Shown here piece by piece: positions 1 to 64,000 of a DNA stretch of 64,000 bases. A program made the translations under genes and the position numbers. The DNA lies in NCBI RefSeq assembly GCF_002214485.1, contig NZ_CP015102.1, forward strand, positions 434,001 through 498,000, written 5' to 3'. A model generated the notes under the pieces. It did no database searches. It saw only the letters and a list, made by a program, of their open reading frames with translations, and was not told where the DNA came from. Numbering within the stretch: the stretch's first letter is position 1; each line of letters starts with the position of its first letter. The stretch comes from Thermococcus pacificus (GTDB lineage: Archaea > Methanobacteriota_B > Thermococci > Thermococcales > Thermococcaceae).

Positions 1-1
1 G

Positions 2-532
2 GGGGAGTTCATCAGGCCTTCAATTCCGGCCTTGTATCTAAGGCCCCTGCCCTGGTGGATCAGAAAGGAAATCGCGGGTCTGTGGGCCTCGCGGGCTTTC
101 TTTGTGTTCTTAATAGTTCTCCTCCTGCCGGTTGACAGAATAACGAAGGCTTTCTTCGCCCTATTTCTGCTTCCCCTGTTGGTAATCGAGGTGCTATCCG
201 AAAACCCCATTTTGATCCTCAGCAAACCGGTGAGGAGAGCATATCTGATAAGGCGTTTCCTCGTGGTTTTAGGGCTATTCGCCCTTTTCACGCCCGTCCT
301 GGGTTTTTCCCTTGCAGTGGTGTCCTTTACAGCAACGGTTATCTTTTTGACGGGCCTCTTCAGCAGGAAGCTGGCACTCGCTCTCTTGCCGTTCTTCGCC
401 CTCATCATCAGCCCCGCCCTTCAGGAAGGATCCCAATTAGTGGCCCTTCTGTTCATGACCCTCACCCTTCCGTTCATTGCCCTGGCTTACCTGCGCGCGA
501 TTAGAATGGAACTGGGTAGATGGGGGGGTTAA
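2..532 (+). CDS. ABC-2 type transporter permease, 5'-truncated by window edge
   Basis: This is a strongly hydrophobic protein with about four predicted membrane helices, the C-terminal part of a permease-like subunit. The reading frame is open back to base 2, so the true start probably lies before the window; a TTG at 32 is the first in-window alternative. It carries the phrase LSKPVRRAYLIRRFL, the same 'SKP-x-(R/K)-R' cytosolic element seen in the next two permeases (LSKPITRRRYFLG, LSKPMKRKNFFLG, LSKPLGRGSYLIG), which marks it as a diverged member of the same set. Its stop is followed directly by the ATG of the next gene, so the four genes up to 3934 look like one operon. The exported substrate cannot be told from sequence. 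Confidence 0.7.
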   Translation, partial: GEFIRPSIPALYLRPLPWWIRKEIAGLWASRAFFVFLIVLLLPVDRITKAFFALFLLPLLVIEVLSENPILILSKPVRRAYLIRRFLVVLGLFALFTPVLGFSLAVVSFTATVIFLTGLFSRKLALALLPFFALIISPALQEGSQLVALLFMTLTLPFIALAYLRAIRMELGRWGG

Positions 533-2086
533 ATGAAGAAACCGGGGGTAATGAGCCGGCTAAACGGTCAGTGGATAGCGCTTGTCCTGATTTCCCTCTT
601 CCCGGCTATAGGGGTCGAGATAGACGTTCACAGGTTCACCATCCATTATCCCAACATACCTCCTGAAGAGCTCGGCCACCTGATAACGGCGGACCTGCTC
701 ACCAAGTGGCTTCCGAATTTCATCAGGTTCCTCCTCATACTAGTCCTGCTGATAATCCTCCTCTCGCGCTTCGGCTCGGACTTCGAGCGGGGGAACGTCG
801 TCCTGATGCTCTCAAAACCCATCACGAGGAGGCGCTATTTCCTGGGCCGGAGCCTTGAGGGGCTAAAGCTCGCCCTAACATCCGCCCTGGGAATTGTACT
901 CTCGGGAGCGCTCGCGATGTTTGCTCACGGCTTCGAAGTTAGGGACTACCTCATAGGCTCGCTCACACTCTCGCTCTCGCTGGTCGGTGTAATCGGAATC
1001 GCCCTGCTCCTCCTTCCCCTCGCGACCTCCCGCGACTCCGGGGTCTTCCTTGGGCTTGGGGCGTTCGTTGCTCTCCTTCTCCTCGGAAAATCTGATTACC
1101 CGTTCATCCCTACGGTTTACCTTGAAAAGGTTCTGTCAATAGGGGACTCCGTCTCAATCTTTTATCGCGCCGTTGGTGAGCTGTTGGCCCTGTGCGTTGC
1201 GCTCTCGCTCGCAGGAATGGAGCTTTTCAGGAGGAGGGAGCTGAGGAATCCCGAGTTGCTCTCTGCACCAGGCGTTTCCATCTCCCCCTGCGGGCTTTAC
1301 GGCGTTTTCCTTGGGCTGAGCCTTCAGAGCAGGCGATTTATCGCCTTCGTCGCTTTTACGGGCCTGATGGCTTTTCTGAACAAAGGCACCCTCGACCAGT
1401 ATTACACCAGCCACGGCATCCCAGGCCTCCTCAATGCCGTGATCCAGGCCTTCAACAGCCCCTTCCTGCCCTTCGTGGTTCTGCCCCTCGGGGCGCTCTC
1501 GATTGGCTCCGCAATTGAGAACGGCACCGTCAGGGTTCTCCTGAGCAAGCCGATGAAGAGGAAAAACTTTTTCCTCGGGATGCTCCTCAGTGATATATTC
1601 GCTGTCTTCATTGGAACGGCTTTCTACGTGACCCTTATCGTTGCCTACGCCCTGCACTTGAGTGCTCCCTTAAGCAGAACCCTCGAACTCGGCCTTACCT
1701 TTGGCTCCCTCCTTTTCCTCTCGCTCCTCCAGTACCTGGCCCTCGGCTACCTTCTGTCAGCTTTCATGAGGGGAAGGAAGGCACTTCTCCTCTCGCTGGT
1801 TCTGGCCTTTCTGCTGGCCTTTGCCGTACCCCTCTCGGTCATCGCGGCATCGGCTTCGGCAGGGAATTCCTTCATCGACGTATTGACCCAGAACTCCCTT
1901 CCGGTGCCGAGCCCCAACCTGCACTACACTGTACTTACAATGGCCGTTTCCCCGAAGAGGAGCCTTCTTCCAAAGTCCCCCGCCGAGGTTCTCAACTATC
2001 CCGGCAACCTGGCGGTGCTGGTCGTACCTACTGTTGCATACCTCGCAATCTCATGGCTCAAGTTTAGGAAAACGGACCTGAGGTGA
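533..2086 (+). CDS. ABC-2 type transporter permease (tandem-duplicated, 517 aa)
   Basis: This is a large membrane protein with about 12 predicted helices. It appears to be two permease units in tandem: the 'LSKP' element followed by basic residues occurs twice, near residues 95-107 (LSKPITRRRYFLG) and near 338-350 (LSKPMKRKNFFLG). Single-unit ABC-2 permeases are about 250-300 aa, so 517 aa fits a fused pair. The start ATG directly abuts the upstream stop and is preceded by a G-rich stretch. It should form the membrane channel with its neighbours, driven by the ATPase at 3017. Drug, lipid, bacteriocin or copper-type (NosY-like) export are all possible. Confidence 0.8.
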   Translation: MKKPGVMSRLNGQWIALVLISLFPAIGVEIDVHRFTIHYPNIPPEELGHLITADLLTKWLPNFIRFLLILVLLIILLSRFGSDFERGNVVLMLSKPITRRRYFLGRSLEGLKLALTSALGIVLSGALAMFAHGFEVRDYLIGSLTLSLSLVGVIGIALLLLPLATSRDSGVFLGLGAFVALLLLGKSDYPFIPTVYLEKVLSIGDSVSIFYRAVGELLALCVALSLAGMELFRRRELRNPELLSAPGVSISPCGLYGVFLGLSLQSRRFIAFVAFTGLMAFLNKGTLDQYYTSHGIPGLLNAVIQAFNSPFLPFVVLPLGALSIGSAIENGTVRVLLSKPMKRKNFFLGMLLSDIFAVFIGTAFYVTLIVAYALHLSAPLSRTLELGLTFGSLLFLSLLQYLALGYLLSAFMRGRKALLLSLVLAFLLAFAVPLSVIAASASAGNSFIDVLTQNSLPVPSPNLHYTVLTMAVSPKRSLLPKSPAEVLNYPGNLAVLVVPTVAYLAISWLKFRKTDLR

Positions 2087-2090
2087 TAGC

Positions 2091-3011
2091 ATGTGGGGAT
2101 TCGAGCTGGAGTTGAAGAAAAGCATTAGAACGAAGAAGTTCTGGCTGATATTAGTTTTGATTTTGCTGATCTACGTAATGGCCTTCAGGGAGGTAAAAGA
2201 CAACCTTGAGGGGGCCTCTGACCCCCAGGGAGTCCTCCTGACGAGCCTGGTCGGCTACATAGCGGTAAGCGCGTTCCTCTTCATCGGTGTCTACGCCCTC
2301 ATGGCGGGAGCAACGGGGATTAACTCAGACCTTGAAAACGGAACCCTCAGGGTGGCCCTGAGCAAGCCTCTTGGCAGGGGCTCCTACCTAATCGGCAAGT
2401 TCCTTGGTCAAAGCGTCAGCATAGTGGTTGCAATGGTCTTCGCCACCCTCCTGTCCTTTGTCGTAACAAAGCACTACGGCCTCTCCCTCAGCGGGAAGCT
2501 TGCCCTTGACCTCGCCCTGGCCAACGGTCTGGTTCTCTTGGCCATGCTCCAGCTTTTAGCCCTCGGCCTGCTAATTTCAACCTTCGTCCGCTCCCCGAAC
2601 ACCGCCTTAGGACTGGCCCTCGTGTTGTTCTTCGTCACGGGTCTTGTGGCCCCTCAGATCGTTGATGGGTGGGCAGAGGACAGGGCTGACAAGGAGTTTG
2701 GACTTCATGAGAGGGGAGACTTCACGAAGCTTTCGCCTGAGCAGAGAACGGCCTACCGGGAACGCCTTGGCGAGCTTTACAGGGAGTATCACCTGAAGTA
2801 CCTCTTCTACGTCCCGCAGGTTCTCATGCTTGATATCATCAGCGGCGTTGAGACGAGTAAGTTCAACGAAGACGGCACGTATACCATCGAGTACCTTGGA
2901 CTCAGGCATGCGATATCGGAGAACCCAGCTCAAACGGGGGTGATAGCGGCACTTATCCCCGTTTACCTCGCGCTGGCCCTCATCAGGTTCAAGAGGATGG
3001 ATTTGAGGTGA
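2091..3011 (+). CDS. ABC-2 type transporter permease (306 aa)
   Basis: This is a six-helix ABC-2 type permease of usual length. A short cytosolic N-terminus is followed by a first helix, then the element LSKPLGRGSYLIGKFLG near residues 93-109, typical of NosY/ABC-2 families. A soluble charged segment rich in Glu and Arg (about residues 195-245) sits between the fifth and sixth helices and is probably extracytoplasmic. The ATG at 2091 follows GAGGTGATAGC, a good ribosome-binding site. The stop overlaps the start region of the ATPase gene, so translation is probably coupled. Confidence 0.85.
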   Translation: MWGFELELKKSIRTKKFWLILVLILLIYVMAFREVKDNLEGASDPQGVLLTSLVGYIAVSAFLFIGVYALMAGATGINSDLENGTLRVALSKPLGRGSYLIGKFLGQSVSIVVAMVFATLLSFVVTKHYGLSLSGKLALDLALANGLVLLAMLQLLALGLLISTFVRSPNTALGLALVLFFVTGLVAPQIVDGWAEDRADKEFGLHERGDFTKLSPEQRTAYRERLGELYREYHLKYLFYVPQVLMLDIISGVETSKFNEDGTYTIEYLGLRHAISENPAQTGVIAALIPVYLALALIRFKRMDLR

Positions 3012-3016
3012 TGGTG

Positions 3017-3934
3017 ATGCTGAGGATTGAGAAACTCGTTAAGGTTTACAAGGACGTTAGGGCCTTGGACGGCCTTAGCCTTGAGGTCAAGCCCGGCCAG
3101 GTTTACGGTTTCCTCGGCCCAAACGGTGCTGGAAAAAGCACCACGATCCTAAGCACCCTCGGCCTGATCTTCCCCCAGGAAGGGCGCATAGAACTTTTCG
3201 GAGAGGAAGTCTTCAGGGATGGGAAGTTTGACGAGGGTAGGCTCGTTAAGGTCAAAGCCAGAATTGGGTACATGCCAGAGCACGCCACACTGTGGGACTT
3301 TTTGACCCCGGTTCAGACGCTGGACACCATTGCCGACGCGTTTAAAATCCCAAAGGCTGAGAAGGAGAAGCGGATTAACGAGCTTCTCGACCTTGTCGGT
3401 CTCAAGGATGCAAGGAACAAGAAGGTGGGCAAGTTCTCGAAGGGCATGCGCCAGAGGCTTCTCTTAGCTCAGGCTTTGATCAACGACCCCGAGCTTTTAA
3501 TCCTCGACGAACCGATGAGCGGTCTTGACCCCAAGGGCATTGCGGAGTTCAAGGACATCATCAGGGAGCAGAAGAAGGCCGGAAAGACCGTCTTCTTCTC
3601 CAGCCACATCTTAGCCCACGTCGAAGAAGTCTGCGACACCGTCGGAGTAATAGTCAAGGGCAAGCTCCGCTTGGAGGACAGCATTGAGAACATCAAGAAA
3701 GAGTTCCTGAAGAAGGCTGGCTACACAATACTCATTGAGACGAACAAGCCTGTGGATTGGCGTTCAGCGGAATTAAGCGTGACTTCACTCGGCGAGAACA
3801 AGTACCGCGTTGTTGCTTCGAGGGACGTTAGGGAGGAGATTCACGACTACGTTGCCTCCCAAGGCGCGAAGGTTCTAACAATGCAGGTGAAAGAGCCAAG
3901 CCTCGAGGAAATATTCCTAAAACTTGTCGAGTAG
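3017..3934 (+). CDS. ABC transporter ATP-binding protein (exporter type)
   Basis: This is the nucleotide-binding subunit that powers the three permeases upstream. Walker A is GPNGAGKST at residues 34-42, the signature motif appears as FSKGMRQRL near 138-146, Walker B is LLILDEPMSGLDP near 156-168, and the switch histidine follows in SSHILAHVEEVCD. A C-terminal extension of about 90 residues, as in CcmA/NatA-type exporters, ends the protein. ATG at 3017 is chosen over upstream GTG/ATG codons at 3008 and 3011 because GAGGTG lies six bases before it. The gene is last in its operon and is followed by a T-rich run. Confidence 0.9.
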   Translation: MLRIEKLVKVYKDVRALDGLSLEVKPGQVYGFLGPNGAGKSTTILSTLGLIFPQEGRIELFGEEVFRDGKFDEGRLVKVKARIGYMPEHATLWDFLTPVQTLDTIADAFKIPKAEKEKRINELLDLVGLKDARNKKVGKFSKGMRQRLLLAQALINDPELLILDEPMSGLDPKGIAEFKDIIREQKKAGKTVFFSSHILAHVEEVCDTVGVIVKGKLRLEDSIENIKKEFLKKAGYTILIETNKPVDWRSAELSVTSLGENKYRVVASRDVREEIHDYVASQGAKVLTMQVKEPSLEEIFLKLVE

Positions 3935-3960
3935 GTTTTTTTAACTTCCACTCCTTTCTT
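3935..3960 (+). terminator. T-rich terminator, also AT-rich promoter of next gene
   Basis: A run of seven T directly after the ATPase stop (gtttttttaac), followed by more pyrimidines, fits an archaeal intrinsic terminator. The same AT-rich stretch lies about 25-30 bp before the GTG at 3968 and could also act as its TATA box. Confidence 0.5.
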
Positions 3961-3967
3961 TTCTGAG

Positions 3968-4336
3968 GTGTCCAAAATCAAGGTCAAAACCCTAACGCGT
4001 GAAATCGTCTCCCTGGCGGAAGGACTAGGCCTGAAGGCCGTTCCCGAGTACAGAACGCCCGACGGCACGCGGATAGACATAGCCGTTCTCAACGGAGAGA
4101 AAAAGCTCCTCGCGATAGAGCTTGAGGCGTCCTTCAAGTGGTTTCCGCAGAGGCTGCTCTACGACGTGGTTAAGGCCCACAGGGCTGGCTTTCCCGAGCT
4201 GTGGGTCATAACTCCCTTCCGAAACACCAAACCGGGTTGGGTTTTGAACTACGCCAGGGAGATTGGAATCGGGTTGCGGATTCTAAAGGAAAAAGAAGTC
4301 ATAGAGGAATTCAGAGTCCTGTTGGCTCGTCTATGA
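3968..4336 (+). CDS. Small PD-(D/E)XK-like protein of unknown function
   Basis: This 122-residue soluble protein resembles a minimal PD-(D/E)XK nuclease fold. It has an N-terminal helix, Asp37 in the strand RIDIAV, then Glu51-x-Glu53 in the strand LLAIELEAS, followed by a helix with Gln61 and Asp66. The usual catalytic Lys is Glu here (ExE rather than ExK). No substrate is known to me, and it could be a DNA-end or repair-associated nuclease or an inactive relative. GTG at 3968 is the only reasonable start and has no spaced ribosome-binding site, so the mRNA may be leaderless. Its 3' end overlaps the convergent Nif3-like gene by 26 bases. Confidence 0.6.
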   Translation: MSKIKVKTLTREIVSLAEGLGLKAVPEYRTPDGTRIDIAVLNGEKKLLAIELEASFKWFPQRLLYDVVKAHRAGFPELWVITPFRNTKPGWVLNYAREIGIGLRILKEKEVIEEFRVLLARL

Positions 4337-5063
4337 AGAAGGCGTCAAGCCCAAAGCGCCCCTTTAAAAGCCCCATGAGGGCCTTTACTCCAAGCGTCTC
4401 CGTCTTGTAGTGCCCCGCCACGAGGACACTCTGTGGAAGATCAATAGCCGTTAAGTAATCGGCGTGCCCGAACTCACCGGTTATGAGGAGGTCAATTCTC
4501 TTCCTCCAAGCCTCCTCAAGGGCGAATGCTCCAGCTCCGCTGACCGCACCGACGGCTTTAATCTCCCTCTCCCCGAATTCATACGTCTTAACAGTCGTGT
4601 CGAGCTTCTCCGCTATTACCTGCGCGACCTTCTCAATAGGCTGCGGTTCATCGAACTCGCCCCAGTAGCCTATCGACAGTCCTCTGTATTCTCCGAACGA
4701 ACCCTTTGGCTCCAAACCGAGCAGTTTCAGCAGTTCAACGTTGTTTCCAACCTCAGGGTGGGCGTCCAGCGGGAGATGAGCGACGTATAGGTTCAGGCCG
4801 CTTTCAAAGAGGGCCTTTAAACGTTTGTAGTGCACCCCAGTGATGTAGTTCAGTCCGCCCCATATCATTCCATGGTGGACGATTAGCATGTCCGCTTTTG
4901 CTTTTGTGGCCCTCTCGATGGTTTTCAGCGTTGTGTCAACGGCAAAAGCGACCCTCTCAACGTCCTCCTTCCCCTCCACCTGGAGTCCGTTGCTCGACTT
5001 GTCCGGATAGGCAGAAATCTGAAGGTACTCATCAAGAAAGGCAACGAGTTCATCGCGGTTCAT
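4311..5063 (-). CDS. Nif3-like dinuclear metal center protein
   Basis: This is a member of the Nif3/YbgI family (DUF34), a widespread cytosolic protein forming a toroidal hexamer with a two-metal site; its biochemical role is still debated (GTP cyclohydrolase I type 2-like or metal-related). Metal-ligand motifs are visible: SNGLQVEG near residues 24-31, IVHHG near 61-65, AHLPLDAHPEVGNN in the middle, and near the C-terminus ITGEFGHADY and VAGHYKTET. The length (250 aa) is normal. ATG at 5063 is preferred because GGGGTGAG precedes it by a few bases; another ATG lies 18 bases upstream. It is divergent from elp3. Confidence 0.9.
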   Translation of the reverse strand: MNRDELVAFLDEYLQISAYPDKSSNGLQVEGKEDVERVAFAVDTTLKTIERATKAKADMLIVHHGMIWGGLNYITGVHYKRLKALFESGLNLYVAHLPLDAHPEVGNNVELLKLLGLEPKGSFGEYRGLSIGYWGEFDEPQPIEKVAQVIAEKLDTTVKTYEFGEREIKAVGAVSGAGAFALEEAWRKRIDLLITGEFGHADYLTAIDLPQSVLVAGHYKTETLGVKALMGLLKGRFGLDAFFIDEPTGL

Positions 5064-5084
5064 CTTCTCACCCCTATTCATCTG

Positions 5085-5097
5085 GTGAATTATTCAC
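5085..5097. promoter_or_regulatory. Palindrome upstream of the Nif3-like gene
   Basis: GTGAATTATTCAC is an inverted repeat with 5-bp arms and a 3-bp centre. It sits 22-34 bp before the Nif3-like start, about where transcription should begin, and within the 98-bp divergent region shared with elp3. It could be an operator. No regulator is assigned. Confidence 0.35.
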
Positions 5098-5118
5098 TAA
5101 CTGGATATGCCCGGCAAA

Positions 5119-5130
5119 CCCTTTTAAAAC
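5119..5130 (+). promoter_or_regulatory. TATA box of elp3
   Basis: The element cccttttaaaac lies about 32-43 bp before the elp3 ATG at 5162. With GGGAGTGA as ribosome-binding site at 5149-5156, this predicts a very short leader. Confidence 0.5.
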
Positions 5131-5161
5131 CGCCCCCTAAGCTGGGTCGGGAGTGAAGAAT

Positions 5162-6937
5162 ATGAACGGTGAGGACTTCAAAAAGGCAGTTGAGGAGATA
5201 GCGAGGGCTGTCCTGTCTGGCGAGATAAAGAGCAGAGAAGAGCTCAACCGCTACAAGATTATTGTATCCCGGAAGTATCACCTCTCAAAGATTCCCGGTA
5301 ACTCGGAGGTACTCAAGGCTATTCCAGAGGAGGAGCGCGAGCGCTTTAGGGAGCTCCTCAAGAGGAAGCCGACGAGGACGATAAGCGGTGTCGCCGTTGT
5401 GGCTATGATGACCAAGCCCTTCCCCTGTCCTCATGGGCGTTGCATCTACTGCCCCGGCGGACCGGCAATTGGTTCTCCGCAGAGCTACACGGGAAAGGAG
5501 CCTTCGGCTTTGAGGGCAGTCCAGAGCGCTTATCATCCTTACATCATTATGATGCGCCGCCTCAAACAGCTCACTGACATCGGCCATGACGTCGATAAGG
5601 TTGAGGTGATAATCCAGGGAGGAACCTTCCCGGCGGTCGACCTTGATTACCAGGAATGGTTCGTCAAGTGTGCCTTCAAGGCAATGAACGACTTTCCGCA
5701 CTTCAGGGACATCGAGAACCTTGAGGAGAAGCTCGTACGGCTGATTGTTAAGAGAGACGAGTCGGTTTTTGAGGAGGATCCGAAATTCAAAGAGGCCTGG
5801 CTTAAAACGCACAGGAGGCCCTACTACTACCTCGAGGAGGAGCAGAGGAAGAATGAAAAGGCTAGGGTCAGGATGGTTGGTTTAACCATAGAAACGCGCC
5901 CGGACTGGGCCTTCGAGAGGCAGATAGACAGGATGCTCCGCTTTGGGACTACCAGGGTTGAATTGGGCGTCCAGACGGTCTTCAACTTCATCCACGAGAG
6001 GACCAAGAGGGGCCACGGCGTTGAGGAAATAATCAAAGCCACCCAGCTCCTCCGCGATGCTGGTTTGAAAATCAACTACCACATAATGCCCGGTTTGCCT
6101 GGAAGCAACTTCGAGAGGGATCTGCACACCTTCAGGGCCATCTTCGAGGACCCGCGCTTCAGGCCCGACATGCTCAAGATATACCCGACGCTGGTCACCG
6201 CAGATGCGCCGCTCTACCGCTGGTGGAAGGAAGGCAAATACAGGCCTTACACTACCGAGGAGGCAGTTGAGCTTCTCGTCGAGGCTTACAAGTACTTCCC
6301 CAAGTGGGTTAGGGTAATGAGAATCCAGCGCGACATACCGGTCCAATTAATCGTTGATGGGGTTAAGCACTCGAACCTCGGCCAGCTCGTCTTCAACGAG
6401 CTGATTAAGCGCGGCATAAGGCCGAGGGAGATTCGCTTCAGGGAAGTGGGCCACCAGATGGAGAAGTTTGGAGTTGAGCCTGAGGTCGAGCACATAAAGC
6501 TCCTCCGCGAGGACTATGACGCCGCTGGCGGAAGGGAAATCTTCCTCAGCTTCGAAGACATCAAAAACGACATCCTCATCGGCTTCATCCGCCTAAGGAT
6601 TCCAAGCGAAAAAGCCCCCAGGAAGGAGATAAACTGTTGTCCCTCAGCTATAGTCAGGGAGCTCCACGTCTACGGCCCGCTCGTTCCGATAGGCGGAAAG
6701 CCCCGCTATGAGTGGCAACACAGAGGCTACGGCAGGGAGCTTTTAAGCGAGGCGGAGAGGATAGCCAAAGAGGAGTTCGACGTGAAGAAGATGCTCGTCA
6801 TAAGCGGCGTTGGCGTGAGGGAATATTACAGGAAGTTCGGTTACAGGAAGAACGGCCCATACGTTGCTAAGAAGCTCGATAAAGGCTACGCTGACTACAA
6901 AAAGAGCAAAGATTTTGACGCACACTTGAACACTTAA
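5162..6937 (+). CDS. elp3: tRNA uridine-34 5-carboxymethyl transferase Elp3
   Basis: This is archaeal Elp3, which makes 5-carboxymethyluridine at the wobble position of tRNA from acetyl-CoA using radical SAM chemistry. The radical SAM cluster is CPHGRCIYC with Cys89, Cys94 and Cys97 (CX4CX2C), followed by the Elp3 phrase CPGGPAIGSPQSYTG. The radical SAM half is followed by a zinc/tRNA-binding segment and a C-terminal GNAT acetyltransferase domain (QHRGYGRELLSEAERIA near residues 520-537 is the acetyl-CoA loop). The length of 591 aa is usual. ATG at 5162 has GGGAGTGA before it; a GTG at 5153 is the alternative. It overlaps the convergent gene at 6934 by four bases. Confidence 0.95.
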   Translation: MNGEDFKKAVEEIARAVLSGEIKSREELNRYKIIVSRKYHLSKIPGNSEVLKAIPEEERERFRELLKRKPTRTISGVAVVAMMTKPFPCPHGRCIYCPGGPAIGSPQSYTGKEPSALRAVQSAYHPYIIMMRRLKQLTDIGHDVDKVEVIIQGGTFPAVDLDYQEWFVKCAFKAMNDFPHFRDIENLEEKLVRLIVKRDESVFEEDPKFKEAWLKTHRRPYYYLEEEQRKNEKARVRMVGLTIETRPDWAFERQIDRMLRFGTTRVELGVQTVFNFIHERTKRGHGVEEIIKATQLLRDAGLKINYHIMPGLPGSNFERDLHTFRAIFEDPRFRPDMLKIYPTLVTADAPLYRWWKEGKYRPYTTEEAVELLVEAYKYFPKWVRVMRIQRDIPVQLIVDGVKHSNLGQLVFNELIKRGIRPREIRFREVGHQMEKFGVEPEVEHIKLLREDYDAAGGREIFLSFEDIKNDILIGFIRLRIPSEKAPRKEINCCPSAIVRELHVYGPLVPIGGKPRYEWQHRGYGRELLSEAERIAKEEFDVKKMLVISGVGVREYYRKFGYRKNGPYVAKKLDKGYADYKKSKDFDAHLNT

Positions 6938-7665
6938 GTGTTTGCCATTATCTCTTCCTCTGTTCTCCTTAGCTCTGCCTTCTTGATGGCTTCCTCATGC
7001 TCCCTCTCGCCCTTGCTTCCCTTCAGTCTCTCGGAGAGATTTATCAGGGCTTCCTCAGGGCCGTAGCAGATGAGCAAGTCTCCAGGGAGTATGACTGTGT
7101 CCCCCTTTGGGGCACCAAGGTAGACCTCGCCCTTCTCGGTCTTTCTATATATTCCTAGCACAAGGATTCCTTCTTTGTCAAGTTCAAGCTCCCTTAGAGT
7201 CTTGTTTGCGAGCCAGCTGTTTCTCTTGACCCTTATCTGGGATATGGAATAGCCCTTCGTTATGCCGAGTAGCTGGCTGTAGTCGTAAACCCTCAGCTCG
7301 GGGAAAGCCCTTGCCAAAAAGCGCTTTATCCAGCGCCTCATCCAGCGTTCAATCCTCTTGGACGTGAAGATGAGGTAAAGGAGGATCAAGCTCAGGCCGA
7401 GAATTGAGATGGAGGTTATAGTCTCGTTCCTGCTCTTGCCGGCAAAGGCCATGACGAGGGTTGCTATGGCAGATGTAATCCCCGCGCTCCCAAGGAATAT
7501 TAGAACCCTGATTATCTTCCTCCTGACGGGGTGGGAAACAACGTATTCACTCTCGCTTGTCGTGAAACCTGTACCAGAGAAAGCCGACTGGGCTTGGAAG
7601 GCGGCAATGTCCCTTGATAGGCCTGTCATTTCGAGGGCTATCGCGCCTATTCTGACTATGATCAT
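6934..7665 (-). CDS. Membrane protein with TrkA C-terminal (RCK_C) domain
   Basis: This is a two- to three-helix membrane protein carrying a cytosolic TrkA-C ligand-sensing domain, likely a potassium-related channel or transporter accessory. The N-terminal part contains AFQAQSAFSGTGFTTSESE, a phrase of this family; the C-terminal 90 residues include the strand-rich TrkA-C core (VILPGDLLICYG). The start is uncertain. The first ATG (7665) has no ribosome-binding site and cuts the first helix, while the frame continues up to 7713, one codon after the upstream stop, with LLALVSLILVITLS completing the helix. GGGGTGA lies six bases before an in-frame CTG at 7707, so a CTG start is plausible. Confidence 0.75.
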   Translation of the reverse strand: MIIVRIGAIALEMTGLSRDIAAFQAQSAFSGTGFTTSESEYVVSHPVRRKIIRVLIFLGSAGITSAIATLVMAFAGKSRNETITSISILGLSLILLYLIFTSKRIERWMRRWIKRFLARAFPELRVYDYSQLLGITKGYSISQIRVKRNSWLANKTLRELELDKEGILVLGIYRKTEKGEVYLGAPKGDTVILPGDLLICYGPEEALINLSERLKGSKGEREHEEAIKKAELRRTEEEIMANT

Positions 7666-7713
7666 TGAGAGGGTTATAACTAAAATAAGGGAAACGAGTG
7701 CCAGCAGTGGGCC

Positions 7714-8280
7714 TCACCCCGTGGATGGGTTTTTCTGTCCTTGGGTGTGCTCCATTTTTGCACTTAAAGCTATCGCAATGAAGTTGAGCCCGCTCATTAT
7801 CAGGTCAACCGACACGAAGAGTCCAACTGCCCAGAGGCCTGACCAGGGCCACTGAATAACTATCATGAATCCCAGGAGGATTGTAAGGAAACCTGAAAGC
7901 GTCATAAGGGCCCACTGGCTGATGTCTTTGTTCTGAAGGGCCACTCCAATCCTTATCGCTCCGATGGTTATCAGCGAGAAGCCAAGAACCAGCGTCAAAA
8001 TCGTCGTTGCCAGTACCGGGTTTTCAAGTGTCGCTATACCGCCTATTACGTATATCGCACCCATAATGATGTGGAGAGTTCTGCTCTTCCAGTCCTTGGT
8101 CTTCGTGATTCCCTGGATAACCTGCAGTGCTCCGCCAACGACCATGAAGGCACCGAAGATTGCCACGCTCGTTATTGTCAGCAGAGGCAGTATCATTAAT
8201 CCCGCAAAGCCCAGGGTCGTGAAGATTATCCCCAGACCCAGCATCCATATCCAGTTCTTCTTTACCTCTCCATACTCCAT
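7714..8280 (-). CDS. DUF308/HdeD-family membrane protein
   Basis: This 188-residue integral membrane protein has six predicted helices arranged as repeated hairpins, the pattern of the HdeD/DUF308 family (acid-resistance-type membrane proteins in bacteria, function unknown in archaea). Typical phrases are GLGIIFTTLGFAGL, MVVGGALQVIQGI and GALQ/GAIR-type small-residue repeats. ATG at 8280 is chosen because GGGGGTGGGATA precedes it; an ATG 24 bases further upstream lacks a site. It is upstream of, in the same frame as, and probably cotranscribed with the TrkA-C protein. Confidence 0.8.
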   Translation of the reverse strand: MEYGEVKKNWIWMLGLGIIFTTLGFAGLMILPLLTITSVAIFGAFMVVGGALQVIQGITKTKDWKSRTLHIIMGAIYVIGGIATLENPVLATTILTLVLGFSLITIGAIRIGVALQNKDISQWALMTLSGFLTILLGFMIVIQWPWSGLWAVGLFVSVDLIMSGLNFIAIALSAKMEHTQGQKNPSTG

Positions 8281-8362
8281 TATCCCACCCCCAAATTTTT
8301 TCACAAAAAGTTTCTTTATTGGCTTAAAAATTTTTCTGTGGTTGAGTAACTAAAATTTCGGC

Positions 8363-8374
8363 AAACTTATAAGC
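8363..8374 (+). promoter_or_regulatory. TATA box of truncated YkgJ-type copy
   Basis: aaacttataagc lies 21-32 bp before the ATG at 8395, so the truncated copy kept a promoter-like element that would give a nearly leaderless transcript. Confidence 0.4.
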
Positions 8375-8394
8375 GCTTCGTCTGACCTAAGACC

Positions 8395-8529
8395 ATGCGT
8401 TTCAAACCTAAACCCTTTATCGAGCCCGTGCCGTTCAAATGCCTCTACTGCCTAGACTGCTGTCGCGGAAGACACGTCTATCTAACGCTGAAGGACATTG
8501 AGAGGATAGCCAGAGACCTCAACACATAG
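8395..8529 (+). pseudogene. Truncated duplicate of YkgJ-type cysteine-cluster gene
   Basis: The frame gives 44 codons matching the N-terminus of the intact gene at 9985: identical residues 2-8, then one change (Thr9 to Ile), then identity through residue 40, and a stop four codons later. Bases 8422-8486 (65 bp) are identical to 10012-10076, while the codons on both sides have many synonymous differences. It keeps the first four cysteines (C16, C19, C22, C23) but lacks the later three. It is either a gene remnant left by a local duplication or a short product with only half the metal site. Confidence 0.8.
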
Positions 8530-8584
8530 TCCTGCGGATCCCTTAACTTGCTTTTATAAAACTCCAACTTTTTCATCCTCGTAA

Positions 8585-8596
8585 AACTTTTAAACA
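8585..8596 (+). promoter_or_regulatory. TATA box of gene 8628
   Basis: aacttttaaaca lies about 32-43 bp before the ATG at 8628. A second AT-rich element, cttttataaaac, is at about 8551-8562. The ribosome-binding site is a GGGGGT just before the start. Confidence 0.5.
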
Positions 8597-8627
8597 GGAA
8601 CGGACAACTTCAAGCCAGGGGGTCTTA

Positions 8628-9203
8628 ATGGGGAAGAATGGTAAACCCCGTCTCTCATACGAAACGAGCTTTAGGATCAAGGTCGGTCTCCTCGCGGTTA
8701 TCTTTGGGATCGCCATATTCATGACAGTTTACTATCCCCTGATCTCGCATGAGGTGGATCCTTTTCGTGTGTCCTCCCCAAAGGGGCAGATACTCCTCGC
8801 CAAGAACTTTTCCATGATGGGAGTAAATTACACCAACGTCGTTCCTTTCACGGCCGAGAACAACGCCCTCGTCCTCGGAGGAAAGGACGAGATGGAGGAT
8901 ACCCTCACCATCAAGATTTCCACGCCGGGATGGTGCGCTGACCTTTGGATCTGGGGAGGCTCCTCCAGCGGTTGGACAAGAAAGTACGAGTGTTTGAGGG
9001 AATTTCCCCTGAGCAAGTACGCGTTCAACAGGGTCCCAACCCGCGAGGCCAAGGAGATAGTCAGCTGGAACCTTGAGAAGGGATACATAATAGTCTTCCA
9101 CAAGAACAGCCCGGTTCAGAACTACGAGCTGGTGAACTTTACAGTGACCTACGGAGAAAGAACCGACTGGGGCGCCTTCAAGGTTGCAGTTAAAAGTTCC
9201 TGA
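8628..9203 (+). CDS. Orphan membrane-anchored extracytoplasmic protein, copy 1
   Basis: I do not recognise this family. The 191-residue protein has a short basic cytosolic N-terminus with the phrase SYETSFRIKV, one membrane helix at about residues 20-40, and an extracytoplasmic beta-rich domain of about 150 residues. The domain has a Cys in TPGWC and a second in YECLRE that could form a disulfide, and ends in NYELVNFTVTYG followed by DWGAFK. The next gene is a clear paralogue. Both lie between two copies of a YkgJ-type gene. No enzymatic motif is visible; adhesion, envelope or immunity-type roles are open. Confidence 0.75.
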   Translation: MGKNGKPRLSYETSFRIKVGLLAVIFGIAIFMTVYYPLISHEVDPFRVSSPKGQILLAKNFSMMGVNYTNVVPFTAENNALVLGGKDEMEDTLTIKISTPGWCADLWIWGGSSSGWTRKYECLREFPLSKYAFNRVPTREAKEIVSWNLEKGYIIVFHKNSPVQNYELVNFTVTYGERTDWGAFKVAVKSS

Positions 9204-9214
9204 GGTGCTGTGAG

Positions 9215-9742
9215 ATGAAGATTTCCTACGAGACATCATTCAGGCTCAAGGTGCTCGCCATAGCAGTTCTCTTCGGGCTGATCATCTTTTACTTGGTCTA
9301 CTACCCCATAATCTCCCACAATCCCGTGCCCTACGGGGTAGCGTCTCCAAGGGGCCAGATACTGCTCATGCAGAACATAACCCTAGGCGATTTCAGCTGG
9401 AATAACGCCGTGGACCTTTACAACAACCTTGTCCTTAAGGGGGACGAGGACTACAGCGATTACGTGGTCGTTAGACTCACCACGCCGGGGTGGTGCATGG
9501 ATGCGGTGGTCTGGGACGGGACGAAGTACACTAAAAGGGCAAGCTGCGTCCGTGAGGTCACGATATCGAGATACACCTTCCGCATACCTCCCGGTTCCTA
9601 CTGGTACCTCGATGGCTCCTACCACCTGATACTCTACAAGCCAGAGGGAACTCCCGAAAACTACGAGCTGGTGAACTTCACAGTGACCTACGGGCCGAAA
9701 TCTGACTGGGGCGCCTTCAAGGCCACCTATCCAAAGAAATAA
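9215..9742 (+). CDS. Orphan membrane-anchored extracytoplasmic protein, copy 2
   Basis: This is a paralogue of the preceding gene, 11 bases downstream and so in the same transcript; the upstream stop region (gaggtgctgtgag) provides its ribosome-binding site. Shared features in the same order are SYETSFR(L/I)KV, a single membrane helix ending in VYYP(I/L)ISH, SP(R/K)GQILL, TPGWC, a second Cys before (V/F)-type REVTISRY, and NYELVNFTVTYG..(S/T)DWGAFK. The middle portion is shorter and diverged. The pair arose by tandem duplication. I cannot name a function. Confidence 0.75.
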   Translation: MKISYETSFRLKVLAIAVLFGLIIFYLVYYPIISHNPVPYGVASPRGQILLMQNITLGDFSWNNAVDLYNNLVLKGDEDYSDYVVVRLTTPGWCMDAVVWDGTKYTKRASCVREVTISRYTFRIPPGSYWYLDGSYHLILYKPEGTPENYELVNFTVTYGPKSDWGAFKATYPKK

Positions 9743-9984
9743 TAAAAAAAGAGTGCCTTAGAAGCTGAGCTCCAAACCTAGAGCTCCGGTTCTTCTTCAT
9801 AGACATGGCTCTCCAGGAGGTTACGAAGCTCGCCCCCACGACGAAGATTCAGATAACCACACCCCACTCAGGTCAGTTGGTGGGCATCACGGCGTCGATG
9901 AGCAGGAACATGAAAAGGATTCATTGCACAAATCTGTACAATGACGGTTCGATGGCTTTTTAACCCCGGCGTGGAATGGTTTCC
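9743..9984. other. Intergenic stretch with a possible decayed minus-strand coding remnant
   Basis: No intact gene of convincing quality lies here. A 52-codon plus-strand frame (9805-9963) lacks recognisable features. Read on the minus strand, roughly 9930 down to 9775 gives hydrophobic membrane-like residues (FMFLLIDAVMPTN, then VVGASFVTSW) interrupted by stops, ending near an A/T run at 9743-9753 that would be T-rich on that strand. This resembles the 3' end of a decayed membrane-protein gene. It adds to the impression of a rearranged segment. Confidence 0.3.
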
Positions 9985-10512
9985 ATGCGCTTCAAACCCA
10001 AACCCTTTACCGAGCCCGTGCCGTTCAAATGCCTCTACTGCCTAGACTGCTGTCGCGGAAGACACGTCTATCTAACATTAAAGGATATAGAGAGAATCGC
10101 CCGGAAGGGTCACGACCCCCAGGACTTCGTAACCTTCTCGGTCGAGGGCAACCAGATACGCTTCGTCCTTGCGGTGAGGGAGTGGGACCTCGGCTGCGTC
10201 TTCCACGACCCGGAGACAGGGAAGTGCAAGATACACGACGCCAACCCGATAATCTGCAGGATCTACCCGTTCATGGTCTCACGTAAGCCGCTCGGCGTCG
10301 AGGGCGAGAAGCCCTTCGAGTACAAAGGCCAAACACTGTGGCTCTACTACGACGAGAGCTGTCCCGGAATAAACGCCGAAGAGCCGGAAACGGCGATAGA
10401 CCCGGAGGAGATAGCAGAGCTGGGCCTTGAATTTGAGAGAGAGTTCGAGAGGACGGACATGGAGGGTTTTGTGGAGCTGATAGAGCGGCTTGAGATAACG
10501 GAAACTAAGTGA
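9985..10512 (+). CDS. YkgJ-family cysteine cluster protein (Fe-S/Zn-binding)
   Basis: This is a member of the YkgJ/CxxCxxCC family, small cytosolic proteins thought to bind zinc or an iron-sulfur cluster. The N-terminal cluster is Cys16, Cys19, Cys22 and Cys23 (CLYCLDCC), and the distal ones are Cys71 (GCVFHD), Cys81 (GKCKIHD) and Cys91 (ICRIYPF), in the family's usual C..CC..C...C...CR-x-YPF order. ATG at 9985 is chosen because the duplicate at 8395 starts at the same residue; an ATG at 9976 is also possible. The length of 175 aa is normal. Its exact role is unknown, with oxidative-stress or maturation functions proposed for relatives. Confidence 0.85.
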   Translation: MRFKPKPFTEPVPFKCLYCLDCCRGRHVYLTLKDIERIARKGHDPQDFVTFSVEGNQIRFVLAVREWDLGCVFHDPETGKCKIHDANPIICRIYPFMVSRKPLGVEGEKPFEYKGQTLWLYYDESCPGINAEEPETAIDPEEIAELGLEFEREFERTDMEGFVELIERLEITETK

Positions 10513-10565
10513 CCCATAGAAGCAGTGTCTTGTCCCAAGCACTCTCGTGTTAAGGGGACTTCAAA

Positions 10566-10577
10566 AAGTTTAAATCC
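10566..10577 (+). promoter_or_regulatory. TATA box of gene 10610
   Basis: aagtttaaatcc lies 33-44 bp before the ATG at 10610, and GGTGGGG is the ribosome-binding site just before the start. Confidence 0.5.
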
Positions 10578-10609
10578 CCACCTATTGATTTACCCATTGG
10601 TGGGGTACT

Positions 10610-11029
10610 ATGGTCTCATTCGAGATCCGAGACGGAAAACTGATCATAACCTTATGGGACTCAGCTGACATGGACATTATTTCCGCTTTAGATCAACAAA
10701 TGTCGAGTGAATTTTCTTGGTGCTATAAGGTCGTCCGTATTGATGGCGAAATTAGCAAGAAACCCATTTTTAGAGACGACACCTGTGACGAAGAATGTCC
10801 GGTTTATGGATTTAGCCCCTTGGAACTCACTTACTTGGGAAAATCTGGAAATACTGGCATTGCATGGGGTGGAATAAAATCTGTGGAGGCTGGACCATTG
10901 ACCTTGTGGGTCGATGACGATAGGAACCTTGTTGTTTCACTTAACAGAACTGAACATCGACAAGTTAGGCTGGATATGCCGTTGCCAATAGAGAGATTCA
11001 CGGTTATAGTCCTACGAAAGGTTGAGTAA
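10610..11029 (+). CDS. Hypothetical protein, AT-rich orphan
   Basis: I do not recognise this 139-residue soluble acidic protein. It starts MVSFEIRDGKLIITLWD, is predicted mostly beta, and has three or four cysteines including CDEEC near residue 58. Codon use is visibly more AT-rich than in the neighbours (many gaa, aaa, att and tta codons), which suggests recent acquisition or relaxed selection. It has its own TATA box and a good ribosome-binding site (GGTGGGG), so it is probably expressed alone. Confidence 0.65.
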   Translation: MVSFEIRDGKLIITLWDSADMDIISALDQQMSSEFSWCYKVVRIDGEISKKPIFRDDTCDEECPVYGFSPLELTYLGKSGNTGIAWGGIKSVEAGPLTLWVDDDRNLVVSLNRTEHRQVRLDMPLPIERFTVIVLRKVE

Positions 11030-11088
11030 GTAAGAGTGTTAAAACGTTTTCGTTTTCTTTTTAAGTATCGCCTGATGAAGTGGATACT

Positions 11089-11595
11089 ATGGAGCGAGAA
11101 CTTAAATACCGCCGCGCCTCTGCCTGGGAGTACGACCTAATCCTCCGTGAGGCTGAGAAGTACGGCGAGCTTAGACACCACACCTTCGCGGTGGTTGAGG
11201 GCCGCTTTAGGGACGTCTACGCGGTGAACGAGAGGGTCTGGCGGGAGATAGAGGGCCTCAAAATGAAGCCCTACGCCTACGGCACCTTCGTCGGCACGAT
11301 AAAGGTGGATAAGAATCTGGTGGAGAAGTTCTACCCCAACGTTGAGTTCTTCTACTTTGTTGATGTTCAGAAGAACTACGCAGTCCTAACTCCCAAGGCG
11401 GGCTTTCTTTTCACAACCGGAAAGGACGTCCCGAGAAGCGGCGTGCGCTCTTACAACTGGCAGGGCACCAAGAAGCTCGTAATCTACGACGAGAACGGTA
11501 TAATCCTCGGCATAGGTAGAATAAACCCCGAGAGCAGGAAAAAGTTCATTCTGAACGTCACCGACATCGGAGAGTTCATCCGGAGGAACCGCTGA
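11089..11595 (+). CDS. PUA-domain RNA-binding protein, NIP7-like
   Basis: This 168-residue protein resembles the archaeal NIP7 homologue, a pre-rRNA-binding ribosome biogenesis factor. The N-terminal half is an alpha/beta domain; the C-terminal half from about residue 90 is the PUA domain, with the phrases [20 protein letters not shown] and [29 protein letters not shown] at 11089 is used; an in-frame GTG lies nine bases upstream. No operon partner is evident. An alternative is a free-standing PUA RNA-binding protein of another subfamily. Confidence 0.75.
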
Positions 11596-11613
11596 CTTTT
11601 CTCACCAGACGTA

Positions 11614-11666
11614 ACCTTTTTAAGAACCTCGGCGTTAGAGTACAATGGTAACGAAAGGTAACTAAA
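11614..11666 (+). promoter_or_regulatory. Promoter and tandem 10-bp repeats of the KaiC-like gene
   Basis: A TATA element (acctttttaagaa, 11614-11626) is followed by two adjacent 10-bp repeats, GGTAACGAAA (11647-11656) and GGTAACTAAA (11657-11666), directly before the GGGGGTGA ribosome-binding site. The repeat period of one helical turn and position near the expected transcription start make it a candidate operator. Confidence 0.45.
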
Positions 11667-11679
11667 GGGGGTGACGCTC

Positions 11680-12426
11680 ATGATCAAGAGAGTGAAGACG
11701 GGAATTCCAGGGATGGACGAGATACTCCACGGAGGAATCCCGGAGCGAAACGTTGTCCTGCTCAGCGGCGGTCCCGGAACGGGAAAGAGCATATTCTCAC
11801 AGCAGTTCCTGTGGAACGGCCTCCAGATGGGTGAGCCCGGAATATACGTGGCCCTTGAAGAGCACCCAGTTCAGGTCAGACAGAACATGGCCCAGTTCGG
11901 CTGGGACGTCAGGAAGTACGAGGAAGAGGGACTCTTCGCTATGGTTGATGCATTCACAGCGGGAATCGGCAAGAGCAAGGAGTACGAGAAGTACATAGTC
12001 CACGACCTCACTGACATTAGGGAGTTCATAGACGTTCTAAGGACGGCCGTGAAGGACATTGGAGCTAAAAGGCTCGTCGTTGACTCTGTAACGACCCTCT
12101 ACATAAACAAGCCCGCCATGGCGAGGAGCATAGTCATGCAGTTAAAGAGGGTTCTCGCTGGACTTGGCGTCACGAGCATCTTCGTCAGTCAGATAAGCGT
12201 TGGCGAGCGTGGTTTCGGCGGGCCCGGAGTTGAGCACGGCGTCGACGGCATAATCCGCCTCGACCTCGACGAGATAGACGGCGAACTCAAGCGCTCGCTC
12301 ATAGTCTGGAAGATGCGCGGGACGAGCCACAGCATGAGGAGGCACCCCTTTGAGATAACTGACAGGGGGATAATCGTCCACCACGACAAGGTCCTGAAGA
12401 GAGGGGGAATTGTCGAAACCGAGTGA
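11680..12426 (+). CDS. KaiC/RAD55-like RecA-superfamily ATPase
   Basis: This is a single-domain KaiC-like ATPase of 248 aa. Walker A is GGPGTGKS at residues 30-37, the Walker B strand ends in [10 protein letters not shown] near 125-134, and the typical KaiC-family phrases [23 protein letters not shown] (split across residues 8-30) and [19 protein letters not shown] follow. In archaea these proteins are thought to couple ATP to signalling or to regulate partners. ATG at 11680 follows GGGGGTGA; a GTG at 11671 overlaps that site. The next gene, 23 bases on, encodes a likely partner. Confidence 0.85.
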
Positions 12427-12449
12427 AAAGCTGAAAGGAGGTGATGGAG

Positions 12450-12953
12450 ATGGAGATTCCGCTGAACCCGATCGGAAGGGAGGAGATACACAGGCTGGAG
12501 AGCATACTCCTCTTCGCGACGCTCTTCAGGCCGGAGGTCATAGAGCTGATAAAGGATCCGGCCGAGAGGCTCACCTGGGTTGACAGCTTAGCGGTTGCCG
12601 CTGGAGCGATAGCCAGGGAGAAGGCTGGCATGACCACCGGTGAAATAGCAGAAGAGCTCGGCAGGACCGAGCAGACGATCAGGAAGCACCTCAAGGGCGA
12701 GACGAAAGCGGGCCAGCTCGTCAGGGAGACCTACGAGCTTATAAAGCAGGGCAAGCTTGACGAGCTCGTCAGGAACATCGAGATATTGGCCGGCGGCGGA
12801 AAACTCGTTCCGGAGGAGGAGTGCAGGAAGCTCGAGGAGAGAGTCAGAGAGCTTGAGGAAGAGAACCGCGAGCTGAAGGCCAAGGTCGAGAACGTCAGGA
12901 AAATCCTCAGCGACACGCTCGAAAGGGTGAAGGAGATAGAAAAGCTGCTTTGA
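12450..12953 (+). CDS. Helix-turn-helix regulator with C-terminal coiled coil, KaiC partner
   Basis: This 167-residue protein has a helical N-terminal domain, a helix-turn-helix at about residues 59-83 (MTTGEIAEELGRTEQTIRKH) and a long C-terminal coiled coil from about residue 118 to the end (ELEEENRELKAK, then RVKEIEKLL). It lies directly downstream of the KaiC-like ATPase with AAAGGAGGTGA as its ribosome-binding site, so the two are very likely one functional unit: an ATPase controlling a DNA-binding coiled-coil protein. ATG at 12450 fits the site; ATG/GTG codons at 12441 and 12444 overlap it. Targets are unknown. Confidence 0.75.
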   Translation: MEIPLNPIGREEIHRLESILLFATLFRPEVIELIKDPAERLTWVDSLAVAAGAIAREKAGMTTGEIAEELGRTEQTIRKHLKGETKAGQLVRETYELIKQGKLDELVRNIEILAGGGKLVPEEECRKLEERVRELEEENRELKAKVENVRKILSDTLERVKEIEKLL

Positions 12954-12955
12954 AT

Positions 12956-13384
12956 TCACTGCCCGTTTCCGTTCTTTCTCAGGGCCTCTTCCCACGTCAT
13001 TATCATGTGGGTGTAGGTCTCGTCGTCTTCCTCGATTCCGCGCTTTATCTCGCTGACGTGGGCGTACTTGGCCCTGAACTTCTCGAGTATGTAATCGACG
13101 GCCTTTTCCGGGTCTGCCTTGGTGCCGCAGGTGTAAACGTCCAGAGCGGCATAGCCCTTCTCCGGCCAGGTGTGAACCGAGATGTGGCTCTCCGCGACGA
13201 TTACGACGCCGCTCACTCCGGTCGGCGAGAACCTGAAGAAATAGCTCGATTTGACCTCCATGTTGCTTACCTTCGCTGCCTCGAGGAATATCTGTCTTAT
13301 CTTGTCAGCGTTACTGAGAACCTCGGGATCGCAACCGGCCGCCTCAACAACGTAGTGAAACCCGATCGTCTCTATCTCGCTCAT
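12956..13384 (-). CDS. speD: S-adenosylmethionine decarboxylase proenzyme
   Basis: This enzyme decarboxylates S-adenosylmethionine to supply aminopropyl groups for polyamines, which hyperthermophiles need in abundance. It is a small class-1 proenzyme of 142 aa that self-cleaves between Glu65 and Ser66 (VAESHISVHTWPE), turning Ser66 into the pyruvoyl group; His71 and Cys86 (DVYTCGTKA) are the conserved catalytic residues. ATG at 13384 follows GAGGTGAGAGCC; an earlier in-frame start 30 bases upstream lacks a site. It is convergent with the regulator gene, ending two bases away. Confidence 0.95.
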   Translation of the reverse strand: MSEIETIGFHYVVEAAGCDPEVLSNADKIRQIFLEAAKVSNMEVKSSYFFRFSPTGVSGVVIVAESHISVHTWPEKGYAALDVYTCGTKADPEKAVDYILEKFRAKYAHVSEIKRGIEEDDETYTHMIMTWEEALRKNGNGQ

Positions 13385-13415
13385 GGCTCTCACCTCTATC
13401 CCAGCTATAACCAAC

Positions 13416-13428
13416 CCTTTTTAAAGTT
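13416..13428 (-). promoter_or_regulatory. TATA box of speD
   Basis: On the minus strand the sequence aactttaaaaagg lies about 32-44 bp before the speD ATG. Confidence 0.5.
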
Positions 13429-13649
13429 AAGCCCCGAAGCGGAGAGCTGTGAACGGGCCGTTTTTCTGTTGAACTGTTTCGGCTGGGCCTGAAATGGATT
13501 GAGCATAGATTTACTGGCCGTTATTGAAATTTTCCGAGAGTTCCTAACCAATTCCTCTCAATCCAAGTGTGAGCCTTTTTTCATCGAAAAAATGCCTGCC
13601 GAACCCCCGTTAATCGCGCTCACCGGTGGCTATTTTTGGACGTGAACCA
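13429..13649. other. Divergent intergenic region with an A/T hairpin
   Basis: Between the speD and secF promoters about 220 bp hold no gene I can support. The only structure is a perfect inverted repeat, TTTTTTC (13576-13582) and GAAAAAA (13586-13592), around a 3-base loop. It is oddly placed between two divergent promoters rather than after a gene. Confidence 0.4.
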
Positions 13650-13704
13650 CTAATTTTAAAACCCGCACTTCTAACTAACGACAAGTCTTGCGAAAACTAA
13701 CGAC
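13650..13704 (+). promoter_or_regulatory. secF promoter with 9-bp direct repeat
   Basis: The TATA element ctaattttaaaacc (13650-13663) precedes the secF operon. ACTAACGAC occurs twice (13674-13682 and 13696-13704), 22 bp apart, around the expected transcription start, and could be a regulator site. Confidence 0.45.
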
Positions 13705-13715
13705 GGGGTGAAGCT

Positions 13716-14630
13716 ATGTCGAAGCCCAAGATCAAGGAGAAGCCCACGGCCAGTGATGCCGTCAGGGCAAGAAAACGGAAGAGCTTGAGCTTTCTGGCTC
13801 AGATGGAATACAGGAAGATGATTTTGTACCCACTGGTGGTATTTCTGGTGGCTCTTATCATTCTCGCGGTTCACTTCCCCAGGCTGGGGATAGACCTGCG
13901 CGGCGGTGTGGTCGTTACAGCCTACGGCGTCAGCGCCAATCCCGACCAGCTGGCCAAGGATCTCAGCGGAAAGCTTGGGGTCGAGGTCAGAGTGGAGAGC
14001 TTTACAGGAGTTGACAACAAGGGCGTCAGGATCTACGCACCCGTCGGCACCGATCCAACTGGGATAATCAGGATCATGAAGGAGATGTACCCTGATGCTG
14101 AATACACCCACAGTGAGGTCCAGCCCACCTTTGGAGAGATATCCCAGAAGCAGGGCCTCAGGGCCGTAGCACTGGCTTTCGTGGCAATGGCGGTGGTGGT
14201 CTTCCTGTTCTTCAGGGACCCGGTTCCGTCAATGACGATAATATTCTCCGCCCTCTCGGACATGACAATCGCCCTGGCACTCATGGGGCTCTTCGGGATC
14301 GAGCTGACCACCGCGACGATAGCTGCGCTGCTGATGCTCATAGGTTACACCGTTGACAGCAACATACTCCTCACCACAAAGCTCCTCAAGAGAAAGGAAG
14401 ACACCGTCGACAAAGCCTACCTATCCGCGGTCTCGACGGGATTCACAATGAGCACGACCACCCTCGGTGCGCTCCTCGTCCTGTGGATCATCTCCACCAG
14501 TCAGACCATCGACAACATAGCCATAGTCCTCATCTTCGGTCTGCTGGCTGATTTCATGAATACGTGGGTGCTCAACGCAGGCGTGCTCAAGTGGTACATC
14601 TCAAAGAACCCAAGGGGTGGTAGCGCATGA
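13716..14630 (+). CDS. secF: Protein-export membrane protein SecF
   Basis: SecF works with SecD to pull proteins across the membrane after the SecYE channel. The protein has a basic cytosolic N-terminus, helix 1 near residues 38-55, the conserved extracytoplasmic start GIDLRGGVVVTAYG, and five helices in the C-terminal half with the family motif LLMLIGYTVDSNILLTTKLLKRKED. Length (304 aa) is usual for archaea. GGGGTGA precedes the ATG. Its stop overlaps the secD start by four bases, so the two are translationally coupled; the archaeal order is F then D. Confidence 0.95.
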   Translation: MSKPKIKEKPTASDAVRARKRKSLSFLAQMEYRKMILYPLVVFLVALIILAVHFPRLGIDLRGGVVVTAYGVSANPDQLAKDLSGKLGVEVRVESFTGVDNKGVRIYAPVGTDPTGIIRIMKEMYPDAEYTHSEVQPTFGEISQKQGLRAVALAFVAMAVVVFLFFRDPVPSMTIIFSALSDMTIALALMGLFGIELTTATIAALLMLIGYTVDSNILLTTKLLKRKEDTVDKAYLSAVSTGFTMSTTTLGALLVLWIISTSQTIDNIAIVLIFGLLADFMNTWVLNAGVLKWYISKNPRGGSA

Positions 14631-16150
14631 AAAAGAGAACCAAAAAGCTCCTTTTCAACTGGAGGATCATACTGCTCATCCTGTTCCTCGTCGGCTCAAT
14701 AGCCACCCTCGCGCTCAAACCGCTGACCTTTGGAATAGACATCTCCGGCGGTGTCGCCCTCGTTGCGCAGACCGAGCACCCCGTCGACAGCGACACGATG
14801 CAGCTCGTCGTTGATTCGCTTCAGAAGAGGCTGAACACCCTCGGAGTGAGGGACATAACCATCGAGGCTCAGGGGAACCAGATAGTCCTTGTGAAGGTCG
14901 CTAACGTCAGTACCGAAGAACAGGCCAACCAGATAAAGGCCGTGATAGAGAACCAGGGCGTTTTCTACATGGAGTTCAACGGCGAGATATTCGGCACCGG
15001 TAAAGACGTCGAGTACGTTGGGATCTACCAGATAAAGTCCGACAACAGCTGGGCCGTCCCGTTCAGGATTTCTAAGGCCGCCGCCGAGAAGTTCGCGAAG
15101 CTTGCCGAGGGGAAGCCCGGCTGGCCGGTTGACATGTTCCTTGATCCCCCCGTCAACTCCCTCATGGTGGTTCCGGACAACATCTACAGACTCATGAACA
15201 GCACCGAGTTCAATGCCCAAGCCCCCAACGCCCCGACCCTGCTGGAGAGGATTACCAAAGCGTTCAACATAACGGTCGTCACCTACGCCAACCAGAGCGC
15301 GGAGGAGATAGCTAAGCTCGCTCAGGGTAAGGACAAGATAGTTCTCATCAACGTTCCACAGGAGCTCCAGACCGAGCTTGAGAACATGAACCTCACCGTC
15401 CGCTACATCCCCGGTGAACCTGGCGTGAGCGACCGCCAGATTATCATTAAGGCCCTCGGCCTCTACGGTCCCTACTCGCTCGGCGAGGGTCTCGCCTCCG
15501 GCCAGCCCCAGCAAGACGTCCAGATCACAGGAAGTGCCCCCGACAGGCTGACCGCCGAGCGGGAGGCCAGCACGATATACACCGTCCTCAAGAGCGGTTC
15601 GCTCCCGGTCAAGCTCAACGTCGTTGGAATGGAGTTCATCTCCCCGCGTCTCGGGGAGAACTTCAAAACCCAGGCCCTCTACGCTGGACTTGCGGCGCTC
15701 ATGACGGTGCTCATCATAATCTACTACCACTACCGGAACTGGAAGATAGCTATCCCGGTGGCGAGCACCAGCCTCTTTGAGGTTATCATAATCCTCGGCT
15801 TTGCGGCACTGATCAACTGGAACCTCGACCTCCCGAGCATCGCGGGTATCATAGCGGCTATAGGTACGGGCGTTGACCAGCAGGTCGTCATAACCGACGA
15901 GCTCCTCAGCGGTGAGAGGAGCGAAAGAATAACCAGGCGCGCCAGCGTGCTGAAGAGGATGGGGAGGGCGTTCTTCGTAATATTCGCCTCTGCAGCGACC
16001 ACAATCGCGGCCATGAGCTTCCTGCTGGTGTACTTCGTCGGAACGCTCAAGGGCTTTGCATTCACGACAATACTGGGCGTCCTCATTGGAATACTCATCA
16101 CCAGGCCGGCCTACGCCGAGATAGCCAAATACCTACTCGGTGAGGACTGA
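14627..16150 (+). CDS. secD: Protein-export membrane protein SecD
   Basis: SecD partners SecF in the archaeal protein-export machinery. It has helix 1, the D1 phrase GIDISGGVALVAQTE near residues 37-51, a large extracytoplasmic domain of about 300 residues, then five helices with GTGVDQQVVITDEL, the counterpart of the SecF motif. There are 507 residues. The D1 domain is longer than in many bacteria, as in other Thermococcales. Its TGA overlaps the next ATG by one base, so the TrkA gene is cotranscribed. Confidence 0.95.
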   Translation: MKKRTKKLLFNWRIILLILFLVGSIATLALKPLTFGIDISGGVALVAQTEHPVDSDTMQLVVDSLQKRLNTLGVRDITIEAQGNQIVLVKVANVSTEEQANQIKAVIENQGVFYMEFNGEIFGTGKDVEYVGIYQIKSDNSWAVPFRISKAAAEKFAKLAEGKPGWPVDMFLDPPVNSLMVVPDNIYRLMNSTEFNAQAPNAPTLLERITKAFNITVVTYANQSAEEIAKLAQGKDKIVLINVPQELQTELENMNLTVRYIPGEPGVSDRQIIIKALGLYGPYSLGEGLASGQPQQDVQITGSAPDRLTAEREASTIYTVLKSGSLPVKLNVVGMEFISPRLGENFKTQALYAGLAALMTVLIIIYYHYRNWKIAIPVASTSLFEVIIILGFAALINWNLDLPSIAGIIAAIGTGVDQQVVITDELLSGERSERITRRASVLKRMGRAFFVIFASAATTIAAMSFLLVYFVGTLKGFAFTTILGVLIGILITRPAYAEIAKYLLGED

Positions 16151-16842
16151 TGTTCGTCGTGATAATGGGTGCCGGGAGGGTCGGCTTCCTCGTTGCCAAA
16201 ATGCTCGAGGAGGACGGCCACGACGTCACCATAATCGAGATGAACAAAGAAAGAGCGAAGGAGCTCTCCCTCCTCATAAACGGCCTTGTAATAGAGGGCG
16301 ATGCCACAGACCCAAAAACCCTTGAGGAGGCCAACATCAAGCAGGCTGACGCCTTCGCCGCTTTAACTGGTAAGGACGATGCCAACCTGCTCGCCTGCAT
16401 ACTGGCGAAGCACCTGAACCCGAAGATAAGAACCTCCCTCAGGATAGGCAATCCCAAGAACCGGAAGATATTCGAGGAGGTAACCGACCTCAAGAGGTAC
16501 TTCGACTTCGTCATCTCCCCCGAGGAGATAGCCGCAGAGTACATAAGCAGAAACATCGTAACACCTGGCTTCGACAGGGTGCTCTTCCCGAAGGAAGGGG
16601 CAGAGATAGTCCGCTTCAACATCGACGATAACAGTGATGTGGCCGGAAAGCTCGTGAAGGATTTGAAGCTGCCCAAGGACGCCCTCATTATAGCCATTTA
16701 CGACGAGAAGGGCAACCTGATAATTCCGTCTGGGGATACGAAGCTCCCCGAGAAGGGCCAGGTTATCGTCTTCGCCAAGAACAACGCTCTGGAGGGCGTG
16801 AAGGGTCTTCTCGAGAGGAAAAAACACGACAATGAAAGTTAA
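16150..16842 (+). CDS. trkA: TrkA-type potassium uptake regulatory protein
   Basis: This is a cytosolic RCK protein of 230 aa that gates potassium transporters in response to nucleotides. The N-terminal Rossmann fold starts FVVIMGAGRVGFLVAKML (GxGxxG at residues 7-12) with an acidic Glu at the end of strand 2 (VTIIEMNKE) for NAD binding; a TrkA-C domain covers about residues 140-220 (LPEKGQVIVFAKN). It overlaps secD by one base. No transmembrane Trk subunit is adjacent, so its partner is encoded elsewhere; the gene at 6934 is a separate TrkA-C protein. Confidence 0.9.
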   Translation: MFVVIMGAGRVGFLVAKMLEEDGHDVTIIEMNKERAKELSLLINGLVIEGDATDPKTLEEANIKQADAFAALTGKDDANLLACILAKHLNPKIRTSLRIGNPKNRKIFEEVTDLKRYFDFVISPEEIAAEYISRNIVTPGFDRVLFPKEGAEIVRFNIDDNSDVAGKLVKDLKLPKDALIIAIYDEKGNLIIPSGDTKLPEKGQVIVFAKNNALEGVKGLLERKKHDNES

Positions 16843-16911
16843 CATAAGGTTTTCTTCAAATTTTATGCCCATTTCTGTTCTTTCTCCACAATATTTTGAA
16901 TCCGGGGCCAA

Positions 16912-16924
16912 AAACTATTTAAAG
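16912..16924 (+). promoter_or_regulatory. TATA box of the A-ATPase operon
   Basis: aaactatttaaag preceded by the purine-rich gggccaa is a good BRE/TATA pair about 65 bp before the atpH start. It predicts a leader of roughly 40 bases. A T-rich stretch at 16850-16890 just upstream could end the secFD-trkA transcript. Confidence 0.6.
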
Positions 16925-16988
16925 TGATTAGGAAAGCCAAAATCGACGTGCAGAGGTAACCTGTTTTAGGGTCATTGGGGGGCTAATC

Positions 16989-17300
16989 ATGGAGGACGTC
17001 ATCAAACAGATTGTTGACGCTGAAAAAGAGGCCGAAGAACGCATCGAGAAGGCCAAAGAGGAAGCCAAAGAGATAGTTCTCAAGGCCCGCGAGGAGGCCA
17101 AGCTCATCGAGAAAGAAGTCATCGAGGACGCTGAGAAGCAGGCCCGGATCCTCATTGAGAAGGCCCGCCTTGAGGGTGAGGACGAGGCGAAGAAGATTCT
17201 CGAAGAGGGTGAGAGAGAAATAGATGAGCTCAAGGTGAAGGCCACCAACAACCTTGAGAGAGCCATTTCTGCAGGCATAGCACTCGTGAGAGGGAGCTGA
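16989..17300 (+). CDS. atpH: A-type ATP synthase subunit H
   Basis: This is the peripheral-stalk subunit H of the archaeal ATP synthase, pairing with subunit E. The 103 residues are almost entirely charged and helical (EKEAEERIEKAKEEAKEI), a long right-handed coiled coil of the kind described for A-ATPase stalks. It is the first gene of the nine-gene operon, three bases before subunit I. Naming varies (AhaH). Confidence 0.9.
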   Translation: MEDVIKQIVDAEKEAEERIEKAKEEAKEIVLKAREEAKLIEKEVIEDAEKQARILIEKARLEGEDEAKKILEEGEREIDELKVKATNNLERAISAGIALVRGS

Positions 17301-17302
17301 CT

Positions 17303-19309
17303 ATGTTCAGGCCCGAAGAGATGGTAAAGATTGAGGTCATCACGCTCAACCGCTACAAGGACAGCCTCCTCACGTATCTCCACGAGAACGGAGCGGTGGA
17401 GATAAGGGAGCTGGACGTCAAGACAGCTCAGAAGGACTCCCCCAACGAGTACCACAGGAAAGCGGCATCGTACAGCATAACCATTTCGAGGCTGGTCGAC
17501 TTTCTCAAGGCCTACAGGAGGAGCACCGGAGGAGGCATAAAGGAGTTCATCTTCCCCCAGGAGAGAGTCAAGAAGAAGTACCTCTACGAGGGCATCGAGA
17601 AGCTCATAAAGGACGTCGAGAGCTTTCTGGCTCAAGTCGAGCCAGAGATAAAGGCAGTTGAAGGCAAGATAACCTCCACCCAGACTGAAATAGAGAGGAT
17701 AAAAGGCGAGATAGCCGTCCTCGAACTCCTGACATCACTCAACATCGATGTTTCTTACCTCAGATCCACCGACATGCTCGAGATAGTCGTTGGGACCGTT
17801 GACAGAGACAGGTTCAGGCCTCTAATGGAGGAAATCCTGAAGGCCACAGGGAGAAGGGCTGTAGTCGTCTCCAAGGACTTCAAGGATAAAATTCTGGCAG
17901 TCTTCGTCTTCCTCAAGTCCGACTACGAGAAGGCCAACCCAATACTCGCTAAGTACTCCCTCGAGAGGATTGAGATTCCAGAGGGGAAGGGAACCCCGAA
18001 GGAACTCATCCGCGAGTACGAGGAGAAGCTCAGGGCAAAGGAGGAAGAGCTCGAGAGCGCCAAGAAGGACGCCGAGATGCTGGCAGAGAAATACTACGAT
18101 GACGTCGTCTTCTACCAGGAGCTTATGGAGAACGAGCGCGATAAGTCAACCGCCCTTCCGATGCTCGCGAGGACCAATATGACCTTTGCCATGACCGGCT
18201 GGCTCCCGAGGAGCGAGGTTCCAAAGGTTCTCGAGGGCATCAAAAAGATTACAGAGGGCAAAGCCTACATCAACATCCGCGAGCCGAGTGAGGATGAACT
18301 CGACGACGTCCCGATAAAGCTCAAGAACCCTGGCTGGGCCAGGCCCTTCGAGATGCTCACCCAGATGTACGGCGTTCCGAAGTACAACGAGATTGACCCG
18401 ACGCCGATAATAGCGTTCACCTATTCGTTCTTCTTCGGCTTCATGCTCACTGACTTCCTCTACGGTCTCATCGTTGGAATAGTTGCCGCACTACTGGTCA
18501 AAGGACACAAGAAGTTCAACGATGGAACCTACAAGTTTTCCTACACGCTCCTCTGGAGCTCGTTCTTCACCATGGCCATGGGTGCCCTCTTCGGCAGCTT
18601 CTTCGGGAACGCGCTGGACATAGCGGGCGCGGCCCTGACAGGGAATCCAGACTTCCAGATGTGGCGCATAGCTGACCCACTCAGAGACCCGATGTTCGTC
18701 CTCATGCTTGCCCTGGCCGTTGGTCTCGCCCACCTGTTCCTGGGGTATACCATCGGCTTCGTTGTCAAGTGGAAGAACGGCGACAAGAAGGGAGCTCTCT
18801 TCGATCAGCTTCCATGGATGCTCGTAATACTTGCAATAGCCCTGTTTGCAACAGGAAAGGACGTCCCGGCCTTCGTTAACTCCGCCAAGGCACTCTTCGG
18901 AATCGGCCTCGTGATCTTCGCCATCGGTGAGATATTGAACAACGGCGGACTAGCGGCCCTGATGATAATCTCGGACTTCTTCGGTTTCGTGGGGAACTGG
19001 CTCAGCTACGCCCGTTTAATGGCCCTTGCACTGGCGACCAGCGGAATAGCGATTGTCATCAACGTCCTGGTTCAGATGGTCTGGGGAATCAAGTTCCTTT
19101 ACATAGGCCCAATAATTGGCGTGATTTTGTTCTTTGGAGGGCACCTGTTCTCCACAGCCATCAACGCCCTTGGTGCCTTCGTTCACTCTCTCCGCCTTCA
19201 CTACGTGGAGTTCTTTGGCACCTTCTACTCCGGGGAGGGGAAGCCCTTCGAGCCCTTCAAGTCCCGGAGGGAGGTGTCGGAGGTAACGCTTAAGGTTGAA
19301 AACGCATGA
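17303..19309 (+). CDS. atpI: A-type ATP synthase subunit I
   Basis: This is the membrane stator subunit (a/I), which forms half of the ion channel against the K ring. Residues 1 to about 340 are a soluble arm with coiled coils (YEEKLRAKEEELESAKKDAE near 235-254); the rest has about eight helices. The essential Arg is expected in a late helix; GNWLSYARLMALALATSG near 563-580 contains that Arg. There are 668 residues, the usual size. It follows atpH by two bases. Confidence 0.95.
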   Translation: MFRPEEMVKIEVITLNRYKDSLLTYLHENGAVEIRELDVKTAQKDSPNEYHRKAASYSITISRLVDFLKAYRRSTGGGIKEFIFPQERVKKKYLYEGIEKLIKDVESFLAQVEPEIKAVEGKITSTQTEIERIKGEIAVLELLTSLNIDVSYLRSTDMLEIVVGTVDRDRFRPLMEEILKATGRRAVVVSKDFKDKILAVFVFLKSDYEKANPILAKYSLERIEIPEGKGTPKELIREYEEKLRAKEEELESAKKDAEMLAEKYYDDVVFYQELMENERDKSTALPMLARTNMTFAMTGWLPRSEVPKVLEGIKKITEGKAYINIREPSEDELDDVPIKLKNPGWARPFEMLTQMYGVPKYNEIDPTPIIAFTYSFFFGFMLTDFLYGLIVGIVAALLVKGHKKFNDGTYKFSYTLLWSSFFTMAMGALFGSFFGNALDIAGAALTGNPDFQMWRIADPLRDPMFVLMLALAVGLAHLFLGYTIGFVVKWKNGDKKGALFDQLPWMLVILAIALFATGKDVPAFVNSAKALFGIGLVIFAIGEILNNGGLAALMIISDFFGFVGNWLSYARLMALALATSGIAIVINVLVQMVWGIKFLYIGPIIGVILFFGGHLFSTAINALGAFVHSLRLHYVEFFGTFYSGEGKPFEPFKSRREVSEVTLKVENA

Positions 19310-19819
<510 letters not shown>

Positions 19820-19854
19820 GCTCTCTCCTTTTTACAGCCTGAGGAGGATTGAAG

Positions 19855-20466
19855 ATGGAAGGGGCAGAGCTTATCATTCAGGAAATAAACAGGGAAGCCG
19901 AGCGGAAGATACAGTACATACTCAGCGAGGCCAGGGAGGAGGCCGAGAAGATTAAGGCCGAGGCCAGAAAGAGGGCCGAGGCAAAGGCGGAGTGGATACT
20001 CAGGAAGGCCAGAACGCAGGCGGAGATAGAGAAACAGAGGATAATCGCCAACGCCCGTCTCGAGGTCAGAAAGAAGCGCCTTCAGATCCAGGAAGAACTC
20101 ATTAGGGAGGTCATAAAGGCCCTCCGCGAGAGGCTTTCTGAACTTCCGGAGGAGGAATATTTCCCGATGCTCGTTGACCTCGCCGCCAGTGCCGTCAAGG
20201 AGCTCGGCGCCGAGAGCGTCGTCGTCCGCTCCAACGAGAGAACCCTCAAGTTGCTCTCCGAGAGGCTCGATGAGTTCAGAAAGGAGCTGGCAGAGAAGCT
20301 CGATGGGGAAGTTGAGATAAGCCTCGGCGAGCCGATAAACACCATTGGCGGACTCGTCGTCGAGACCCTGGATGGGAGCGTCAGGGTGGACAACACCTTC
20401 GAGGCGAGGATAGAGAGGTTTGAGGGCGAGCTCAGGGCCGAGATAGCCAAGGCTCTCTTCGGGTGA
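19855..20466 (+). CDS. atpE: A-type ATP synthase subunit E
   Basis: This is the peripheral-stalk subunit E. Residues 1 to about 85 are a charged coiled coil (REAEKIKAEARKRAEAKAEW), which pairs with subunit H; the C-terminal globular part (GGLVVETLDGSVRVDNTFEAR near 165-185) binds the top of the catalytic head. There are 203 residues. ATG at 19855 follows GAGGATTGA; the TTG at 19849 is within that site. Confidence 0.93.
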   Translation: MEGAELIIQEINREAERKIQYILSEAREEAEKIKAEARKRAEAKAEWILRKARTQAEIEKQRIIANARLEVRKKRLQIQEELIREVIKALRERLSELPEEEYFPMLVDLAASAVKELGAESVVVRSNERTLKLLSERLDEFRKELAEKLDGEVEISLGEPINTIGGLVVETLDGSVRVDNTFEARIERFEGELRAEIAKALFG

Positions 20467-20471
20467 GGGCA

Positions 20472-21572
20472 ATGGAACCAGAAGCGGTGAGCGGAATCCT
20501 CAACACTACCCTTGCAGTGGTGTTCACGTGGGTGGGATACAAGACGGCCAAGATGATTTGGAAGTACACCCCCTATTCGTACCCCAACGCCAGGATAAAG
20601 GCGATGGAGGCAAAGCTCCTCACGGAGCAGAGGTTCAACGAGCTCGCGGAGAGCAAAACGCTGCAGAACTTCGTGGTAAGCTTAGAGGACACTGACTACA
20701 GGAGCTACTTCGCCAACCTCTCAAGCTACGACGTTGAGTCCATAGAGCGGGCCCTTGAGAAAGCACTCGCGGGGACCTACGAGCTGATGGCCAAGATCCT
20801 CCCGAAGAGGGTCAGCCCGTTCTTCAGGCTTCTATTGGAAGAGTGGGACGTCAGAAACATAACAAGCGTCGTCAAGGCCAAGCTTGCAGGAGAGCCGGCG
20901 ACGGACTACGTGGTTGAAATCGGAACCATGCTCCCAAAGGTCAAGGCCATGGCAGAGACCAAGACGATGGAGGAGATGCTCGTCATACTCGAGGGGACAC
21001 CATACGAGGAGCCTTACCAGAGGTTGTACCTCAATGAGATAGACGTCAGCGCCTTCGAGACCGAACTCTACAGGATGCACTACGGCAAGCTGCTCGAGTA
21101 CGCCCTCTCCAGGAAAGAGGACGAGAGGGTTATCCTAGAGGAGTTCGTCAGGCTCAGGATAGACAAGCTGAACATACTAACCGTCCTCAGGGCGAAGGCC
21201 GCTGGAATGTCCGCCGAGGAAATAGAACCAATGCTCATCCCTGGGGGAAGCGTTAGGCTCGATCCGCTCCTTCACATCGACGATCTGAGCATGGCCCTAG
21301 CAGAGCTTGATTCCACCAAGTACGGGCAGGTAATCAGGGGCGTTAGAGAGGAAGTCGAGAGGGACCTCGGGGTTCTTGAGAAGGCCCTCGACGGCTACAT
21401 ACTCGAGAGAATGAACGAGCTTAACAGGTTCTACCCGCTGAGCGTCGCCGTTCCGCTCGGATACATCCTCCAGAAGGAGAGGGAAGTGAGGAAGCTCAGG
21501 GCAATAGCCAAGCTGATCAGCGACGGCATTCCACCGGAGAGGATAAAAGAGCTTGCAGGTGATGTAGCATGA
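20472..21572 (+). CDS. atpC: A-type ATP synthase subunit C
   Basis: Subunit C (family of V-type subunit d) is the central-stalk funnel linking the rotor ring to D and F. It is a helical soluble protein of 366 aa with three repeated bundles; features include [14 protein letters not shown] near the N-terminus and [17 protein letters not shown] near residues 119-135. ATG at 20472 follows GGGTGAGGGCA; GTG at 20463 lies inside that site. It overlaps atpF by four bases. Confidence 0.93.
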
Positions 21573-21877
21573 AGATAGTCGTGCTCGGAGACAGGGACAC
21601 TGCCCTTGGCTTTAAGCTGGCTGGCGCCCACGAGGTTTACGCATTTGACGACACCCCCCTTGAAATAGAGAGGCTCAAAAACAAGCTCAAGGAGCTTGTG
21701 GAGAGGGACGACATGGGTATCATACTGATAACCGAGGGGTTCGCCCGGAGGGTTGAACTCCCCGACGTTACGCTTCCAATCATCCTTCAGGTGCCGGATA
21801 AGTCCGGTTCAAAGCTTGGAGAGGAGACTATTAAGGAGATCGTTAGAAGGGCTATTGGTGTTGAGCTGAAGAGGTGA
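21569..21877 (+). CDS. atpF: A-type ATP synthase subunit F
   Basis: Subunit F is the small Rossmann-like central-stalk protein that binds subunit D. There are 102 residues with the family start [18 protein letters not shown] and the middle strand [13 protein letters not shown]; the end [23 protein letters not shown] is the conserved C-terminal helix. The start overlaps the atpC stop (ATGA). Overlaps at both ends indicate tight translational coupling. Confidence 0.95.
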
Positions 21878-21882
21878 AGGAA

Positions 21883-23640
21883 ATGGGGAGGATAATTCGC
21901 GTTACGGGTCCGCTCGTCGTTGCCGACGGCATGAAAGGCTCGAAGATGTACGAGGTCGTTCGCGTTGGAGAGATGGGTCTCATAGGAGAAATCATCCGTC
22001 TTGAAGGCGACAGGGCAGTCATCCAGGTCTACGAGGAAACGGCAGGTATAAAGCCCGGCGAACCCGTTGAGGGAACCGGTGCCTCGCTTAGCGTCGAGCT
22101 TGGTCCGGGCCTTCTCACCGCTATGTACGACGGTATCCAGAGGCCGCTCAACGTTCTCAGAGACCTGAGCGGGGACTTCATCGCGAGGGGTCTCACAGCG
22201 CCGGCCCTTCCGAGGGACAAGAAGTGGCACTTCACTCCAAAGGTCAAGGTCGGCGACAAGGTTGTCGGTGGAGACATCCTCGGTGTCGTCCCTGAGACCA
22301 GCATCATCGAGCACAGAATCCTCGTTCCCCCGTGGGTGGAAGGTGAGATAGTCGAGATAGCCGAGGAGGGCGACTACACCATCGAGGAGGTTATAGCCAA
22401 GGTCAAGAAGCCAGACGGGAGCATAGAGGAGCTCAAGATGTACCACCGCTGGCCCGTCCGTGTGAAGAGGCCCTACAAGAACAAGCTCCCGCCGGAGGTT
22501 CCGCTTATCACCGGACAGAGAACCATCGATACATTCTTCAGCCAGGCCAAGGGTGGAACGGCCGCTATCCCTGGCCCGTTCGGTTCAGGAAAGACCGTCA
22601 CCCAGCACCAGCTCGCCAAGTGGAGTGACGCTCAGGTCGTCGTCTACATCGGTTGCGGTGAGCGCGGTAACGAGATGACTGACGTTCTTGAGGAGTTCCC
22701 CAAACTGAAGGACCCGAAGACCGGGAAGCCGCTCATGGAGAGAACCGTTTTGATAGCCAACACCTCGAACATGCCGGTCGCTGCGCGTGAGGCTTCGATC
22801 TACACTGGAATCACCATAGCAGAGTACTTCCGCGACCAGGGCTACGACGTAGCTCTGATGGCCGACTCGACGAGCAGATGGGCGGAAGCGCTCCGTGAGA
22901 TTTCGGGCCGTCTCGAGGAGATGCCCGGTGAGGAAGGTTATCCGGCTTACCTCGCCTCAAAGATCGCCGAGTTCTACGAGAGGGCAGGTAGGGTTATCAC
23001 CCTCGGAAGCGACGAGAGGATAGGCAGTGTTTCCGTCATCGGTGCCGTTTCACCGCCCGGCGGTGACTTCAGCGAGCCTGTCGTTCAGAACACCCTGCGT
23101 GTCGTCAAGGTCTTCTGGGCACTCGATGCTGACCTCGCTCGTAGGAGGCACTTCCCGGCCATCAACTGGCTGAGGAGCTACTCGCTCTACGTCGACGCCA
23201 TCCAGGGCTGGTGGGAGCAGAACGTTGACCCAGAGTGGAGGAAGATGCGCGATCAAGCGATGGCCCTCCTCCAGAAGGAGGCTGAACTCCAGGAGATTGT
23301 TAGAATCGTCGGTCCCGACGCCCTGCCGGACAGGGAGAAGGCAATACTCATCGTCACCAGGATGCTCCGTGAGGACTACCTCCAGCAGGATGCTTTCGAC
23401 GAGGTTGACACCTACTGCCCGCCGAAGAAGCAGGTCACCATGATGCGCGTCATTCTCAACTTCTACGAGAAAACCATGGAAGCAGTCGATAGAGGTGTTC
23501 CGGTTGACGAGATAGCCAAGCTCCCGGTCAGGGAGAAGATAGGCCGTATGAAGTACGAGCCGGAGCTTGAGAACGTCAAGGCTCTCATCGATGAGACTAA
23601 CGCTCAGTTCGAAGAGCTGTTTAAGAAGTACGGGGCGTGA
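21883..23640 (+). CDS. atpA: A-type ATP synthase catalytic subunit A
   Basis: This is the catalytic subunit, where ATP is made or split. P-loop GPFGSGKT lies near residue 233, the catalytic Glu is in [12 protein letters not shown], and the signature phrase [10 protein letters not shown]-type ([17 protein letters not shown]) follows. The A-subunit-specific bulge domain (about residues 115-190) is present. The 585 residues are continuous: no intein interrupts the P-loop, a site used in some related Pyrococcus genomes. ATG at 21883 follows GAGGTGAAGGA. Confidence 0.97.
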
Positions 23641-23645
23641 TGCTG

Positions 23646-25034
23646 ATGCCGGGAATGGAGTACTCAACCGTTAGCAAGATTTACGGGCCGCTCATGATCG
23701 TCCAGGGCGTTAAGGGCGTCGCCTACGGTGAGGTCGTCGAGATAGAGACCGAGAGCGGGGAGAAGAGAAAGGGACAGGTCCTCGAGGCTAGGGAGGACAT
23801 GGCCATCGTCCAGGTCTTCGAGGGCACCCGCGACCTCGACGTCAAGAGCACGCGCGTCCGCTTCACCGGCGAGACCCTCAAGGTCCCCGTTTCAATGGAC
23901 ATGCTCGGAAGGATATTCAACGGTATCGGTAAGCCCATCGACGGTGGACCGGAAATAATCCCCGAGGACAGGCGCGACGTCCACGGTGCGCCGCTCAACC
24001 CGGTGGCCCGTGCTTATCCAAGGGACTTCATCCAGACCGGTGTCTCGGCCATAGATGGGATGAACACCCTCATTCGCGGCCAGAAGCTGCCCATCTTCAG
24101 CGGTTCCGGTCTTCCGCACAACATGCTCGCGGCCCAGATAGCGAGGCAGGCAAAGGTCCTCGGCGAGGAGGAGAGCTTCGCCGTCGTCTTCGCGGCGATG
24201 GGTATCACCTACGAAGAGGCCAACTTCTTCAAGAAGAGCTTCGAGGAGACCGGGGCCATGGAGAGGGCCGTCCTGTTCCTCAACCTGGCGGACGACCCAG
24301 CCATTGAGAGAATCATCACCCCGCGTATGGCCCTTACAGTCGCAGAATACCTCGCCTTCGACTACGACATGCAGGTCTTGGTTATCCTCACGGACATGAC
24401 CAACTACGCAGAAGCTCTGCGTGAGATTTCCGCGGCAAGGGAAGAGGTCCCCGGAAGGCGCGGTTATCCGGGTTACATGTACACCGACTTGGCTACCATC
24501 TACGAGCGTGCAGGAAGGGTCAGGGGCAGGAAGGGTTCTATCACTCAAGTTCCCATTCTGACGATGCCCGACGACGACATCACCCACCCGATTCCAGACC
24601 TTACCGGCTACATCACCGAGGGCCAGATAGTCCTCAGCAGGGAACTCCACAGGAAGGGTATCTATCCGCCCATCGACGTTCTGCCTTCGCTCAGCCGTCT
24701 GATGAAGGACGGTATCGGTAAGGGAATGACGAGAGAAGACCACCCGCAGCTCAGCCAGCAGCTCTACGCGGCCTATGCGGAAGGAAGGTCGCTTAGGGAC
24801 CTCGTGGCTGTCGTCGGTGAGGAGGCTTTGAGCGAGACCGACAGGAAGTACCTCAAGTTCGCCGACAGGTTTGAGCGCGAATTCGTTGCCCAGCGCTACG
24901 ACGAGGACAGGAGTATCTTCGAGACCCTCGACCTCGGCTGGGAACTCTTAGCGGAGCTTCCTGAGAGCGAGCTGAAGCGTGTCAGGAAGGAGTACATCCT
25001 CAAGTACCACCCCAAGTACAGGAAGGGGGCTTAG
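23646..25034 (+). CDS. atpB: A-type ATP synthase regulatory subunit B
   Basis: Subunit B is the non-catalytic partner of A in the hexameric head. It lacks a true Walker A ([10 protein letters not shown] in place of GxxxxGKT) and shows [20 protein letters not shown] and [22 protein letters not shown], both family hallmarks. Length is 462 aa. ATG at 23646 is chosen; upstream GTG/ATG codons at 23637-23640 overlap the atpA stop and the ribosome-binding site. Confidence 0.96.
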
Positions 25035-25060
25035 CCCCTTCAAAATTTTAGGTGGTCGAG

Positions 25061-25714
25061 ATGGCAGAGCTGCTCAACGTGAAGCCAACGCGAATGGAGC
25101 TCCTCAACCTCAAGAGGCGCATTACATTAGCGAAGAAAGGGCACAAGCTCCTCAAGGACAAGCAGGACGCCTTAGTAATGGAGTTCTTCACCATCTACGA
25201 CGAAGCCCTGAGCCTGCGCAGGGAGCTTGGAATGAAGATGGAAGAGGCGTTCAATGCACTCCAAGCTGCGGAGATAGACGTGGGGACGCTCCGCCTCAGG
25301 GAGATAAGCCTCTCAGTCAAGCCCAACAGGGAAGTTGAGGTCAAGAAAAGGAACGTTATGGGCGTTCCCGTTCCACTCATAGAGGCCGAGTCATTCAGGA
25401 GAAGTGCCGAGGAGCGCGGCTACGCCTTCGTCTCAAGCTCCGCTAAGGTAGACCTCGCCGCCGAGAAGTTCGAGGAAGTCCTCGACCTCGCCGTTCGCCT
25501 CGCCGAGGTGGAGGAGACCCTCAAGAGGCTCGCAAAGGAGATAGAAGTCACCAAGAGGCGCGTTAACGCGCTCGAGTACATCATCATACCGAGGATGGAA
25601 GCTACCGTCAAGTTCATCAAGGGGCGCTTAGATGAGATGGAGCGCGAGAACTTCTTCAGGCTGAAGAGGGTCAAGGCCCTCATTGAAGCCAGGTCCCAGG
25701 CAGAGGGCTCCTGA
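25061..25714 (+). CDS. atpD: A-type ATP synthase subunit D
   Basis: Subunit D is the central rotor shaft (gamma-like). It has two long helices at the ends forming the coiled coil: N-terminal [20 protein letters not shown] and C-terminal [20 protein letters not shown]. Length is 217 aa. ATG at 25061 follows GGTGGTCG. It is the last gene of the operon; the next gene has its own promoter-like element. Confidence 0.94.
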
Positions 25715-25760
25715 CGGCAACCCTTTTATTCTCGGTTCCCCTTTTCTCCCTGGTGGTGGC

Positions 25761-26987
25761 ATGACGGAGAAGCTGTTCTACAGGAACCCCTACCTTTGGG
25801 AAGCCGAGGGCACGCTTCTGGCCGTTGAGAAGGGTGGCAAAGGCGTTAGAATCCTCCTCGACAGGACAATATTCTATCCGGAGGGTGGCGGTCAGCCCTC
25901 CGACAGGGGGGTTATAGCTGGCGAGGACTTCAGAATCCTCGTGGAGAAGGTTCACGGCAAGGACGAGGTGTGGCACGAGGGAAAGCTCGAGGGTCGCCTC
26001 CCCGAGCCCGGGGAGCCCGTCAGGATGGTCGTCGACGCGGAGTGGCGCTATGAGAACATGCGCCAGCACACCGGCCAGCACATCCTTTCCGCGGTCTTCA
26101 AGGAGCTGTACGATGCCAACACGACCGGCTTCCAGATATTCGAGGGCTACAACAAGATAGAGATCGACTACCCAGGCGAGCTGGACTGGGACATGATTCT
26201 GGAGGTCGAGAGGAAGGCGAACGAGGTTGTCTGGAGGAACCTCCCAGTTCAGGTGGAGGTCTACGATGAACTCCCGAAGGAGCTGAAGGAGAACCTAAGG
26301 AAGGAGCTCTCCGAGAAGGTGAAACCGCCCATAAGGATAGTATCGATTCCGGGCGTTGACGTTATACCCTGCGGCGGAACCCACGTGAAGAGCACCGGAG
26401 AGGTGGGCTTCATAAAAATCCTTAACTTCTACAGGAAGAGCCGGAAGCTCTGGCGGGTAGAGTTCGTCTGCGGCAATCGGGCGCTGAAGAAGCTCAACGA
26501 AATCCTCGATGACTACTGGAGCGCCCTCGACCGCATGCCCAACAAGAACCCGCCACTGGCCGAGAGGGTGAAGGAACTCAAAGCTGAGGTGGAGGGGCTT
26601 GAGGAAGAAAAGGACTCCCTTAGAAAGGAGCTCTGGGAGTGGAAGGCGAGGGCCCTTCTCAACGAAGCCCAGGAAATCGGCGGAATCGGGGTGATCTCAC
26701 ACCTAGAAAAGGCACCGCTGAAGGATGCCCAGGCCTTCGTGGTTCATCTGGTGGACAAAAACCCGAATACTATAGCCTTAATCGCCGGCGAGAACTACGT
26801 CATTTTCGCCAAGAACAAAGAGATCGAGGGTATCTCCATGAACGATCTCCTGAAGGAGGTTCTCTCGAAGACCGGCGGCGGTGGAGGGGGCAGCGAAGTT
26901 CTTGCGAGGGGCGGGGGCTTCAAGGTCAGGCCGGAGGAGGTCCTTGAGCTGGCCTTTGAAAAATTGAGGGGGGAGCTTTCCCCCTGA
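25761..26987 (+). CDS. alaX: Alanyl-tRNA editing protein AlaX (long form)
   Basis: AlaX is a free-standing editing domain that removes Ser or Gly wrongly attached to alanine tRNA. The zinc site is HTGQH (His103, His107) plus CGGTH further on. The protein continues with a helical linker and a DHHA1-like domain with a Gly-rich phrase (TGGGGGGSEVLARGGG), as in AlaX-L (408 aa). ATG at 25761 follows GGTGGTGG. acccttttattct at about 25721-25733 is a likely TATA box. It ends convergent with the permease gene, three bases away. Confidence 0.9.
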   Translation: MTEKLFYRNPYLWEAEGTLLAVEKGGKGVRILLDRTIFYPEGGGQPSDRGVIAGEDFRILVEKVHGKDEVWHEGKLEGRLPEPGEPVRMVVDAEWRYENMRQHTGQHILSAVFKELYDANTTGFQIFEGYNKIEIDYPGELDWDMILEVERKANEVVWRNLPVQVEVYDELPKELKENLRKELSEKVKPPIRIVSIPGVDVIPCGGTHVKSTGEVGFIKILNFYRKSRKLWRVEFVCGNRALKKLNEILDDYWSALDRMPNKNPPLAERVKELKAEVEGLEEEKDSLRKELWEWKARALLNEAQEIGGIGVISHLEKAPLKDAQAFVVHLVDKNPNTIALIAGENYVIFAKNKEIEGISMNDLLKEVLSKTGGGGGGSEVLARGGGFKVRPEEVLELAFEKLRGELSP

Positions 26988-26990
26988 ACG

Positions 26991-28259
26991 CTACCCCCTT
27001 GACAGGAACCTCTCCTCCAGCTCGCGGTTTATCAGGACGAAGGCAAGTGCAAAGACCACAAGGGCAAGGCCGATGGGCACTATCATCCACCAAGCCATGC
27101 TGTATATCGCGTTCTGGCTGAGCACCATTCCCAGCATCGTTCCCCAATTGAAGCCAGGCGCGACCCTGAAGAAGCCCAGTATCGATATCAGCGCGATGGC
27201 CTTGGGTGTGAAGAGCGACAGCTGGTAGATTGAGTACGGCCCGACTATCTTCAGTATGTGCCTCCGGAGTATCCACTTCCTGTCGGCGCCCAGGCTCTCA
27301 GCCGCGGCCACGTACTCCTTGTTGAGTTCGGTCCTGACTATCGCCCCCACGTTCCTGGCTATCTTCCCGAAGAGCAGAACCGCCAGCGCCAGCACGAAGG
27401 CCCACATGGGTACCGTTATCCTGGCGTTGTAGGACACGCTCCCGGTCAAGGGTGTGAGGGCTATCATGAAGGGTATGACGGGGACTATTGTGGAGAGCTT
27501 TGATATAGAATCCACGACAGTTCCGGTTTTTCCCCTCAGTGAGGCGGCAAGGCCGGCGAGCGTTCCTAGGACAACCGCCACGACGGCCGTGAGGTATACC
27601 AGCACCACCGTCTGCCTCGCCCCCCACAGGAATGCCGCACCGACGTCCCTGCCGTAGGTGTCGGTTCCCAGGATACCGTAGGTGGCGCCTACTATTTTGA
27701 CCGTTGAGTTCAGTGCCCCCTCGACGGTTATCGTATAAACCCCGTGCTCTGGAACCACCTCACCGCTCTGGTTCACGAAGAACAGCGGCTTCAAGCCCAT
27801 TCTAAAGGCCGTGTCCTCCATTCTGAACTCAACTCCCCTGTCCTCAGCTATCTCCATCAGTACCTGCCACTGGTAGGCGAGGGAGACTTCATCGGAGATT
27901 CCCCTGTAGAACTGGTAGCTCTCCCCTGAGGGCGTCGTTACCGTTACCGTCATGGGGCTCCCCTCGGTTTTGTTGGACTTCACTATTATGTCTTGAGGTG
28001 GCTTTGAGTATCTGAAGTCGTACTCGAAGGCCTGGAGGCCGGATTGACTCTTTACAGGGGCCAGTTCCTCCGTTGGAGGCAGGCTCTTTCCGAAGAGGTT
28101 CACCCAGGATGGCGGGGCGAGCTTGGGGTTCTCCTTCCAGTAGAGGCCGTTGTACCAGTTCTCTATCTTCTCCTCGTTCACGAAATAGGGGGCGATGAAC
28201 GCTGCGATGGTGTATATCACGATGATGGCCACTCCCAGTCTGAGCTTGTTGGTTCTCAT
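26991..28259 (-). CDS. Oligopeptide ABC permease, DppC/OppC type (orphan pair)
   Basis: This is an inner permease of an oligopeptide-type importer. One N-terminal helix is followed by an extracytoplasmic insertion of about 160-170 residues and then five helices. The EAA loop is visible (AAAESLGADRKWILRRHILK). The insertion begins with the motif YWKENPKLAPPSWVNLFGK, matched in the other DppC at 37788 (YWEDNPKNVPPTWYNMF). It overlaps its dppB partner by four bases. No binding protein or ATPase is adjacent, so it either borrows the ones at 34104-41245 or uses distant genes. Confidence 0.88.
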   Translation of the reverse strand: MRTNKLRLGVAIIVIYTIAAFIAPYFVNEEKIENWYNGLYWKENPKLAPPSWVNLFGKSLPPTEELAPVKSQSGLQAFEYDFRYSKPPQDIIVKSNKTEGSPMTVTVTTPSGESYQFYRGISDEVSLAYQWQVLMEIAEDRGVEFRMEDTAFRMGLKPLFFVNQSGEVVPEHGVYTITVEGALNSTVKIVGATYGILGTDTYGRDVGAAFLWGARQTVVLVYLTAVVAVVLGTLAGLAASLRGKTGTVVDSISKLSTIVPVIPFMIALTPLTGSVSYNARITVPMWAFVLALAVLLFGKIARNVGAIVRTELNKEYVAAAESLGADRKWILRRHILKIVGPYSIYQLSLFTPKAIALISILGFFRVAPGFNWGTMLGMVLSQNAIYSMAWWMIVPIGLALVVFALAFVLINRELEERFLSRG

Positions 28260-29221
28260 TGCCTCTCCCCTCCCGAACGCGGGTCAAGGTAGAGGTACAG
28301 GCCCTCCATGACTACTGCGTTGATGAAGTAGAACAGCATCATCACTGCCGTCGTGAAGAACAGTATCTCAGGTGCGTAGGCAAAACCAAACCCGTCCCCA
28401 ATGCGGGTCAGCCAGAATGAAACCGCCATCAGATAACCGAGGCCGTGTATGTTGAACATGACCTCGATGAGCATCATTCCCGTCAGTATCTCCAGGAAGT
28501 TGTACGTTGTGAAGGTTAAGAACGCCGGAAGCGCCGTCCTGAGGAGTTTGCGCATTATCCTCCCCTCCGGCAGTCCCCTCGCGACGTCGTAGAGCACGTG
28601 GTCGCCATTGCGTTCGTTCACTATCATATTCCTTACGTTGAACGCGTACTCCCACAGGCCCGAGAACACCAGCGTGAGCACCGGAAGGACCAGGGCCCTG
28701 AGGTAGGTGCTCGTGGATAGGGTTCCGTGCACCTCTGCCCAGTTGATGGTGTCCTCGAAGTTGACGGGGAACAGGGAGAGCTTCCAGTAGAAGAGGAACA
28801 GGAACACCACGCCTATGAACCAGGAGGGCATGGCCGAGAAGGTTGGGGCCAAGGCGGAGACCACCTTATCCGCCAACCCCCGGTAGTAGCCTGCCCTCAG
28901 CCCTAAGAAGAGTCCTATCACAAGGAGAAAGACCTCGGTCAGCACGAGGAGGGCGAAGCTCTTGACGACGAAGGTCTCCAGACCTTCCTCCCACACCTCC
29001 GGCGGGTCTGTTAGGAACTTCCACGTGGCGGAGAAGTAGCCGCCTACGATGTCCAGCAGACTACTGTCGTTTTTTGGGTAGAACTTGTAGACCTTTCCGA
29101 GGTCGTTCCTTTCAATCCGCAGTTCTCCACCCCCTATAACGATTCCTACCACGAGAAGGGCAAGGAACAGGATTAAAAGATTCCTCGTGATTATCTTAGC
29201 AACGGCTCCGGCTTTAGCCAT
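28256..29221 (-). CDS. Oligopeptide ABC permease, DppB/OppB type (orphan pair)
   Basis: This is the six-helix partner of the preceding permease, 321 aa. It has the EAA-loop phrase DVARGLPEGRIMRKLLRTALP and an extracytoplasmic loop after helix 1 (KVYKFYPKNDSSLLD). ATG at 29221 is used because GGGTGAGA precedes it. The canonical EAA glycine is present. As with dppC here, no substrate-binding protein lies nearby. Confidence 0.88.
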   Translation of the reverse strand: MAKAGAVAKIITRNLLILFLALLVVGIVIGGGELRIERNDLGKVYKFYPKNDSSLLDIVGGYFSATWKFLTDPPEVWEEGLETFVVKSFALLVLTEVFLLVIGLFLGLRAGYYRGLADKVVSALAPTFSAMPSWFIGVVFLFLFYWKLSLFPVNFEDTINWAEVHGTLSTSTYLRALVLPVLTLVFSGLWEYAFNVRNMIVNERNGDHVLYDVARGLPEGRIMRKLLRTALPAFLTFTTYNFLEILTGMMLIEVMFNIHGLGYLMAVSFWLTRIGDGFGFAYAPEILFFTTAVMMLFYFINAVVMEGLYLYLDPRSGGERQ

Positions 29222-29247
29222 GTTCTCACCCAAAAGTTACATTGGTG

Positions 29248-29261
29248 TACTCTTTAAAACA
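29248..29261 (-). promoter_or_regulatory. TATA box of the orphan permease pair
   Basis: On the minus strand the sequence tgttttaaagagta lies about 27-40 bp before the dppB start at 29221. Confidence 0.4.
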
Positions 29262-29334
29262 TTTATGGGCTTAAGTAATTTTCGTCTGGTAGAAGAAGGG
29301 AATATGAATCAACAGTTCCCAGGAAATTAAATCC

Positions 29335-30165
29335 TCACTCCAGGAAGAGCGTATCAAGCCCCAATTTCTGGTATACGAACTTTTTCTGCCCCTCGGGAAC
29401 CACTGGTTTAGCCACCTCACTCTCGGCCTTTTCCCTGTCCATGAGGCCGTAGCGGACGAGGGCCGCTATTCTCCTGTGCTCAAAGCTGTGGCCGTGAACC
29501 TCCCAGTAGCGCTCCAGGGCCGGGCCAAGGACGAGGCAGTTGGTCGTGTAACCTGGTAGCTCTGGAAGCTCGAAGGGGAGTTCCTTGAGTATCTCCAGCC
29601 TCTCGCGCTCAGGCATCAGGGAGAGAAGTCTGACTTGGATTATTCCATCCTTCATGACCCTGTATGGGTGGTGGCCAAAGGGGAGCTCGTGGCCGGTGAT
29701 TATGTAGTGGTAGCCGTTTCTCAACGCGTATTTCCTGAGCTTCTCCATCGTCCTCTTGGAGCAGGCCCGGCATGGACTTTGGGCTTTGAGGAGTGCTTCT
29801 CTGAAGATGTCAGAGTAGTCATAGCGGAGGAGCGTAAAGGGGACTTCAAGGACCTCAGCAACCCTGCGGGCGTTCTCTATTGCTTCCCTAGCCATGAGGC
29901 CATGGTCTACCATAACAGCCTCAAGCTCTGGAACCCTGTAAACTTCCTTGGCTAGGTAGAGTGCTACGGTGCTGTCCTTTCCTCCAGAGTATGCAATGAC
30001 GGCCCTGTCGACCTTCTCCATCAGTTCTTCGAGCTCCCGCCTGATTGCCTCTCTGTTCAGAGGGTGCTTCAAGTAGACCTGACACTCCCTGCAAAGGGGC
30101 TTTCCGTCAATTATGTCTATCTTCGCCGTCCTCTCGTCGTGTATGCAGAGTGAGCACTTGAGCAT
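29335..30165 (-). CDS. PP-loop ATPase, TtcA/TtuA-type tRNA thiolation candidate
   Basis: This is a PP-loop pyrophosphatase of 276 aa. An N-terminal Zn-ribbon-like pair CSLC (C4, C7) and CREC (C25, C28) is followed by the PP-loop motif YSGGKDST (residues 59-66) and a later CRAC pair near 131-134 that could hold an Fe-S cluster. The layout resembles TtuA/TtcA tRNA 2-thiolation enzymes, although the C-terminal zinc part is missing. It may also be an uncharacterised member of the adenine-nucleotide alpha-hydrolase superfamily. Confidence 0.7.
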   Translation of the reverse strand: MLKCSLCIHDERTAKIDIIDGKPLCRECQVYLKHPLNREAIRRELEELMEKVDRAVIAYSGGKDSTVALYLAKEVYRVPELEAVMVDHGLMAREAIENARRVAEVLEVPFTLLRYDYSDIFREALLKAQSPCRACSKRTMEKLRKYALRNGYHYIITGHELPFGHHPYRVMKDGIIQVRLLSLMPERERLEILKELPFELPELPGYTTNCLVLGPALERYWEVHGHSFEHRRIAALVRYGLMDREKAESEVAKPVVPEGQKKFVYQKLGLDTLFLE

Positions 30166-30195
30166 GTTGGGGGAAGGGGAGACGCCTTTAAAACG

Positions 30196-30840
30196 TTACC
30201 CCCTGAGCTTAACTTTTCTCCCGAACTCGTTGACTTTCTCTCTGCCCTTTTTCCCTGCGAAGAAATAGACTACCACTATTTGGTTTTCTAGGAGGATTCC
30301 CCTGTTGTTCCTCGCTATGAGCCACCCGAAGAGGGCCCCAAAGACGAGACCGGCCAGCCAAAGTTCGAGTATAAACAGTCCGCGGGAAAACTCACCCGGC
30401 CTGGCCGTCATCGATATGGCTTTGTAGGCCAGTCCGAAGGCGAAGACGAAAAGACCCTCAAGGAGTAGGCTTGCCCTAACGGCCCTGCTCAGGAGCGAGA
30501 GGGCCCTGCTGTCACCGGCGTACTTCTCAAGGACTTTACCGTCGTGGATACTGTAAACAAGGGTTCTTGTGATGTTAGCACCGCTCCTGAAGGCTAGGAA
30601 CGCAAAGAGCATTGCTAGATAGTTCCAGCGAACCTTGAAGCTTGCCCAGAGCCCGATGGCTACCCAGATTAATGTGAAAAGCCTTTCAAGGCCCTTTTTC
30701 TCGTTTCTGGGGACGTCTACCCTCAGGGCTTTCCTTAGCGTTACCCCAGCGAGCTTTCCGCCGATCCTAATGAACCAGCTCATAACGTTGATTCCGAGGA
30801 ATATTAAGAGGAGAACTAGAGAAAGCAACTCCCAGAGCAA
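30196..30840 (-). CDS. Hypothetical integral membrane protein
   Basis: I do not recognise this 214-residue protein with about five or six predicted helices and a basic C-terminal tail (AGKKGREKVNEFGRKVKL). The start is probably TTG at 30840, preceded by GGTGAGG; the upstream GTG at 30849 lies inside that ribosome-binding site. It sits between the PP-loop and radical SAM genes without clear coupling. No transport or enzyme motif is visible. Confidence 0.6.
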   Translation of the reverse strand: MLWELLSLVLLLIFLGINVMSWFIRIGGKLAGVTLRKALRVDVPRNEKKGLERLFTLIWVAIGLWASFKVRWNYLAMLFAFLAFRSGANITRTLVYSIHDGKVLEKYAGDSRALSLLSRAVRASLLLEGLFVFAFGLAYKAISMTARPGEFSRGLFILELWLAGLVFGALFGWLIARNNRGILLENQIVVVYFFAGKKGREKVNEFGRKVKLRG

Positions 30841-30873
30841 GGGCCTCACCGTTCAATAATAGGGAGAAGGACT

Positions 30874-31782
30874 TTATCGCTCTTTTCTCTCCCTCTTCAC
30901 GATGGGGACGACGTCTCTGGCAATCCTTCTTGCACTGAAGAGCGTCAGCGGATCCATGGTCCTGTAGATTGCCAGCTGACAGCCACTTATCCTCACATCG
31001 ATGTGCTTTTTGGCCTCCATAGCCGCCTTCAGGAACTCTCTCACGCTCTCGGCCCTATCGAAGTCGAGACCGGCTTTTTTAAGCCTTTCAACGTTGAGCT
31101 CGTGGATCGTTAAAGGCTGGAGCATCATCTCGTCTATTCCGAGGGAAGCGGCAAGCTCGGCTATCTTCGGTATGTCCTCGTCGTTTATGCCGGGCATGAA
31201 GATGGTTCTAACCACCGAGCGGACGCTTTTGTCGTTTCCCACTATTTTCAGGGCGTTTACGACGGCATCAAAGGTGTCGGCGTTTGTTATCTTGAGGTGC
31301 TTCTCCCTGCTTGCCGCGTCGAGGCTTATCATCACCAGATCAAAATCGAGCTTCTTCCACAGCTCTTCTGTTAATAGGGAGCCGTTGGTCTGTAAATCGA
31401 GCCTCGCGTTTGGAAAGCGCTCGCGGAGCATCTTGTTTACCTCGACGATGCGGGGGCTTAGCAAAGGCTCGCCGTACTGGGAGACGGTTATCGCGTACGG
31501 GTCCTCCCAGCCGTAGTAGCCGGGCTTCGGTGCCTTTCCGAGCTTCACGGCAACGTTTGAGTAGCAGAATATGCAGTCGTGGTTGCACGCGGGGGTGAGC
31601 TCATAGCTCGGGTGGTGGACGGGGTTGGGGTTGTTTAAATCAAGCCCCTGGCAGCCCTGACAGTGAGTGGGGAACTTCAGATCCATCACAAACTGTTTTA
31701 GCAGTCTCGCTTCTTTGTTTTCTAAGATTTGAGGCTCAACTCCCATGCTCCTAGCAAACTCTTCCCAGCTCATCCTCTTCAT
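30874..31782 (-). CDS. Radical SAM protein, unassigned subfamily
   Basis: The radical SAM cluster is CNHDCIFC (Cys66, Cys70, Cys73; CX3CX2C). An extra CQGC pair at 41-44 lies upstream. The core domain follows with the SAM-binding region SQYGEPLLSPRI and the strand LDLQTNGSLL, as in many activase/maturase-like radical SAM proteins. Length is 302 aa. ATG at 31782 is used because GGTGAGAGA precedes it; the longer upstream reading frame is antisense to pyrK. Substrate unknown. Confidence 0.8.
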   Translation of the reverse strand: MKRMSWEEFARSMGVEPQILENKEARLLKQFVMDLKFPTHCQGCQGLDLNNPNPVHHPSYELTPACNHDCIFCYSNVAVKLGKAPKPGYYGWEDPYAITVSQYGEPLLSPRIVEVNKMLRERFPNARLDLQTNGSLLTEELWKKLDFDLVMISLDAASREKHLKITNADTFDAVVNALKIVGNDKSVRSVVRTIFMPGINDEDIPKIAELAASLGIDEMMLQPLTIHELNVERLKKAGLDFDRAESVREFLKAAMEAKKHIDVRISGCQLAIYRTMDPLTLFSARRIARDVVPIVKRERKER

Positions 31783-31829
31783 TCTCTCACCGACGGGGGC
31801 GGAGAAAATGGGTTTAAAAAGGTGATTGA

Positions 31830-32531
31830 TCAGAGCAGTCCCCTCAGCTGGGGGCCCTCGAACACTGGCCCGTCCCTGCACACGAGGTACTTTCCAAGGT
31901 TGCAGGAACCGCAGACGCCTATGCCGCACTTCATGTAGCGCTCGGCCGAAATCTGGACCTTTTCGTAGTCCATCACACGAAGGACTGCCCTTAGCATCGG
32001 CTCCGGACCACAGGCGTAGACCTGGTCAAACTCGCCCTTCCTCTCGGCTAGGACATCGGTTGGGAAGCCCTTCCTGCCCGCGGAGCCGTCGTCCGTGGTG
32101 ATTATCAGCTCATCAACGTAGTCCTCAACGTCCATAAGGGCGAGCTCGTCCTTTGAGCGGGCGCCGTAGATGAGGGTCACGTGCTCGAAGGCACCCCCGC
32201 CCTTTCGGGCCAGGGCATAGAGGGGTGGAATCCCGATGCCCCCGGCCACCAGCGCAACCCTCTTACCCCTGGCCTCAAAGCCGTTTCCATAGGGCCCCCT
32301 GATCCAGACGTAATCGCCTTCTCCGAGCTCGAACAGCCGTGAGGTGAAGGGCCCGACGCGTTTCACCACTATGATGTCTTCGCCGGCGAGACTGAATGGC
32401 TTCTCCCCCGCACCTGGGAGCCACACCATCAGGAACTGGCCGGGCCTGAACTTGAGCCTCTCGTCGAAGCGGAAGGCCCTAACGTCCTTCGCGACCTCCC
32501 ATGTCTCAACGAGTTCAACGCGCTTCAGCAA
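31830..32531 (-). CDS. pyrK: Dihydroorotate dehydrogenase electron transfer subunit PyrK
   Basis: PyrK carries FAD and a 2Fe-2S cluster and passes electrons from dihydroorotate dehydrogenase to NAD. FAD-binding phrases are visible (FRPGQFLMVW, then the NAD-binding GGIGIPPLYALA). The C-terminal 2Fe-2S site is CGIGVCGSCNLG followed by a fourth Cys in YLVCRDGP. The probable start is TTG at 32531, preceded by GGAGGGTGG, and so overlaps the end of pyrC; an ATG at 32573 is the alternative. The catalytic PyrD subunit is not in the window. Confidence 0.9.
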   Translation of the reverse strand: MLKRVELVETWEVAKDVRAFRFDERLKFRPGQFLMVWLPGAGEKPFSLAGEDIIVVKRVGPFTSRLFELGEGDYVWIRGPYGNGFEARGKRVALVAGGIGIPPLYALARKGGGAFEHVTLIYGARSKDELALMDVEDYVDELIITTDDGSAGRKGFPTDVLAERKGEFDQVYACGPEPMLRAVLRVMDYEKVQISAERYMKCGIGVCGSCNLGKYLVCRDGPVFEGPQLRGLL

Positions 32532-33744
32532 TTTCCACCCTCCTTCCACTGGGTTTTCCAATGACTTCGTCATCCTCCATAACGAGTTCCCCGCGGAGGA
32601 AGGTTTTGACCACCTTTCCGCGGAGCCTTTTACCCTCCCACGGGCTCCATCCTGCCTTCGTGTAGAAATCCTCGGGCCTGACGACCCATTCCTTCTTGAG
32701 GTCGATAACGGTGAAGTCCGCGTCCTTTCCGACCTCTAACCCCTTGTCCCTTATTCCAAATATTCTAATTGGGTTCAAGTGCATCTTCTCTACTATGTCC
32801 TGTAGCTCTATGAGCCCCCTGTTCACGGCATCCAGGAGGAGTGCCACTTCCGTCTCCAATCCAGGGATCCCGGCTGCCCCGTTCTCTTTATCCTGAAGTG
32901 TGTGGGGTGCGTGGTCGCTCGCTATGATGGGGATTCTTGAAAAATTCTCCCAGAGAGCCTTTCTATCGCTTTCGCCTCTCAGCGGCGGGTAAACTTTGAG
33001 GAGCGGGTTCCTCTCGTAGTCCCTTTTTGTTAGAAACAGGTGGTGGGGGGTAACTTCGAAGCTCACCCACGGCAGTCCTGCTTCCAAGATGGCCCTCAGC
33101 CCGTCGCCAGTCGAAACGTGGCAGATATTCAACTGTTTCTGCAATTCCCCTGCAGCGTGGATGGCCCGCTCGATGGCCCGAACCTCGGCCTCCGGCGGCC
33201 TCTCGGGGCTCTTCCGGATTGTCTCAGGGTCTTCCGCATGGACGCTCACTATTCCCGGTGAACAGGAATAGTCGCTTTCAAAGTTCTCCGAAAAGATGCT
33301 CCCCGTTGAGGCGCCCATGAACACTTTGTAGAAATCTGCCCGGACTTTCTGAGCCTCTCCGCAGTTTCCTTTCAAGAGGAACCCAAGGGCATAGTCCGAA
33401 TAAGCTTTCCTCTCAAATAGCCCCTTTCTCCTCTTGAACGTCGTGGCATCCATTACGGGCGGCTTTGTGTTGGGCATGTCGAAGACGGTGGTTATGCCGC
33501 CGTGAAGGGCCGCCTTCGTTCCGCTTTCTACGGTTTCTTTATCCCGCTGGTCGAAATCCCTTAGGTGAACATGGGTGTCTATTAGCCCTGGGAGTATAAC
33601 CTTACCGCGACCAATTTGAATGACTTCTTCTCCCTCCAACTCCCCGATGGAGATGCGGGAGATTTTCCCCTCAGAAACCCCTATGCTTCCCTCCATCAGT
33701 TTCTTGCCCATCAGGAACTTCCCTTTTAGAACCAGGTCATACAT
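32515..33744 (-). CDS. pyrC: Dihydroorotase PyrC
   Basis: This zinc hydrolase closes carbamoyl-aspartate to dihydroorotate in pyrimidine synthesis. The metal-binding strand is DTHVHLRDFDQ, with Asp in IIASDHAPHT as the catalytic acid, and VHAEDPETI and NICHVSTG holding the remaining ligands. Length is 409 aa, class I. ATG at 33744 follows GGGCGGG; the longer frame upstream is not needed. It forms an operon with pyrK, with a 17-base overlap. Confidence 0.93.
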   Translation of the reverse strand: MYDLVLKGKFLMGKKLMEGSIGVSEGKISRISIGELEGEEVIQIGRGKVILPGLIDTHVHLRDFDQRDKETVESGTKAALHGGITTVFDMPNTKPPVMDATTFKRRKGLFERKAYSDYALGFLLKGNCGEAQKVRADFYKVFMGASTGSIFSENFESDYSCSPGIVSVHAEDPETIRKSPERPPEAEVRAIERAIHAAGELQKQLNICHVSTGDGLRAILEAGLPWVSFEVTPHHLFLTKRDYERNPLLKVYPPLRGESDRKALWENFSRIPIIASDHAPHTLQDKENGAAGIPGLETEVALLLDAVNRGLIELQDIVEKMHLNPIRIFGIRDKGLEVGKDADFTVIDLKKEWVVRPEDFYTKAGWSPWEGKRLRGKVVKTFLRGELVMEDDEVIGKPSGRRVEIAEAR

Positions 33745-33770
33745 AGTGCCCGCCCGGAGATGAACCGCTT

Positions 33771-33783
33771 GATATTTTAAGTT
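33771..33783 (-). promoter_or_regulatory. TATA box of pyrC
   Basis: On the minus strand aacttaaaatatc lies about 27-39 bp before the pyrC start. Confidence 0.5.
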
Positions 33784-34100
33784 TTTTGCATCCTCCAAGA
33801 GGCACGATAGATGAAAAACGCCCTCTAACGATTTTTCGGGCTTTCTGCATTTTTATTGACAGCTTTTTGTGGCCTTTCACGAATCATATGTGTGTTAATA
33901 ACTTGAAAACTGTATTTTAAGACGCAATCCCTGTTTTAAGGACACATCTAAAACCGTTTGCGTATTGACACTATGTATCCTCTTTTTCATTGAAGTTACT
34001 TTTACAGGAACGTAACCCTTAAATAGGCTTTTAATGTATACTCCCATGCCATTATACACCACATATGGCGGCATTGCTAAAAATTGGAAGGAGGCAGTGG
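33784..34100 (+). promoter_or_regulatory. Long upstream region of the oligopeptide-binding protein gene
   Basis: About 320 bp of AT-rich DNA between pyrC and the binding-protein gene holds no reading frame I can support. Plus-strand TATA candidates are cccttaaatagg (34016-34027), gcttttaatgtata (34027-34040) and ccattatacacc (about 34048-34060). The last one is best placed for a short leader before the GGAAGGAGG ribosome-binding site. Multiple elements suggest regulated expression. Confidence 0.4.
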
Positions 34101-34103
34101 AGT

Positions 34104-36521
34104 ATGAATCGGAAGGCCTTTGGTTTGTTTATTATGGGTTTGATGTTGTTTAGTTTGTTTGCCATCCACCCAGTTAGCGCGGCGGACTACACGCCGAAGG
34201 ACATACCCCTGAACAGCGACGAGGCCAAGGCCCGCTTTAAGGCCGACCTCGAGTGGTACCTCAACTACGGCCACTTCGTCATCAGCAACGGTCCGTACAT
34301 CCTTGAGATGTACTCTCCTGAGAACCTTTACCTCAAGCTTGTTAAGTTCAACGGTCAGAGGAACACCTTCAACGATGACCCCAAGCTCCCGAAGGACGGT
34401 TATGCCGATGTTGTTGAGTACCAGGGTGTTCAGAACCCTGAAAACGTTATTCTCCAGATCGCTAAGGGTGAGTACGACCTTGGTCTCTTCGCCTTCGGTG
34501 CCAACAAATACCAGGGTCTGGGAAGCGACGTCCTCTCGAAACTCAACCTCTACAAGAGCGCTAGCTCCTCCGTCGAGCTGACCATCAACCCGTACAAGGA
34601 CCCGGACAAGGACGCTCCAATAGTTACCGTCGGCGACAACGTTTACTTCAACCCGTTCGCCATCAGGGAAGTCAGGTTCGCCATGAACTGGCTCATCAGC
34701 AGGAACTACCTCATCCAGAACATATACCAGGGTAGCGGTGCCCCGGCGCTCAGCGGCATCACCCCGAGCGACCCGGCCGCAAAGTATTTCGAGCCGGTTT
34801 ACCAGGCCCTCAAGTTCACCGCCGATGGAAACGAAGCCCTTGCCCTTCAGATGATTGACGAGGCCATGCAGAAGGCCAAGGAGCAGGTCGCCAAGTACAA
34901 CCACAAGCTTGAGAAGAAGGACGACGGCCTCTGGTACTTCGATGACCAGCCGGTTACAGTCAAGTTCGTCATCCGTACCGAGGACGAGAGGAAGGACGTT
35001 GGTCTGTACATCGCAGACCTCCTCGAGAAGAAGGTCGGATTCAAGGTCGACAGGATGCTCCTTGACAGGCAGAAGGCCAGTGAGATAGTCCTCGACAAGC
35101 CGATCACCACCTACGAGTGGAACCTCTACACCGGCGGTTGGGGTGCCGGTGGTCTTGGAAGCATGTACCCTGACTGGCAGATTTACTACTGGTACTCCCC
35201 GCTCGGCTACTACCCGAACTACATAGACCCGAGGCACGAGCCTGAAGTTACCGTCGAGGACGCCCTCAAGTACATAGGCGACGGCAGCGTTGCCGCTGGC
35301 CTGCAGAAGCTCCAGACCAAGTACTACACCAGTGAGGAGAGCCTCGGCCCGATACTCAATTGGACCACCAGGGAGATCGGTTACATCCTCCTCATGACCC
35401 AGTACACCGACCCGGCCACCAACACCACTATAGTCCTCAACAACCCCGACCAGTACTGGGACTTCCAGAAGATCGGTATGACCGCAGGTCTTATGGAAAG
35501 CATCAGAATCTTCCTCGTTGAGCAGTGGGAGTTCTACCCGGTCAACAAGGAGAGGGTCACAGACATCATCAGTGACGACAGCATTGGTATCGCCAGCAGG
35601 TGGAGCATAATGAGTGCCAAGACCCCGGACAAGCACCTCAAGGTCGCCCAGTTCGCCTCAACCGGTGCACTCTTCATGAGCGCTTTCAACCCGATTGGAG
35701 GTATAAGCGACGTTTACAGCACCAGGCTCTGGAACCTCATCCACGACACCGGTGGAACCATCAATTTCGACGGTATCTACGTCCCGTACAGGTGCAAGTG
35801 GACCCTCGAGAAGGGCGAGTTCACCGTCCCTGACGATGCCGTCATCTATAACCAGACCCAGGGCTGGATAGCCGCTCACAAGGGCGAGACGGCCAACGCC
35901 AAGGTCACCGTCACCTGTGACCTGGGTGAGTGGCACAACGGCGTGAAGATGACCATCGACGACATCAAGTACTACATAGCATTCTACTACGCCTGGGCCT
36001 TCCAGGACACCCCGGACGACCCGTACTACGACAGTTCCCTGAGTGACGCCGCCGCCACCCTCCAGACCTACCTCGGCTTCCAGTTCACTGACGACGGCTA
36101 CGTCGTCTACGGTAACTACGTCCACCCGTTCGCCGACGACCTGACCGCGGGCAACTACATTATGTACCCGAGCCTTCCGTGGGAGCTCTACTGGACCATG
36201 GGTGAGCTCGTCGCCAACGGCGACGCCTACGGCGCCAGCAGCAAGTACTCCTTCAGCAGCAGCGGTGAGGGACTCCTCCAGCTTGACCTCCTCACCAAGC
36301 AGCACGTTAACGACCTCGCCGCCGTTATACAGAAGATCTCCGGCATAAACCTCGATGATCTCACCAAGACGACGACCACCACAAGCTCACAGGGCCAGAC
36401 CGAGAGCCCGACCACCACGACCGGCGGCGGTGAAGGCAGCAACACCACCACCTACGTTGTGGTCGGCCTGGTGATAATCATCATCGCCGCGGCCACCTGG
36501 TACTTTGCCAAGAAGAAGTGA
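34104..36521 (+). CDS. Oligopeptide ABC transporter substrate-binding protein
   Basis: This is a family-5 extracellular solute-binding protein of 805 aa, feeding peptides to the permeases downstream. A signal peptide (residues 1-26, MNRKAFGLFIMGLMLF, cut at VSA-ADYT) is followed by the bilobed binding domain, then a Thr-rich linker (about residues 760-787) and a single C-terminal helix with a KKK tail, which anchors it outside the membrane. ATG at 34104 has GGAGG before it and starts the signal peptide; 13 extra codons upstream do not fit. It is followed by a T-rich terminator, so it can be made in excess over the permeases. Confidence 0.92.
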   Translation: MNRKAFGLFIMGLMLFSLFAIHPVSAADYTPKDIPLNSDEAKARFKADLEWYLNYGHFVISNGPYILEMYSPENLYLKLVKFNGQRNTFNDDPKLPKDGYADVVEYQGVQNPENVILQIAKGEYDLGLFAFGANKYQGLGSDVLSKLNLYKSASSSVELTINPYKDPDKDAPIVTVGDNVYFNPFAIREVRFAMNWLISRNYLIQNIYQGSGAPALSGITPSDPAAKYFEPVYQALKFTADGNEALALQMIDEAMQKAKEQVAKYNHKLEKKDDGLWYFDDQPVTVKFVIRTEDERKDVGLYIADLLEKKVGFKVDRMLLDRQKASEIVLDKPITTYEWNLYTGGWGAGGLGSMYPDWQIYYWYSPLGYYPNYIDPRHEPEVTVEDALKYIGDGSVAAGLQKLQTKYYTSEESLGPILNWTTREIGYILLMTQYTDPATNTTIVLNNPDQYWDFQKIGMTAGLMESIRIFLVEQWEFYPVNKERVTDIISDDSIGIASRWSIMSAKTPDKHLKVAQFASTGALFMSAFNPIGGISDVYSTRLWNLIHDTGGTINFDGIYVPYRCKWTLEKGEFTVPDDAVIYNQTQGWIAAHKGETANAKVTVTCDLGEWHNGVKMTIDDIKYYIAFYYAWAFQDTPDDPYYDSSLSDAAATLQTYLGFQFTDDGYVVYGNYVHPFADDLTAGNYIMYPSLPWELYWTMGELVANGDAYGASSKYSFSSSGEGLLQLDLLTKQHVNDLAAVIQKISGINLDDLTKTTTTTSSQGQTESPTTTTGGGEGSNTTTYVVVGLVIIIIAAATWYFAKKK

Positions 36522-36555
36522 TTTCGTTCTTCCTTTTTCCTGTTTTCCTTTGTTG
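36522..36555 (+). terminator. T-rich terminator after binding-protein gene
   Basis: Several T runs (cttcctttttcctgttttcc and following) directly after the stop fit an archaeal terminator and would separate binding-protein from permease expression. Confidence 0.5.
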
Positions 36556-36648
36556 GTTTCTGTTCTCTTGGAATTCGTGAGGTCCCCTTCTGTGGGTGTA
36601 TTGCTCATTTCTATGCACCCTATGAAAATGTGTACATTGATGCAGTAA

Positions 36649-36659
36649 GATATATAAAG
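36649..36659 (+). promoter_or_regulatory. TATA box of permease operon
   Basis: gatatataaag lies about 62-72 bp before the ATG at 36721 and gives the permease/ATPase genes a promoter of their own. Confidence 0.6.
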
Positions 36660-36720
36660 TCAGTTTTACAATGCTGAAAAAGATACATTAAACACGAGCA
36701 ACCTACTTGGGGGTGAAAGA

Positions 36721-37776
36721 ATGGGATATCTCAGGTACTTGCTGTTTAGAATTGCAAACGCAATCCTAGTTCTGTTGATAGTGACGTTCATTATCGCGGC
36801 CCTCTTCGTGAAGGTCGCAGAGGAGAGCAATCGGGCAAGAATGAACGACGAAATGATGCAATGGGACAGAACCACCGGGCAGAAAATTTTGAAAACCGGG
36901 GGTCAGGATGCCTATGAAAAAGCCAAGGCGGAGCAGGAAAAATTACTGAGGGAGAAGTACGAGCTCGACCTGCCCTACTGGCAGAAGGTGTACAAGAAGG
37001 CTTTACGCACGCTTAGGCTGAACTTTGGAACGACCACGACTCCAATCTTTGGAACCAACAACGTCGCCGAGATCATCAAGGTCGCCGTTCCAAGGAGTAT
37101 TCTGCTCTTCACCACTGCCACGATAATCGTTATTATACTCGGTATCTTCCTTGGAGTCCGGGCTGCCAACAACCCAGGGAGTGTCTTTGACAGGGGATTG
37201 TCAATATTCGCCCTCCTCACATACAGCCTGCCGATGTGGTGGACCGGAATGATGTTCCTGCTCCTATTTGCCTACAAGCTCGGCTGGTTCCCGCTGAGCT
37301 CAATGTTCGACCCGAACCTCACCGGTTGGGCTCACGTTAAAGACGTCCTATGGAAGCTCACCCTCCCGGTCCTCACATACGTCTTCGTTGCCTTCGGTGG
37401 CTGGGCCTGGACGACCAGGAACATCATGATCGGCACCCTTCAGGAGGACTTCATCATGGCGGCGAGGGCCAAAGGTGTCCCCGAGCGCAAGGTAATCTAC
37501 GGCCACGCCCTCCGTGCCGCTGCCCCGCCGATAGTCACCATGGTCATCTTCGCCCTCCTGGGTTCACTCGGTGGTGCAATCATCAGCGAGCTCGTCTTTA
37601 ACTACCCTGGAATGGGAAGGCTCTACTGGGTCGCCCTCCAGCAGAACGAGACCAACCTCCTCATAGGGCTCACGTACTTCTTCACCATGCTCTACCTGGC
37701 AGGAGTCGTGCTCGCGGACATGGTCTATGGATTCCTCGACCCGCGTGTCAAGGTCGGTGCTTCCGCCAATATGTGA
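36721..37776 (+). CDS. dppB: Oligopeptide ABC permease, DppB/OppB type
   Basis: This six-helix permease of 351 aa has a longer first extracytoplasmic loop (about residues 30-95, with charged helices) and the EAA loop MAARAKGVPERKVIYGHALR. Helix 1 follows a short N-terminus (MGYLRYLLFRIANAILVLL). GGGGGTGAAAG precedes the ATG. It sits first in an operon of four genes encoding the membrane and ATPase parts of the importer; the binding protein is the gene before it. Confidence 0.93.
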   Translation: MGYLRYLLFRIANAILVLLIVTFIIAALFVKVAEESNRARMNDEMMQWDRTTGQKILKTGGQDAYEKAKAEQEKLLREKYELDLPYWQKVYKKALRTLRLNFGTTTTPIFGTNNVAEIIKVAVPRSILLFTTATIIVIILGIFLGVRAANNPGSVFDRGLSIFALLTYSLPMWWTGMMFLLLFAYKLGWFPLSSMFDPNLTGWAHVKDVLWKLTLPVLTYVFVAFGGWAWTTRNIMIGTLQEDFIMAARAKGVPERKVIYGHALRAAAPPIVTMVIFALLGSLGGAIISELVFNYPGMGRLYWVALQQNETNLLIGLTYFFTMLYLAGVVLADMVYGFLDPRVKVGASANM

Positions 37777-37787
37777 GGTGATTCACG

Positions 37788-39257
37788 ATGAGATGGGTCG
37801 ATGTCAAAGAAGGAATTAAGGAGTTCCTTGAAGAGTTTAAGAGGGAGAAGACCGGTATAGCCGGCGTCATTCTCCTCGTCCTCCTCGTCATAGTTGCACT
37901 CACCGCCCCGTACACCACGATGCCGGATCTCCCAGAGAAGTGGAGGAGCTCCGCTTACTGGGAAGACAACCCCAAGAACGTCCCACCGACCTGGTATAAC
38001 ATGTTCACCTCCCAGAAGCTTGTTCCCCAGCAGGTCTACTACGTGGACGACCTCAAGATAGGTCACCCCTCTGACACTGAAACCGTCATCGAGGCGGACT
38101 ACACGTTCCCAGAAGGATACTACTTCGGACCCCAGGGCATCATAATTAAAAACATCAACGTGACGTTAAACCAGGCGTCACAGGCCCCGACCTACAGCAT
38201 TTACCTCAAGAGGCCTGATGGCAAGACTGTCGTCCTCGTTAAGAACAAGCCGCTCACAAGCTCCACCACGATAGCCGTTGGTAGGGATGCCACTATCTCC
38301 GCCAACATCTACGTCTGGCTTGTGAACGTGACCGAAGGAAAGGAGCTTGACCCGATCCAAGCCCAGATGGATCCGATAGTCATCATGAACATTAACACCC
38401 TCGTCTCAACCGCCTTCGCCAAGGTCGAGCCCGGAATGAAGGCCGAGGATGTCATAAACAATCCGGAGCCCCTTCCGGGCAACTACAAGCTTGTCCTGGA
38501 TATCAAGAACCCTGCCCCAGACCAGAATAAGGTCATCCTCGACGAAATGAAGGTCACATTCCTTGGAAGGAGCTACGGGATGATGGGCACCGACTACCTT
38601 GGAAGAGATCTCTGGGCCGGAATCATCTGGGGTAGCAGGGTCTCCCTTACAATCGGTATACTCGTCTCCGTCCTCAGCACTATAATCGGCCTCACCTACG
38701 GAGTCACCAGTGCCTACCTCGGTGGAAACATGGATGAGCTCATGATGCGTATCAACGAGATATTTGCCTCAATACCAAGCCTTCCGATACTCATCCTCAT
38801 AGGCGCCACCGTCGGACACGTGACCTTAATGTTCATAGTGTTCCTGTTGGTCATCTTCGGATGGATGGGAATAGCGAGGATAGCGAGGAGCATGGCACTC
38901 CAGATCAAGGAGCAGACCTACATCGAGGCCGCCAGAGCCCTCGGTGCCGGCAACGGAAGGATAATCTTTAAGCACATCCTTCCGCAGCTGCTCCCGTATG
39001 CCTTCGCGACCATTGCTCTCAGCGTTCCGGGAGCGGTTATCTCCGAGGCTTCCCTGAGCTTCCTCGGTATCGGCGACCCGACGGCCGTTACCTGGGGCCA
39101 GATCCTTAACGCCGCCCAGACACAGTCAGCGACGACCAAGGGCTACTGGTGGTGGGTCCTCCCGCCCGGGCTTGGAATTGCAGTCGTCGGCCTTACCTTC
39201 GTGCTTATAGGTACGGCCCTTGATAGGATACTCAACCCGAGGCTCAGGAGGCTGTGA
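37788..39257 (+). CDS. dppC: Oligopeptide ABC permease, DppC/OppC type with large insertion
   Basis: At 489 aa this permease is about 190 residues longer than usual. The first helix (residues 23-43) is followed by an extracytoplasmic beta-rich domain of roughly 220 residues starting with YWEDNPKNVPPTWYNMF, then five helices with the EAA loop EAARALGAGNGRIIFKHILP. The insert resembles the shorter one of the orphan DppC at 26991, so it is probably a family trait that contacts the binding protein. GGTGATTCACG precedes the ATG. Confidence 0.92.
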   Translation: MRWVDVKEGIKEFLEEFKREKTGIAGVILLVLLVIVALTAPYTTMPDLPEKWRSSAYWEDNPKNVPPTWYNMFTSQKLVPQQVYYVDDLKIGHPSDTETVIEADYTFPEGYYFGPQGIIIKNINVTLNQASQAPTYSIYLKRPDGKTVVLVKNKPLTSSTTIAVGRDATISANIYVWLVNVTEGKELDPIQAQMDPIVIMNINTLVSTAFAKVEPGMKAEDVINNPEPLPGNYKLVLDIKNPAPDQNKVILDEMKVTFLGRSYGMMGTDYLGRDLWAGIIWGSRVSLTIGILVSVLSTIIGLTYGVTSAYLGGNMDELMMRINEIFASIPSLPILILIGATVGHVTLMFIVFLLVIFGWMGIARIARSMALQIKEQTYIEAARALGAGNGRIIFKHILPQLLPYAFATIALSVPGAVISEASLSFLGIGDPTAVTWGQILNAAQTQSATTKGYWWWVLPPGLGIAVVGLTFVLIGTALDRILNPRLRRL

Positions 39258-39267
39258 GGTGGTATCA

Positions 39268-40227
39268 ATGGTCAAGAACGTACTCGAAGTTAAAGACCTC
39301 AAGATGTATTACTTCACCAACAAGGGTGTCGTCAAGGCCGTCGACAACATCAGCTTCAACCTCAGGAAGGGTGAGGTGCTGGGGCTTGCCGGTGAGAGCG
39401 GTTGTGGCAAGTCCTCCCTTGGCTTTACCCTTTTGGGCATGCCGACCCCGCCCGGCAAGATAGTCAGTGGTAGCATTAAGATCGATGGCAGGGAGATAGT
39501 TGGACTTCCAGAGGACGTCCTTAGGAAGGAGATCCGCTGGCAGAAGATATCGATGATCTTCCAGGGTGCAATGAACGCCCTCAACCCGGTCTACACTGTC
39601 GGCTACCAGATGACCGAACCGCTCCTACTCCATAAGGGAATGAACAAGGAGGAAGCCCTTGACAGGGCTCAAAAGTACCTCGAGCTCGTCGGTCTCGACC
39701 CGGAGATAGTCTATCGCTATCCTCATGAACTTTCGGGTGGTATGAAGCAGCGTGTTATCATAGCCACAGCCCTCCTCCTCGAGCCCGATGTCGTCATAGC
39801 CGATGAGCCCACCACTGCTCTGGACGTTGTCGTCCAGGCCCAGATCATAAACCTACTCAAGAAGCTCAAGAAGGAGCTCGGCCTGTCGATGATATTCATC
39901 ACCCACGACCTCAGCATCCTCGCAGAGATCAGCGACCGCGTTGCCATCATGTACGCCGGAAAGATAGTTGAGATCGGCGACAGCGAGAAGATCTACTACG
40001 AGCCGGCCCATCCCTACACTCAGAAGCTCCTAGCGGCCATACCAAGGCTTCACGAGGACGTTGAGAAACTGGAGTTCATCCCCGGACAGCCGCCCAACCT
40101 CATCAACCCGCCGAAGGGATGCCGCTTCAGCCCAAGGTGCCCCTATGTTATGAACGTCTGTACGGAGCAGGAACCCGAGCTGAAGGAAGTTGATAAGGAC
40201 CACTACGCCGCATGCTGGTTGCTGTGA
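39268..40227 (+). CDS. dppD: Oligopeptide ABC importer ATPase, DppD type
   Basis: Walker A is GESGCGKSSLG (near residues 39-49), the signature motif is LSGGMKQRV, and Walker B is VVIADEPTTALDV. The C-terminal oligopeptide-family extension has the Fe-S type Cys cluster of DppD/F proteins (GCRFSPRCPYVMNVC, then CWLL near the end). ATG at 39268 follows GAGGTGGT; the frame extends upstream over the dppC end but has no better site. 319 aa. Confidence 0.94.
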   Translation: MVKNVLEVKDLKMYYFTNKGVVKAVDNISFNLRKGEVLGLAGESGCGKSSLGFTLLGMPTPPGKIVSGSIKIDGREIVGLPEDVLRKEIRWQKISMIFQGAMNALNPVYTVGYQMTEPLLLHKGMNKEEALDRAQKYLELVGLDPEIVYRYPHELSGGMKQRVIIATALLLEPDVVIADEPTTALDVVVQAQIINLLKKLKKELGLSMIFITHDLSILAEISDRVAIMYAGKIVEIGDSEKIYYEPAHPYTQKLLAAIPRLHEDVEKLEFIPGQPPNLINPPKGCRFSPRCPYVMNVCTEQEPELKEVDKDHYAACWLL

Positions 40228-40237
40228 GGTGTGAGAA

Positions 40238-41245
40238 ATGGCCGAGCCGGTACTCAAAGTTGAGAACCTTAAGAAGTACTTCCCGATCAAGAGGGGCTTC
40301 GTCGACACCATCAAGGGTGCCCCCCAGAGGAAGGTCCACGCGGTTGATGGCATCAGCTTCGAGATATTCAAGCAGCAGGTCTTCGCCCTCGTCGGTGAGA
40401 GCGGCTGTGGTAAGTCCACCACAGGAAAGCTCATAGTCAAGCTCCTCGAGCCCACTGACGGTAAGATATATCTTGAGGGCAACGACGTCACCCACATCAA
40501 GACAAGGGAGGAGATACTCAACTACCGCAGGCACGTCCAGATGATATTCCAGGACCCGTTCAGCTCGATGAACCCGAGGTTCAGGATATTCGATATCCTC
40601 GAGGAGCCGCTCCTCATACACGGCATAGGCGAGACCAAGGCCGAGCGTGAGGAGCTCATCTACAAGGCCCTTGAGATGGTCAAGATAACCCCTCCTGAGG
40701 ACTACGTCGGCAGGTTCCCCCACATGCTCTCCGGCGGTCAGAGGCAGCGTGTGGCTATTGCAAGAGCTCTCATCCTGAACCCAACCTTCATCGTCGCAGA
40801 CGAGCCGGTTTCGATGCTCGATGTGTCAATCCGTGCGGAGATCCTCGAGCTCATGAAAGAGCTGAAGGAGAAGATGGGTGTTACGTACCTCTACATCACC
40901 CACGACATGTCCACTGCCAGATACTTCGCGGACTGGATGGCGGTCATGTACCTTGGAAGGATAGTCGAGATGGGTCCAGCGAAGCGCGTTATCGACAACC
41001 CGCTCCACCCGTACACCAGGGCCCTGCTCACTGCAGTCCCCGAGCCCAAGCCGGAACGCAGGAACGTCATCAAGGAGCTACCAATCAAGGGTGAGGTTCC
41101 GAACGCCGTCGACATACCGCCTGGATGCCGCTTCCACCCGAGGTGCATCTACGCCCAGAAGGGACTCTGTGACACCAAGCACCCACAGCTCGTCGAGTAC
41201 GAGCACAACCACTGGGCCGAGTGCCACCTTGTCGGCAAGTACTGA
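40238..41245 (+). CDS. dppF: Oligopeptide ABC importer ATPase, DppF type
   Basis: This is the second ATPase of the importer, 335 aa. Walker A is GESGCGKSTTG, the signature motif is LSGGQRQRVA, and Walker B is FIVADEPVSMLDV. The C-terminal cysteine cluster (GCRFHPRCIYAQKGLC, then CHLVG) matches DppD and could hold a 4Fe-4S cluster, as shown for related DppD/F proteins. It starts ten bases after dppD with GAGGTGTGAG upstream. It is followed by a short T-rich stretch. Confidence 0.94.
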   Translation: MAEPVLKVENLKKYFPIKRGFVDTIKGAPQRKVHAVDGISFEIFKQQVFALVGESGCGKSTTGKLIVKLLEPTDGKIYLEGNDVTHIKTREEILNYRRHVQMIFQDPFSSMNPRFRIFDILEEPLLIHGIGETKAEREELIYKALEMVKITPPEDYVGRFPHMLSGGQRQRVAIARALILNPTFIVADEPVSMLDVSIRAEILELMKELKEKMGVTYLYITHDMSTARYFADWMAVMYLGRIVEMGPAKRVIDNPLHPYTRALLTAVPEPKPERRNVIKELPIKGEVPNAVDIPPGCRFHPRCIYAQKGLCDTKHPQLVEYEHNHWAECHLVGKY

Positions 41246-41278
41246 TTTCTCTTTTCTTTCTCCGTTTGGGTGATGCCA

Positions 41279-41755
41279 ATGGGAACGCTGCGGGACGCTA
41301 TGGGCTATCCGGTTCTGAGGGCCGGTATAATACTGCTTGTTCTTGCCCTGTTGATATCCATAGCCGGCCTCTACCGCGTTGATAAGTCATATTCCTCCTC
41401 TGGAACACTTGGAGAGGGGATGCACTACCTCGGTGACGATAAGTTCGAAAACGAGTACCTGTATCACAACAGGACGCTTACCCTCTCATCCACCAACGCA
41501 ACCATATCCCTCCTCCAGGGGAGTGAGATGTACAACTACACTCTCGTCAACGATTCCGTGACACTCCATCCCGAGATGCGCCCGGCAATATACGTCTTTA
41601 ATGGTGAGGTAAACTACACCTACGATGCTAGGGCAATAGATTACCCGTACGCAGTCTACTCCATCGGGGCTTTCGTTATAATGCTGGCAGGCATTGCGCT
41701 GTCCTTCATTGGCTACACTCAGTTCCTCAAGGACGTTAAGGGGGGTAAGAAATGA
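41279..41755 (+). CDS. Hypothetical two-helix membrane protein
   Basis: I do not recognise this 158-residue protein. A helix near residues 13-33, an extracytoplasmic domain of about 80 residues with several N-glycosylation sequons (NRT, NAT, NYT), and a second helix near 123-145 with a basic tail (KDVKGGKK) are visible. ATG at 41279 follows GGGTGATG. It overlaps nadE by four bases, so it belongs to that transcript, and an oligopeptide-transport role is not implied by position alone. Confidence 0.7.
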
Positions 41756-42516
41756 GGGAACTTGAGTACCCGAAAGTCGTTGAGGAGATAATCTCCTTCA
41801 TCCGCGAGAATGTTGAAAAAGCAGGTGTGGAGGGTGTAGTCATCGGAATAAGCGGTGGAATCGACAGCGCCACCGTCGCCTACCTTGCAGCTAGAGCACT
41901 CGGGAAGGAGCGGGTTTTGGGCCTGATAATGCCATACTACGAGAACCGCGACGTTGAAGACGCCAAGCTCGTCTGCGAGAACCTTGGAATAGAGTGCAGG
42001 GAAATCAGTATAAGACCCATTGTGGATTCTCTCGTCGCTCAGCTTGGCTTTCAGCCCGACAAGCGCTCCCTCGGCAACATAATGTCAAGAACGAGGATGG
42101 TTCTGCTGTATGCCCACGCCAACCAGCTCAACCGCCTCGTGCTGGGCACGAGCAACAGGAGCGAGTTTCTTGTGGGATATTTCACCAAATGGGGCGATGG
42201 TGCCAGCGACTACGCGCCCCTTATAAACCTCTACAAGACAGAGGTGTGGGAGGTTGCGAAGCTCCTCGGCGTCCCCCAGAGGATAATCGAGAAGAAGCCA
42301 ACTGCCGGTCTCTGGGAGGGCCAGACCGACGAGGACGAGCTGGGGATAAGCTACCGCCTGCTGGACGAGATACTGTGGAGACTCGTTGACCTCAAGATGC
42401 CGAAGGATAAAATCGCGGAAGAACTTGGGACAGACATCGAGAGAGTTGAATACGTTGAGCGGCTCGTTAAATCGAGCGAGCACAAGAGGCGCCTCCCCCT
42501 CGGGCCGACCTTCTGA
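41752..42516 (+). CDS. nadE: NH3-dependent NAD synthetase
   Basis: This enzyme amidates nicotinic acid adenine dinucleotide with ammonia to give NAD. The P-loop is GISGGIDSA (residues 32-40), and further family phrases are [34 protein letters not shown] and [14 protein letters not shown]. At 254 aa it is the ammonia-dependent form without a glutaminase domain. It starts inside the previous stop (ATGA overlap). Confidence 0.95.
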
Positions 42517-42526
42517 GGTGGAGTCC

Positions 42527-43399
42527 ATGAGGCGCGGTTACCTTTTTGTTTTTCTGGCCGCAAGCATGTGGGGGACCCTGGGTATATTCGCCAAGTACCT
42601 CGACGGCTTTGGCCTGAGCACCTTCACTATGGTCTTCTACAGGGTTCTCTTTGCGGTCGCCCTTCTGGCGGTGTACCTCAGGATTAGGGGCATCGGTTTC
42701 TCCATCGAGCGTTCCAGATTGAAGTTCTATGCTCTCTACGGCTTCTTCAGCATATTCTTATTCTACACCCTCTACTTTTACACGGTGACAATATCTTCCG
42801 TCTCGTTTGCCGTCCTCTTGCTCTACACGGCGCCAGTCTACTCGATAGTCCTTGGGAAGTTGATCTTCGGAGAAAAGCTGACTGGAGAAAAGGTTCTCGC
42901 GCTGTTCCTCGTGATGGCGGGTGTCGTTCTCGTCAATGGGGTGAACAGTGGCTTCTCGACTAAGGCCCTCCTCTTCGGCCTCCTGACCGGATTTACCTAC
43001 GCCCTTTACGGCGTCCTCGCCAAGTTTGCGGTGAGGAACGAGGAGCCTGAGAAGGCCCTCTTCTACACACTTCTCTTCGGCCTCTTTTTCCTGCTCCCCT
43101 TCACGGACTTCAACGTTCCTGCTGGAGCGGTTCCCTACCTCTTCGCGCTGGCCTTCTTTCCGACGTTCCTCGGCTACATCCTCTACAACCATGCCCTGAA
43201 AGAGGTCGAGGTCAGCAGAGCGAGCATAATAGCAACCGTTGAGCCTGTCGTGGCGATAACACTCGCGTTCCTCCTCTTTGGGGAGACGCTGAGTCCCAGG
43301 CAGATAATAGGTGCAGCCCTCATAATCGGCGGTTCCATAATAGTCCATGCCAGGGAGAAAGAGAGGCTGGAAGAAGCGGCCCTTGAAGAGGGCCATTAG
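42527..43399 (+). CDS. EamA-family (DMT) transporter
   Basis: This ten-helix drug/metabolite transporter of 290 aa has two EamA repeats, the first starting AASMWGTLGIFAKYL and the second ending SLIIVHA-type (IGGSIIVHAREKERLEE). ATG at 42527 follows GAGGTGGAG. It could export amino acids or nucleosides. A paralogue lies at 47706. It overlaps glnA at its convergent end by four bases. Confidence 0.88.
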   Translation: MRRGYLFVFLAASMWGTLGIFAKYLDGFGLSTFTMVFYRVLFAVALLAVYLRIRGIGFSIERSRLKFYALYGFFSIFLFYTLYFYTVTISSVSFAVLLLYTAPVYSIVLGKLIFGEKLTGEKVLALFLVMAGVVLVNGVNSGFSTKALLFGLLTGFTYALYGVLAKFAVRNEEPEKALFYTLLFGLFFLLPFTDFNVPAGAVPYLFALAFFPTFLGYILYNHALKEVEVSRASIIATVEPVVAITLAFLLFGETLSPRQIIGAALIIGGSIIVHAREKERLEEAALEEGH

Positions 43400-44721
43400 A
43401 GGTGGAAATACCTCTCGAGCTCCCACTCGGTCACCTTTTTCGTATCTTCCGGCAGACCCTTGGATTCAAGGTACTCTGTGTAGGCATCCCACTCGGCTTC
43501 CTTGTACTTCATGAAGTTCCCGTAGGCACCTCCGAGGGATTTCCTGACGACCTTATCTTTCCGCAGGGCATCGAGGGCCTCCGACAGGCTTCCCGGAAGG
43601 GTGTCTATACCAAGTCTTTCGCGTTCTTCCTCCTTCATCTCGTACACGTTGGTCTCAACGTAGTCCCCGGGTTCGAGTCTGCGTTTTATGCCGTCGAGTC
43701 CCGCCAGCAGAACCGCTGCAAAGGCGAGGTATGGGTTGGCACCAGGGTCCGGACAGCGGTACTCTATTCTCGCTCCGTTGCCCCTGAACGCAGGAACGCG
43801 TATCAGAGAGCTCCTGTTGCGGTATCCCCAGCTGATGTAAACGGGTGCCTCGTAACCTGGAACGAGGCGCTTGTAGCTGTTCACAGTCGGGTTTGTAAGT
43901 GCAGTTAAAGCCTTCGCATGTTTCAAGATTCCAGCCATGAAGTGGAGCGCCGTCTCGCTGAGTCCGTCTTCCCCAATGAACGCGTTCTTCCCGTCCTTCC
44001 AGAGGCTTATGTGGAGGTGCATCCCGTTGCCCGGAAAGCCGTAGAGGGGCTTGGGCATAAAGGTCGCGTACAGGCCCCTCATCTCTGCAACGGCTTTAAC
44101 TGTGTACTTGAAGCTCACTATGTTGTCGGCGGTTCTGAGGGCCTCGTCGTAGCGGAAGTTTATCTCGTGCTGTGCGTTTCCGACTTCGTGGTGGAGGACT
44201 TCCGGTTTCAGTCCTAAGTACTGCATGTAGAGTGCTATTTCTCTCCTCACTTCCCTAGCTCTGTCAAGTGTGATCAGGTCGAAGTAGCCGCCTCCGTCAG
44301 GCAGCTGAAGCTCCCAGGTTCCGTTCTTTTTGAAAAGGTAGAACTCCGGCTCGGGCCCGATGTAAGCCTTAAAGCCCTCCTTCTCAAGCTCCTCCAGGGC
44401 ATCCCTGAGAACCCCTCTGGGGTCTGCCCTGTAGGGCTTTCCGTTCTGGTATACGTGCCCGTACACCCTGGCTATCCCCTCCCAGGGAACTTCAGTGTAG
44501 GTTTCGGGGTCCACCTTGAACATCAGGTCGCTGTCCTCTATCCCCTGGAAGCCTGGTATTGAGGAGCCATCGAAGGATATCCCATCCTCAACTGCCTCGT
44601 CGTACCTCTCGATGGGTATCTCCATTCCCTTTGGGACGCCGTTGATGTCGACGAAGACGAGCTGAACAAAACCGGGTTTTTTTATTTCTCCGCCCGCCAG
44701 CACGGTGGAAATATCGTTCAT
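43396..44721 (-). CDS. glnA: Glutamine synthetase, type I
   Basis: This enzyme makes glutamine from glutamate, ammonia and ATP, and assembles as a dodecamer. Family phrases are FDGSSIPGFQGIEDSDL near residues 50-66, GPEPEFYLF, NEINFRYDEAL-type (AQHEINFRYDEAL), GNGMHLHISLWKDG, VNSYKRLVPGYEAPVYISWG and the C-terminal Arg-binding RVPAFRG. Length is 441 aa, the short GSI-alpha form. The usual adenylylation-site Tyr region is not obvious. ATG at 44721 follows GGTGATAAAA. Confidence 0.95.
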   Translation of the reverse strand: MNDISTVLAGGEIKKPGFVQLVFVDINGVPKGMEIPIERYDEAVEDGISFDGSSIPGFQGIEDSDLMFKVDPETYTEVPWEGIARVYGHVYQNGKPYRADPRGVLRDALEELEKEGFKAYIGPEPEFYLFKKNGTWELQLPDGGGYFDLITLDRAREVRREIALYMQYLGLKPEVLHHEVGNAQHEINFRYDEALRTADNIVSFKYTVKAVAEMRGLYATFMPKPLYGFPGNGMHLHISLWKDGKNAFIGEDGLSETALHFMAGILKHAKALTALTNPTVNSYKRLVPGYEAPVYISWGYRNRSSLIRVPAFRGNGARIEYRCPDPGANPYLAFAAVLLAGLDGIKRRLEPGDYVETNVYEMKEEERERLGIDTLPGSLSEALDALRKDKVVRKSLGGAYGNFMKYKEAEWDAYTEYLESKGLPEDTKKVTEWELERYFHL

Positions 44722-44759
44722 TTTTATCACCATTCATTGTTTTGATGTTCATTTTTTGT

Positions 44760-44804
44760 GTCCACTTAATGGACGATTACTTCAATAAAAGCCTTTTTAA
44801 TGAA
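44760..44804 (-). promoter_or_regulatory. glnA promoter and palindromic operator candidate
   Basis: The minus-strand TATA element ttcattaaaaaggc lies at 44791-44804. Between it and the gene is the palindrome GTCCACTTAATGGAC (44760-44774, arms GTCCA/TGGAC), placed where transcription should start. That is a classic repressor position. The regulator is unknown. Confidence 0.5.
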
Positions 44805-44844
44805 TTTTTGTCGTTATGACAGGGAGAAGATGAGGGATCCACGC

Positions 44845-44878
44845 CTTTGACGATAGAATGTTTAAATATCCGTCAAAG
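44845..44878 (+). promoter_or_regulatory. TATA box flanked by perfect 8-bp inverted repeat
   Basis: CTTTGACG (44845-44852) and CGTCAAAG (44871-44878) are exact inverted copies surrounding the TATA element gtttaaatat (44860-44869). A protein bound there would mask the promoter of the gene at 44936. As RNA the repeat would not be transcribed from this promoter, which argues for a DNA site. Confidence 0.5.
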
Positions 44879-44935
44879 ACCTACTTGTTTAACAATTTAA
44901 TGTCAAACAAAGCTTTTTGTGCCTCAGCCGTAGGC

Positions 44936-45349
44936 ATGAACATGCCGACAGCAGAGGACATTCTGAACAGGGAAGTGGCAAGGGTCAACCTCCACCTCCC
45001 GGCATTCAGGCCAACCCTCTCCCGGCTTCTGGCGGAGGAAGAGCCAAGGGTTAAGCTCCGCGACGGGAGCTACCACTACTTCAAACGCTCCGAGCTGGAG
45101 TATCTGGCGAGCCTCCTTGAAGAGGAGGAAACCGAACGCCTGAAGGTCCCGATAGTCCTGGAGATAAGCACGGTTTACAGGGGCTATTTCAGGGTCAGGG
45201 GAGCAGTTGAGGTCAAGGTCATCGACAAAATCCTCGGAACCTACGACATCCTTGAGGAGAAGAGTGAGGAGCTGTATCCGAGGTACCTCCTCCCGAAGAT
45301 AAGGCGGGCCCTCCCCACGACCACTACCTACGCCTTCATAGCGGAGTGA
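44936..45349 (+). CDS. UPF0216 (DUF61) family protein
   Basis: This 137-residue cytosolic archaeal protein of unknown function matches the DUF61 pattern: ILNREVARVNLHLPAFRPTL, then RVKLRDGSYHYFKRSELEYL and a beta-rich end. ATG at 44936 is used; the reading frame goes up to 44858 but that would start inside the TATA box. The ribosome-binding site is weak (gtagg). Confidence 0.75.
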   Translation: MNMPTAEDILNREVARVNLHLPAFRPTLSRLLAEEEPRVKLRDGSYHYFKRSELEYLASLLEEEETERLKVPIVLEISTVYRGYFRVRGAVEVKVIDKILGTYDILEEKSEELYPRYLLPKIRRALPTTTTYAFIAE

Positions 45350-45355
45350 TGAAGT

Positions 45356-45631
45356 ATGGACGAGGAAACCAAAGTGCTCAGGGATTACCTGATCTTCACC
45401 GTCCCCCACGTCACGGTTCTGGCCGGAGCCGTTCTGGGGGTTCTCATGATAGTGGGAATACCCGTGAACGTAGCTTTAGGAATCTTTGCAATCCTATATG
45501 GGCTCATGCTCACGATCCTCGGGCTGATAATTCGACCCCATGTTTCAGGTAACACTGTCTACCGGCTTTCCATGGCATTCTTTGTGAGTTTAATGATCGT
45601 CGGGGTCATAATACTGTTCTATGGAGGGTAG
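45356..45631 (+). CDS. Small three-helix membrane protein
   Basis: The 91 residues have a short charged N-terminus (MDEETKVLRDY) and three helices (about residues 14-34, 38-58 and 69-89). I do not recognise the family. It starts seven bases after the UPF0216 stop with GAGTGATGAAGT before the ATG, so the two are cotranscribed. No catalytic residues are visible. Confidence 0.65.
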   Translation: MDEETKVLRDYLIFTVPHVTVLAGAVLGVLMIVGIPVNVALGIFAILYGLMLTILGLIIRPHVSGNTVYRLSMAFFVSLMIVGVIILFYGG

Positions 45632-45642
45632 GGTTTATATTG
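45632..45642 (+). promoter_or_regulatory. TATA box of surface protein gene
   Basis: ggtttatattg lies about 31-41 bp before the ATG at 45673, which has GGTGGGAAGG as ribosome-binding site. Confidence 0.5.
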
Positions 45643-45672
45643 GTAAAAGTACAATTAGCAGTGGTGGGAAGG

Positions 45673-47304
45673 ATGCGAAAAGTGGTACCCGTCTTTATCC
45701 TGCTGTTGCTCGTCATCTCGATGCTGCCGCGGGTTTCAGGCCAGTTCGACCAGCTCGAAACGAGCGATGAGATAACCATCCTGCGGGATGACTACAGCTC
45801 GGGTATGATATGGCTGACGAACGCGGGCGGCCTCACTTACAAGGTCGTGAGCTACCAGCGCTTCTGGGTGGAGGATTCTGAGGGGAACAAAATTCCCGGC
45901 TTCGAGTTCAACATCTCCCCCAGTGTCTTCACTGATTGGAGCCCAAAGGGTAGGTACTCATTCTCATACAACATCTCCTGTCCATCGAACGTTTCTGGTG
46001 GAACCTACACCCTTTACATGAGGTTTCTGGCCTTCACGCCTGATGGCTTGATGTACATCCTCTTCGCGAGGATTCCCCTCCACGTCATAGCCGAGCCCCT
46101 GAACTTTGGAGTTGCCACTGCCTATGTCCAGAGCCGGCCCAGCTCGTCATACGTCCTCAACGGGGAAAAGATAGTTGTCTTCTCCCATGTTGCCAACATA
46201 GGCCATAGGGACGTCCCTGCGGTTGGAAGCGTCTCCTTCGTAATGAATGGGAAGACCTACTTTTCTGATTCCCGGAACCTAACCCTTGTTCCCGGCGATA
46301 ACCTCGTGAAGTTCGAGATACCTGTGGGATACGACCTCCCTGAGGGTTCCTACAGGGTGAACTATCGGATCAGATATTCCGGCGGTGAGTACACATACTC
46401 CAAGGACTTCCAGGTCAAGTTTGGGGTAACGCTCGTCGGCGTCTCCCTCAAGTCCGGAGAGGTCAGCGTAAACGAGGAGAACACCGCCTACTTGACCCTC
46501 CTTTCGGAGAGGGTCATTGACCTGAACCTGACCGTTGAGGCCTACAGGGGCGGAGAGCTCGTTTCGAAGGCCACGAAGCCGGTGAGAGTCGTCAGGGGGA
46601 CGACCGTCCTCGAGGCCTCTCTTCCCACCAACGTCTCGGGAAACATCACCGCCCTCCTGAAGCTGACCTACGGGGAGAGGCTGATTGGGGAGGACAACGT
46701 GACGTACACGGTTTCGGCACCTCTCGTTCTGAAGAACGTATCGTACGAGAGGACCTCTGAGAACGAGGTTACTTTCAGGCTGACCCTCTGGAACCCCTCG
46801 GAGAGCGAAGTAGACGGGATTCTCACCTACCGCATATCAACGGACGACGGCGTCCTCTACAAGGACTCGATAAAGCAGTCGATACCCTCTGGAAGCAGCG
46901 AGGTCACAGTGAAGTTCGAGATTCCAGTCGGGAAGACGGTCTATTACGAGTTCGCGCTTGTTTCCGCCGGGGAGAGCAGTTCGATAAAGGGACAGTTCTA
47001 CCTCGAGCCCCCGGCACCGCCGACTACTACAACCCGGCCCCCAACGACAACCACCCCGTCCACGACGACCTCCTCAAACACAACCACGGCCGCGGGCGGT
47101 GGCGGTTCGAGGGAAACCTGGATAGCCCTCGTCCTGGTGGCCTTCATCCTGCTGGCGGTGGGGACGTGGTACTACCTCAGGGAGCAGGGAAGCACTAAGA
47201 AGCGCGTCCGCCCTAAACCAAAGAGACGCTCACCTCTCGGCAGGTTCAAGAGGCCCAAAAAGCCGGAGTTCAAGGAGAACAAGGAGCTCCCGAAGAGAAA
47301 GTAG
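45673..47304 (+). CDS. Secreted, membrane-anchored beta-domain surface protein
   Basis: This 543-residue exported protein has a signal peptide (residues 1 to about 23, cleaved near RVSG-Q), three or four immunoglobulin-like beta domains with CARDB/NPCBM-associated type phrases (HVANIGHRDVPAVGSVSF, PVGYDLPEGSYRVNYRIRY), a Pro/Thr-rich linker (about residues 440-470), one C-terminal helix (TWIALVLVAFILLAVGTWYY) and a highly basic cytosolic tail. The anchor layout is like that of the peptide-binding protein at 34104. It may hold or bind components of the cell surface; ligand unknown. ATG at 45673 begins the signal peptide. Confidence 0.75.
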   Translation: MRKVVPVFILLLLVISMLPRVSGQFDQLETSDEITILRDDYSSGMIWLTNAGGLTYKVVSYQRFWVEDSEGNKIPGFEFNISPSVFTDWSPKGRYSFSYNISCPSNVSGGTYTLYMRFLAFTPDGLMYILFARIPLHVIAEPLNFGVATAYVQSRPSSSYVLNGEKIVVFSHVANIGHRDVPAVGSVSFVMNGKTYFSDSRNLTLVPGDNLVKFEIPVGYDLPEGSYRVNYRIRYSGGEYTYSKDFQVKFGVTLVGVSLKSGEVSVNEENTAYLTLLSERVIDLNLTVEAYRGGELVSKATKPVRVVRGTTVLEASLPTNVSGNITALLKLTYGERLIGEDNVTYTVSAPLVLKNVSYERTSENEVTFRLTLWNPSESEVDGILTYRISTDDGVLYKDSIKQSIPSGSSEVTVKFEIPVGKTVYYEFALVSAGESSSIKGQFYLEPPAPPTTTTRPPTTTTPSTTTSSNTTTAAGGGGSRETWIALVLVAFILLAVGTWYYLREQGSTKKRVRPKPKRRSPLGRFKRPKKPEFKENKELPKRK

Positions 47305-47347
47305 TGCACACCCCGTTCTACCATCTATTCATTTCCGCTACATTCCA

Positions 47348-47360
47348 AACCTTTTTATCC
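47348..47360 (+). promoter_or_regulatory. TATA box of RNase P RNA gene
   Basis: aacctttttatcc ends about 22 bp before the predicted 5' end of the RNA near 47382, the usual spacing. Confidence 0.55.
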
Positions 47361-47381
47361 CCCCGTTCGATAGTTCCTACA

Positions 47382-47705
47382 GGCGAGGGGGTCGGGGGCT
47401 CTCGGGGCACTCCCGAGGAAGTTCCGCCCACCTCACCGGGGCCGCGGTGCCGCAAGGCACCGGCCGAGAGGCCGGGCAACGGCGCAGAAACGACACGGCC
47501 TCCGGGGGATGTGGATGACGCGCGCGAAGGGCCCGGTGACGGTGCCCGAGCTAACCCGCAGACTATCCCGGAGGATGCGGTGAAACGGCCGTCCCGCGGG
47601 GTGCAAGGCCGAGGGAGGGGCGATGAGTTCCCGGTGCGAGCCCCGTGGTAGGCCGCTCAGTCGAATGCCCCCTTGATACAGAAGGCGGGCTACGGCCCCC
47701 TCGCC
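47382..47705 (+). ncRNA. rnpB: RNase P RNA
   Basis: This is the catalytic RNA of RNase P, which trims the 5' ends of tRNA precursors. The ends pair: GGCGAGGGGG near 47382 with CCCCCTCGCC at 47696-47705 (helix P1). Conserved elements in order include GAGGAAGTTCCGCCCACC-like CR-I at about 47420-47437, GCAACGGCGCAGAAACGAC at 47476-47494, GAGGATGCGGTGAAACGGCC near 47570-47590, and ATACAGAAGGCGGGCTACGG near 47675-47694. The 324-base size and GC richness fit an archaeal type-A RNA. Protein-like frames through it are not real. Confidence 0.93.
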
Positions 47706-48554
47706 TCACCTTCTACTCAAAATGTCCAAAGCCGATGCGAGGAGTATCAGCGCACCTCCCATAGCCGTTGTAAAACCTGGCACTTCACCGAAGACGAGAA
47801 AAGCGTAGACCACTGCGCTCATAGGGTCGAGGTAGCTGAGCAGAGCGGCCTCGTTTACCTCCACTGTTTTGAGGCCGTCCATGTATAGGAAGAGTGCCAA
47901 GACGGTGTGGACGACCACGAGAACCAGAACCGCCCACCAGACCGGCGTCCCCGTATCCTGGACTGCCACGAAGGGGGCCAGAACGAACGAGGCTATAGCC
48001 AGCTGAAGGAATGTCAGAACTTTCCCATCAACGTCCCGAAGGAAGCGGCCGAAGTTTGGAATGAGCGCGTAGAAGAACGCCGCGACGAACGCCAGGAGTA
48101 TCCCAACGAAGTCCCTGTCGTTGAGGCTCAACCTCTGACCACTTATTATCAGCGCCAGCCCCAGAAAGGCCATTCCTATAAGTGCCCACCTTTTCCCCGC
48201 GATCCTCTCGTTAAGGAAGCGCCATGAGATCAGCATTGCCAGTATCGGGGAGGTATAATAAACGAGGACCGCGTTGGCTATGGTCGTGTAGTTGAAGGCG
48301 GTGAATAGGAACGCCCAGTTGAGAGCCAGGGCAATACCAAGGCCGATGAACGGCTTCCACTGCTGCCTGAGCAGGCCGGGAAGCTCCGCGAGCTTCTCTT
48401 TTTCAAGCAGGCCCATTATGGTCAGGAGCAGGATTGACCCCAGCGAGACCCTGGCGAAGGCTACCCCCAGCCCGGAGAGGCCAGAAAATCGCGCGAAAAT
48501 CCCTACACTTCCCCAGATGAGCATGGCAGTGGCTATCTTAACCCTTCCGTTCAT
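47706..48554 (-). CDS. EamA-family (DMT) transporter
   Basis: This ten-helix transporter of 282 aa has two EamA repeats (ATAMLIWGSVGIFARFSGL at the start, SYLDPMSAVVYAFLVFGEVPG near the end). The stop abuts the end of the RNase P RNA gene on the other strand. ATG at 48554 follows GGTGATGATCT and overlaps the priS stop by four bases. Substrate unknown; it is a paralogue of the gene at 42527. Confidence 0.88.
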   Translation of the reverse strand: MNGRVKIATAMLIWGSVGIFARFSGLSGLGVAFARVSLGSILLLTIMGLLEKEKLAELPGLLRQQWKPFIGLGIALALNWAFLFTAFNYTTIANAVLVYYTSPILAMLISWRFLNERIAGKRWALIGMAFLGLALIISGQRLSLNDRDFVGILLAFVAAFFYALIPNFGRFLRDVDGKVLTFLQLAIASFVLAPFVAVQDTGTPVWWAVLVLVVVHTVLALFLYMDGLKTVEVNEAALLSYLDPMSAVVYAFLVFGEVPGFTTAMGGALILLASALDILSRR

Positions 48555-49591
48555 AGATCATCACCGTGTTCCTCGAGCCACAGCCTGTAGGCCTCCCTGA
48601 CCTCCTCGCGCCTGAACCTCGGAACCGCGTCCTCAAAGGGATTGAAGCGTTCCAGCTTTCCCTCGTCGGGGCCGATGTACGTGGTTATAAAGCCCACCTT
48701 GGAGTGCAGGCTAGACGGCAGGCGAAGGATTCTCTTTACGTCGACGGTGACGCGACCGTCGAAGTAGGCCTTTGAAAAGGTACTAGACAGTGCGAAGAGC
48801 TTTGTGAGTGTTTTGTAGCCGATGCCCTGCGGGAACGCCGTCAGCAGGCCCTTCCTCACGAAGTTCTCGTATACCTCCTCCCGGTTCCCCAGGAGTTTTT
48901 CCACCTGCCCCCTCCTGAGGTTTATGTTGACGAGGTGGTTCTCGTTCATCCTCCTCAGGAAGTACCCAAAGCGCAGGCGGAAGACCCGGTAGTAGCCCGA
49001 AGAGAGCATTATCCGCCTGCTCCGGATGTCGTCGAAGGTTATCTCCTCGGCCGCGCTTATGTAGGAGAGTACCTTCTCCCTCGCCTTCCCATCGAGGGTC
49101 ATCGCCCAGTCGTCGAGAACCCTGATGTGGTATCCCCTGCCGGAGTAGATCACGTGAACGCTTTCGAAGCCAAAGTCCTCCTTCAGCACTATCAGCGTAT
49201 CCCTTGCGAGTTCCTTTGCATCCTCAAGGCAGATTGGACAGACCCTGCCGTGTTCGTGGATGTGCTGGCACCTCCGCAGGGGCAGATCCTTGGCGTCGAT
49301 GTCGAAGACGAGCTCCGCTCCCAGCCAGCCCTCCATCTCCCTGGGCTCCTCATAGAGGGCAACCGAGGAGTAGACAGCGTAGGGGGCGGTGGCCTTCATG
49401 TAGTCCTCAAGGTCGCGGACGTCGAGGAAAACGTTCTTCCTATCGCTCGGGCCCTCCCCCGTGTGGTCAAAGCCAAACTCCCTGTTCTCAAGGGTCTCTA
49501 CTATGAACTCCGGCAGCCTCTTTGCGCTCCATTCCCTCCTGTAGTACCGCACCCTCTCCTCCTTCGTTGCTTCCCTGAACAGCTCACTCAT
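48551..49591 (-). CDS. priS: DNA primase small (catalytic) subunit PriS
   Basis: This is the catalytic subunit of archaeal primase, which synthesises RNA/DNA primers. The catalytic Asp pair is D97 and D99 in LVFDIDAKD, and the third acidic residue lies later; the zinc knuckle is CQHIHEHGRVCPIC (C108 to C121). SGRGYHI is the nucleotide-binding SxH motif. Length is 346 aa. It overlaps the priL gene by eight bases, so the heterodimer is made from one transcript. Confidence 0.95.
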   Translation of the reverse strand: MSELFREATKEERVRYYRREWSAKRLPEFIVETLENREFGFDHTGEGPSDRKNVFLDVRDLEDYMKATAPYAVYSSVALYEEPREMEGWLGAELVFDIDAKDLPLRRCQHIHEHGRVCPICLEDAKELARDTLIVLKEDFGFESVHVIYSGRGYHIRVLDDWAMTLDGKAREKVLSYISAAEEITFDDIRSRRIMLSSGYYRVFRLRFGYFLRRMNENHLVNINLRRGQVEKLLGNREEVYENFVRKGLLTAFPQGIGYKTLTKLFALSSTFSKAYFDGRVTVDVKRILRLPSSLHSKVGFITTYIGPDEGKLERFNPFEDAVPRFRREEVREAYRLWLEEHGDDL

Positions 49592-50825
49592 TATCTCTCA
49601 CCCCTGCCCCGGCGGCTTCGCCTGTGTTCTCTTTAGAGGTTTCCTGAGGTTTGCTCTTTTTGTTCTCGAAGTAGAGCTTCCTGAGGTAGTACGTCAGCGG
49701 ATTCTTGATGTTCCTACAGTCTCTATCTGGCTTGCACAGCTCGGGCGCGTTTGCCCTTATCTTCGAGCAGTTGGGTGGGAAGTACCAGGGCGAGTTTCCG
49801 CTGTCCTCGAGGGTTGGCTTGTCGGTCAGGCCAAAGCCGAGGTGGTACCAGATGTTCTTTATCTCGTGGGGCTGATCCTCGAAGAGAGGCGGACTGCAGC
49901 GGTTTCCTGCCTCAATGATGACTGGGAGTATCTCCTTCTCAATGACATCGAGGCTCTGGACGCAGTCCCTTACCCTGACGTCTCTCCTCGGCGGGTTGGG
50001 ACAGAGCCTCGCATAGCTCAGGAAGCTAGTTAGGAGGACGGTTATGGCGTAGTTCCTCAGGCCCGATGGGACTCCGCCGAGGGCGATCTTGACACACGGT
50101 GGGAAGAGGTCGAAGCGAAGCGGCTGGGCTTCCGCTCTCCCGAGCTTCTCGAGCCTCTCCTTGAAGTGCTCCCTCGCTATCTCACCAAGTCTCTCGTAGA
50201 GCTGGAGGTAGTACGCTGGAAGTTCGTCCCTCACCTCGTAGAGCAGGTTCACGGCTCTCTCAAAGCTCCTCTCGAAGGAGCGCCTCCACAGCTCCACGGA
50301 CTGGTTCCAGGTCAGGTAGGCGTAGCCGTTCCTCACGTAGACCTCCTTAAGCGAGCCGTCCCACAGTTCCAGGAACTTTGAGAGGCTTAACCTGTACTCG
50401 AGCCTCAGCTTCCTCCTCTCCTCTTGGGAGAGCTCGGTGTGGTGGGTTCTCTCCAGTATGATCCTGTCTCTCTCCGGAATCTCGTCTCCCCTGACGGTTT
50501 CGAGCGGCAGGGACGTCCCCTCGAGGGTTCTCGCCCGTTCTATCCTCGCCGAGTATATCCTCAGGTTTGCCTCCCTGACGAGCTCCATCTCCAGCCCGTA
50601 GGGTGAAAACGCGAGTGCTCCCAAGAGGGCGTAGAAGGTGAGCAGGTCCCTTATACCATCGAGCTCAAGAACTTCCTCGGGTATCTTCCCGGAGTCAACC
50701 CATCTGACCCTCTCGAGGGCCGTCTCGAGTCCGACGTACGAGGGGATTACCATGAGCAGCTCGGTTATTCCACCGAACTCCTCTTTAACTAACCTCCGGG
50801 CCTCCGCCCCGAATGGATCCAGCAT
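49584..50825 (-). CDS. priL: DNA primase large subunit PriL
   Basis: The large subunit regulates PriS and helps start primer synthesis. Its C-terminal domain shows the four Cys expected for the 4Fe-4S cluster: PPCVKIALGG, RCSPPLF, NCSKI and CKPDRDC. Length is 413 aa. ATG at 50825 follows GAGGTGAAGC; an ATG 15 bases upstream is less likely. It is the first gene of the priL-priS-EamA operon. Confidence 0.93.
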   Translation of the reverse strand: MLDPFGAEARRLVKEEFGGITELLMVIPSYVGLETALERVRWVDSGKIPEEVLELDGIRDLLTFYALLGALAFSPYGLEMELVREANLRIYSARIERARTLEGTSLPLETVRGDEIPERDRIILERTHHTELSQEERRKLRLEYRLSLSKFLELWDGSLKEVYVRNGYAYLTWNQSVELWRRSFERSFERAVNLLYEVRDELPAYYLQLYERLGEIAREHFKERLEKLGRAEAQPLRFDLFPPCVKIALGGVPSGLRNYAITVLLTSFLSYARLCPNPPRRDVRVRDCVQSLDVIEKEILPVIIEAGNRCSPPLFEDQPHEIKNIWYHLGFGLTDKPTLEDSGNSPWYFPPNCSKIRANAPELCKPDRDCRNIKNPLTYYLRKLYFENKKSKPQETSKENTGEAAGAGVRDNE

Positions 50826-51050
50826 GGCTTCACCTCTCATGAATAGGTATGCCTATGGAATAAAACAGTTTTCCTTTTACCTTTGATGGTATCCGAAAGA
50901 TTGACTCAATTCTCTGGGTTCAAGCCTCTGAACGTTTGGATACTTTTCAAATTCGTTGTGAAAAGGCGGAATTTTTCCAAAAGTTTTATATCTCCTTGGT
51001 GCTGCATTTTATACTAGAGAAGAGTGTGAGTTCGCAACGAACTCCAGAAG
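50826..51050. promoter_or_regulatory. Divergent priL/KaiC-like regulatory region with leader hairpin
   Basis: Two inverted repeats are present: ATAGGTATGCCTAT (50844-50857) near the priL start, and a perfect GAGTTCG-CAA-CGAACTC (51028-51044) just before the GGTGGT of the plus-strand gene. Plus-strand TATA candidates are agttttatatctc (about 50983-50995) and attttatacta (about 51006-51016). With the first TATA the hairpin would be in the mRNA leader. Confidence 0.45.
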
Positions 51051-51059
51051 GTGGTTTGT

Positions 51060-51809
51060 ATGGTCACAGAATACACTGTTGAGAGGGTAAAGAGCGGAAT
51101 CCAGGGGTTTGATGATCTAATCGAAGGTGGATTCCCGAAGGGTACCACGGTTCTCGTTACCGGTCCGACTGGGAGCGGCAAGACCACTTTTGGCGTTCAG
51201 TTCGTTTACAAGGGTGCCGAGCTTTACGATGAACCAGGAGTCATTGTCACCCTTGAGGAGAGGTCCCGCGACCTCAGACGGGAGATGCTCGCTTTTGGCT
51301 GGGACATCGGGAAGTATGAGAGGGAAGGGAAGATAGCCATAATCGACGGTGTTAGCGCCGTTGTCGGTCTTCCCTCCGAGGAGCAGTACGTCCTCGAGGG
51401 CAACCTTAACGCAGAGGACTTCCTTCGCTACGTCTACCGCGTGGTCAAGGCCATCAATGCCAAGAGGCTCGTAATAGACTCCATACCCTCGATAGCCTTC
51501 AGGCTTAAGAAGGAGGAGGAAATAAGGTCGGTCCTGCTCCAGTTCAACACCATACTCCTCGAGATGGGGGTTACCTCGATACTAACCACCGAAGCTCCTG
51601 ACCCCTCCCGGGGCAAGATAAGCCGCTATGGCATAGAGGAGTATATAGCAAGGGGGGTCATCCTCCTCGACTTCGTTGAGAAGGAGGTCGAGCTCAAGCG
51701 CTACCTCCTCATAAGGAAGATGCGCGAGACCAAGCACTCCATGAAGAAGTATCCCTTCGAGATTAACGAGAATGGCATCGTCGTCTACCCGAGCGGCGAG
51801 CTATACTAA
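51060..51809 (+). CDS. KaiC/RAD55-like RecA-superfamily ATPase, second copy
   Basis: This single KaiC-like domain of 249 aa has Walker A GPTGSGKT (residues 35-42), Walker B LVIDSIPSIAF, the KaiC-type start GIQGFDDLIEGGFPKGTTVL, and the end KMRETKHSMKKYPFEI, as in the gene at 11680. The paralogue at 11680 has a DNA-binding partner next to it and this one does not. ATG at 51060 follows GGTGGT. Its role (signalling ATPase or recombination-associated RadC-like) is unclear. Confidence 0.82.
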   Translation: MVTEYTVERVKSGIQGFDDLIEGGFPKGTTVLVTGPTGSGKTTFGVQFVYKGAELYDEPGVIVTLEERSRDLRREMLAFGWDIGKYEREGKIAIIDGVSAVVGLPSEEQYVLEGNLNAEDFLRYVYRVVKAINAKRLVIDSIPSIAFRLKKEEEIRSVLLQFNTILLEMGVTSILTTEAPDPSRGKISRYGIEEYIARGVILLDFVEKEVELKRYLLIRKMRETKHSMKKYPFEINENGIVVYPSGELY

Positions 51810-51842
51810 CTCTCCTTCCCTTGTCGATTCCTCTCTAATAGA

Positions 51843-51855
51843 GTAAACTTTTTAA
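51843..51855 (+). promoter_or_regulatory. TATA box of gene 51879
   Basis: gtaaactttttaagg covers about 51842-51856 and lies 23-37 bp before the ATG, giving a very short or absent leader. Confidence 0.5.
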
Positions 51856-51878
51856 GGTTTCATTGATTACTTTCAATC

Positions 51879-53045
51879 ATGGTTACGAGAGAAAAATTAT
51901 CCATCGTACTCATTGCGGCCCTGCTCACGGTTCTCGGCCTCCTCTTAGTGACCGGAAACGAACGGGTCGAGTCCAAATCCTTTGTGGGACTCTGCGTCTA
52001 CTCCGGTGAGGGGTTCTCAGTCCTGACTGACGGAGAGAGAACCGTCGGTGTGTATGCCTCCTTAGAGCTGGGCAAGGTTTACAGGGTTGAGGGGATTCCC
52101 TTCAACTCAACGTCCGGCCTTAAGATACGGCCTGAGAGGGTATACCCCTCCACTCCGACGTTTCCCCTCGATTCTATCACCGGTGCCTACTGGCTGTCCG
52201 GGGTCTCCTACCTGCTCACCCCCGCTAAGGTGAGGCTGGCCTTACCCCTGCCGGCTGACAAGGGTGAACTCGTGAGGGTGAGCGGTCTCTGGTACGGCGA
52301 AAAGTTTTATCCTGTAAACCACACCCGTCTGGGCTTCCCGAAGAAGCCCTCTGATGACATGCCCTGGGCCGTTGAGGGCGTGGTACTCTACTCGGGCGGG
52401 AAAACAATTCTCTGGAACGGGAGCGAAGAGGTGGTCCTCTACCTACCCTATGGGGCTGAACTCAAACTCGGGCAGAGGGTGAGGGTCGTTGGGATAGTCC
52501 GGTTCTACTCTAAGCTCTCGCTTTTTGTCGATTCCCCCGCTGACGTAGTTGTCACTGGAACCGCCGAGAAGAAACCTCTTCGAAAGGCGCGTGTTGGAGA
52601 CGTCGCCGTGGGAAACTGCACCGCGGTCAGCGCCGGCCGCTCCCTGGGGTTGGACTGCACGGAACTCAGGCTCTACGGCTTCTCCGCGAGGGTAGGGGAT
52701 AGTATTCACTTTGAGGCCCTCTGGAGGAGATCCTCCCTAATCTGCCTCAATTGCACTGTAACCGTTCCGCGCGAGGAGCTTCCGAACGACATCTGTTCCT
52801 TCTCTCCCGGGGAATTCGCGAGGATATCCGGAAACGTCTCCTGGGTGAGGGTTTACAAGAATGGCTTCGGGATAGCCAACGTTACCAGCGGCCGATGCTG
52901 GGTCCTCCTCAAGCTCAGGAAGTCCCTCGGAGTTTCAGTTAGAGCCAACCAGACCGTTACCGCATACGGCTTCTTCACGACCTACCGGGACATGCCCGCC
53001 TTTGAGGTTAAATCCGGTGATGACCTGTGTTCAGGGAGCTGCTGA
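51879..53045 (+). CDS. Exported protein with repeated OB-fold-like domains
   Basis: This 388-residue protein begins with a signal/anchor helix (SIVLIAALLTVLGLLLVTG) and then has about four similar beta-rich blocks, each with the pattern 'VRV-x-G-(V/I/L)' (KVYRVEGIPF, LVRVSGLWYG, RVRVVGIVRF, FARISGNVSW, TVTAYGFF). These look like tandem OB-fold domains. Six or more cysteines suggest disulfides. Ligand is unknown; single-stranded nucleic acid or cell-surface glycan are possible. It overlaps the next gene by 19 bases. Confidence 0.65.
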   Translation: MVTREKLSIVLIAALLTVLGLLLVTGNERVESKSFVGLCVYSGEGFSVLTDGERTVGVYASLELGKVYRVEGIPFNSTSGLKIRPERVYPSTPTFPLDSITGAYWLSGVSYLLTPAKVRLALPLPADKGELVRVSGLWYGEKFYPVNHTRLGFPKKPSDDMPWAVEGVVLYSGGKTILWNGSEEVVLYLPYGAELKLGQRVRVVGIVRFYSKLSLFVDSPADVVVTGTAEKKPLRKARVGDVAVGNCTAVSAGRSLGLDCTELRLYGFSARVGDSIHFEALWRRSSLICLNCTVTVPREELPNDICSFSPGEFARISGNVSWVRVYKNGFGIANVTSGRCWVLLKLRKSLGVSVRANQTVTAYGFFTTYRDMPAFEVKSGDDLCSGSC

Positions 53046-54157
53046 TTGGAATCGCGGGTGGTACTTTCAGCGGCATCTCCCCTGGGATACACGTCAACAC
53101 GCTCGCGGCTTTTCTCTCGGGGCTCGGTGTTGGGGACAACCTCGTCCTCTTCTCGATGGGGCTGACCCATACGTTCTTGGACGTTATTCCCTCGGCGTTT
53201 TTGGGCGTTCCCGATGAGGGCACGGCCCTTGGAATACTGCCTGCCCACAGGCTCGTACTGAGGGGCAGGGCCATGGAGGTCGTGATGATAGCGCTGTGGG
53301 CAAGCTTCTTGGCGGTCGTTCTGACCATTCCATTCATTCCGATATACATGAAACTGGCCCCTATATACAGTCCTCGGATTGGGCGCCTCCTCATCTTCCT
53401 TCTCGCGGCTTTTCTGATCCTCACCGAGAGGGGAACAAAGAGACTTCACGCCCTCGCCATTTTCATTCTCTCCGGCATCTTAGGAGCCCTGACTTTTCGC
53501 CTCGACCTCAACCAGCCCTTTTACCACCTCTTTACCGGCCTTTTTGGGATCTCAGTTATCCTGCTGGCCCTGAGAGGAAGGGGTTCACTTCCCGCAGCCA
53601 CGGATGATGGAGACGTACTAATGGAGCGTGGCAGGTTCCTCAGGTTCTCCTTCCTAGGAACCGTTCTCGGGATGGTGGCCTCCCTGGTTCCCGCCTTCAC
53701 GGCCTCCCAGGCCGCTCTGATAGGCTCCTTCCTCTCGAGGGACGAGCGCTCCTTCCTTACCGTGGTCTTCTCGGTTAACACTGCAAATTTCCTCTTCTCC
53801 TTCGCTAACTTCGTCGCAACGGGGAGGCAGAGGAACGGCATCGTGGCCCTGATGAACCAGATCCCTGAGAGGGCGCTCACTACCTATCTCCTCGCGGCAC
53901 TCTTCGTTTCAATGGCGGTTCTCCTCTACGGGGAACCTTTAGCGGCCCTCATACTCAACCTCCTGAAAAGAGTTCCATACCGCTCCATGAACGCGGGGGT
54001 TCTCCTCTTCCTCGTCTTTCTCTCGTACGTTTTTGATGGGTTACTCGGCATTCTGGTGCTTGCTGGGGCGACGATAACAGGCTTGCTGGCCGCTACGATG
54101 GGTGTTAAGAGAACATGCTGTATGGGGGTTCTGATGCTTCCGATAATGATTGGGTAA
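53027..54157 (+). CDS. TctA-like (DUF112) membrane protein
   Basis: This 376-residue protein with about ten helices has two related halves: GIAGGTFSGISPGIHVNTLA near residue 7 and LGTVLGMVASLVPAFTASQA near 207, the twin motif of the tripartite tricarboxylate transporter membrane subunit TctA. Archaeal members lack the TctB/TctC partners, so transport mode and substrate are unknown. GTG at 53027 has GGTGATG before it. It starts inside the end of the upstream exported OB-fold gene, which hints that the two act together. Confidence 0.75.
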   Translation: MFRELLIGIAGGTFSGISPGIHVNTLAAFLSGLGVGDNLVLFSMGLTHTFLDVIPSAFLGVPDEGTALGILPAHRLVLRGRAMEVVMIALWASFLAVVLTIPFIPIYMKLAPIYSPRIGRLLIFLLAAFLILTERGTKRLHALAIFILSGILGALTFRLDLNQPFYHLFTGLFGISVILLALRGRGSLPAATDDGDVLMERGRFLRFSFLGTVLGMVASLVPAFTASQAALIGSFLSRDERSFLTVVFSVNTANFLFSFANFVATGRQRNGIVALMNQIPERALTTYLLAALFVSMAVLLYGEPLAALILNLLKRVPYRSMNAGVLLFLVFLSYVFDGLLGILVLAGATITGLLAATMGVKRTCCMGVLMLPIMIG

Positions 54158-54171
54158 GAAGGGAAGAAGAA

Positions 54172-54480
54172 TCAGGCGGATTTCTCCTTCATGATCCTCT
54201 GGAGTTCAGCGTAGTCCGTTACTATTCTCTTGCCGTCCAGTGTGGTGAAGTACGCTTTCTTGACCTTCACCTTCTTCATTTCCGTGTACTTCATCTCGGG
54301 CGGATCGTAAGAACCCGGTTCAACGACCTCGTCCTCCACGGTGTACGTCTCGAGGTCGGGCTGGCCGACGTATTTCCAGACCTCATAGAACACCTCTGGC
54401 TCGAGGTGGATTTCGCCGTCGACCTCTACCCAATCCTCCCCAATCTCCTCGAGAAACTCCTTCACTACCTCAAAGTGCAT
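54172..54480 (-). CDS. Small hypothetical soluble protein
   Basis: The 102-residue acidic protein starts MHFEVVKEFLEEIGEDWVEV and ends in a helix (YAELQRIMKEKSA). It looks like a small alpha/beta protein kept among Thermococcales, possibly DUF5748, but I am not certain. ATG at 54480 follows GGTGGTTCT. It is divergent from the RNA methyltransferase and shares its promoter region. Confidence 0.65.
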   Translation of the reverse strand: MHFEVVKEFLEEIGEDWVEVDGEIHLEPEVFYEVWKYVGQPDLETYTVEDEVVEPGSYDPPEMKYTEMKKVKVKKAYFTTLDGKRIVTDYAELQRIMKEKSA

Positions 54481-54510
54481 AGAACCACCAGTATAATATA
54501 GGACGCTAAG

Positions 54511-54520
54511 GGTTATATAC
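54511..54520. promoter_or_regulatory. Shared near-palindromic TATA box of divergent genes
   Basis: ggttatatac reads as a TATA box on both strands (plus gttatatac, minus gtatataac). It lies 32-41 bp before the plus start at 54552 and 31-40 bp before the minus start at 54480, the right distance for both. The divergent genes may use one element in both directions. Confidence 0.55.
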
Positions 54521-54551
54521 CTATCGCCGAACTTCAACCGGTGGTGAGAGA

Positions 54552-55742
54552 ATGGCGAGGGTAATCGTTGACGCTCAAGCAGCGAGAGCAATAGGAAAGG
54601 GCGCGATGATAGTCTTCAAGAAGGGAGTGGTGAGAACCGAGGGCGAGTTCTCCCCCGGTGATATTGTGGAGGTCTACACTCGCGGGGGCAAGTTCCTCGG
54701 CAAGGGCTTCGTGAACCCCCACTCCAACATAATGGTCAGGCTCATAACGAAGGACCGCGAGACGGAGGTCAACAAGGAGCTTTTCCGCGAGAGAATTAAG
54801 AAGGCCAACGAGTACAGGAAAAAGGTGCTCGGCTACGACAAGGCCTACCGCATGGTTTACGGCGAGGCTGACTACCTGCCCGGTCTCATAGTCGACCGCT
54901 TCAACGAGATAGCCTCCGTTCAGATATCGAGCGTCGGTATGGAACGCTTCAAGATGGAGGTCGCCGAGGCCATAATGGAGGCCGAGCCGGAGGTAGAGAC
55001 CGTCTTCGAAAAGAACACCGGGAGGTCAAGGAGACGGGAGGGCTTACCGGAGATTGAGCGCGTTCTCCTTGGGAAGGAGAAGTATCGCACCATAATAGAG
55101 GAGGGCAAGGCCAAGTTCATCGTCGATATGAGGGGACAAAAGACCGGCTTCTTCCTCGACCAGAGGGAGAACAGAATCGCCCTGGAGAAGTACGTCAAGC
55201 CTGGAATGCGCGTTCTGGACGTTTTCACATACACTGGCGGCTTCGCAATACATGCCGCTGTGGCAGGTGCCGACGAAGTCGTTGCAGTCGATAAGTCTCC
55301 CTGGGCCATCAACATGGTGAAGGAGAACGCCAAGCTCAACGGCGTCGAGGATAAGATGAAGTATATAGTTGGTTCAGCCTTCCCGGTCATGGAAGAGATG
55401 ATAAAGAAGGGCGAGAAGTTTGACATAGTGATACTCGATCCCCCGGCATTTGTCCAGCACGAGAAGGATCTCAAGCGCGGATTAAGGGCCTACTTCAACG
55501 TGAACTACGCCGGCCTTCAGCTCGTCAAGGAGGGTGGAATACTCGTTACCGCCTCCTGCTCCCAGCACGTCGACATGCAGGCATTCAAGGACATGGTTAT
55601 TGCCGCGGCCGCAAAAGCTGGAAAGTTCCTCAAGATGCTCGAACCATACAGGACACAGGCCCCAGACCACCCGATATTAATGGCCTCAAAGGACACGGAG
55701 TATCTCAAGGCACTCTTCCTCTATGTTGAGGATACGAAATGA
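54552..55742 (+). CDS. Class I SAM-dependent rRNA methyltransferase (RlmI-like)
   Basis: This 396-residue enzyme has an N-terminal PUA domain (RVIVDAQAARAIGKGAMIVF, GDIVEVYTRGGKFLGKGFV), an RlmI-type linker (VVDRF-like IVDRFNEIASVQ) and a Rossmann methyltransferase with VLDVFTYTGGFAIHAAVAG as SAM site and ILDPPAFV as motif IV. A catalytic Cys is expected in TASCSQHV (motif VI). It likely methylates cytosine C5 in 23S rRNA. GGTGGTGAGAGA precedes the ATG. Confidence 0.88.
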   Translation: MARVIVDAQAARAIGKGAMIVFKKGVVRTEGEFSPGDIVEVYTRGGKFLGKGFVNPHSNIMVRLITKDRETEVNKELFRERIKKANEYRKKVLGYDKAYRMVYGEADYLPGLIVDRFNEIASVQISSVGMERFKMEVAEAIMEAEPEVETVFEKNTGRSRRREGLPEIERVLLGKEKYRTIIEEGKAKFIVDMRGQKTGFFLDQRENRIALEKYVKPGMRVLDVFTYTGGFAIHAAVAGADEVVAVDKSPWAINMVKENAKLNGVEDKMKYIVGSAFPVMEEMIKKGEKFDIVILDPPAFVQHEKDLKRGLRAYFNVNYAGLQLVKEGGILVTASCSQHVDMQAFKDMVIAAAAKAGKFLKMLEPYRTQAPDHPILMASKDTEYLKALFLYVEDTK

Positions 55743-55757
55743 AGACTTCCCCCACAG

Positions 55758-55830
55758 GAGGGACGATGAGGAGAAAGCACCTCCTCTGAGACCGGCGTGA
55801 GTGCTGAGACGCCCACGGTCTGAGTCCCTA
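55758..55830 (+). ncRNA. Probable C/D box small RNA
   Basis: Ordered elements fit an archaeal C/D box guide RNA. The terminal stem is AGGGAC (55759-55764) with GTCCCT (55824-55829). Box C is ACGATGA (55763-55769, one mismatch to RUGAUGA), D' is CTGA (55786-55789), C' is GTGCTGA (55801-55807, one mismatch) and D is CTGA (55820-55823). The D guide is the 12 bases gacgcccacggt; the D' guide ends in gcacctcct. Alternative hairpins (GAGGAG/CTCCTC and GACCG.../...CGGTC) also fit, so another structured RNA is possible. It slightly overlaps the 3' end of the minus-strand gene. Confidence 0.6.
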
Positions 55831-56571
55831 AAGTGCTAAAATCAAACTGTGCCTCCACCGGGTTCCGGCCTTGAAGCGGACGTCTCTAACTGAATAGCCC
55901 AGTTCCTCTCCCCTTTTCGTTATTGCGTTTATCAGAGGTTTCTTGTCCGGAAGAAAGAGCGCCACTTTTCCACCAGGCCTCAAATAGTCAAGTGCCTCCT
56001 CTATCAGCCTCACCGAGAACTCCTCACCGTATCTTCCTCCCCCAACGCCTTCCCTTTCCGTCAGAACACCTTTGGTAGGGGCCTCGTAGTAGGGCGGGGC
56101 GGAGAAGATGACATCAAAGGTCTTGCCTTCTGGGATAACTCCGCGGATTATTCCGCCGTCACTCTTTATCAGCCTCACATTCGCGCGGTTTTTTTCGATG
56201 TTTCTCCGGGCATATTCAAAGAACTCGTCGTCAAGCTCTGTCGCGGTAACGTCGCAGTTGAATATTTTCGCCGCCAGGAGGGTCATCAAAGCCGTGTGCC
56301 CGGCTCCTATCTCCAGAACCCTTTCACCACCCCTCAAAAACGTCTTCATGAAAAGGTAGCGCGAGACAGGGGTGGTGACTAGGCCCTTTGGGTGGTATTC
56401 AACGTCTAACCCAAAGAGGGCTTTGGCAATCGCCCTGTTGTAGAGTATCCGGGCTTTTCTGTTCGAGAAGTCGAGCCTTCCGCGTTCGTCGAGGTATTTT
56501 TCAAGCTCGGGGAAGAGCTTCACCGCTTCCTTAACTGGCAGTCCGAGCTTTCCGTCCTTCCAGAGGGGCAT
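55828..56571 (-). CDS. RlmF/METTL16-like RNA N6-adenine methyltransferase
   Basis: This is a Rossmann-fold methyltransferase of 247 aa. SAM site EIGAGHTALMTLLAAK, acidic loop ATELDDEFF, and the catalytic motif SAPPYYEAP, a variant of the N6-adenine (N/S/D)PP(Y/F) signature. N-terminal residues 1-70 (DFSNRKARILYNRAIAKALF) match the RlmF-related family. It likely methylates adenine in rRNA or snRNA-like RNA. The ATG has a weak upstream site. It faces the RlmI-like gene, with the sRNA between them. Confidence 0.82.
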   Translation of the reverse strand: MPLWKDGKLGLPVKEAVKLFPELEKYLDERGRLDFSNRKARILYNRAIAKALFGLDVEYHPKGLVTTPVSRYLFMKTFLRGGERVLEIGAGHTALMTLLAAKIFNCDVTATELDDEFFEYARRNIEKNRANVRLIKSDGGIIRGVIPEGKTFDVIFSAPPYYEAPTKGVLTEREGVGGGRYGEEFSVRLIEEALDYLRPGGKVALFLPDKKPLINAITKRGEELGYSVRDVRFKAGTRWRHSLILAL

Positions 56572-56600
56572 GAAAAAAGTTGGGGGGAGAATTTAAAAGC

Positions 56601-57863
56601 TCACTCCTTCGGGTTCACCAGCCTGCCCATGAAGAGTATCGCGCCAGTTTCCCTGTCGTAGATGAGGAATATGAAGGGGCGATCTGCATTGAATACCTTG
56701 AAGTTTTCCTGCCCCGGCACGGCGGCCAGAGTCATCGTGACGGCCGTTACCGCTGCCGCCTCGGTTCCATTCTCGGCGACGCTTATGAGGGTCTTATGGA
56801 GGACGTCGCTTATCACAAGATTGCCTCCCGGCGATATCCCCGAAAAGCCCGGCACCTTAAAGGCGCTCCCCATTCCCATATCCGCGAGGATGTCCCTCAG
56901 GTGGTACTCCTGCGCGACCCTGAACTTCGGGAGGGTCACCTTCACGCTCTCCTCAGTCGTACCGTTCATAATATCCTCTATAAACTCGGTGCTCAGTTCG
57001 TTCTCGACTTTCTCAAACTTCCCCTCTCTGGGAAGGATTATTAGCATACTCAGTCTTCCACCCTCGTAGGGCAGCTCGAGGGCCTGGAGCTCATTGTTTT
57101 CAAAGTATGGGAACTTCCCCCTCTGGTGCATCATCGGAACCGTAACCGGGCCCGAGGGCGAGTGGAAAGTCCCGTTCCTCGTCTCGCTCGCCTCGAACCT
57201 GCTCGACCAGTTGCCCTTGAAGTAGATCGCGTTCGTTATTATCAGCCTCGTGTCGGGGCTGAGCTTCGATAGGATGTCCTTGATCCTTCCGTTCGTCTGC
57301 TCCTCAACCCAGTCGTTTATCTCCCTCGCGGATCCTTCGGGGTCGTTCACGAAGTCTACCTTATCCACTCTTCCCAGGTAGAACGTCCTTATGACCCAGA
57401 GGTACTTCTCATCGATCGGGTAGTCCCTCTGGATCCAGAGCGCATTCGCGCTTCTGAGGACGTACGGAGAACCATTCGAGGTTTTCAGGGAGAGCAACAG
57501 GTACCTGAAGCCCACCCACCTCGTGTCATTCTCAGATGGCAGGTGGAGAACCTTTCCCATTTCCTCCCGCGTAGCCCCGCTTGCCCCATCGTATGCCATC
57601 GCGAGGGCGGTCTCAACGCTGTAGGGCGAGAAGAACAGGTTGTCCTCCCCTCCTGCCAGCTCCCGGTAGAGGTCGACGGCAAAGGCGTTGATTCCCCGAA
57701 CTATAGGGGCTTCCTGCCCCTCTTTCAGCACATCGTATTTCGTTCCTGGCGGCGTGAAGGTTGAGCTGCTTGAGGTCGGGGACGGTTTGCCGTTCTCCGC
57801 CTGCCCGAGACAGCCCCCAACGATGACGGTGAGGAGTATGGCCAGTAGAACCAGTCGCCGCAT
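56601..57863 (-). CDS. Serpin (serine protease inhibitor), lipoprotein
   Basis: This archaeal serpin traps serine proteases. A lipoprotein signal peptide ends in VIVGGC (lipid-anchor Cys18), followed by a Ser/Thr-rich linker and a full serpin fold. Family phrases are NLFFSPYSVETALAMAYDGA, TNAIYFKGNW, the hinge ENGTEAAAVTAVTM and FNADRPFIFLIYD with the tail GAILFMGRLVNP. Counting Gly as P15, P1 is Ala with Leu at P2, which suggests elastase- or subtilisin-like targets. Length is 420 aa. ATG at 57863 follows GGTGATTCG. Confidence 0.95.
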   Translation of the reverse strand: MRRLVLLAILLTVIVGGCLGQAENGKPSPTSSSSTFTPPGTKYDVLKEGQEAPIVRGINAFAVDLYRELAGGEDNLFFSPYSVETALAMAYDGASGATREEMGKVLHLPSENDTRWVGFRYLLLSLKTSNGSPYVLRSANALWIQRDYPIDEKYLWVIRTFYLGRVDKVDFVNDPEGSAREINDWVEEQTNGRIKDILSKLSPDTRLIITNAIYFKGNWSSRFEASETRNGTFHSPSGPVTVPMMHQRGKFPYFENNELQALELPYEGGRLSMLIILPREGKFEKVENELSTEFIEDIMNGTTEESVKVTLPKFRVAQEYHLRDILADMGMGSAFKVPGFSGISPGGNLVISDVLHKTLISVAENGTEAAAVTAVTMTLAAVPGQENFKVFNADRPFIFLIYDRETGAILFMGRLVNPKE

Positions 57864-57892
57864 CGAATCACCTGGGGATAGTACGCCAGGGA

Positions 57893-57904
57893 AGTATAAA
57901 TACC
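57893..57904 (-). promoter_or_regulatory. TATA box of serpin gene
   Basis: On the minus strand gggtatttatac lies about 30-41 bp before the serpin ATG. This gives a short leader. Confidence 0.55.
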
Positions 57905-57945
57905 CCTCGACGGCTTCAAAACCGTTTGAAACAAAAAGGAAAGGA

Positions 57946-59214
57946 TCAGAGAAGTGCCAAAGCAGCCATGACCTTGGCATCCTCGACCATGTTCTCTATC
58001 TTGGCATACTCGTTGGGCTGGTGGGCCATCTCATCGAGGGTCGCCCACACAACGGCCGGGATTCTGAGTTTCCTGAAGAAGGCCGCGAAGGTCCCTCCGC
58101 CGATTCCTCCCACAGTGGCCTCCTTGCCGCGGAGCTTCCTGAGTGCATCCTTCAGGAGAACAACTATCTCGCTGTTCGGGTCGGTCGGGGCGGGGGCGTC
58201 GAGGCGCTGGAGAACCTCGATCTCTATCTCCGGAAGGGTTTTGCCCTCGATCTCCTTCCTATACCTCTCCTTGACCTCCTCGGCAAGGACCTTCGCGTCG
58301 TTCAGTATATCATCGAGGCTGTATCTCGGCAGAACCCTGCAGTCGAAGACCACTTCGTGCTCGCCCGGGGCTATGTTGGGGCTGTCAGCCGGGCCGCGAA
58401 CCATCGTCGGCTCGAAGGTGCTCTTCGGCGGGTCAAAGAGCTCGTCCTCCTCTGAGTACTTCTCGTGGAGGAGTTTATCAAGGTGGTAGGCGTAGTCGAG
58501 CGCCACGCGGTGGGCGTTGAGGCCCTTGTCCGGCATGCTGGCGTGAACCTGCTTACCCCTGACCTTGACCCTGAACCAGAGGATGCTCTTCTCAGCGACC
58601 TCAATGAATGTTCCATCCTCGTTTCCGCCGTCTGGAACCAGAACGAGGTCGTTCTCCCTGAAGAGCTCAGGGTGCTCCTTCATGAGCCACCCGATTCCAT
58701 ACTTGCTTCCAGTTTCCTCGTCGCTGACGAAGGCAAGGATTATTGTTCTCTTCGGCCTTATCCCGAGGTGCATCATGGCTTTAACGGCGTAGAGGCTCGC
58801 AACGAGGCTCTGGCCGTTGTCCTCGCTTCCTCTACCATAGACCTTTCCGTCCTTTACGAGGGGCTTGAACGGCTCGGTTACCGTCCACTTGCTCAGGTCG
58901 CCGGGCGGGACGACGTCGATGTGGGTGAGTATCCAGAGCCTCTCGCTTTCCTCGCCCTTTTCACCGTAGTAGTAAGCCAGAATGTTGGGCCTGGCGCCGT
59001 TCTTGGCCCTCTCGTCGGGCGCGTTGTAGACCTCCACCTTGTCGAAGGGCCAGTCCTTTATCATCTCGAGCAGCTTCTGGGCCTTGTCGTATTCGCCCTC
59101 GTAGCCATAGTCTGGGCTTATCGCCGGGATTTTTATGAGTTCAACGAGGGTTTCCACCATCTCGTCCCGGAGGTTTTCGATCTCCTGGGAGACCTTATCA
59201 AGGGTTTCGCTCAT
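57946..59214 (-). CDS. M20-family metallopeptidase/dipeptidase
   Basis: This is a di-zinc hydrolase of 422 aa. Motifs: THIDVVPPGDLS with the first His and Asp ligands, GRGSEDNGQ with the bridging Asp, SDEETGSKYG with the catalytic Glu-Glu, and a C-terminal zinc His in DEMAHQPNEY. The layout fits the peptidase M20 family (PepV/ArgE/DapE-like), so it may cut dipeptides or remove acyl groups. ATG at 59214 follows GAGGTGGTGATTGAA, which starts at the stop of the PqqD-like gene, so the two are cotranslated. Confidence 0.88.
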   Translation of the reverse strand: MSETLDKVSQEIENLRDEMVETLVELIKIPAISPDYGYEGEYDKAQKLLEMIKDWPFDKVEVYNAPDERAKNGARPNILAYYYGEKGEESERLWILTHIDVVPPGDLSKWTVTEPFKPLVKDGKVYGRGSEDNGQSLVASLYAVKAMMHLGIRPKRTIILAFVSDEETGSKYGIGWLMKEHPELFRENDLVLVPDGGNEDGTFIEVAEKSILWFRVKVRGKQVHASMPDKGLNAHRVALDYAYHLDKLLHEKYSEEDELFDPPKSTFEPTMVRGPADSPNIAPGEHEVVFDCRVLPRYSLDDILNDAKVLAEEVKERYRKEIEGKTLPEIEIEVLQRLDAPAPTDPNSEIVVLLKDALRKLRGKEATVGGIGGGTFAAFFRKLRIPAVVWATLDEMAHQPNEYAKIENMVEDAKVMAALALL

Positions 59215-59227
59215 TTCAATCACCACC

Positions 59228-59563
59228 TCAGACTATATCGTCAGCCCTTTTAAACTCAACCAGATACCTTTTCCTCAGTTCTAAAAGAAACGTCACCAGG
59301 CGCTCGTAGAGGGGCTCAACTTCCTCCCCGAAGCGCGCCTTCAGGGCCTTTCCTATCTCTCCGATGGTTCTTCTGCCATCGCAGAGCTCCCAGATGTATG
59401 CCCCCACTTCGTCGAGTTCTATCCTCCTGTAGTCCCCGTGGAGTTTTCTGGCCAAGAAGTCGAGCTTTGACTCCATGGGGACGAGAAGGTAGTACTTTCC
59501 CTCGATCTTCCTGAGCTGGACTTTCTCGTTGCACACCGGGATAAGGTTCAGGTACTCTTCCAT
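59228..59563 (-). CDS. PqqD-like (RiPP recognition element) protein
   Basis: The 111-residue protein resembles PqqD/RRE domains: LNLIPVCNEKVQLRKIEG forms the three-strand wing, then VGAYIWELCDGRRTIGEIGKALK and the helix EVEPLYERLVTFLLELRKRYLVEF follow, matching the PqqD consensus (iW.lcDG..tv.eIa). Such domains bind leader peptides of ribosomally made, modified peptides. No precursor or radical SAM maturase is adjacent. It sits between an OPT transporter and an M20 peptidase in the same direction. Confidence 0.75.
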   Translation of the reverse strand: MEEYLNLIPVCNEKVQLRKIEGKYYLLVPMESKLDFLARKLHGDYRRIELDEVGAYIWELCDGRRTIGEIGKALKARFGEEVEPLYERLVTFLLELRKRYLVEFKRADDIV

Positions 59564-59618
59564 GGTCTTTCCTCCGGCACCTGAAATTTAAAGGTTGGGA
59601 AGAAAAGGGAAAAAGGAC

Positions 59619-61493
59619 TCACTTCTTCCTGCCGGTAATGTAGAGCCAGGTTGCTATTCCAGCCAGGAGGATGACTCCCAGGAGGTTGCTGCTGAAGCCG
59701 ATGCTAGGTGCAACTCCTGCAACGATAAGAGCAGCGAAGGTGATTCCCATGAGGGCCTCACCTGCTATGAGCCCCGCCGCACCAAGGACACCCGGGTCAG
59801 TCGGGTTCTCTGCGCTGTCTCCCCTGGCCTTGGTGACGAAGTGCCTGATGAGGCCGCCGAGGAATATCGGCACGCCGAGGCTGAGCGGCAGGTAGATTCC
59901 AACCGCGACCGGCATGACCGGCGTCCTGAACTTGGAGCCCTTCATGGCGAGTATCTCGTCGAGGATTATGAGGACTATGGCTATGCCTGCTCCGATGTAT
60001 ATCATGTTCCACTCGAGGTTGCCGGTGAAGACACCCTCAGTGACCTTGGCCATGAGGAAGGCCTGAGGGGCCGCGAGGGCGTTCTCTTTGGCCGTTGGGG
60101 TTCCGGCTATACCGTAGGCCTGGATTAGGAGGTTGAGCACAGGGGCCATAACAAAGGCCGCCGCGAAGACACCAATGACCTCAAAGACCTGCTGCCTCTT
60201 GGGGGTCGCACCGACGAGGTAACCTGTGGCGAGATCCTGCATGGTGTCTCCCGCTATAGCGGCTGCTGTACACACGACCGCTGCCACGAGAATGGTGGCC
60301 ACCATACCCTCGGTGCCGGAGAGGCCAAGGGCCTTGAGGATGAGGGCCGTGAAGAGGAGGCTCATGATGGTGATTCCCGAGACGGGGTTGTTCGACGAAC
60401 CAACGACACCCGCGAGGTAGCCGGCTATCGCGCTTCCGAAGAAGCCGAGGATGAGCATTATGACTGCCATTATTGCCGCAATCCCTATTGAGTCAAGGAT
60501 GTGGGCGTAGAGGAGGAACAGTGGAATCACGAAGGCTGCTATGAGCATCAGGACGTAGTTAAGCGGCAAGTCCTCCTCGGTTCTGGGAAGGGTTCCTCCG
60601 GCCTGTCTGTGCTTGGCCGCCTCAAGTCCAGCCCTGATGCCTCTCGATATTGGCCCCCTGAGCTTGATAAGGCTCCAGAGGCCGCCAACGACCATTGCGC
60701 CGACACCCATGTACCTGATCTTGGTACTCCAGATGGTCCAGGCGAGGTCGAGCGGGCTGAGGTCAGTGTGGCCCATCTGGCCTGCGTAGATAGGAATGGC
60801 TATGAACCAAGCAATGGCGCCGCCGAGGAACACGAGAAAGGCTATGTTGAGACCGACGATGTAGCCGACAGCCACGAGTGCAGCGGAGAGGTCGCTTCCA
60901 ATGTAGTAAACGCGCGAGCCGACTGCCTTGGCGGCCTCAACGGTCCCTGCCCAGAGACCGGAGCTGCCAAAGAGCTTGAAGACACCTCCAAAGATTCCGC
61001 CCCAGAGTATCGGCTTGGCGTGGCTTCCGCCTTTGTCTCCCGCGATGAGGACCTCGGCACATGCAGTACCCTCGGGATAGGGGAGCTTCTCCTCGGCTAT
61101 GAATGCCCTCCTGAGCACTATGGTGAAGAGGGCACCGAGGGCACCTCCGAGGGCCGCTATTATGGTCACGATGTAGTAGGGGAACGTGGTGTAGTATTCG
61201 AGCACTATGAGGGCCGGGAACGTGAAGATGACTCCAGCCGCGAGGGACTCACCGGCGGAAGCCGCTGTCTGCACCATGTTGTTCTCAAGGATGTTCCTGT
61301 CTTTGAAGGCAAAGAGTAGTGCCATCGATATAACAGCTGCAGGGATGCTGGCGCTGACTGTCATACCCGCGTACATTCCGAGGTAGGCGTTTGCCGCACC
61401 CATTACAATCGAGAGCAAAACACCGAGGACAAACGCCTTAACGGTGTATTCGGGCAGGGATTTTTCGGGGGGTATGTAAGGTTTGAACTCCAC
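59619..61493 (-). CDS. OPT-family oligopeptide transporter
   Basis: This is a 624-residue transporter with about 15-16 helices. Family features: GMYAGMTVSASIPAAVISM near residues 38-56, AGESLAAGVIFTFPAL, PEGTACAEVL with the acidic substrate-site region, and NNPVSGITIMSLLF. OPT proteins import peptides or metal-peptide chelates with protons. The start is GTG at 61493, preceded by GGAGGTGAACGGAA. It is not in an obvious operon with the PqqD-like gene, although they share strand and 55 bases of spacing. Confidence 0.93.
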   Translation of the reverse strand: MEFKPYIPPEKSLPEYTVKAFVLGVLLSIVMGAANAYLGMYAGMTVSASIPAAVISMALLFAFKDRNILENNMVQTAASAGESLAAGVIFTFPALIVLEYYTTFPYYIVTIIAALGGALGALFTIVLRRAFIAEEKLPYPEGTACAEVLIAGDKGGSHAKPILWGGIFGGVFKLFGSSGLWAGTVEAAKAVGSRVYYIGSDLSAALVAVGYIVGLNIAFLVFLGGAIAWFIAIPIYAGQMGHTDLSPLDLAWTIWSTKIRYMGVGAMVVGGLWSLIKLRGPISRGIRAGLEAAKHRQAGGTLPRTEEDLPLNYVLMLIAAFVIPLFLLYAHILDSIGIAAIMAVIMLILGFFGSAIAGYLAGVVGSSNNPVSGITIMSLLFTALILKALGLSGTEGMVATILVAAVVCTAAAIAGDTMQDLATGYLVGATPKRQQVFEVIGVFAAAFVMAPVLNLLIQAYGIAGTPTAKENALAAPQAFLMAKVTEGVFTGNLEWNMIYIGAGIAIVLIILDEILAMKGSKFRTPVMPVAVGIYLPLSLGVPIFLGGLIRHFVTKARGDSAENPTDPGVLGAAGLIAGEALMGITFAALIVAGVAPSIGFSSNLLGVILLAGIATWLYITGRKK

Positions 61494-61736
61494 TTCCGTT
61501 CACCTCCGAGATTTGAGAGGCGCAAACATCTTCGCGCTCTGTGTTGAAAAACGTTTCGTAAACTGAACCCCCATAATGCTTGCGTTACTCTTTTTTGTAA
61601 CAATATACTACAATAACACATCATACTTTGCCTAATGCTCAGATAAGTATAACTGCATGTTAGCTCAACGGTTCATAAATCAGCATTTTCATACATGGAT
61701 GTGCACGTTTTTTCCAGCGGTACTCCTCGGCCAATG
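61494..61736. other. Divergent intergenic region with inverted repeat near OPT promoter
   Basis: About 240 bp hold no reading frame I can support. GTTAC (61584-61588) and GTAAC (61597-61601) form an inverted repeat around eight bases, directly downstream (minus strand) of a TATA-like tagtatattg (about 61603-61612). It could be an operator for the OPT gene. Confidence 0.4.
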
Positions 61737-61749
61737 CCCTTATATACGG
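61737..61749 (+). promoter_or_regulatory. TATA box of gene 61796
   Basis: cccttatatacgg lies about 47-59 bp before the TTG start, which has GGGGGTGGAGAG directly upstream. Confidence 0.55.
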
Positions 61750-61795
61750 AAAAAAGTGATACTCCTACGTCTGCAAAAGAAACGGGGGTGGAGAG

Positions 61796-62611
61796 TTGAT
61801 AGAGCTAACGTTCCTCGGGAGCGGCGGTGGGCGGTTCATAACCATAACCCAGTTCCGCTCCACGGGGGGATTCCACATACGCGCGAGCAGGAACATATAC
61901 GTTGATCCGGGACCGGGTGCCCTCGTTAGGAGCTGGCGCTACAAGCTCGATCCAAGGAAGCTCGACGCCATATTCGTCTCCCACAGGCACGTCGACCACT
62001 GCAACGACCTCGAGGTCATGGTTGAGGCTATGACCGGGGGAGCACTCAAGAAGAGGGGAACGCTGATAGCCTCAAAAAGCGTCGTCTACGGCGATGAGAC
62101 CCACACACCCGCCATAAGCAAGTACCACCTTGACGTGCTGGAAAGCGTTCACATACCCGAGCCGGGGAGCAGGATACCCATTGGTGAGGATGAGTTCATA
62201 ATAACACCCAGCCAGCACTCAGATCCAACGACCATCGGCTTCCGCATGAAGACCCGGTTCGGTGACATCTCGTACATACCCGACACGGCATACTTCGATG
62301 GCCTCATCGAGTGGCATGATGGCGCAAGGCTGCTCATAGCGGCGGTAACAAGGCCCCGGGACATGGGCATTCCCTACCACCTAAGCACGGACGATGCAGT
62401 TGAGATGCTGAAGAGCATGGAAAAAAAGCCCGAGGCACTCGTCATAAGCCACATCGGCATGAAGATGCACTTTGCCAACCCCTACAAGGAGGCCAAGTAC
62501 ATCGAGAACGTCACCGGCGTCAAGACTTACGTCGCCAAGGAGGGCTTCAGAGTAATGGTAGAAAAGAACGAGATATCCGTCAGAACTCTAAGACCGGCGA
62601 GGTTCGTTTAA
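61796..62611 (+). CDS. Metallo-beta-lactamase-fold hydrolase
   Basis: This 271-residue hydrolase has the metal motif SHRHVDHCND (His63, His65, Asp67, His68), with later ligands in SQHSDPTT and ISHIGMKMH. The N-terminal phrase LTFLGSGGGRF is typical. The start is TTG at 61796 with a strong GGGGGTGGAG. It lacks the CPSF/RNase J beta-CASP insertion, so it is a small-molecule or RNase Z-like member. Substrate unknown. Confidence 0.85.
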   Translation: MIELTFLGSGGGRFITITQFRSTGGFHIRASRNIYVDPGPGALVRSWRYKLDPRKLDAIFVSHRHVDHCNDLEVMVEAMTGGALKKRGTLIASKSVVYGDETHTPAISKYHLDVLESVHIPEPGSRIPIGEDEFIITPSQHSDPTTIGFRMKTRFGDISYIPDTAYFDGLIEWHDGARLLIAAVTRPRDMGIPYHLSTDDAVEMLKSMEKKPEALVISHIGMKMHFANPYKEAKYIENVTGVKTYVAKEGFRVMVEKNEISVRTLRPARFV

Positions 62612-63978
62612 TCCCCCTTATTTTTCTTCGCTTTTTCCACGGCTTCTCTGACCGTTCTGTAGGCGAACTCAAAAAGCTCGTCACGCCTCTTTTCGCTCGG
62701 CGCCTCGACGACGACCCTTATCTTCGGCTCGGTTCCGCTGGGCCTCACGAGAACCCAGGAGCGGTCCTTCAGGTTGAAGCGGTAGCCAGAGATCGTCAGA
62801 ATCTCCTTTATCTCGTCCCCGAGTTTTTCTTCCACGACTTTTGCCGAACTCTCAACGACCCGCTTCTTTAGCTCATCTGGGCAGGGGACGTTCTTCTTCG
62901 TGAGGTAGAACTCGGGGACGTTTTCCCTGGCTATCTCCGAGAGGGGCTTGCCTTCCTCGTCTATCATCTTGATGAGCAGCCCCATCGTCACGAAGCTGTC
63001 TATCCAGGGGCCGAACTTCGGGTGGACGAGCTTCCATGGTTCGGCAGCGAAGATAGCCCCGTATTTCTTTATCCCGTCGTGGGGCTGGCCGAGCGGTATT
63101 CTTACAACCCTGCCGCCGGCTTCCTCAACGACGTGGTCTATCCTCGAGCCTGTGTCGATTGAAACCACCACCGTCCCGCCGCCATGCTCTTCGACGTAGC
63201 GCTTCGCGAAGAGCGCTATTACAGTGTCCTCCGTTAAGTAGTTCCCCTTCTCGTCGAAGACAGCTATCCTGTCCGCGTCTCCGTCCTGGGCTATGACGAG
63301 GTCAACGCCCAGCTCCCTCGCGAGTTCTCCAAGGTAGGCTATGTTCTCGTACCTTGGCTCGGGCTTTCTCCCAGGGAAGTGGCCGTCAACGTGGGCGTTG
63401 ACGCTTATCACCTTCGCCCCCATCTCACGGAGAAGATACGGGGCCAAGACACTGCCAGCGCCGTTGGCGCCGTCATAGAGGACCTTTAGACTCGTCTCGT
63501 GGTTCACGAAGTCGAGAACCGCTTTGATGTAGTCGTCAATGACCTCGATGGGCTTAACCGATTTTATCTCGTCCCAGTTCGCTTTTCTGAAGCTCCCTGA
63601 GAAGTAGAGTTCTTCAAGCTCTCTTTCCTGTTCAACGTAGAACTCGGTTCCGTCGCCGTTGAAGACCTTTATGCCGTTGTCGGTCGGGGGATTGTGAGAG
63701 GCGGTTATCATCACCCCGCCGTCGGCGTGCTCCCTCGTCGCCCACGCCAAAGCGGGCGTTGGGATGAGTCCGAGGTCGAGAACCTCCTTTCCCGTGCTGA
63801 GAAGGCCGCTTATCATTGCGCTCTGGAGCATGACGCTCGAAGTTCTCCCGTCCCTCGCGACGGCAACGCTCTCACCGTCAACGTAGGTTCCGATTGCCAT
63901 TCCCATCCTCATTGCGAGCTCCGGCGTGACCTTCTCCCACAGCGTTCCACGTATTCCTGCCGTGCCAAAGAGCTTCAT
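62608..63978 (-). CDS. glmM: Phosphoglucosamine/phosphomannomutase (GlmM-like)
   Basis: This is an alpha-D-phosphohexomutase of 456 aa, which shifts phosphate between C1 and C6 of sugars for surface glycans. The catalytic serine is Ser94 in ITASHNPPTD, the metal loop is DGDADR, the sugar-binding loop is FAAEPWK, and the phosphate-binding loop is RPSGTEPKIRV. GGTGGTGTGA precedes the ATG. Archaeal members often accept both glucosamine and mannose phosphates. It overlaps the upstream MBL gene by four bases at the convergent end. Confidence 0.92.
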   Translation of the reverse strand: MKLFGTAGIRGTLWEKVTPELAMRMGMAIGTYVDGESVAVARDGRTSSVMLQSAMISGLLSTGKEVLDLGLIPTPALAWATREHADGGVMITASHNPPTDNGIKVFNGDGTEFYVEQERELEELYFSGSFRKANWDEIKSVKPIEVIDDYIKAVLDFVNHETSLKVLYDGANGAGSVLAPYLLREMGAKVISVNAHVDGHFPGRKPEPRYENIAYLGELARELGVDLVIAQDGDADRIAVFDEKGNYLTEDTVIALFAKRYVEEHGGGTVVVSIDTGSRIDHVVEEAGGRVVRIPLGQPHDGIKKYGAIFAAEPWKLVHPKFGPWIDSFVTMGLLIKMIDEEGKPLSEIARENVPEFYLTKKNVPCPDELKKRVVESSAKVVEEKLGDEIKEILTISGYRFNLKDRSWVLVRPSGTEPKIRVVVEAPSEKRRDELFEFAYRTVREAVEKAKKNKGD

Positions 63979-64000
63979 TCACACCACCGATACTACTTCG

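Follow-up and report, generated by a model that had tools for sequence, protein, structure and literature searches.

In the window analysed here (the whole stretch of 64,000 nt from the Thermococcus pacificus chromosome contig NZ_CP015102.1, to which all positions refer), two alternative gene sets known from the region between elp3 and ykgJ of other Thermococcus genomes lie one behind the other. Very probably these two structural alleles, termed type I and type II below, were joined in series by an unequal exchange that left a truncated ykgJ 5’ end as a scar. The truncated copy is referred to as T and the intact gene as I; G numbers denote the genomes compared.

A second 5’ end of ykgJ

The first 121 bp of ykgJ, which codes for a YkgJ-like protein of the CxxCxxCC type, are found a second time at 8395-8515 on the plus strand, comprising codons 1-40 plus one base (T). 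The intact gene I (9985-10512, plus strand, 175 aa) matches PF03692 with E=7e-14 and 52.7 bits (cut-off 23), and an in-frame ATG is present at 9976, 5’ of its start codon. T and I constitute a direct repeat of 119 bp with copies 1,590 bp apart. The initial annotation had described the duplicate at 8395 with its coordinates, an open reading frame of 44 codons (8395-8529) and a mosaic pattern of identity, and all of these are present. The reading frame is a ykgJ copy only up to 8515, however, since its last ~14 bp are an elp3 3’ end.

Over the first 123 bp of ykgJ, T and I differ at 14 positions (0-based ORF positions 5, 14, 25, 92, 93, 95, 101, 104, 110, 113, 117, 119, 120 and 122). These are unevenly distributed: the first 27 bp hold three differences, the following 65-66 bp are identical and the last 31 bp hold eleven; within the first 40 codons a single change is non-synonymous. 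The identical run, previously given as 65 bp (8422-8486), is real and one base longer, i.e. 66 bp (8421-8486 and 10011-10076, both plus strand). No difference in 65 positions within the tract thus faces 11 in 54 in its flanks. Placing 11 differences uniformly over the 119 bp before the joint yields such a run with p = 0.0008, and weighting sites by ortholog variability with p = 0.003. Among 660 ortholog pairs with similar flank divergence, every pair differs in the middle 65 bp, at one site at least and at 12 in the median.

An ortholog of ykgJ is found in 60 of 61 genomes of the genus, the one lacking it being an incomplete draft, and the additional 5’ fragment occurs in the present genome (G000) only. 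The gene is otherwise single-copy, apart from draft G039 with two full copies on separate contigs and G016 with a split gene. In the latter (L124:7682-7910) ykgJ is broken near codon 31 by 12.1 perfect copies of a 19-bp unit. As this unit is not a multiple of 3, the copy number would shift the frame. The repeat array sits close to where the identity of T and I ends.

Alternative contents between elp3 and ykgJ

The elp3-ykgJ slot holds different contents among the genomes of the genus (type I, type II, combined or empty), so that different gene sets lie between the same conserved flanks in related genomes, as in variable islands of the replacement type. Type I has the order elp3-TrkA_C-DUF308-(91 bp)-ykgJ, with TrkA_C and/or DUF308 on the minus strand and ykgJ ~91-116 bp past DUF308 (G013, G031, G037, G045, G048 and G050). 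These genomes lack the supposed cassette and have a single ykgJ at the joining point, just as the initial annotation had anticipated. In type II, elp3 is directly upstream of pA and pB and a second DUF308 paralog often follows, resulting in elp3-pA-pB-(DUF308 paralogue)-ykgJ without any ykgJ fragment (e.g. G032, G021, G002, G018, G024, G058, G059, G035, G019 and G049, as well as G060 with a decayed pA). Both sets are combined in G001, G003 and G046 and in part in G005 and G022. In the empty form ykgJ follows elp3 after 12-13 bp (e.g. G008, G009, G015, G047 and G055). G005 (L091) carries TrkA_C-DUF308 plus one pair member with a pA-like N-terminus and a pB-like body upstream of ykgJ, which suggests a pA-pB fusion through deletion between the paralogs.

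The order in the window is type I, then type II. The left core border of the slot, conserved in most loci, is elp3 (5153-6937, plus strand; radical SAM and GNAT domains according to Pfam). It is followed by a TrkA_C-domain membrane protein gene (6934-7665, minus strand; Pfam TrkA_C), which has the same place in G045, G050, G031, G037 and G048, and by a gene for a DUF308/HdeD-like membrane protein (7714-8304, minus strand; Pfam DUF308; 79-84% at the amino acid level to G045, G013, G050 and G031). DUF308 begins at 8304 and T starts at 8395, hence T occupies the exact position of a type I ykgJ. Moreover the divergent intergenic region in between (8305-8394) is of type I by alignment. G013 and G031 align to it at 80%, in register with positions -90 to -35 relative to their intact ykgJ, and the seven genomes covering at least 70% of it all have DUF308 adjoining ykgJ. 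It contains a TATA-like TTATAA at 8367-8372, 22 bp before the start codon of T. At positions 5 and 14, T has rare states that also occur in G045, likewise type I.

The right half is of type II. It starts with an elp3-pA intergenic region (8530-8627, plus strand; 82% to G060) including a conserved promoter-like element of pA, GTAAAACTTTTAAAC. The gene pA (8628-9203, plus strand), whose orthologs lie upstream of ykgJ, codes for an N-terminal transmembrane helix and an ectodomain and is 75-78% identical to several genomes. Its paralog pB (9215-9742, plus strand) shows 87% nucleotide identity to G060. What is left of the type II DUF308 paralog follows at 9743-9905 (minus strand); this fragment stems from its 3’ part, is no longer open and shows 74% identity to G001 and G018 (about -686 to -615 relative to ykgJ), 80% to G035 and, in a gapped alignment over 188 columns, 64% to G001. 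The last part, 9906-9984 (plus strand), corresponds to the type II promoter region of the intact ykgJ (79% to -80 to -1 of G036 and 92% to -38 to -1 of G060). What had appeared as one decayed stretch (9743-9984) is therefore a recognisable DUF308 remnant followed by the promoter region of ykgJ.

When the order was searched with a profile, the pA/pB family was found in 29 genus genomes including the present one and in two of a sister genus, a weak hit in G034 from a separate search being discounted; within the order the family was seen only in Thermococcus and these two genomes. In all carriers of the genus it is located just upstream of ykgJ on the same strand. The two genes had been taken for orphans, which does not hold given the 28 other Thermococcus genomes with the family in this place, and the supposed insertion is thus an old neighbour of ykgJ. 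The family shows invariant W93-C94 and C111 and a C-terminal ENYELVNFTVTYG-like motif but no known domain, and neither protein has a sequence match in Pfam, NCBIfam or PDB. In the model of pB (pLDDT 90), a single long N-terminal helix, of a length suited to span the membrane, precedes a beta-sandwich ectodomain. A fold search with it retrieved nothing beyond generic beta sandwiches (immunoglobulin-like or FimH-like), at query TM-scores of ~0.35 or below, and hence we claim no function for pA and pB.

The joint with a foreign elp3 end

The novel joint is located at about 8515/8516, after codon 40 of T. From 8516 on (ACCTCAACACATAGTCCTGCGG...) the sequence continues as the end of a type II elp3. 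Positions 8516-8624 are 82% identical to the elp3 end and the pA upstream region of G060 over 111 columns (E=3e-24), TAGTCCTGCGG included. The first part, 8516-8529 (plus strand), comprises the last codons and the TAG stop of elp3 (...LNT*), and the stop codon of T is therefore an elp3 stop codon. The elp3 end reads GAC CTC AAC ACA TAG TCCTGCGG here and CAC CTG AAC ACG TAG TCCTGCGG in G060; accordingly, the T peptide ends in ...IARDLNT* and Elp3 in ...AHLNT*. The coding part of this tail is short (14 bp), with additional support from its 3’ flank, and the joint is known from one assembly (1 of 61 genus genomes). As the end of the resident elp3 (6937, TTGAACACTTAAGTG) differs from the tail of T in sequence and in stop codon, the tail was not copied from there. 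At the joint, ykgJ codons 40-41 and the elp3 end share only ~1-2 bp. One joint without significant homology between the parents is a feature of homology-facilitated illegitimate recombination.

Identical tract and mosaic affinities

Behind the identical tract the two copies have different relatives, T being closest to G008 (26/31) and I to G036 (29/31). A 100% match of the T tail to G015 arose only because BLAST covered it in part, and was disregarded. In the shared middle, the resemblance is to G008 (61/65). At sites that distinguish G008 from G036, I sides with G008 within the tract (6:1) and with G036 right behind it (23:2 over 10077-10164), a switch that is significant already on the first part of the tail (6:1 vs 0:11, Fisher p = 4e-4). 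This pattern favours an exchange of the ~66-bp tract between T and I by gene conversion after the joining. The identity could also reflect general mosaicism of ykgJ. We prefer conversion because the identity is exact and includes a state at 8454 that is otherwise found only in G011. Conversion most likely ran from the stub to the intact gene, a direction we infer from the affinities. This later exchange does not require a pTN3-type integrase, which can act on short homologies (PMC5495485, 104 bp).

The surroundings are mosaic as well. By rpoB/A the closest neighbours of the genome are G019 and G049 (89%), with G008 at 83%, and positions 20400-40300 of the window agree in part with this placement. 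The gene at 11671-12426, in contrast, is 93-94% identical to G008 and 82-84% to G019. The block around the slot is thus a patchwork closest to relatives of G008, G060 and G036, which independently shows exchange between species at this locus. I is itself a mosaic, and the genes after it are G008-like.

At 11671-12953 a KaiC-like gene and the next gene show 92-94% DNA identity to G008 or G060, far above the 83% of rpoB/A to these two genomes. This excess is a sign of exchange between species. Between ykgJ and the PUA gene lies an ORF of 139 aa (10610-11029) with a G+C content of 43% compared to 55% for the window. It has no match in the other 60 genus genomes nor in Pfam or NCBIfam; several genomes have an unrelated membrane protein of ~190 aa in this place.

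Origin of the arrangement

We propose that a single unequal crossover, essentially non-homologous, connected codon 40 of a type I ykgJ with the stop codon region of a type II elp3, presumably after uptake of foreign DNA. At the other end, ordinary homologous recombination in ykgJ or beyond it would presumably have resolved the exchange. The first ykgJ would thereby have been cut to a 5’ stub borrowing its stop from elp3 while the second stayed intact, and stub and intact gene would later have exchanged the ~66-bp tract. A single event may be too simple. The right half has no single parent (pB is G060-like, pA at 75-78% to several genomes and ykgJ a mosaic), for which reason repeated exchanges are likely, and with the joint in one genome only, intermediate steps are not visible. 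Moreover the two sets coexist scar-free in G001, G003, G046 and partly in G005, so that a different history can also bring them together.

Recombination at a mosaic duplicate with gene conversion had already been proposed in the initial annotation. The tract and the affinities bear this out, but its local duplication does not fit, as T and I have different upstream regions and affinities and T is fused to an elp3 end. In its strict form this reading says that a stretch reaching from the 3’ end of elp3 as far as codon 40 of ykgJ was doubled in place and that the copies then lost different genes. A ykgJ 5’ end followed by an elp3 3’ end is indeed the order expected at a duplication joint. However, at least two more clean deletions would be needed that happened to restore the precise type I spacing on the left and, on the right, an elp3-pA junction as in G060, and the left and right segments hold different genes instead of two copies of the same content. 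Together with the foreign elp3 tail and the different affinities of the flanks of T and I, this makes tandem duplication unlikely. An insertion of pA-pB into ykgJ as a transposable or integrating unit that duplicated its target might be suspected from the direct repeats, yet we regard it as extremely improbable. The 121-bp repeat is coding and its copies differ at many sites, unlike a short target duplication, and the family resides just upstream of ykgJ in 29 of 29 genus carriers and never away from it. No transposase or integrase domain was found among the genes tested, no matching terminal inverted repeats, no tRNA in window positions 1-20000, no Rfam RNA and no attachment site. The insertion/excision boundary suggested earlier hence exists only in a passive sense: if T and I recombined, pA-pB is predicted to be lost, leaving DUF308 next to an intact ykgJ again.

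T might also be a functional small protein of 44 aa with a CxxCxxCC motif and its own promoter, kept by selection. The TATA-like box, the open frame and the scarcity of non-synonymous change relative to I would agree with this. Still it is highly unlikely, since the remainder of the domain with the downstream cysteines is missing from T, only one species has T, and conversion accounts for its likeness to I in the middle. Taken together, the serial joining of a type I and a type II allele accounts best for T and its flanks.

Comparison with known systems

Among Thermococcales, Pyrococcus furiosus is reported to undergo both natural transformation and gene conversion; T. kodakarensis and T. barophilus are cited as further naturally transformable species (PMC5099854). 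A close parallel is homology-facilitated illegitimate recombination in Acinetobacter, S. pneumoniae and P. stutzeri (PMC3240628, PMC2884548), which likewise combines a foreign allele, one non-homologous joint and flanking homology at the other end and gives alternative or added segments at a locus. It is described in bacteria, whereas the present event is derived from one archaeal genome, and here the joint links two borders of the same slot. In transformation-induced merodiploids of S. pneumoniae (PMC3784515), unequal crossing-over likewise duplicates flanking sequence in tandem. There, incomplete IS copies serve as the repeats and ~100-900 kb are duplicated, while the joint in T. pacificus is almost without homology.

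Replacement flexible genomic islands (PMC4033161) show alternative contents between the same flanks, exchange between lineages and mosaic borders as well; here the contents are stacked instead of swapped and the slot spans only a few kb. In the displacement of T6SS effectors in V. cholerae with its orphan immunity arrays (PMC5361080), a new module is also placed beside the old one and a remnant stays as scar. The remnant in T. pacificus is a truncated core gene, however, and the genes involved are not known toxin-immunity pairs.

Implications for variable slots in Thermococcales

The scar is a clean fossil of recombination, ordinary in kind and unusually readable. Such scars are usually erased, and the present one still displays both parents, the joint and the later conversion tract. 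Its sequence is thereby direct evidence that structural alleles of different Thermococcus species can be joined unequally, and its defined direct repeats offer a configuration whose rate of loss could be measured. Whether end-to-end stacking of alleles is a regular way by which small variable slots in Thermococcales grow, with subsequent loss of the scar giving the combined forms of G001, G003, G046 and G005, is a speculative extension that we consider rather doubtful. If so, the repeat of stub and intact gene would make the added genes easy to lose again.
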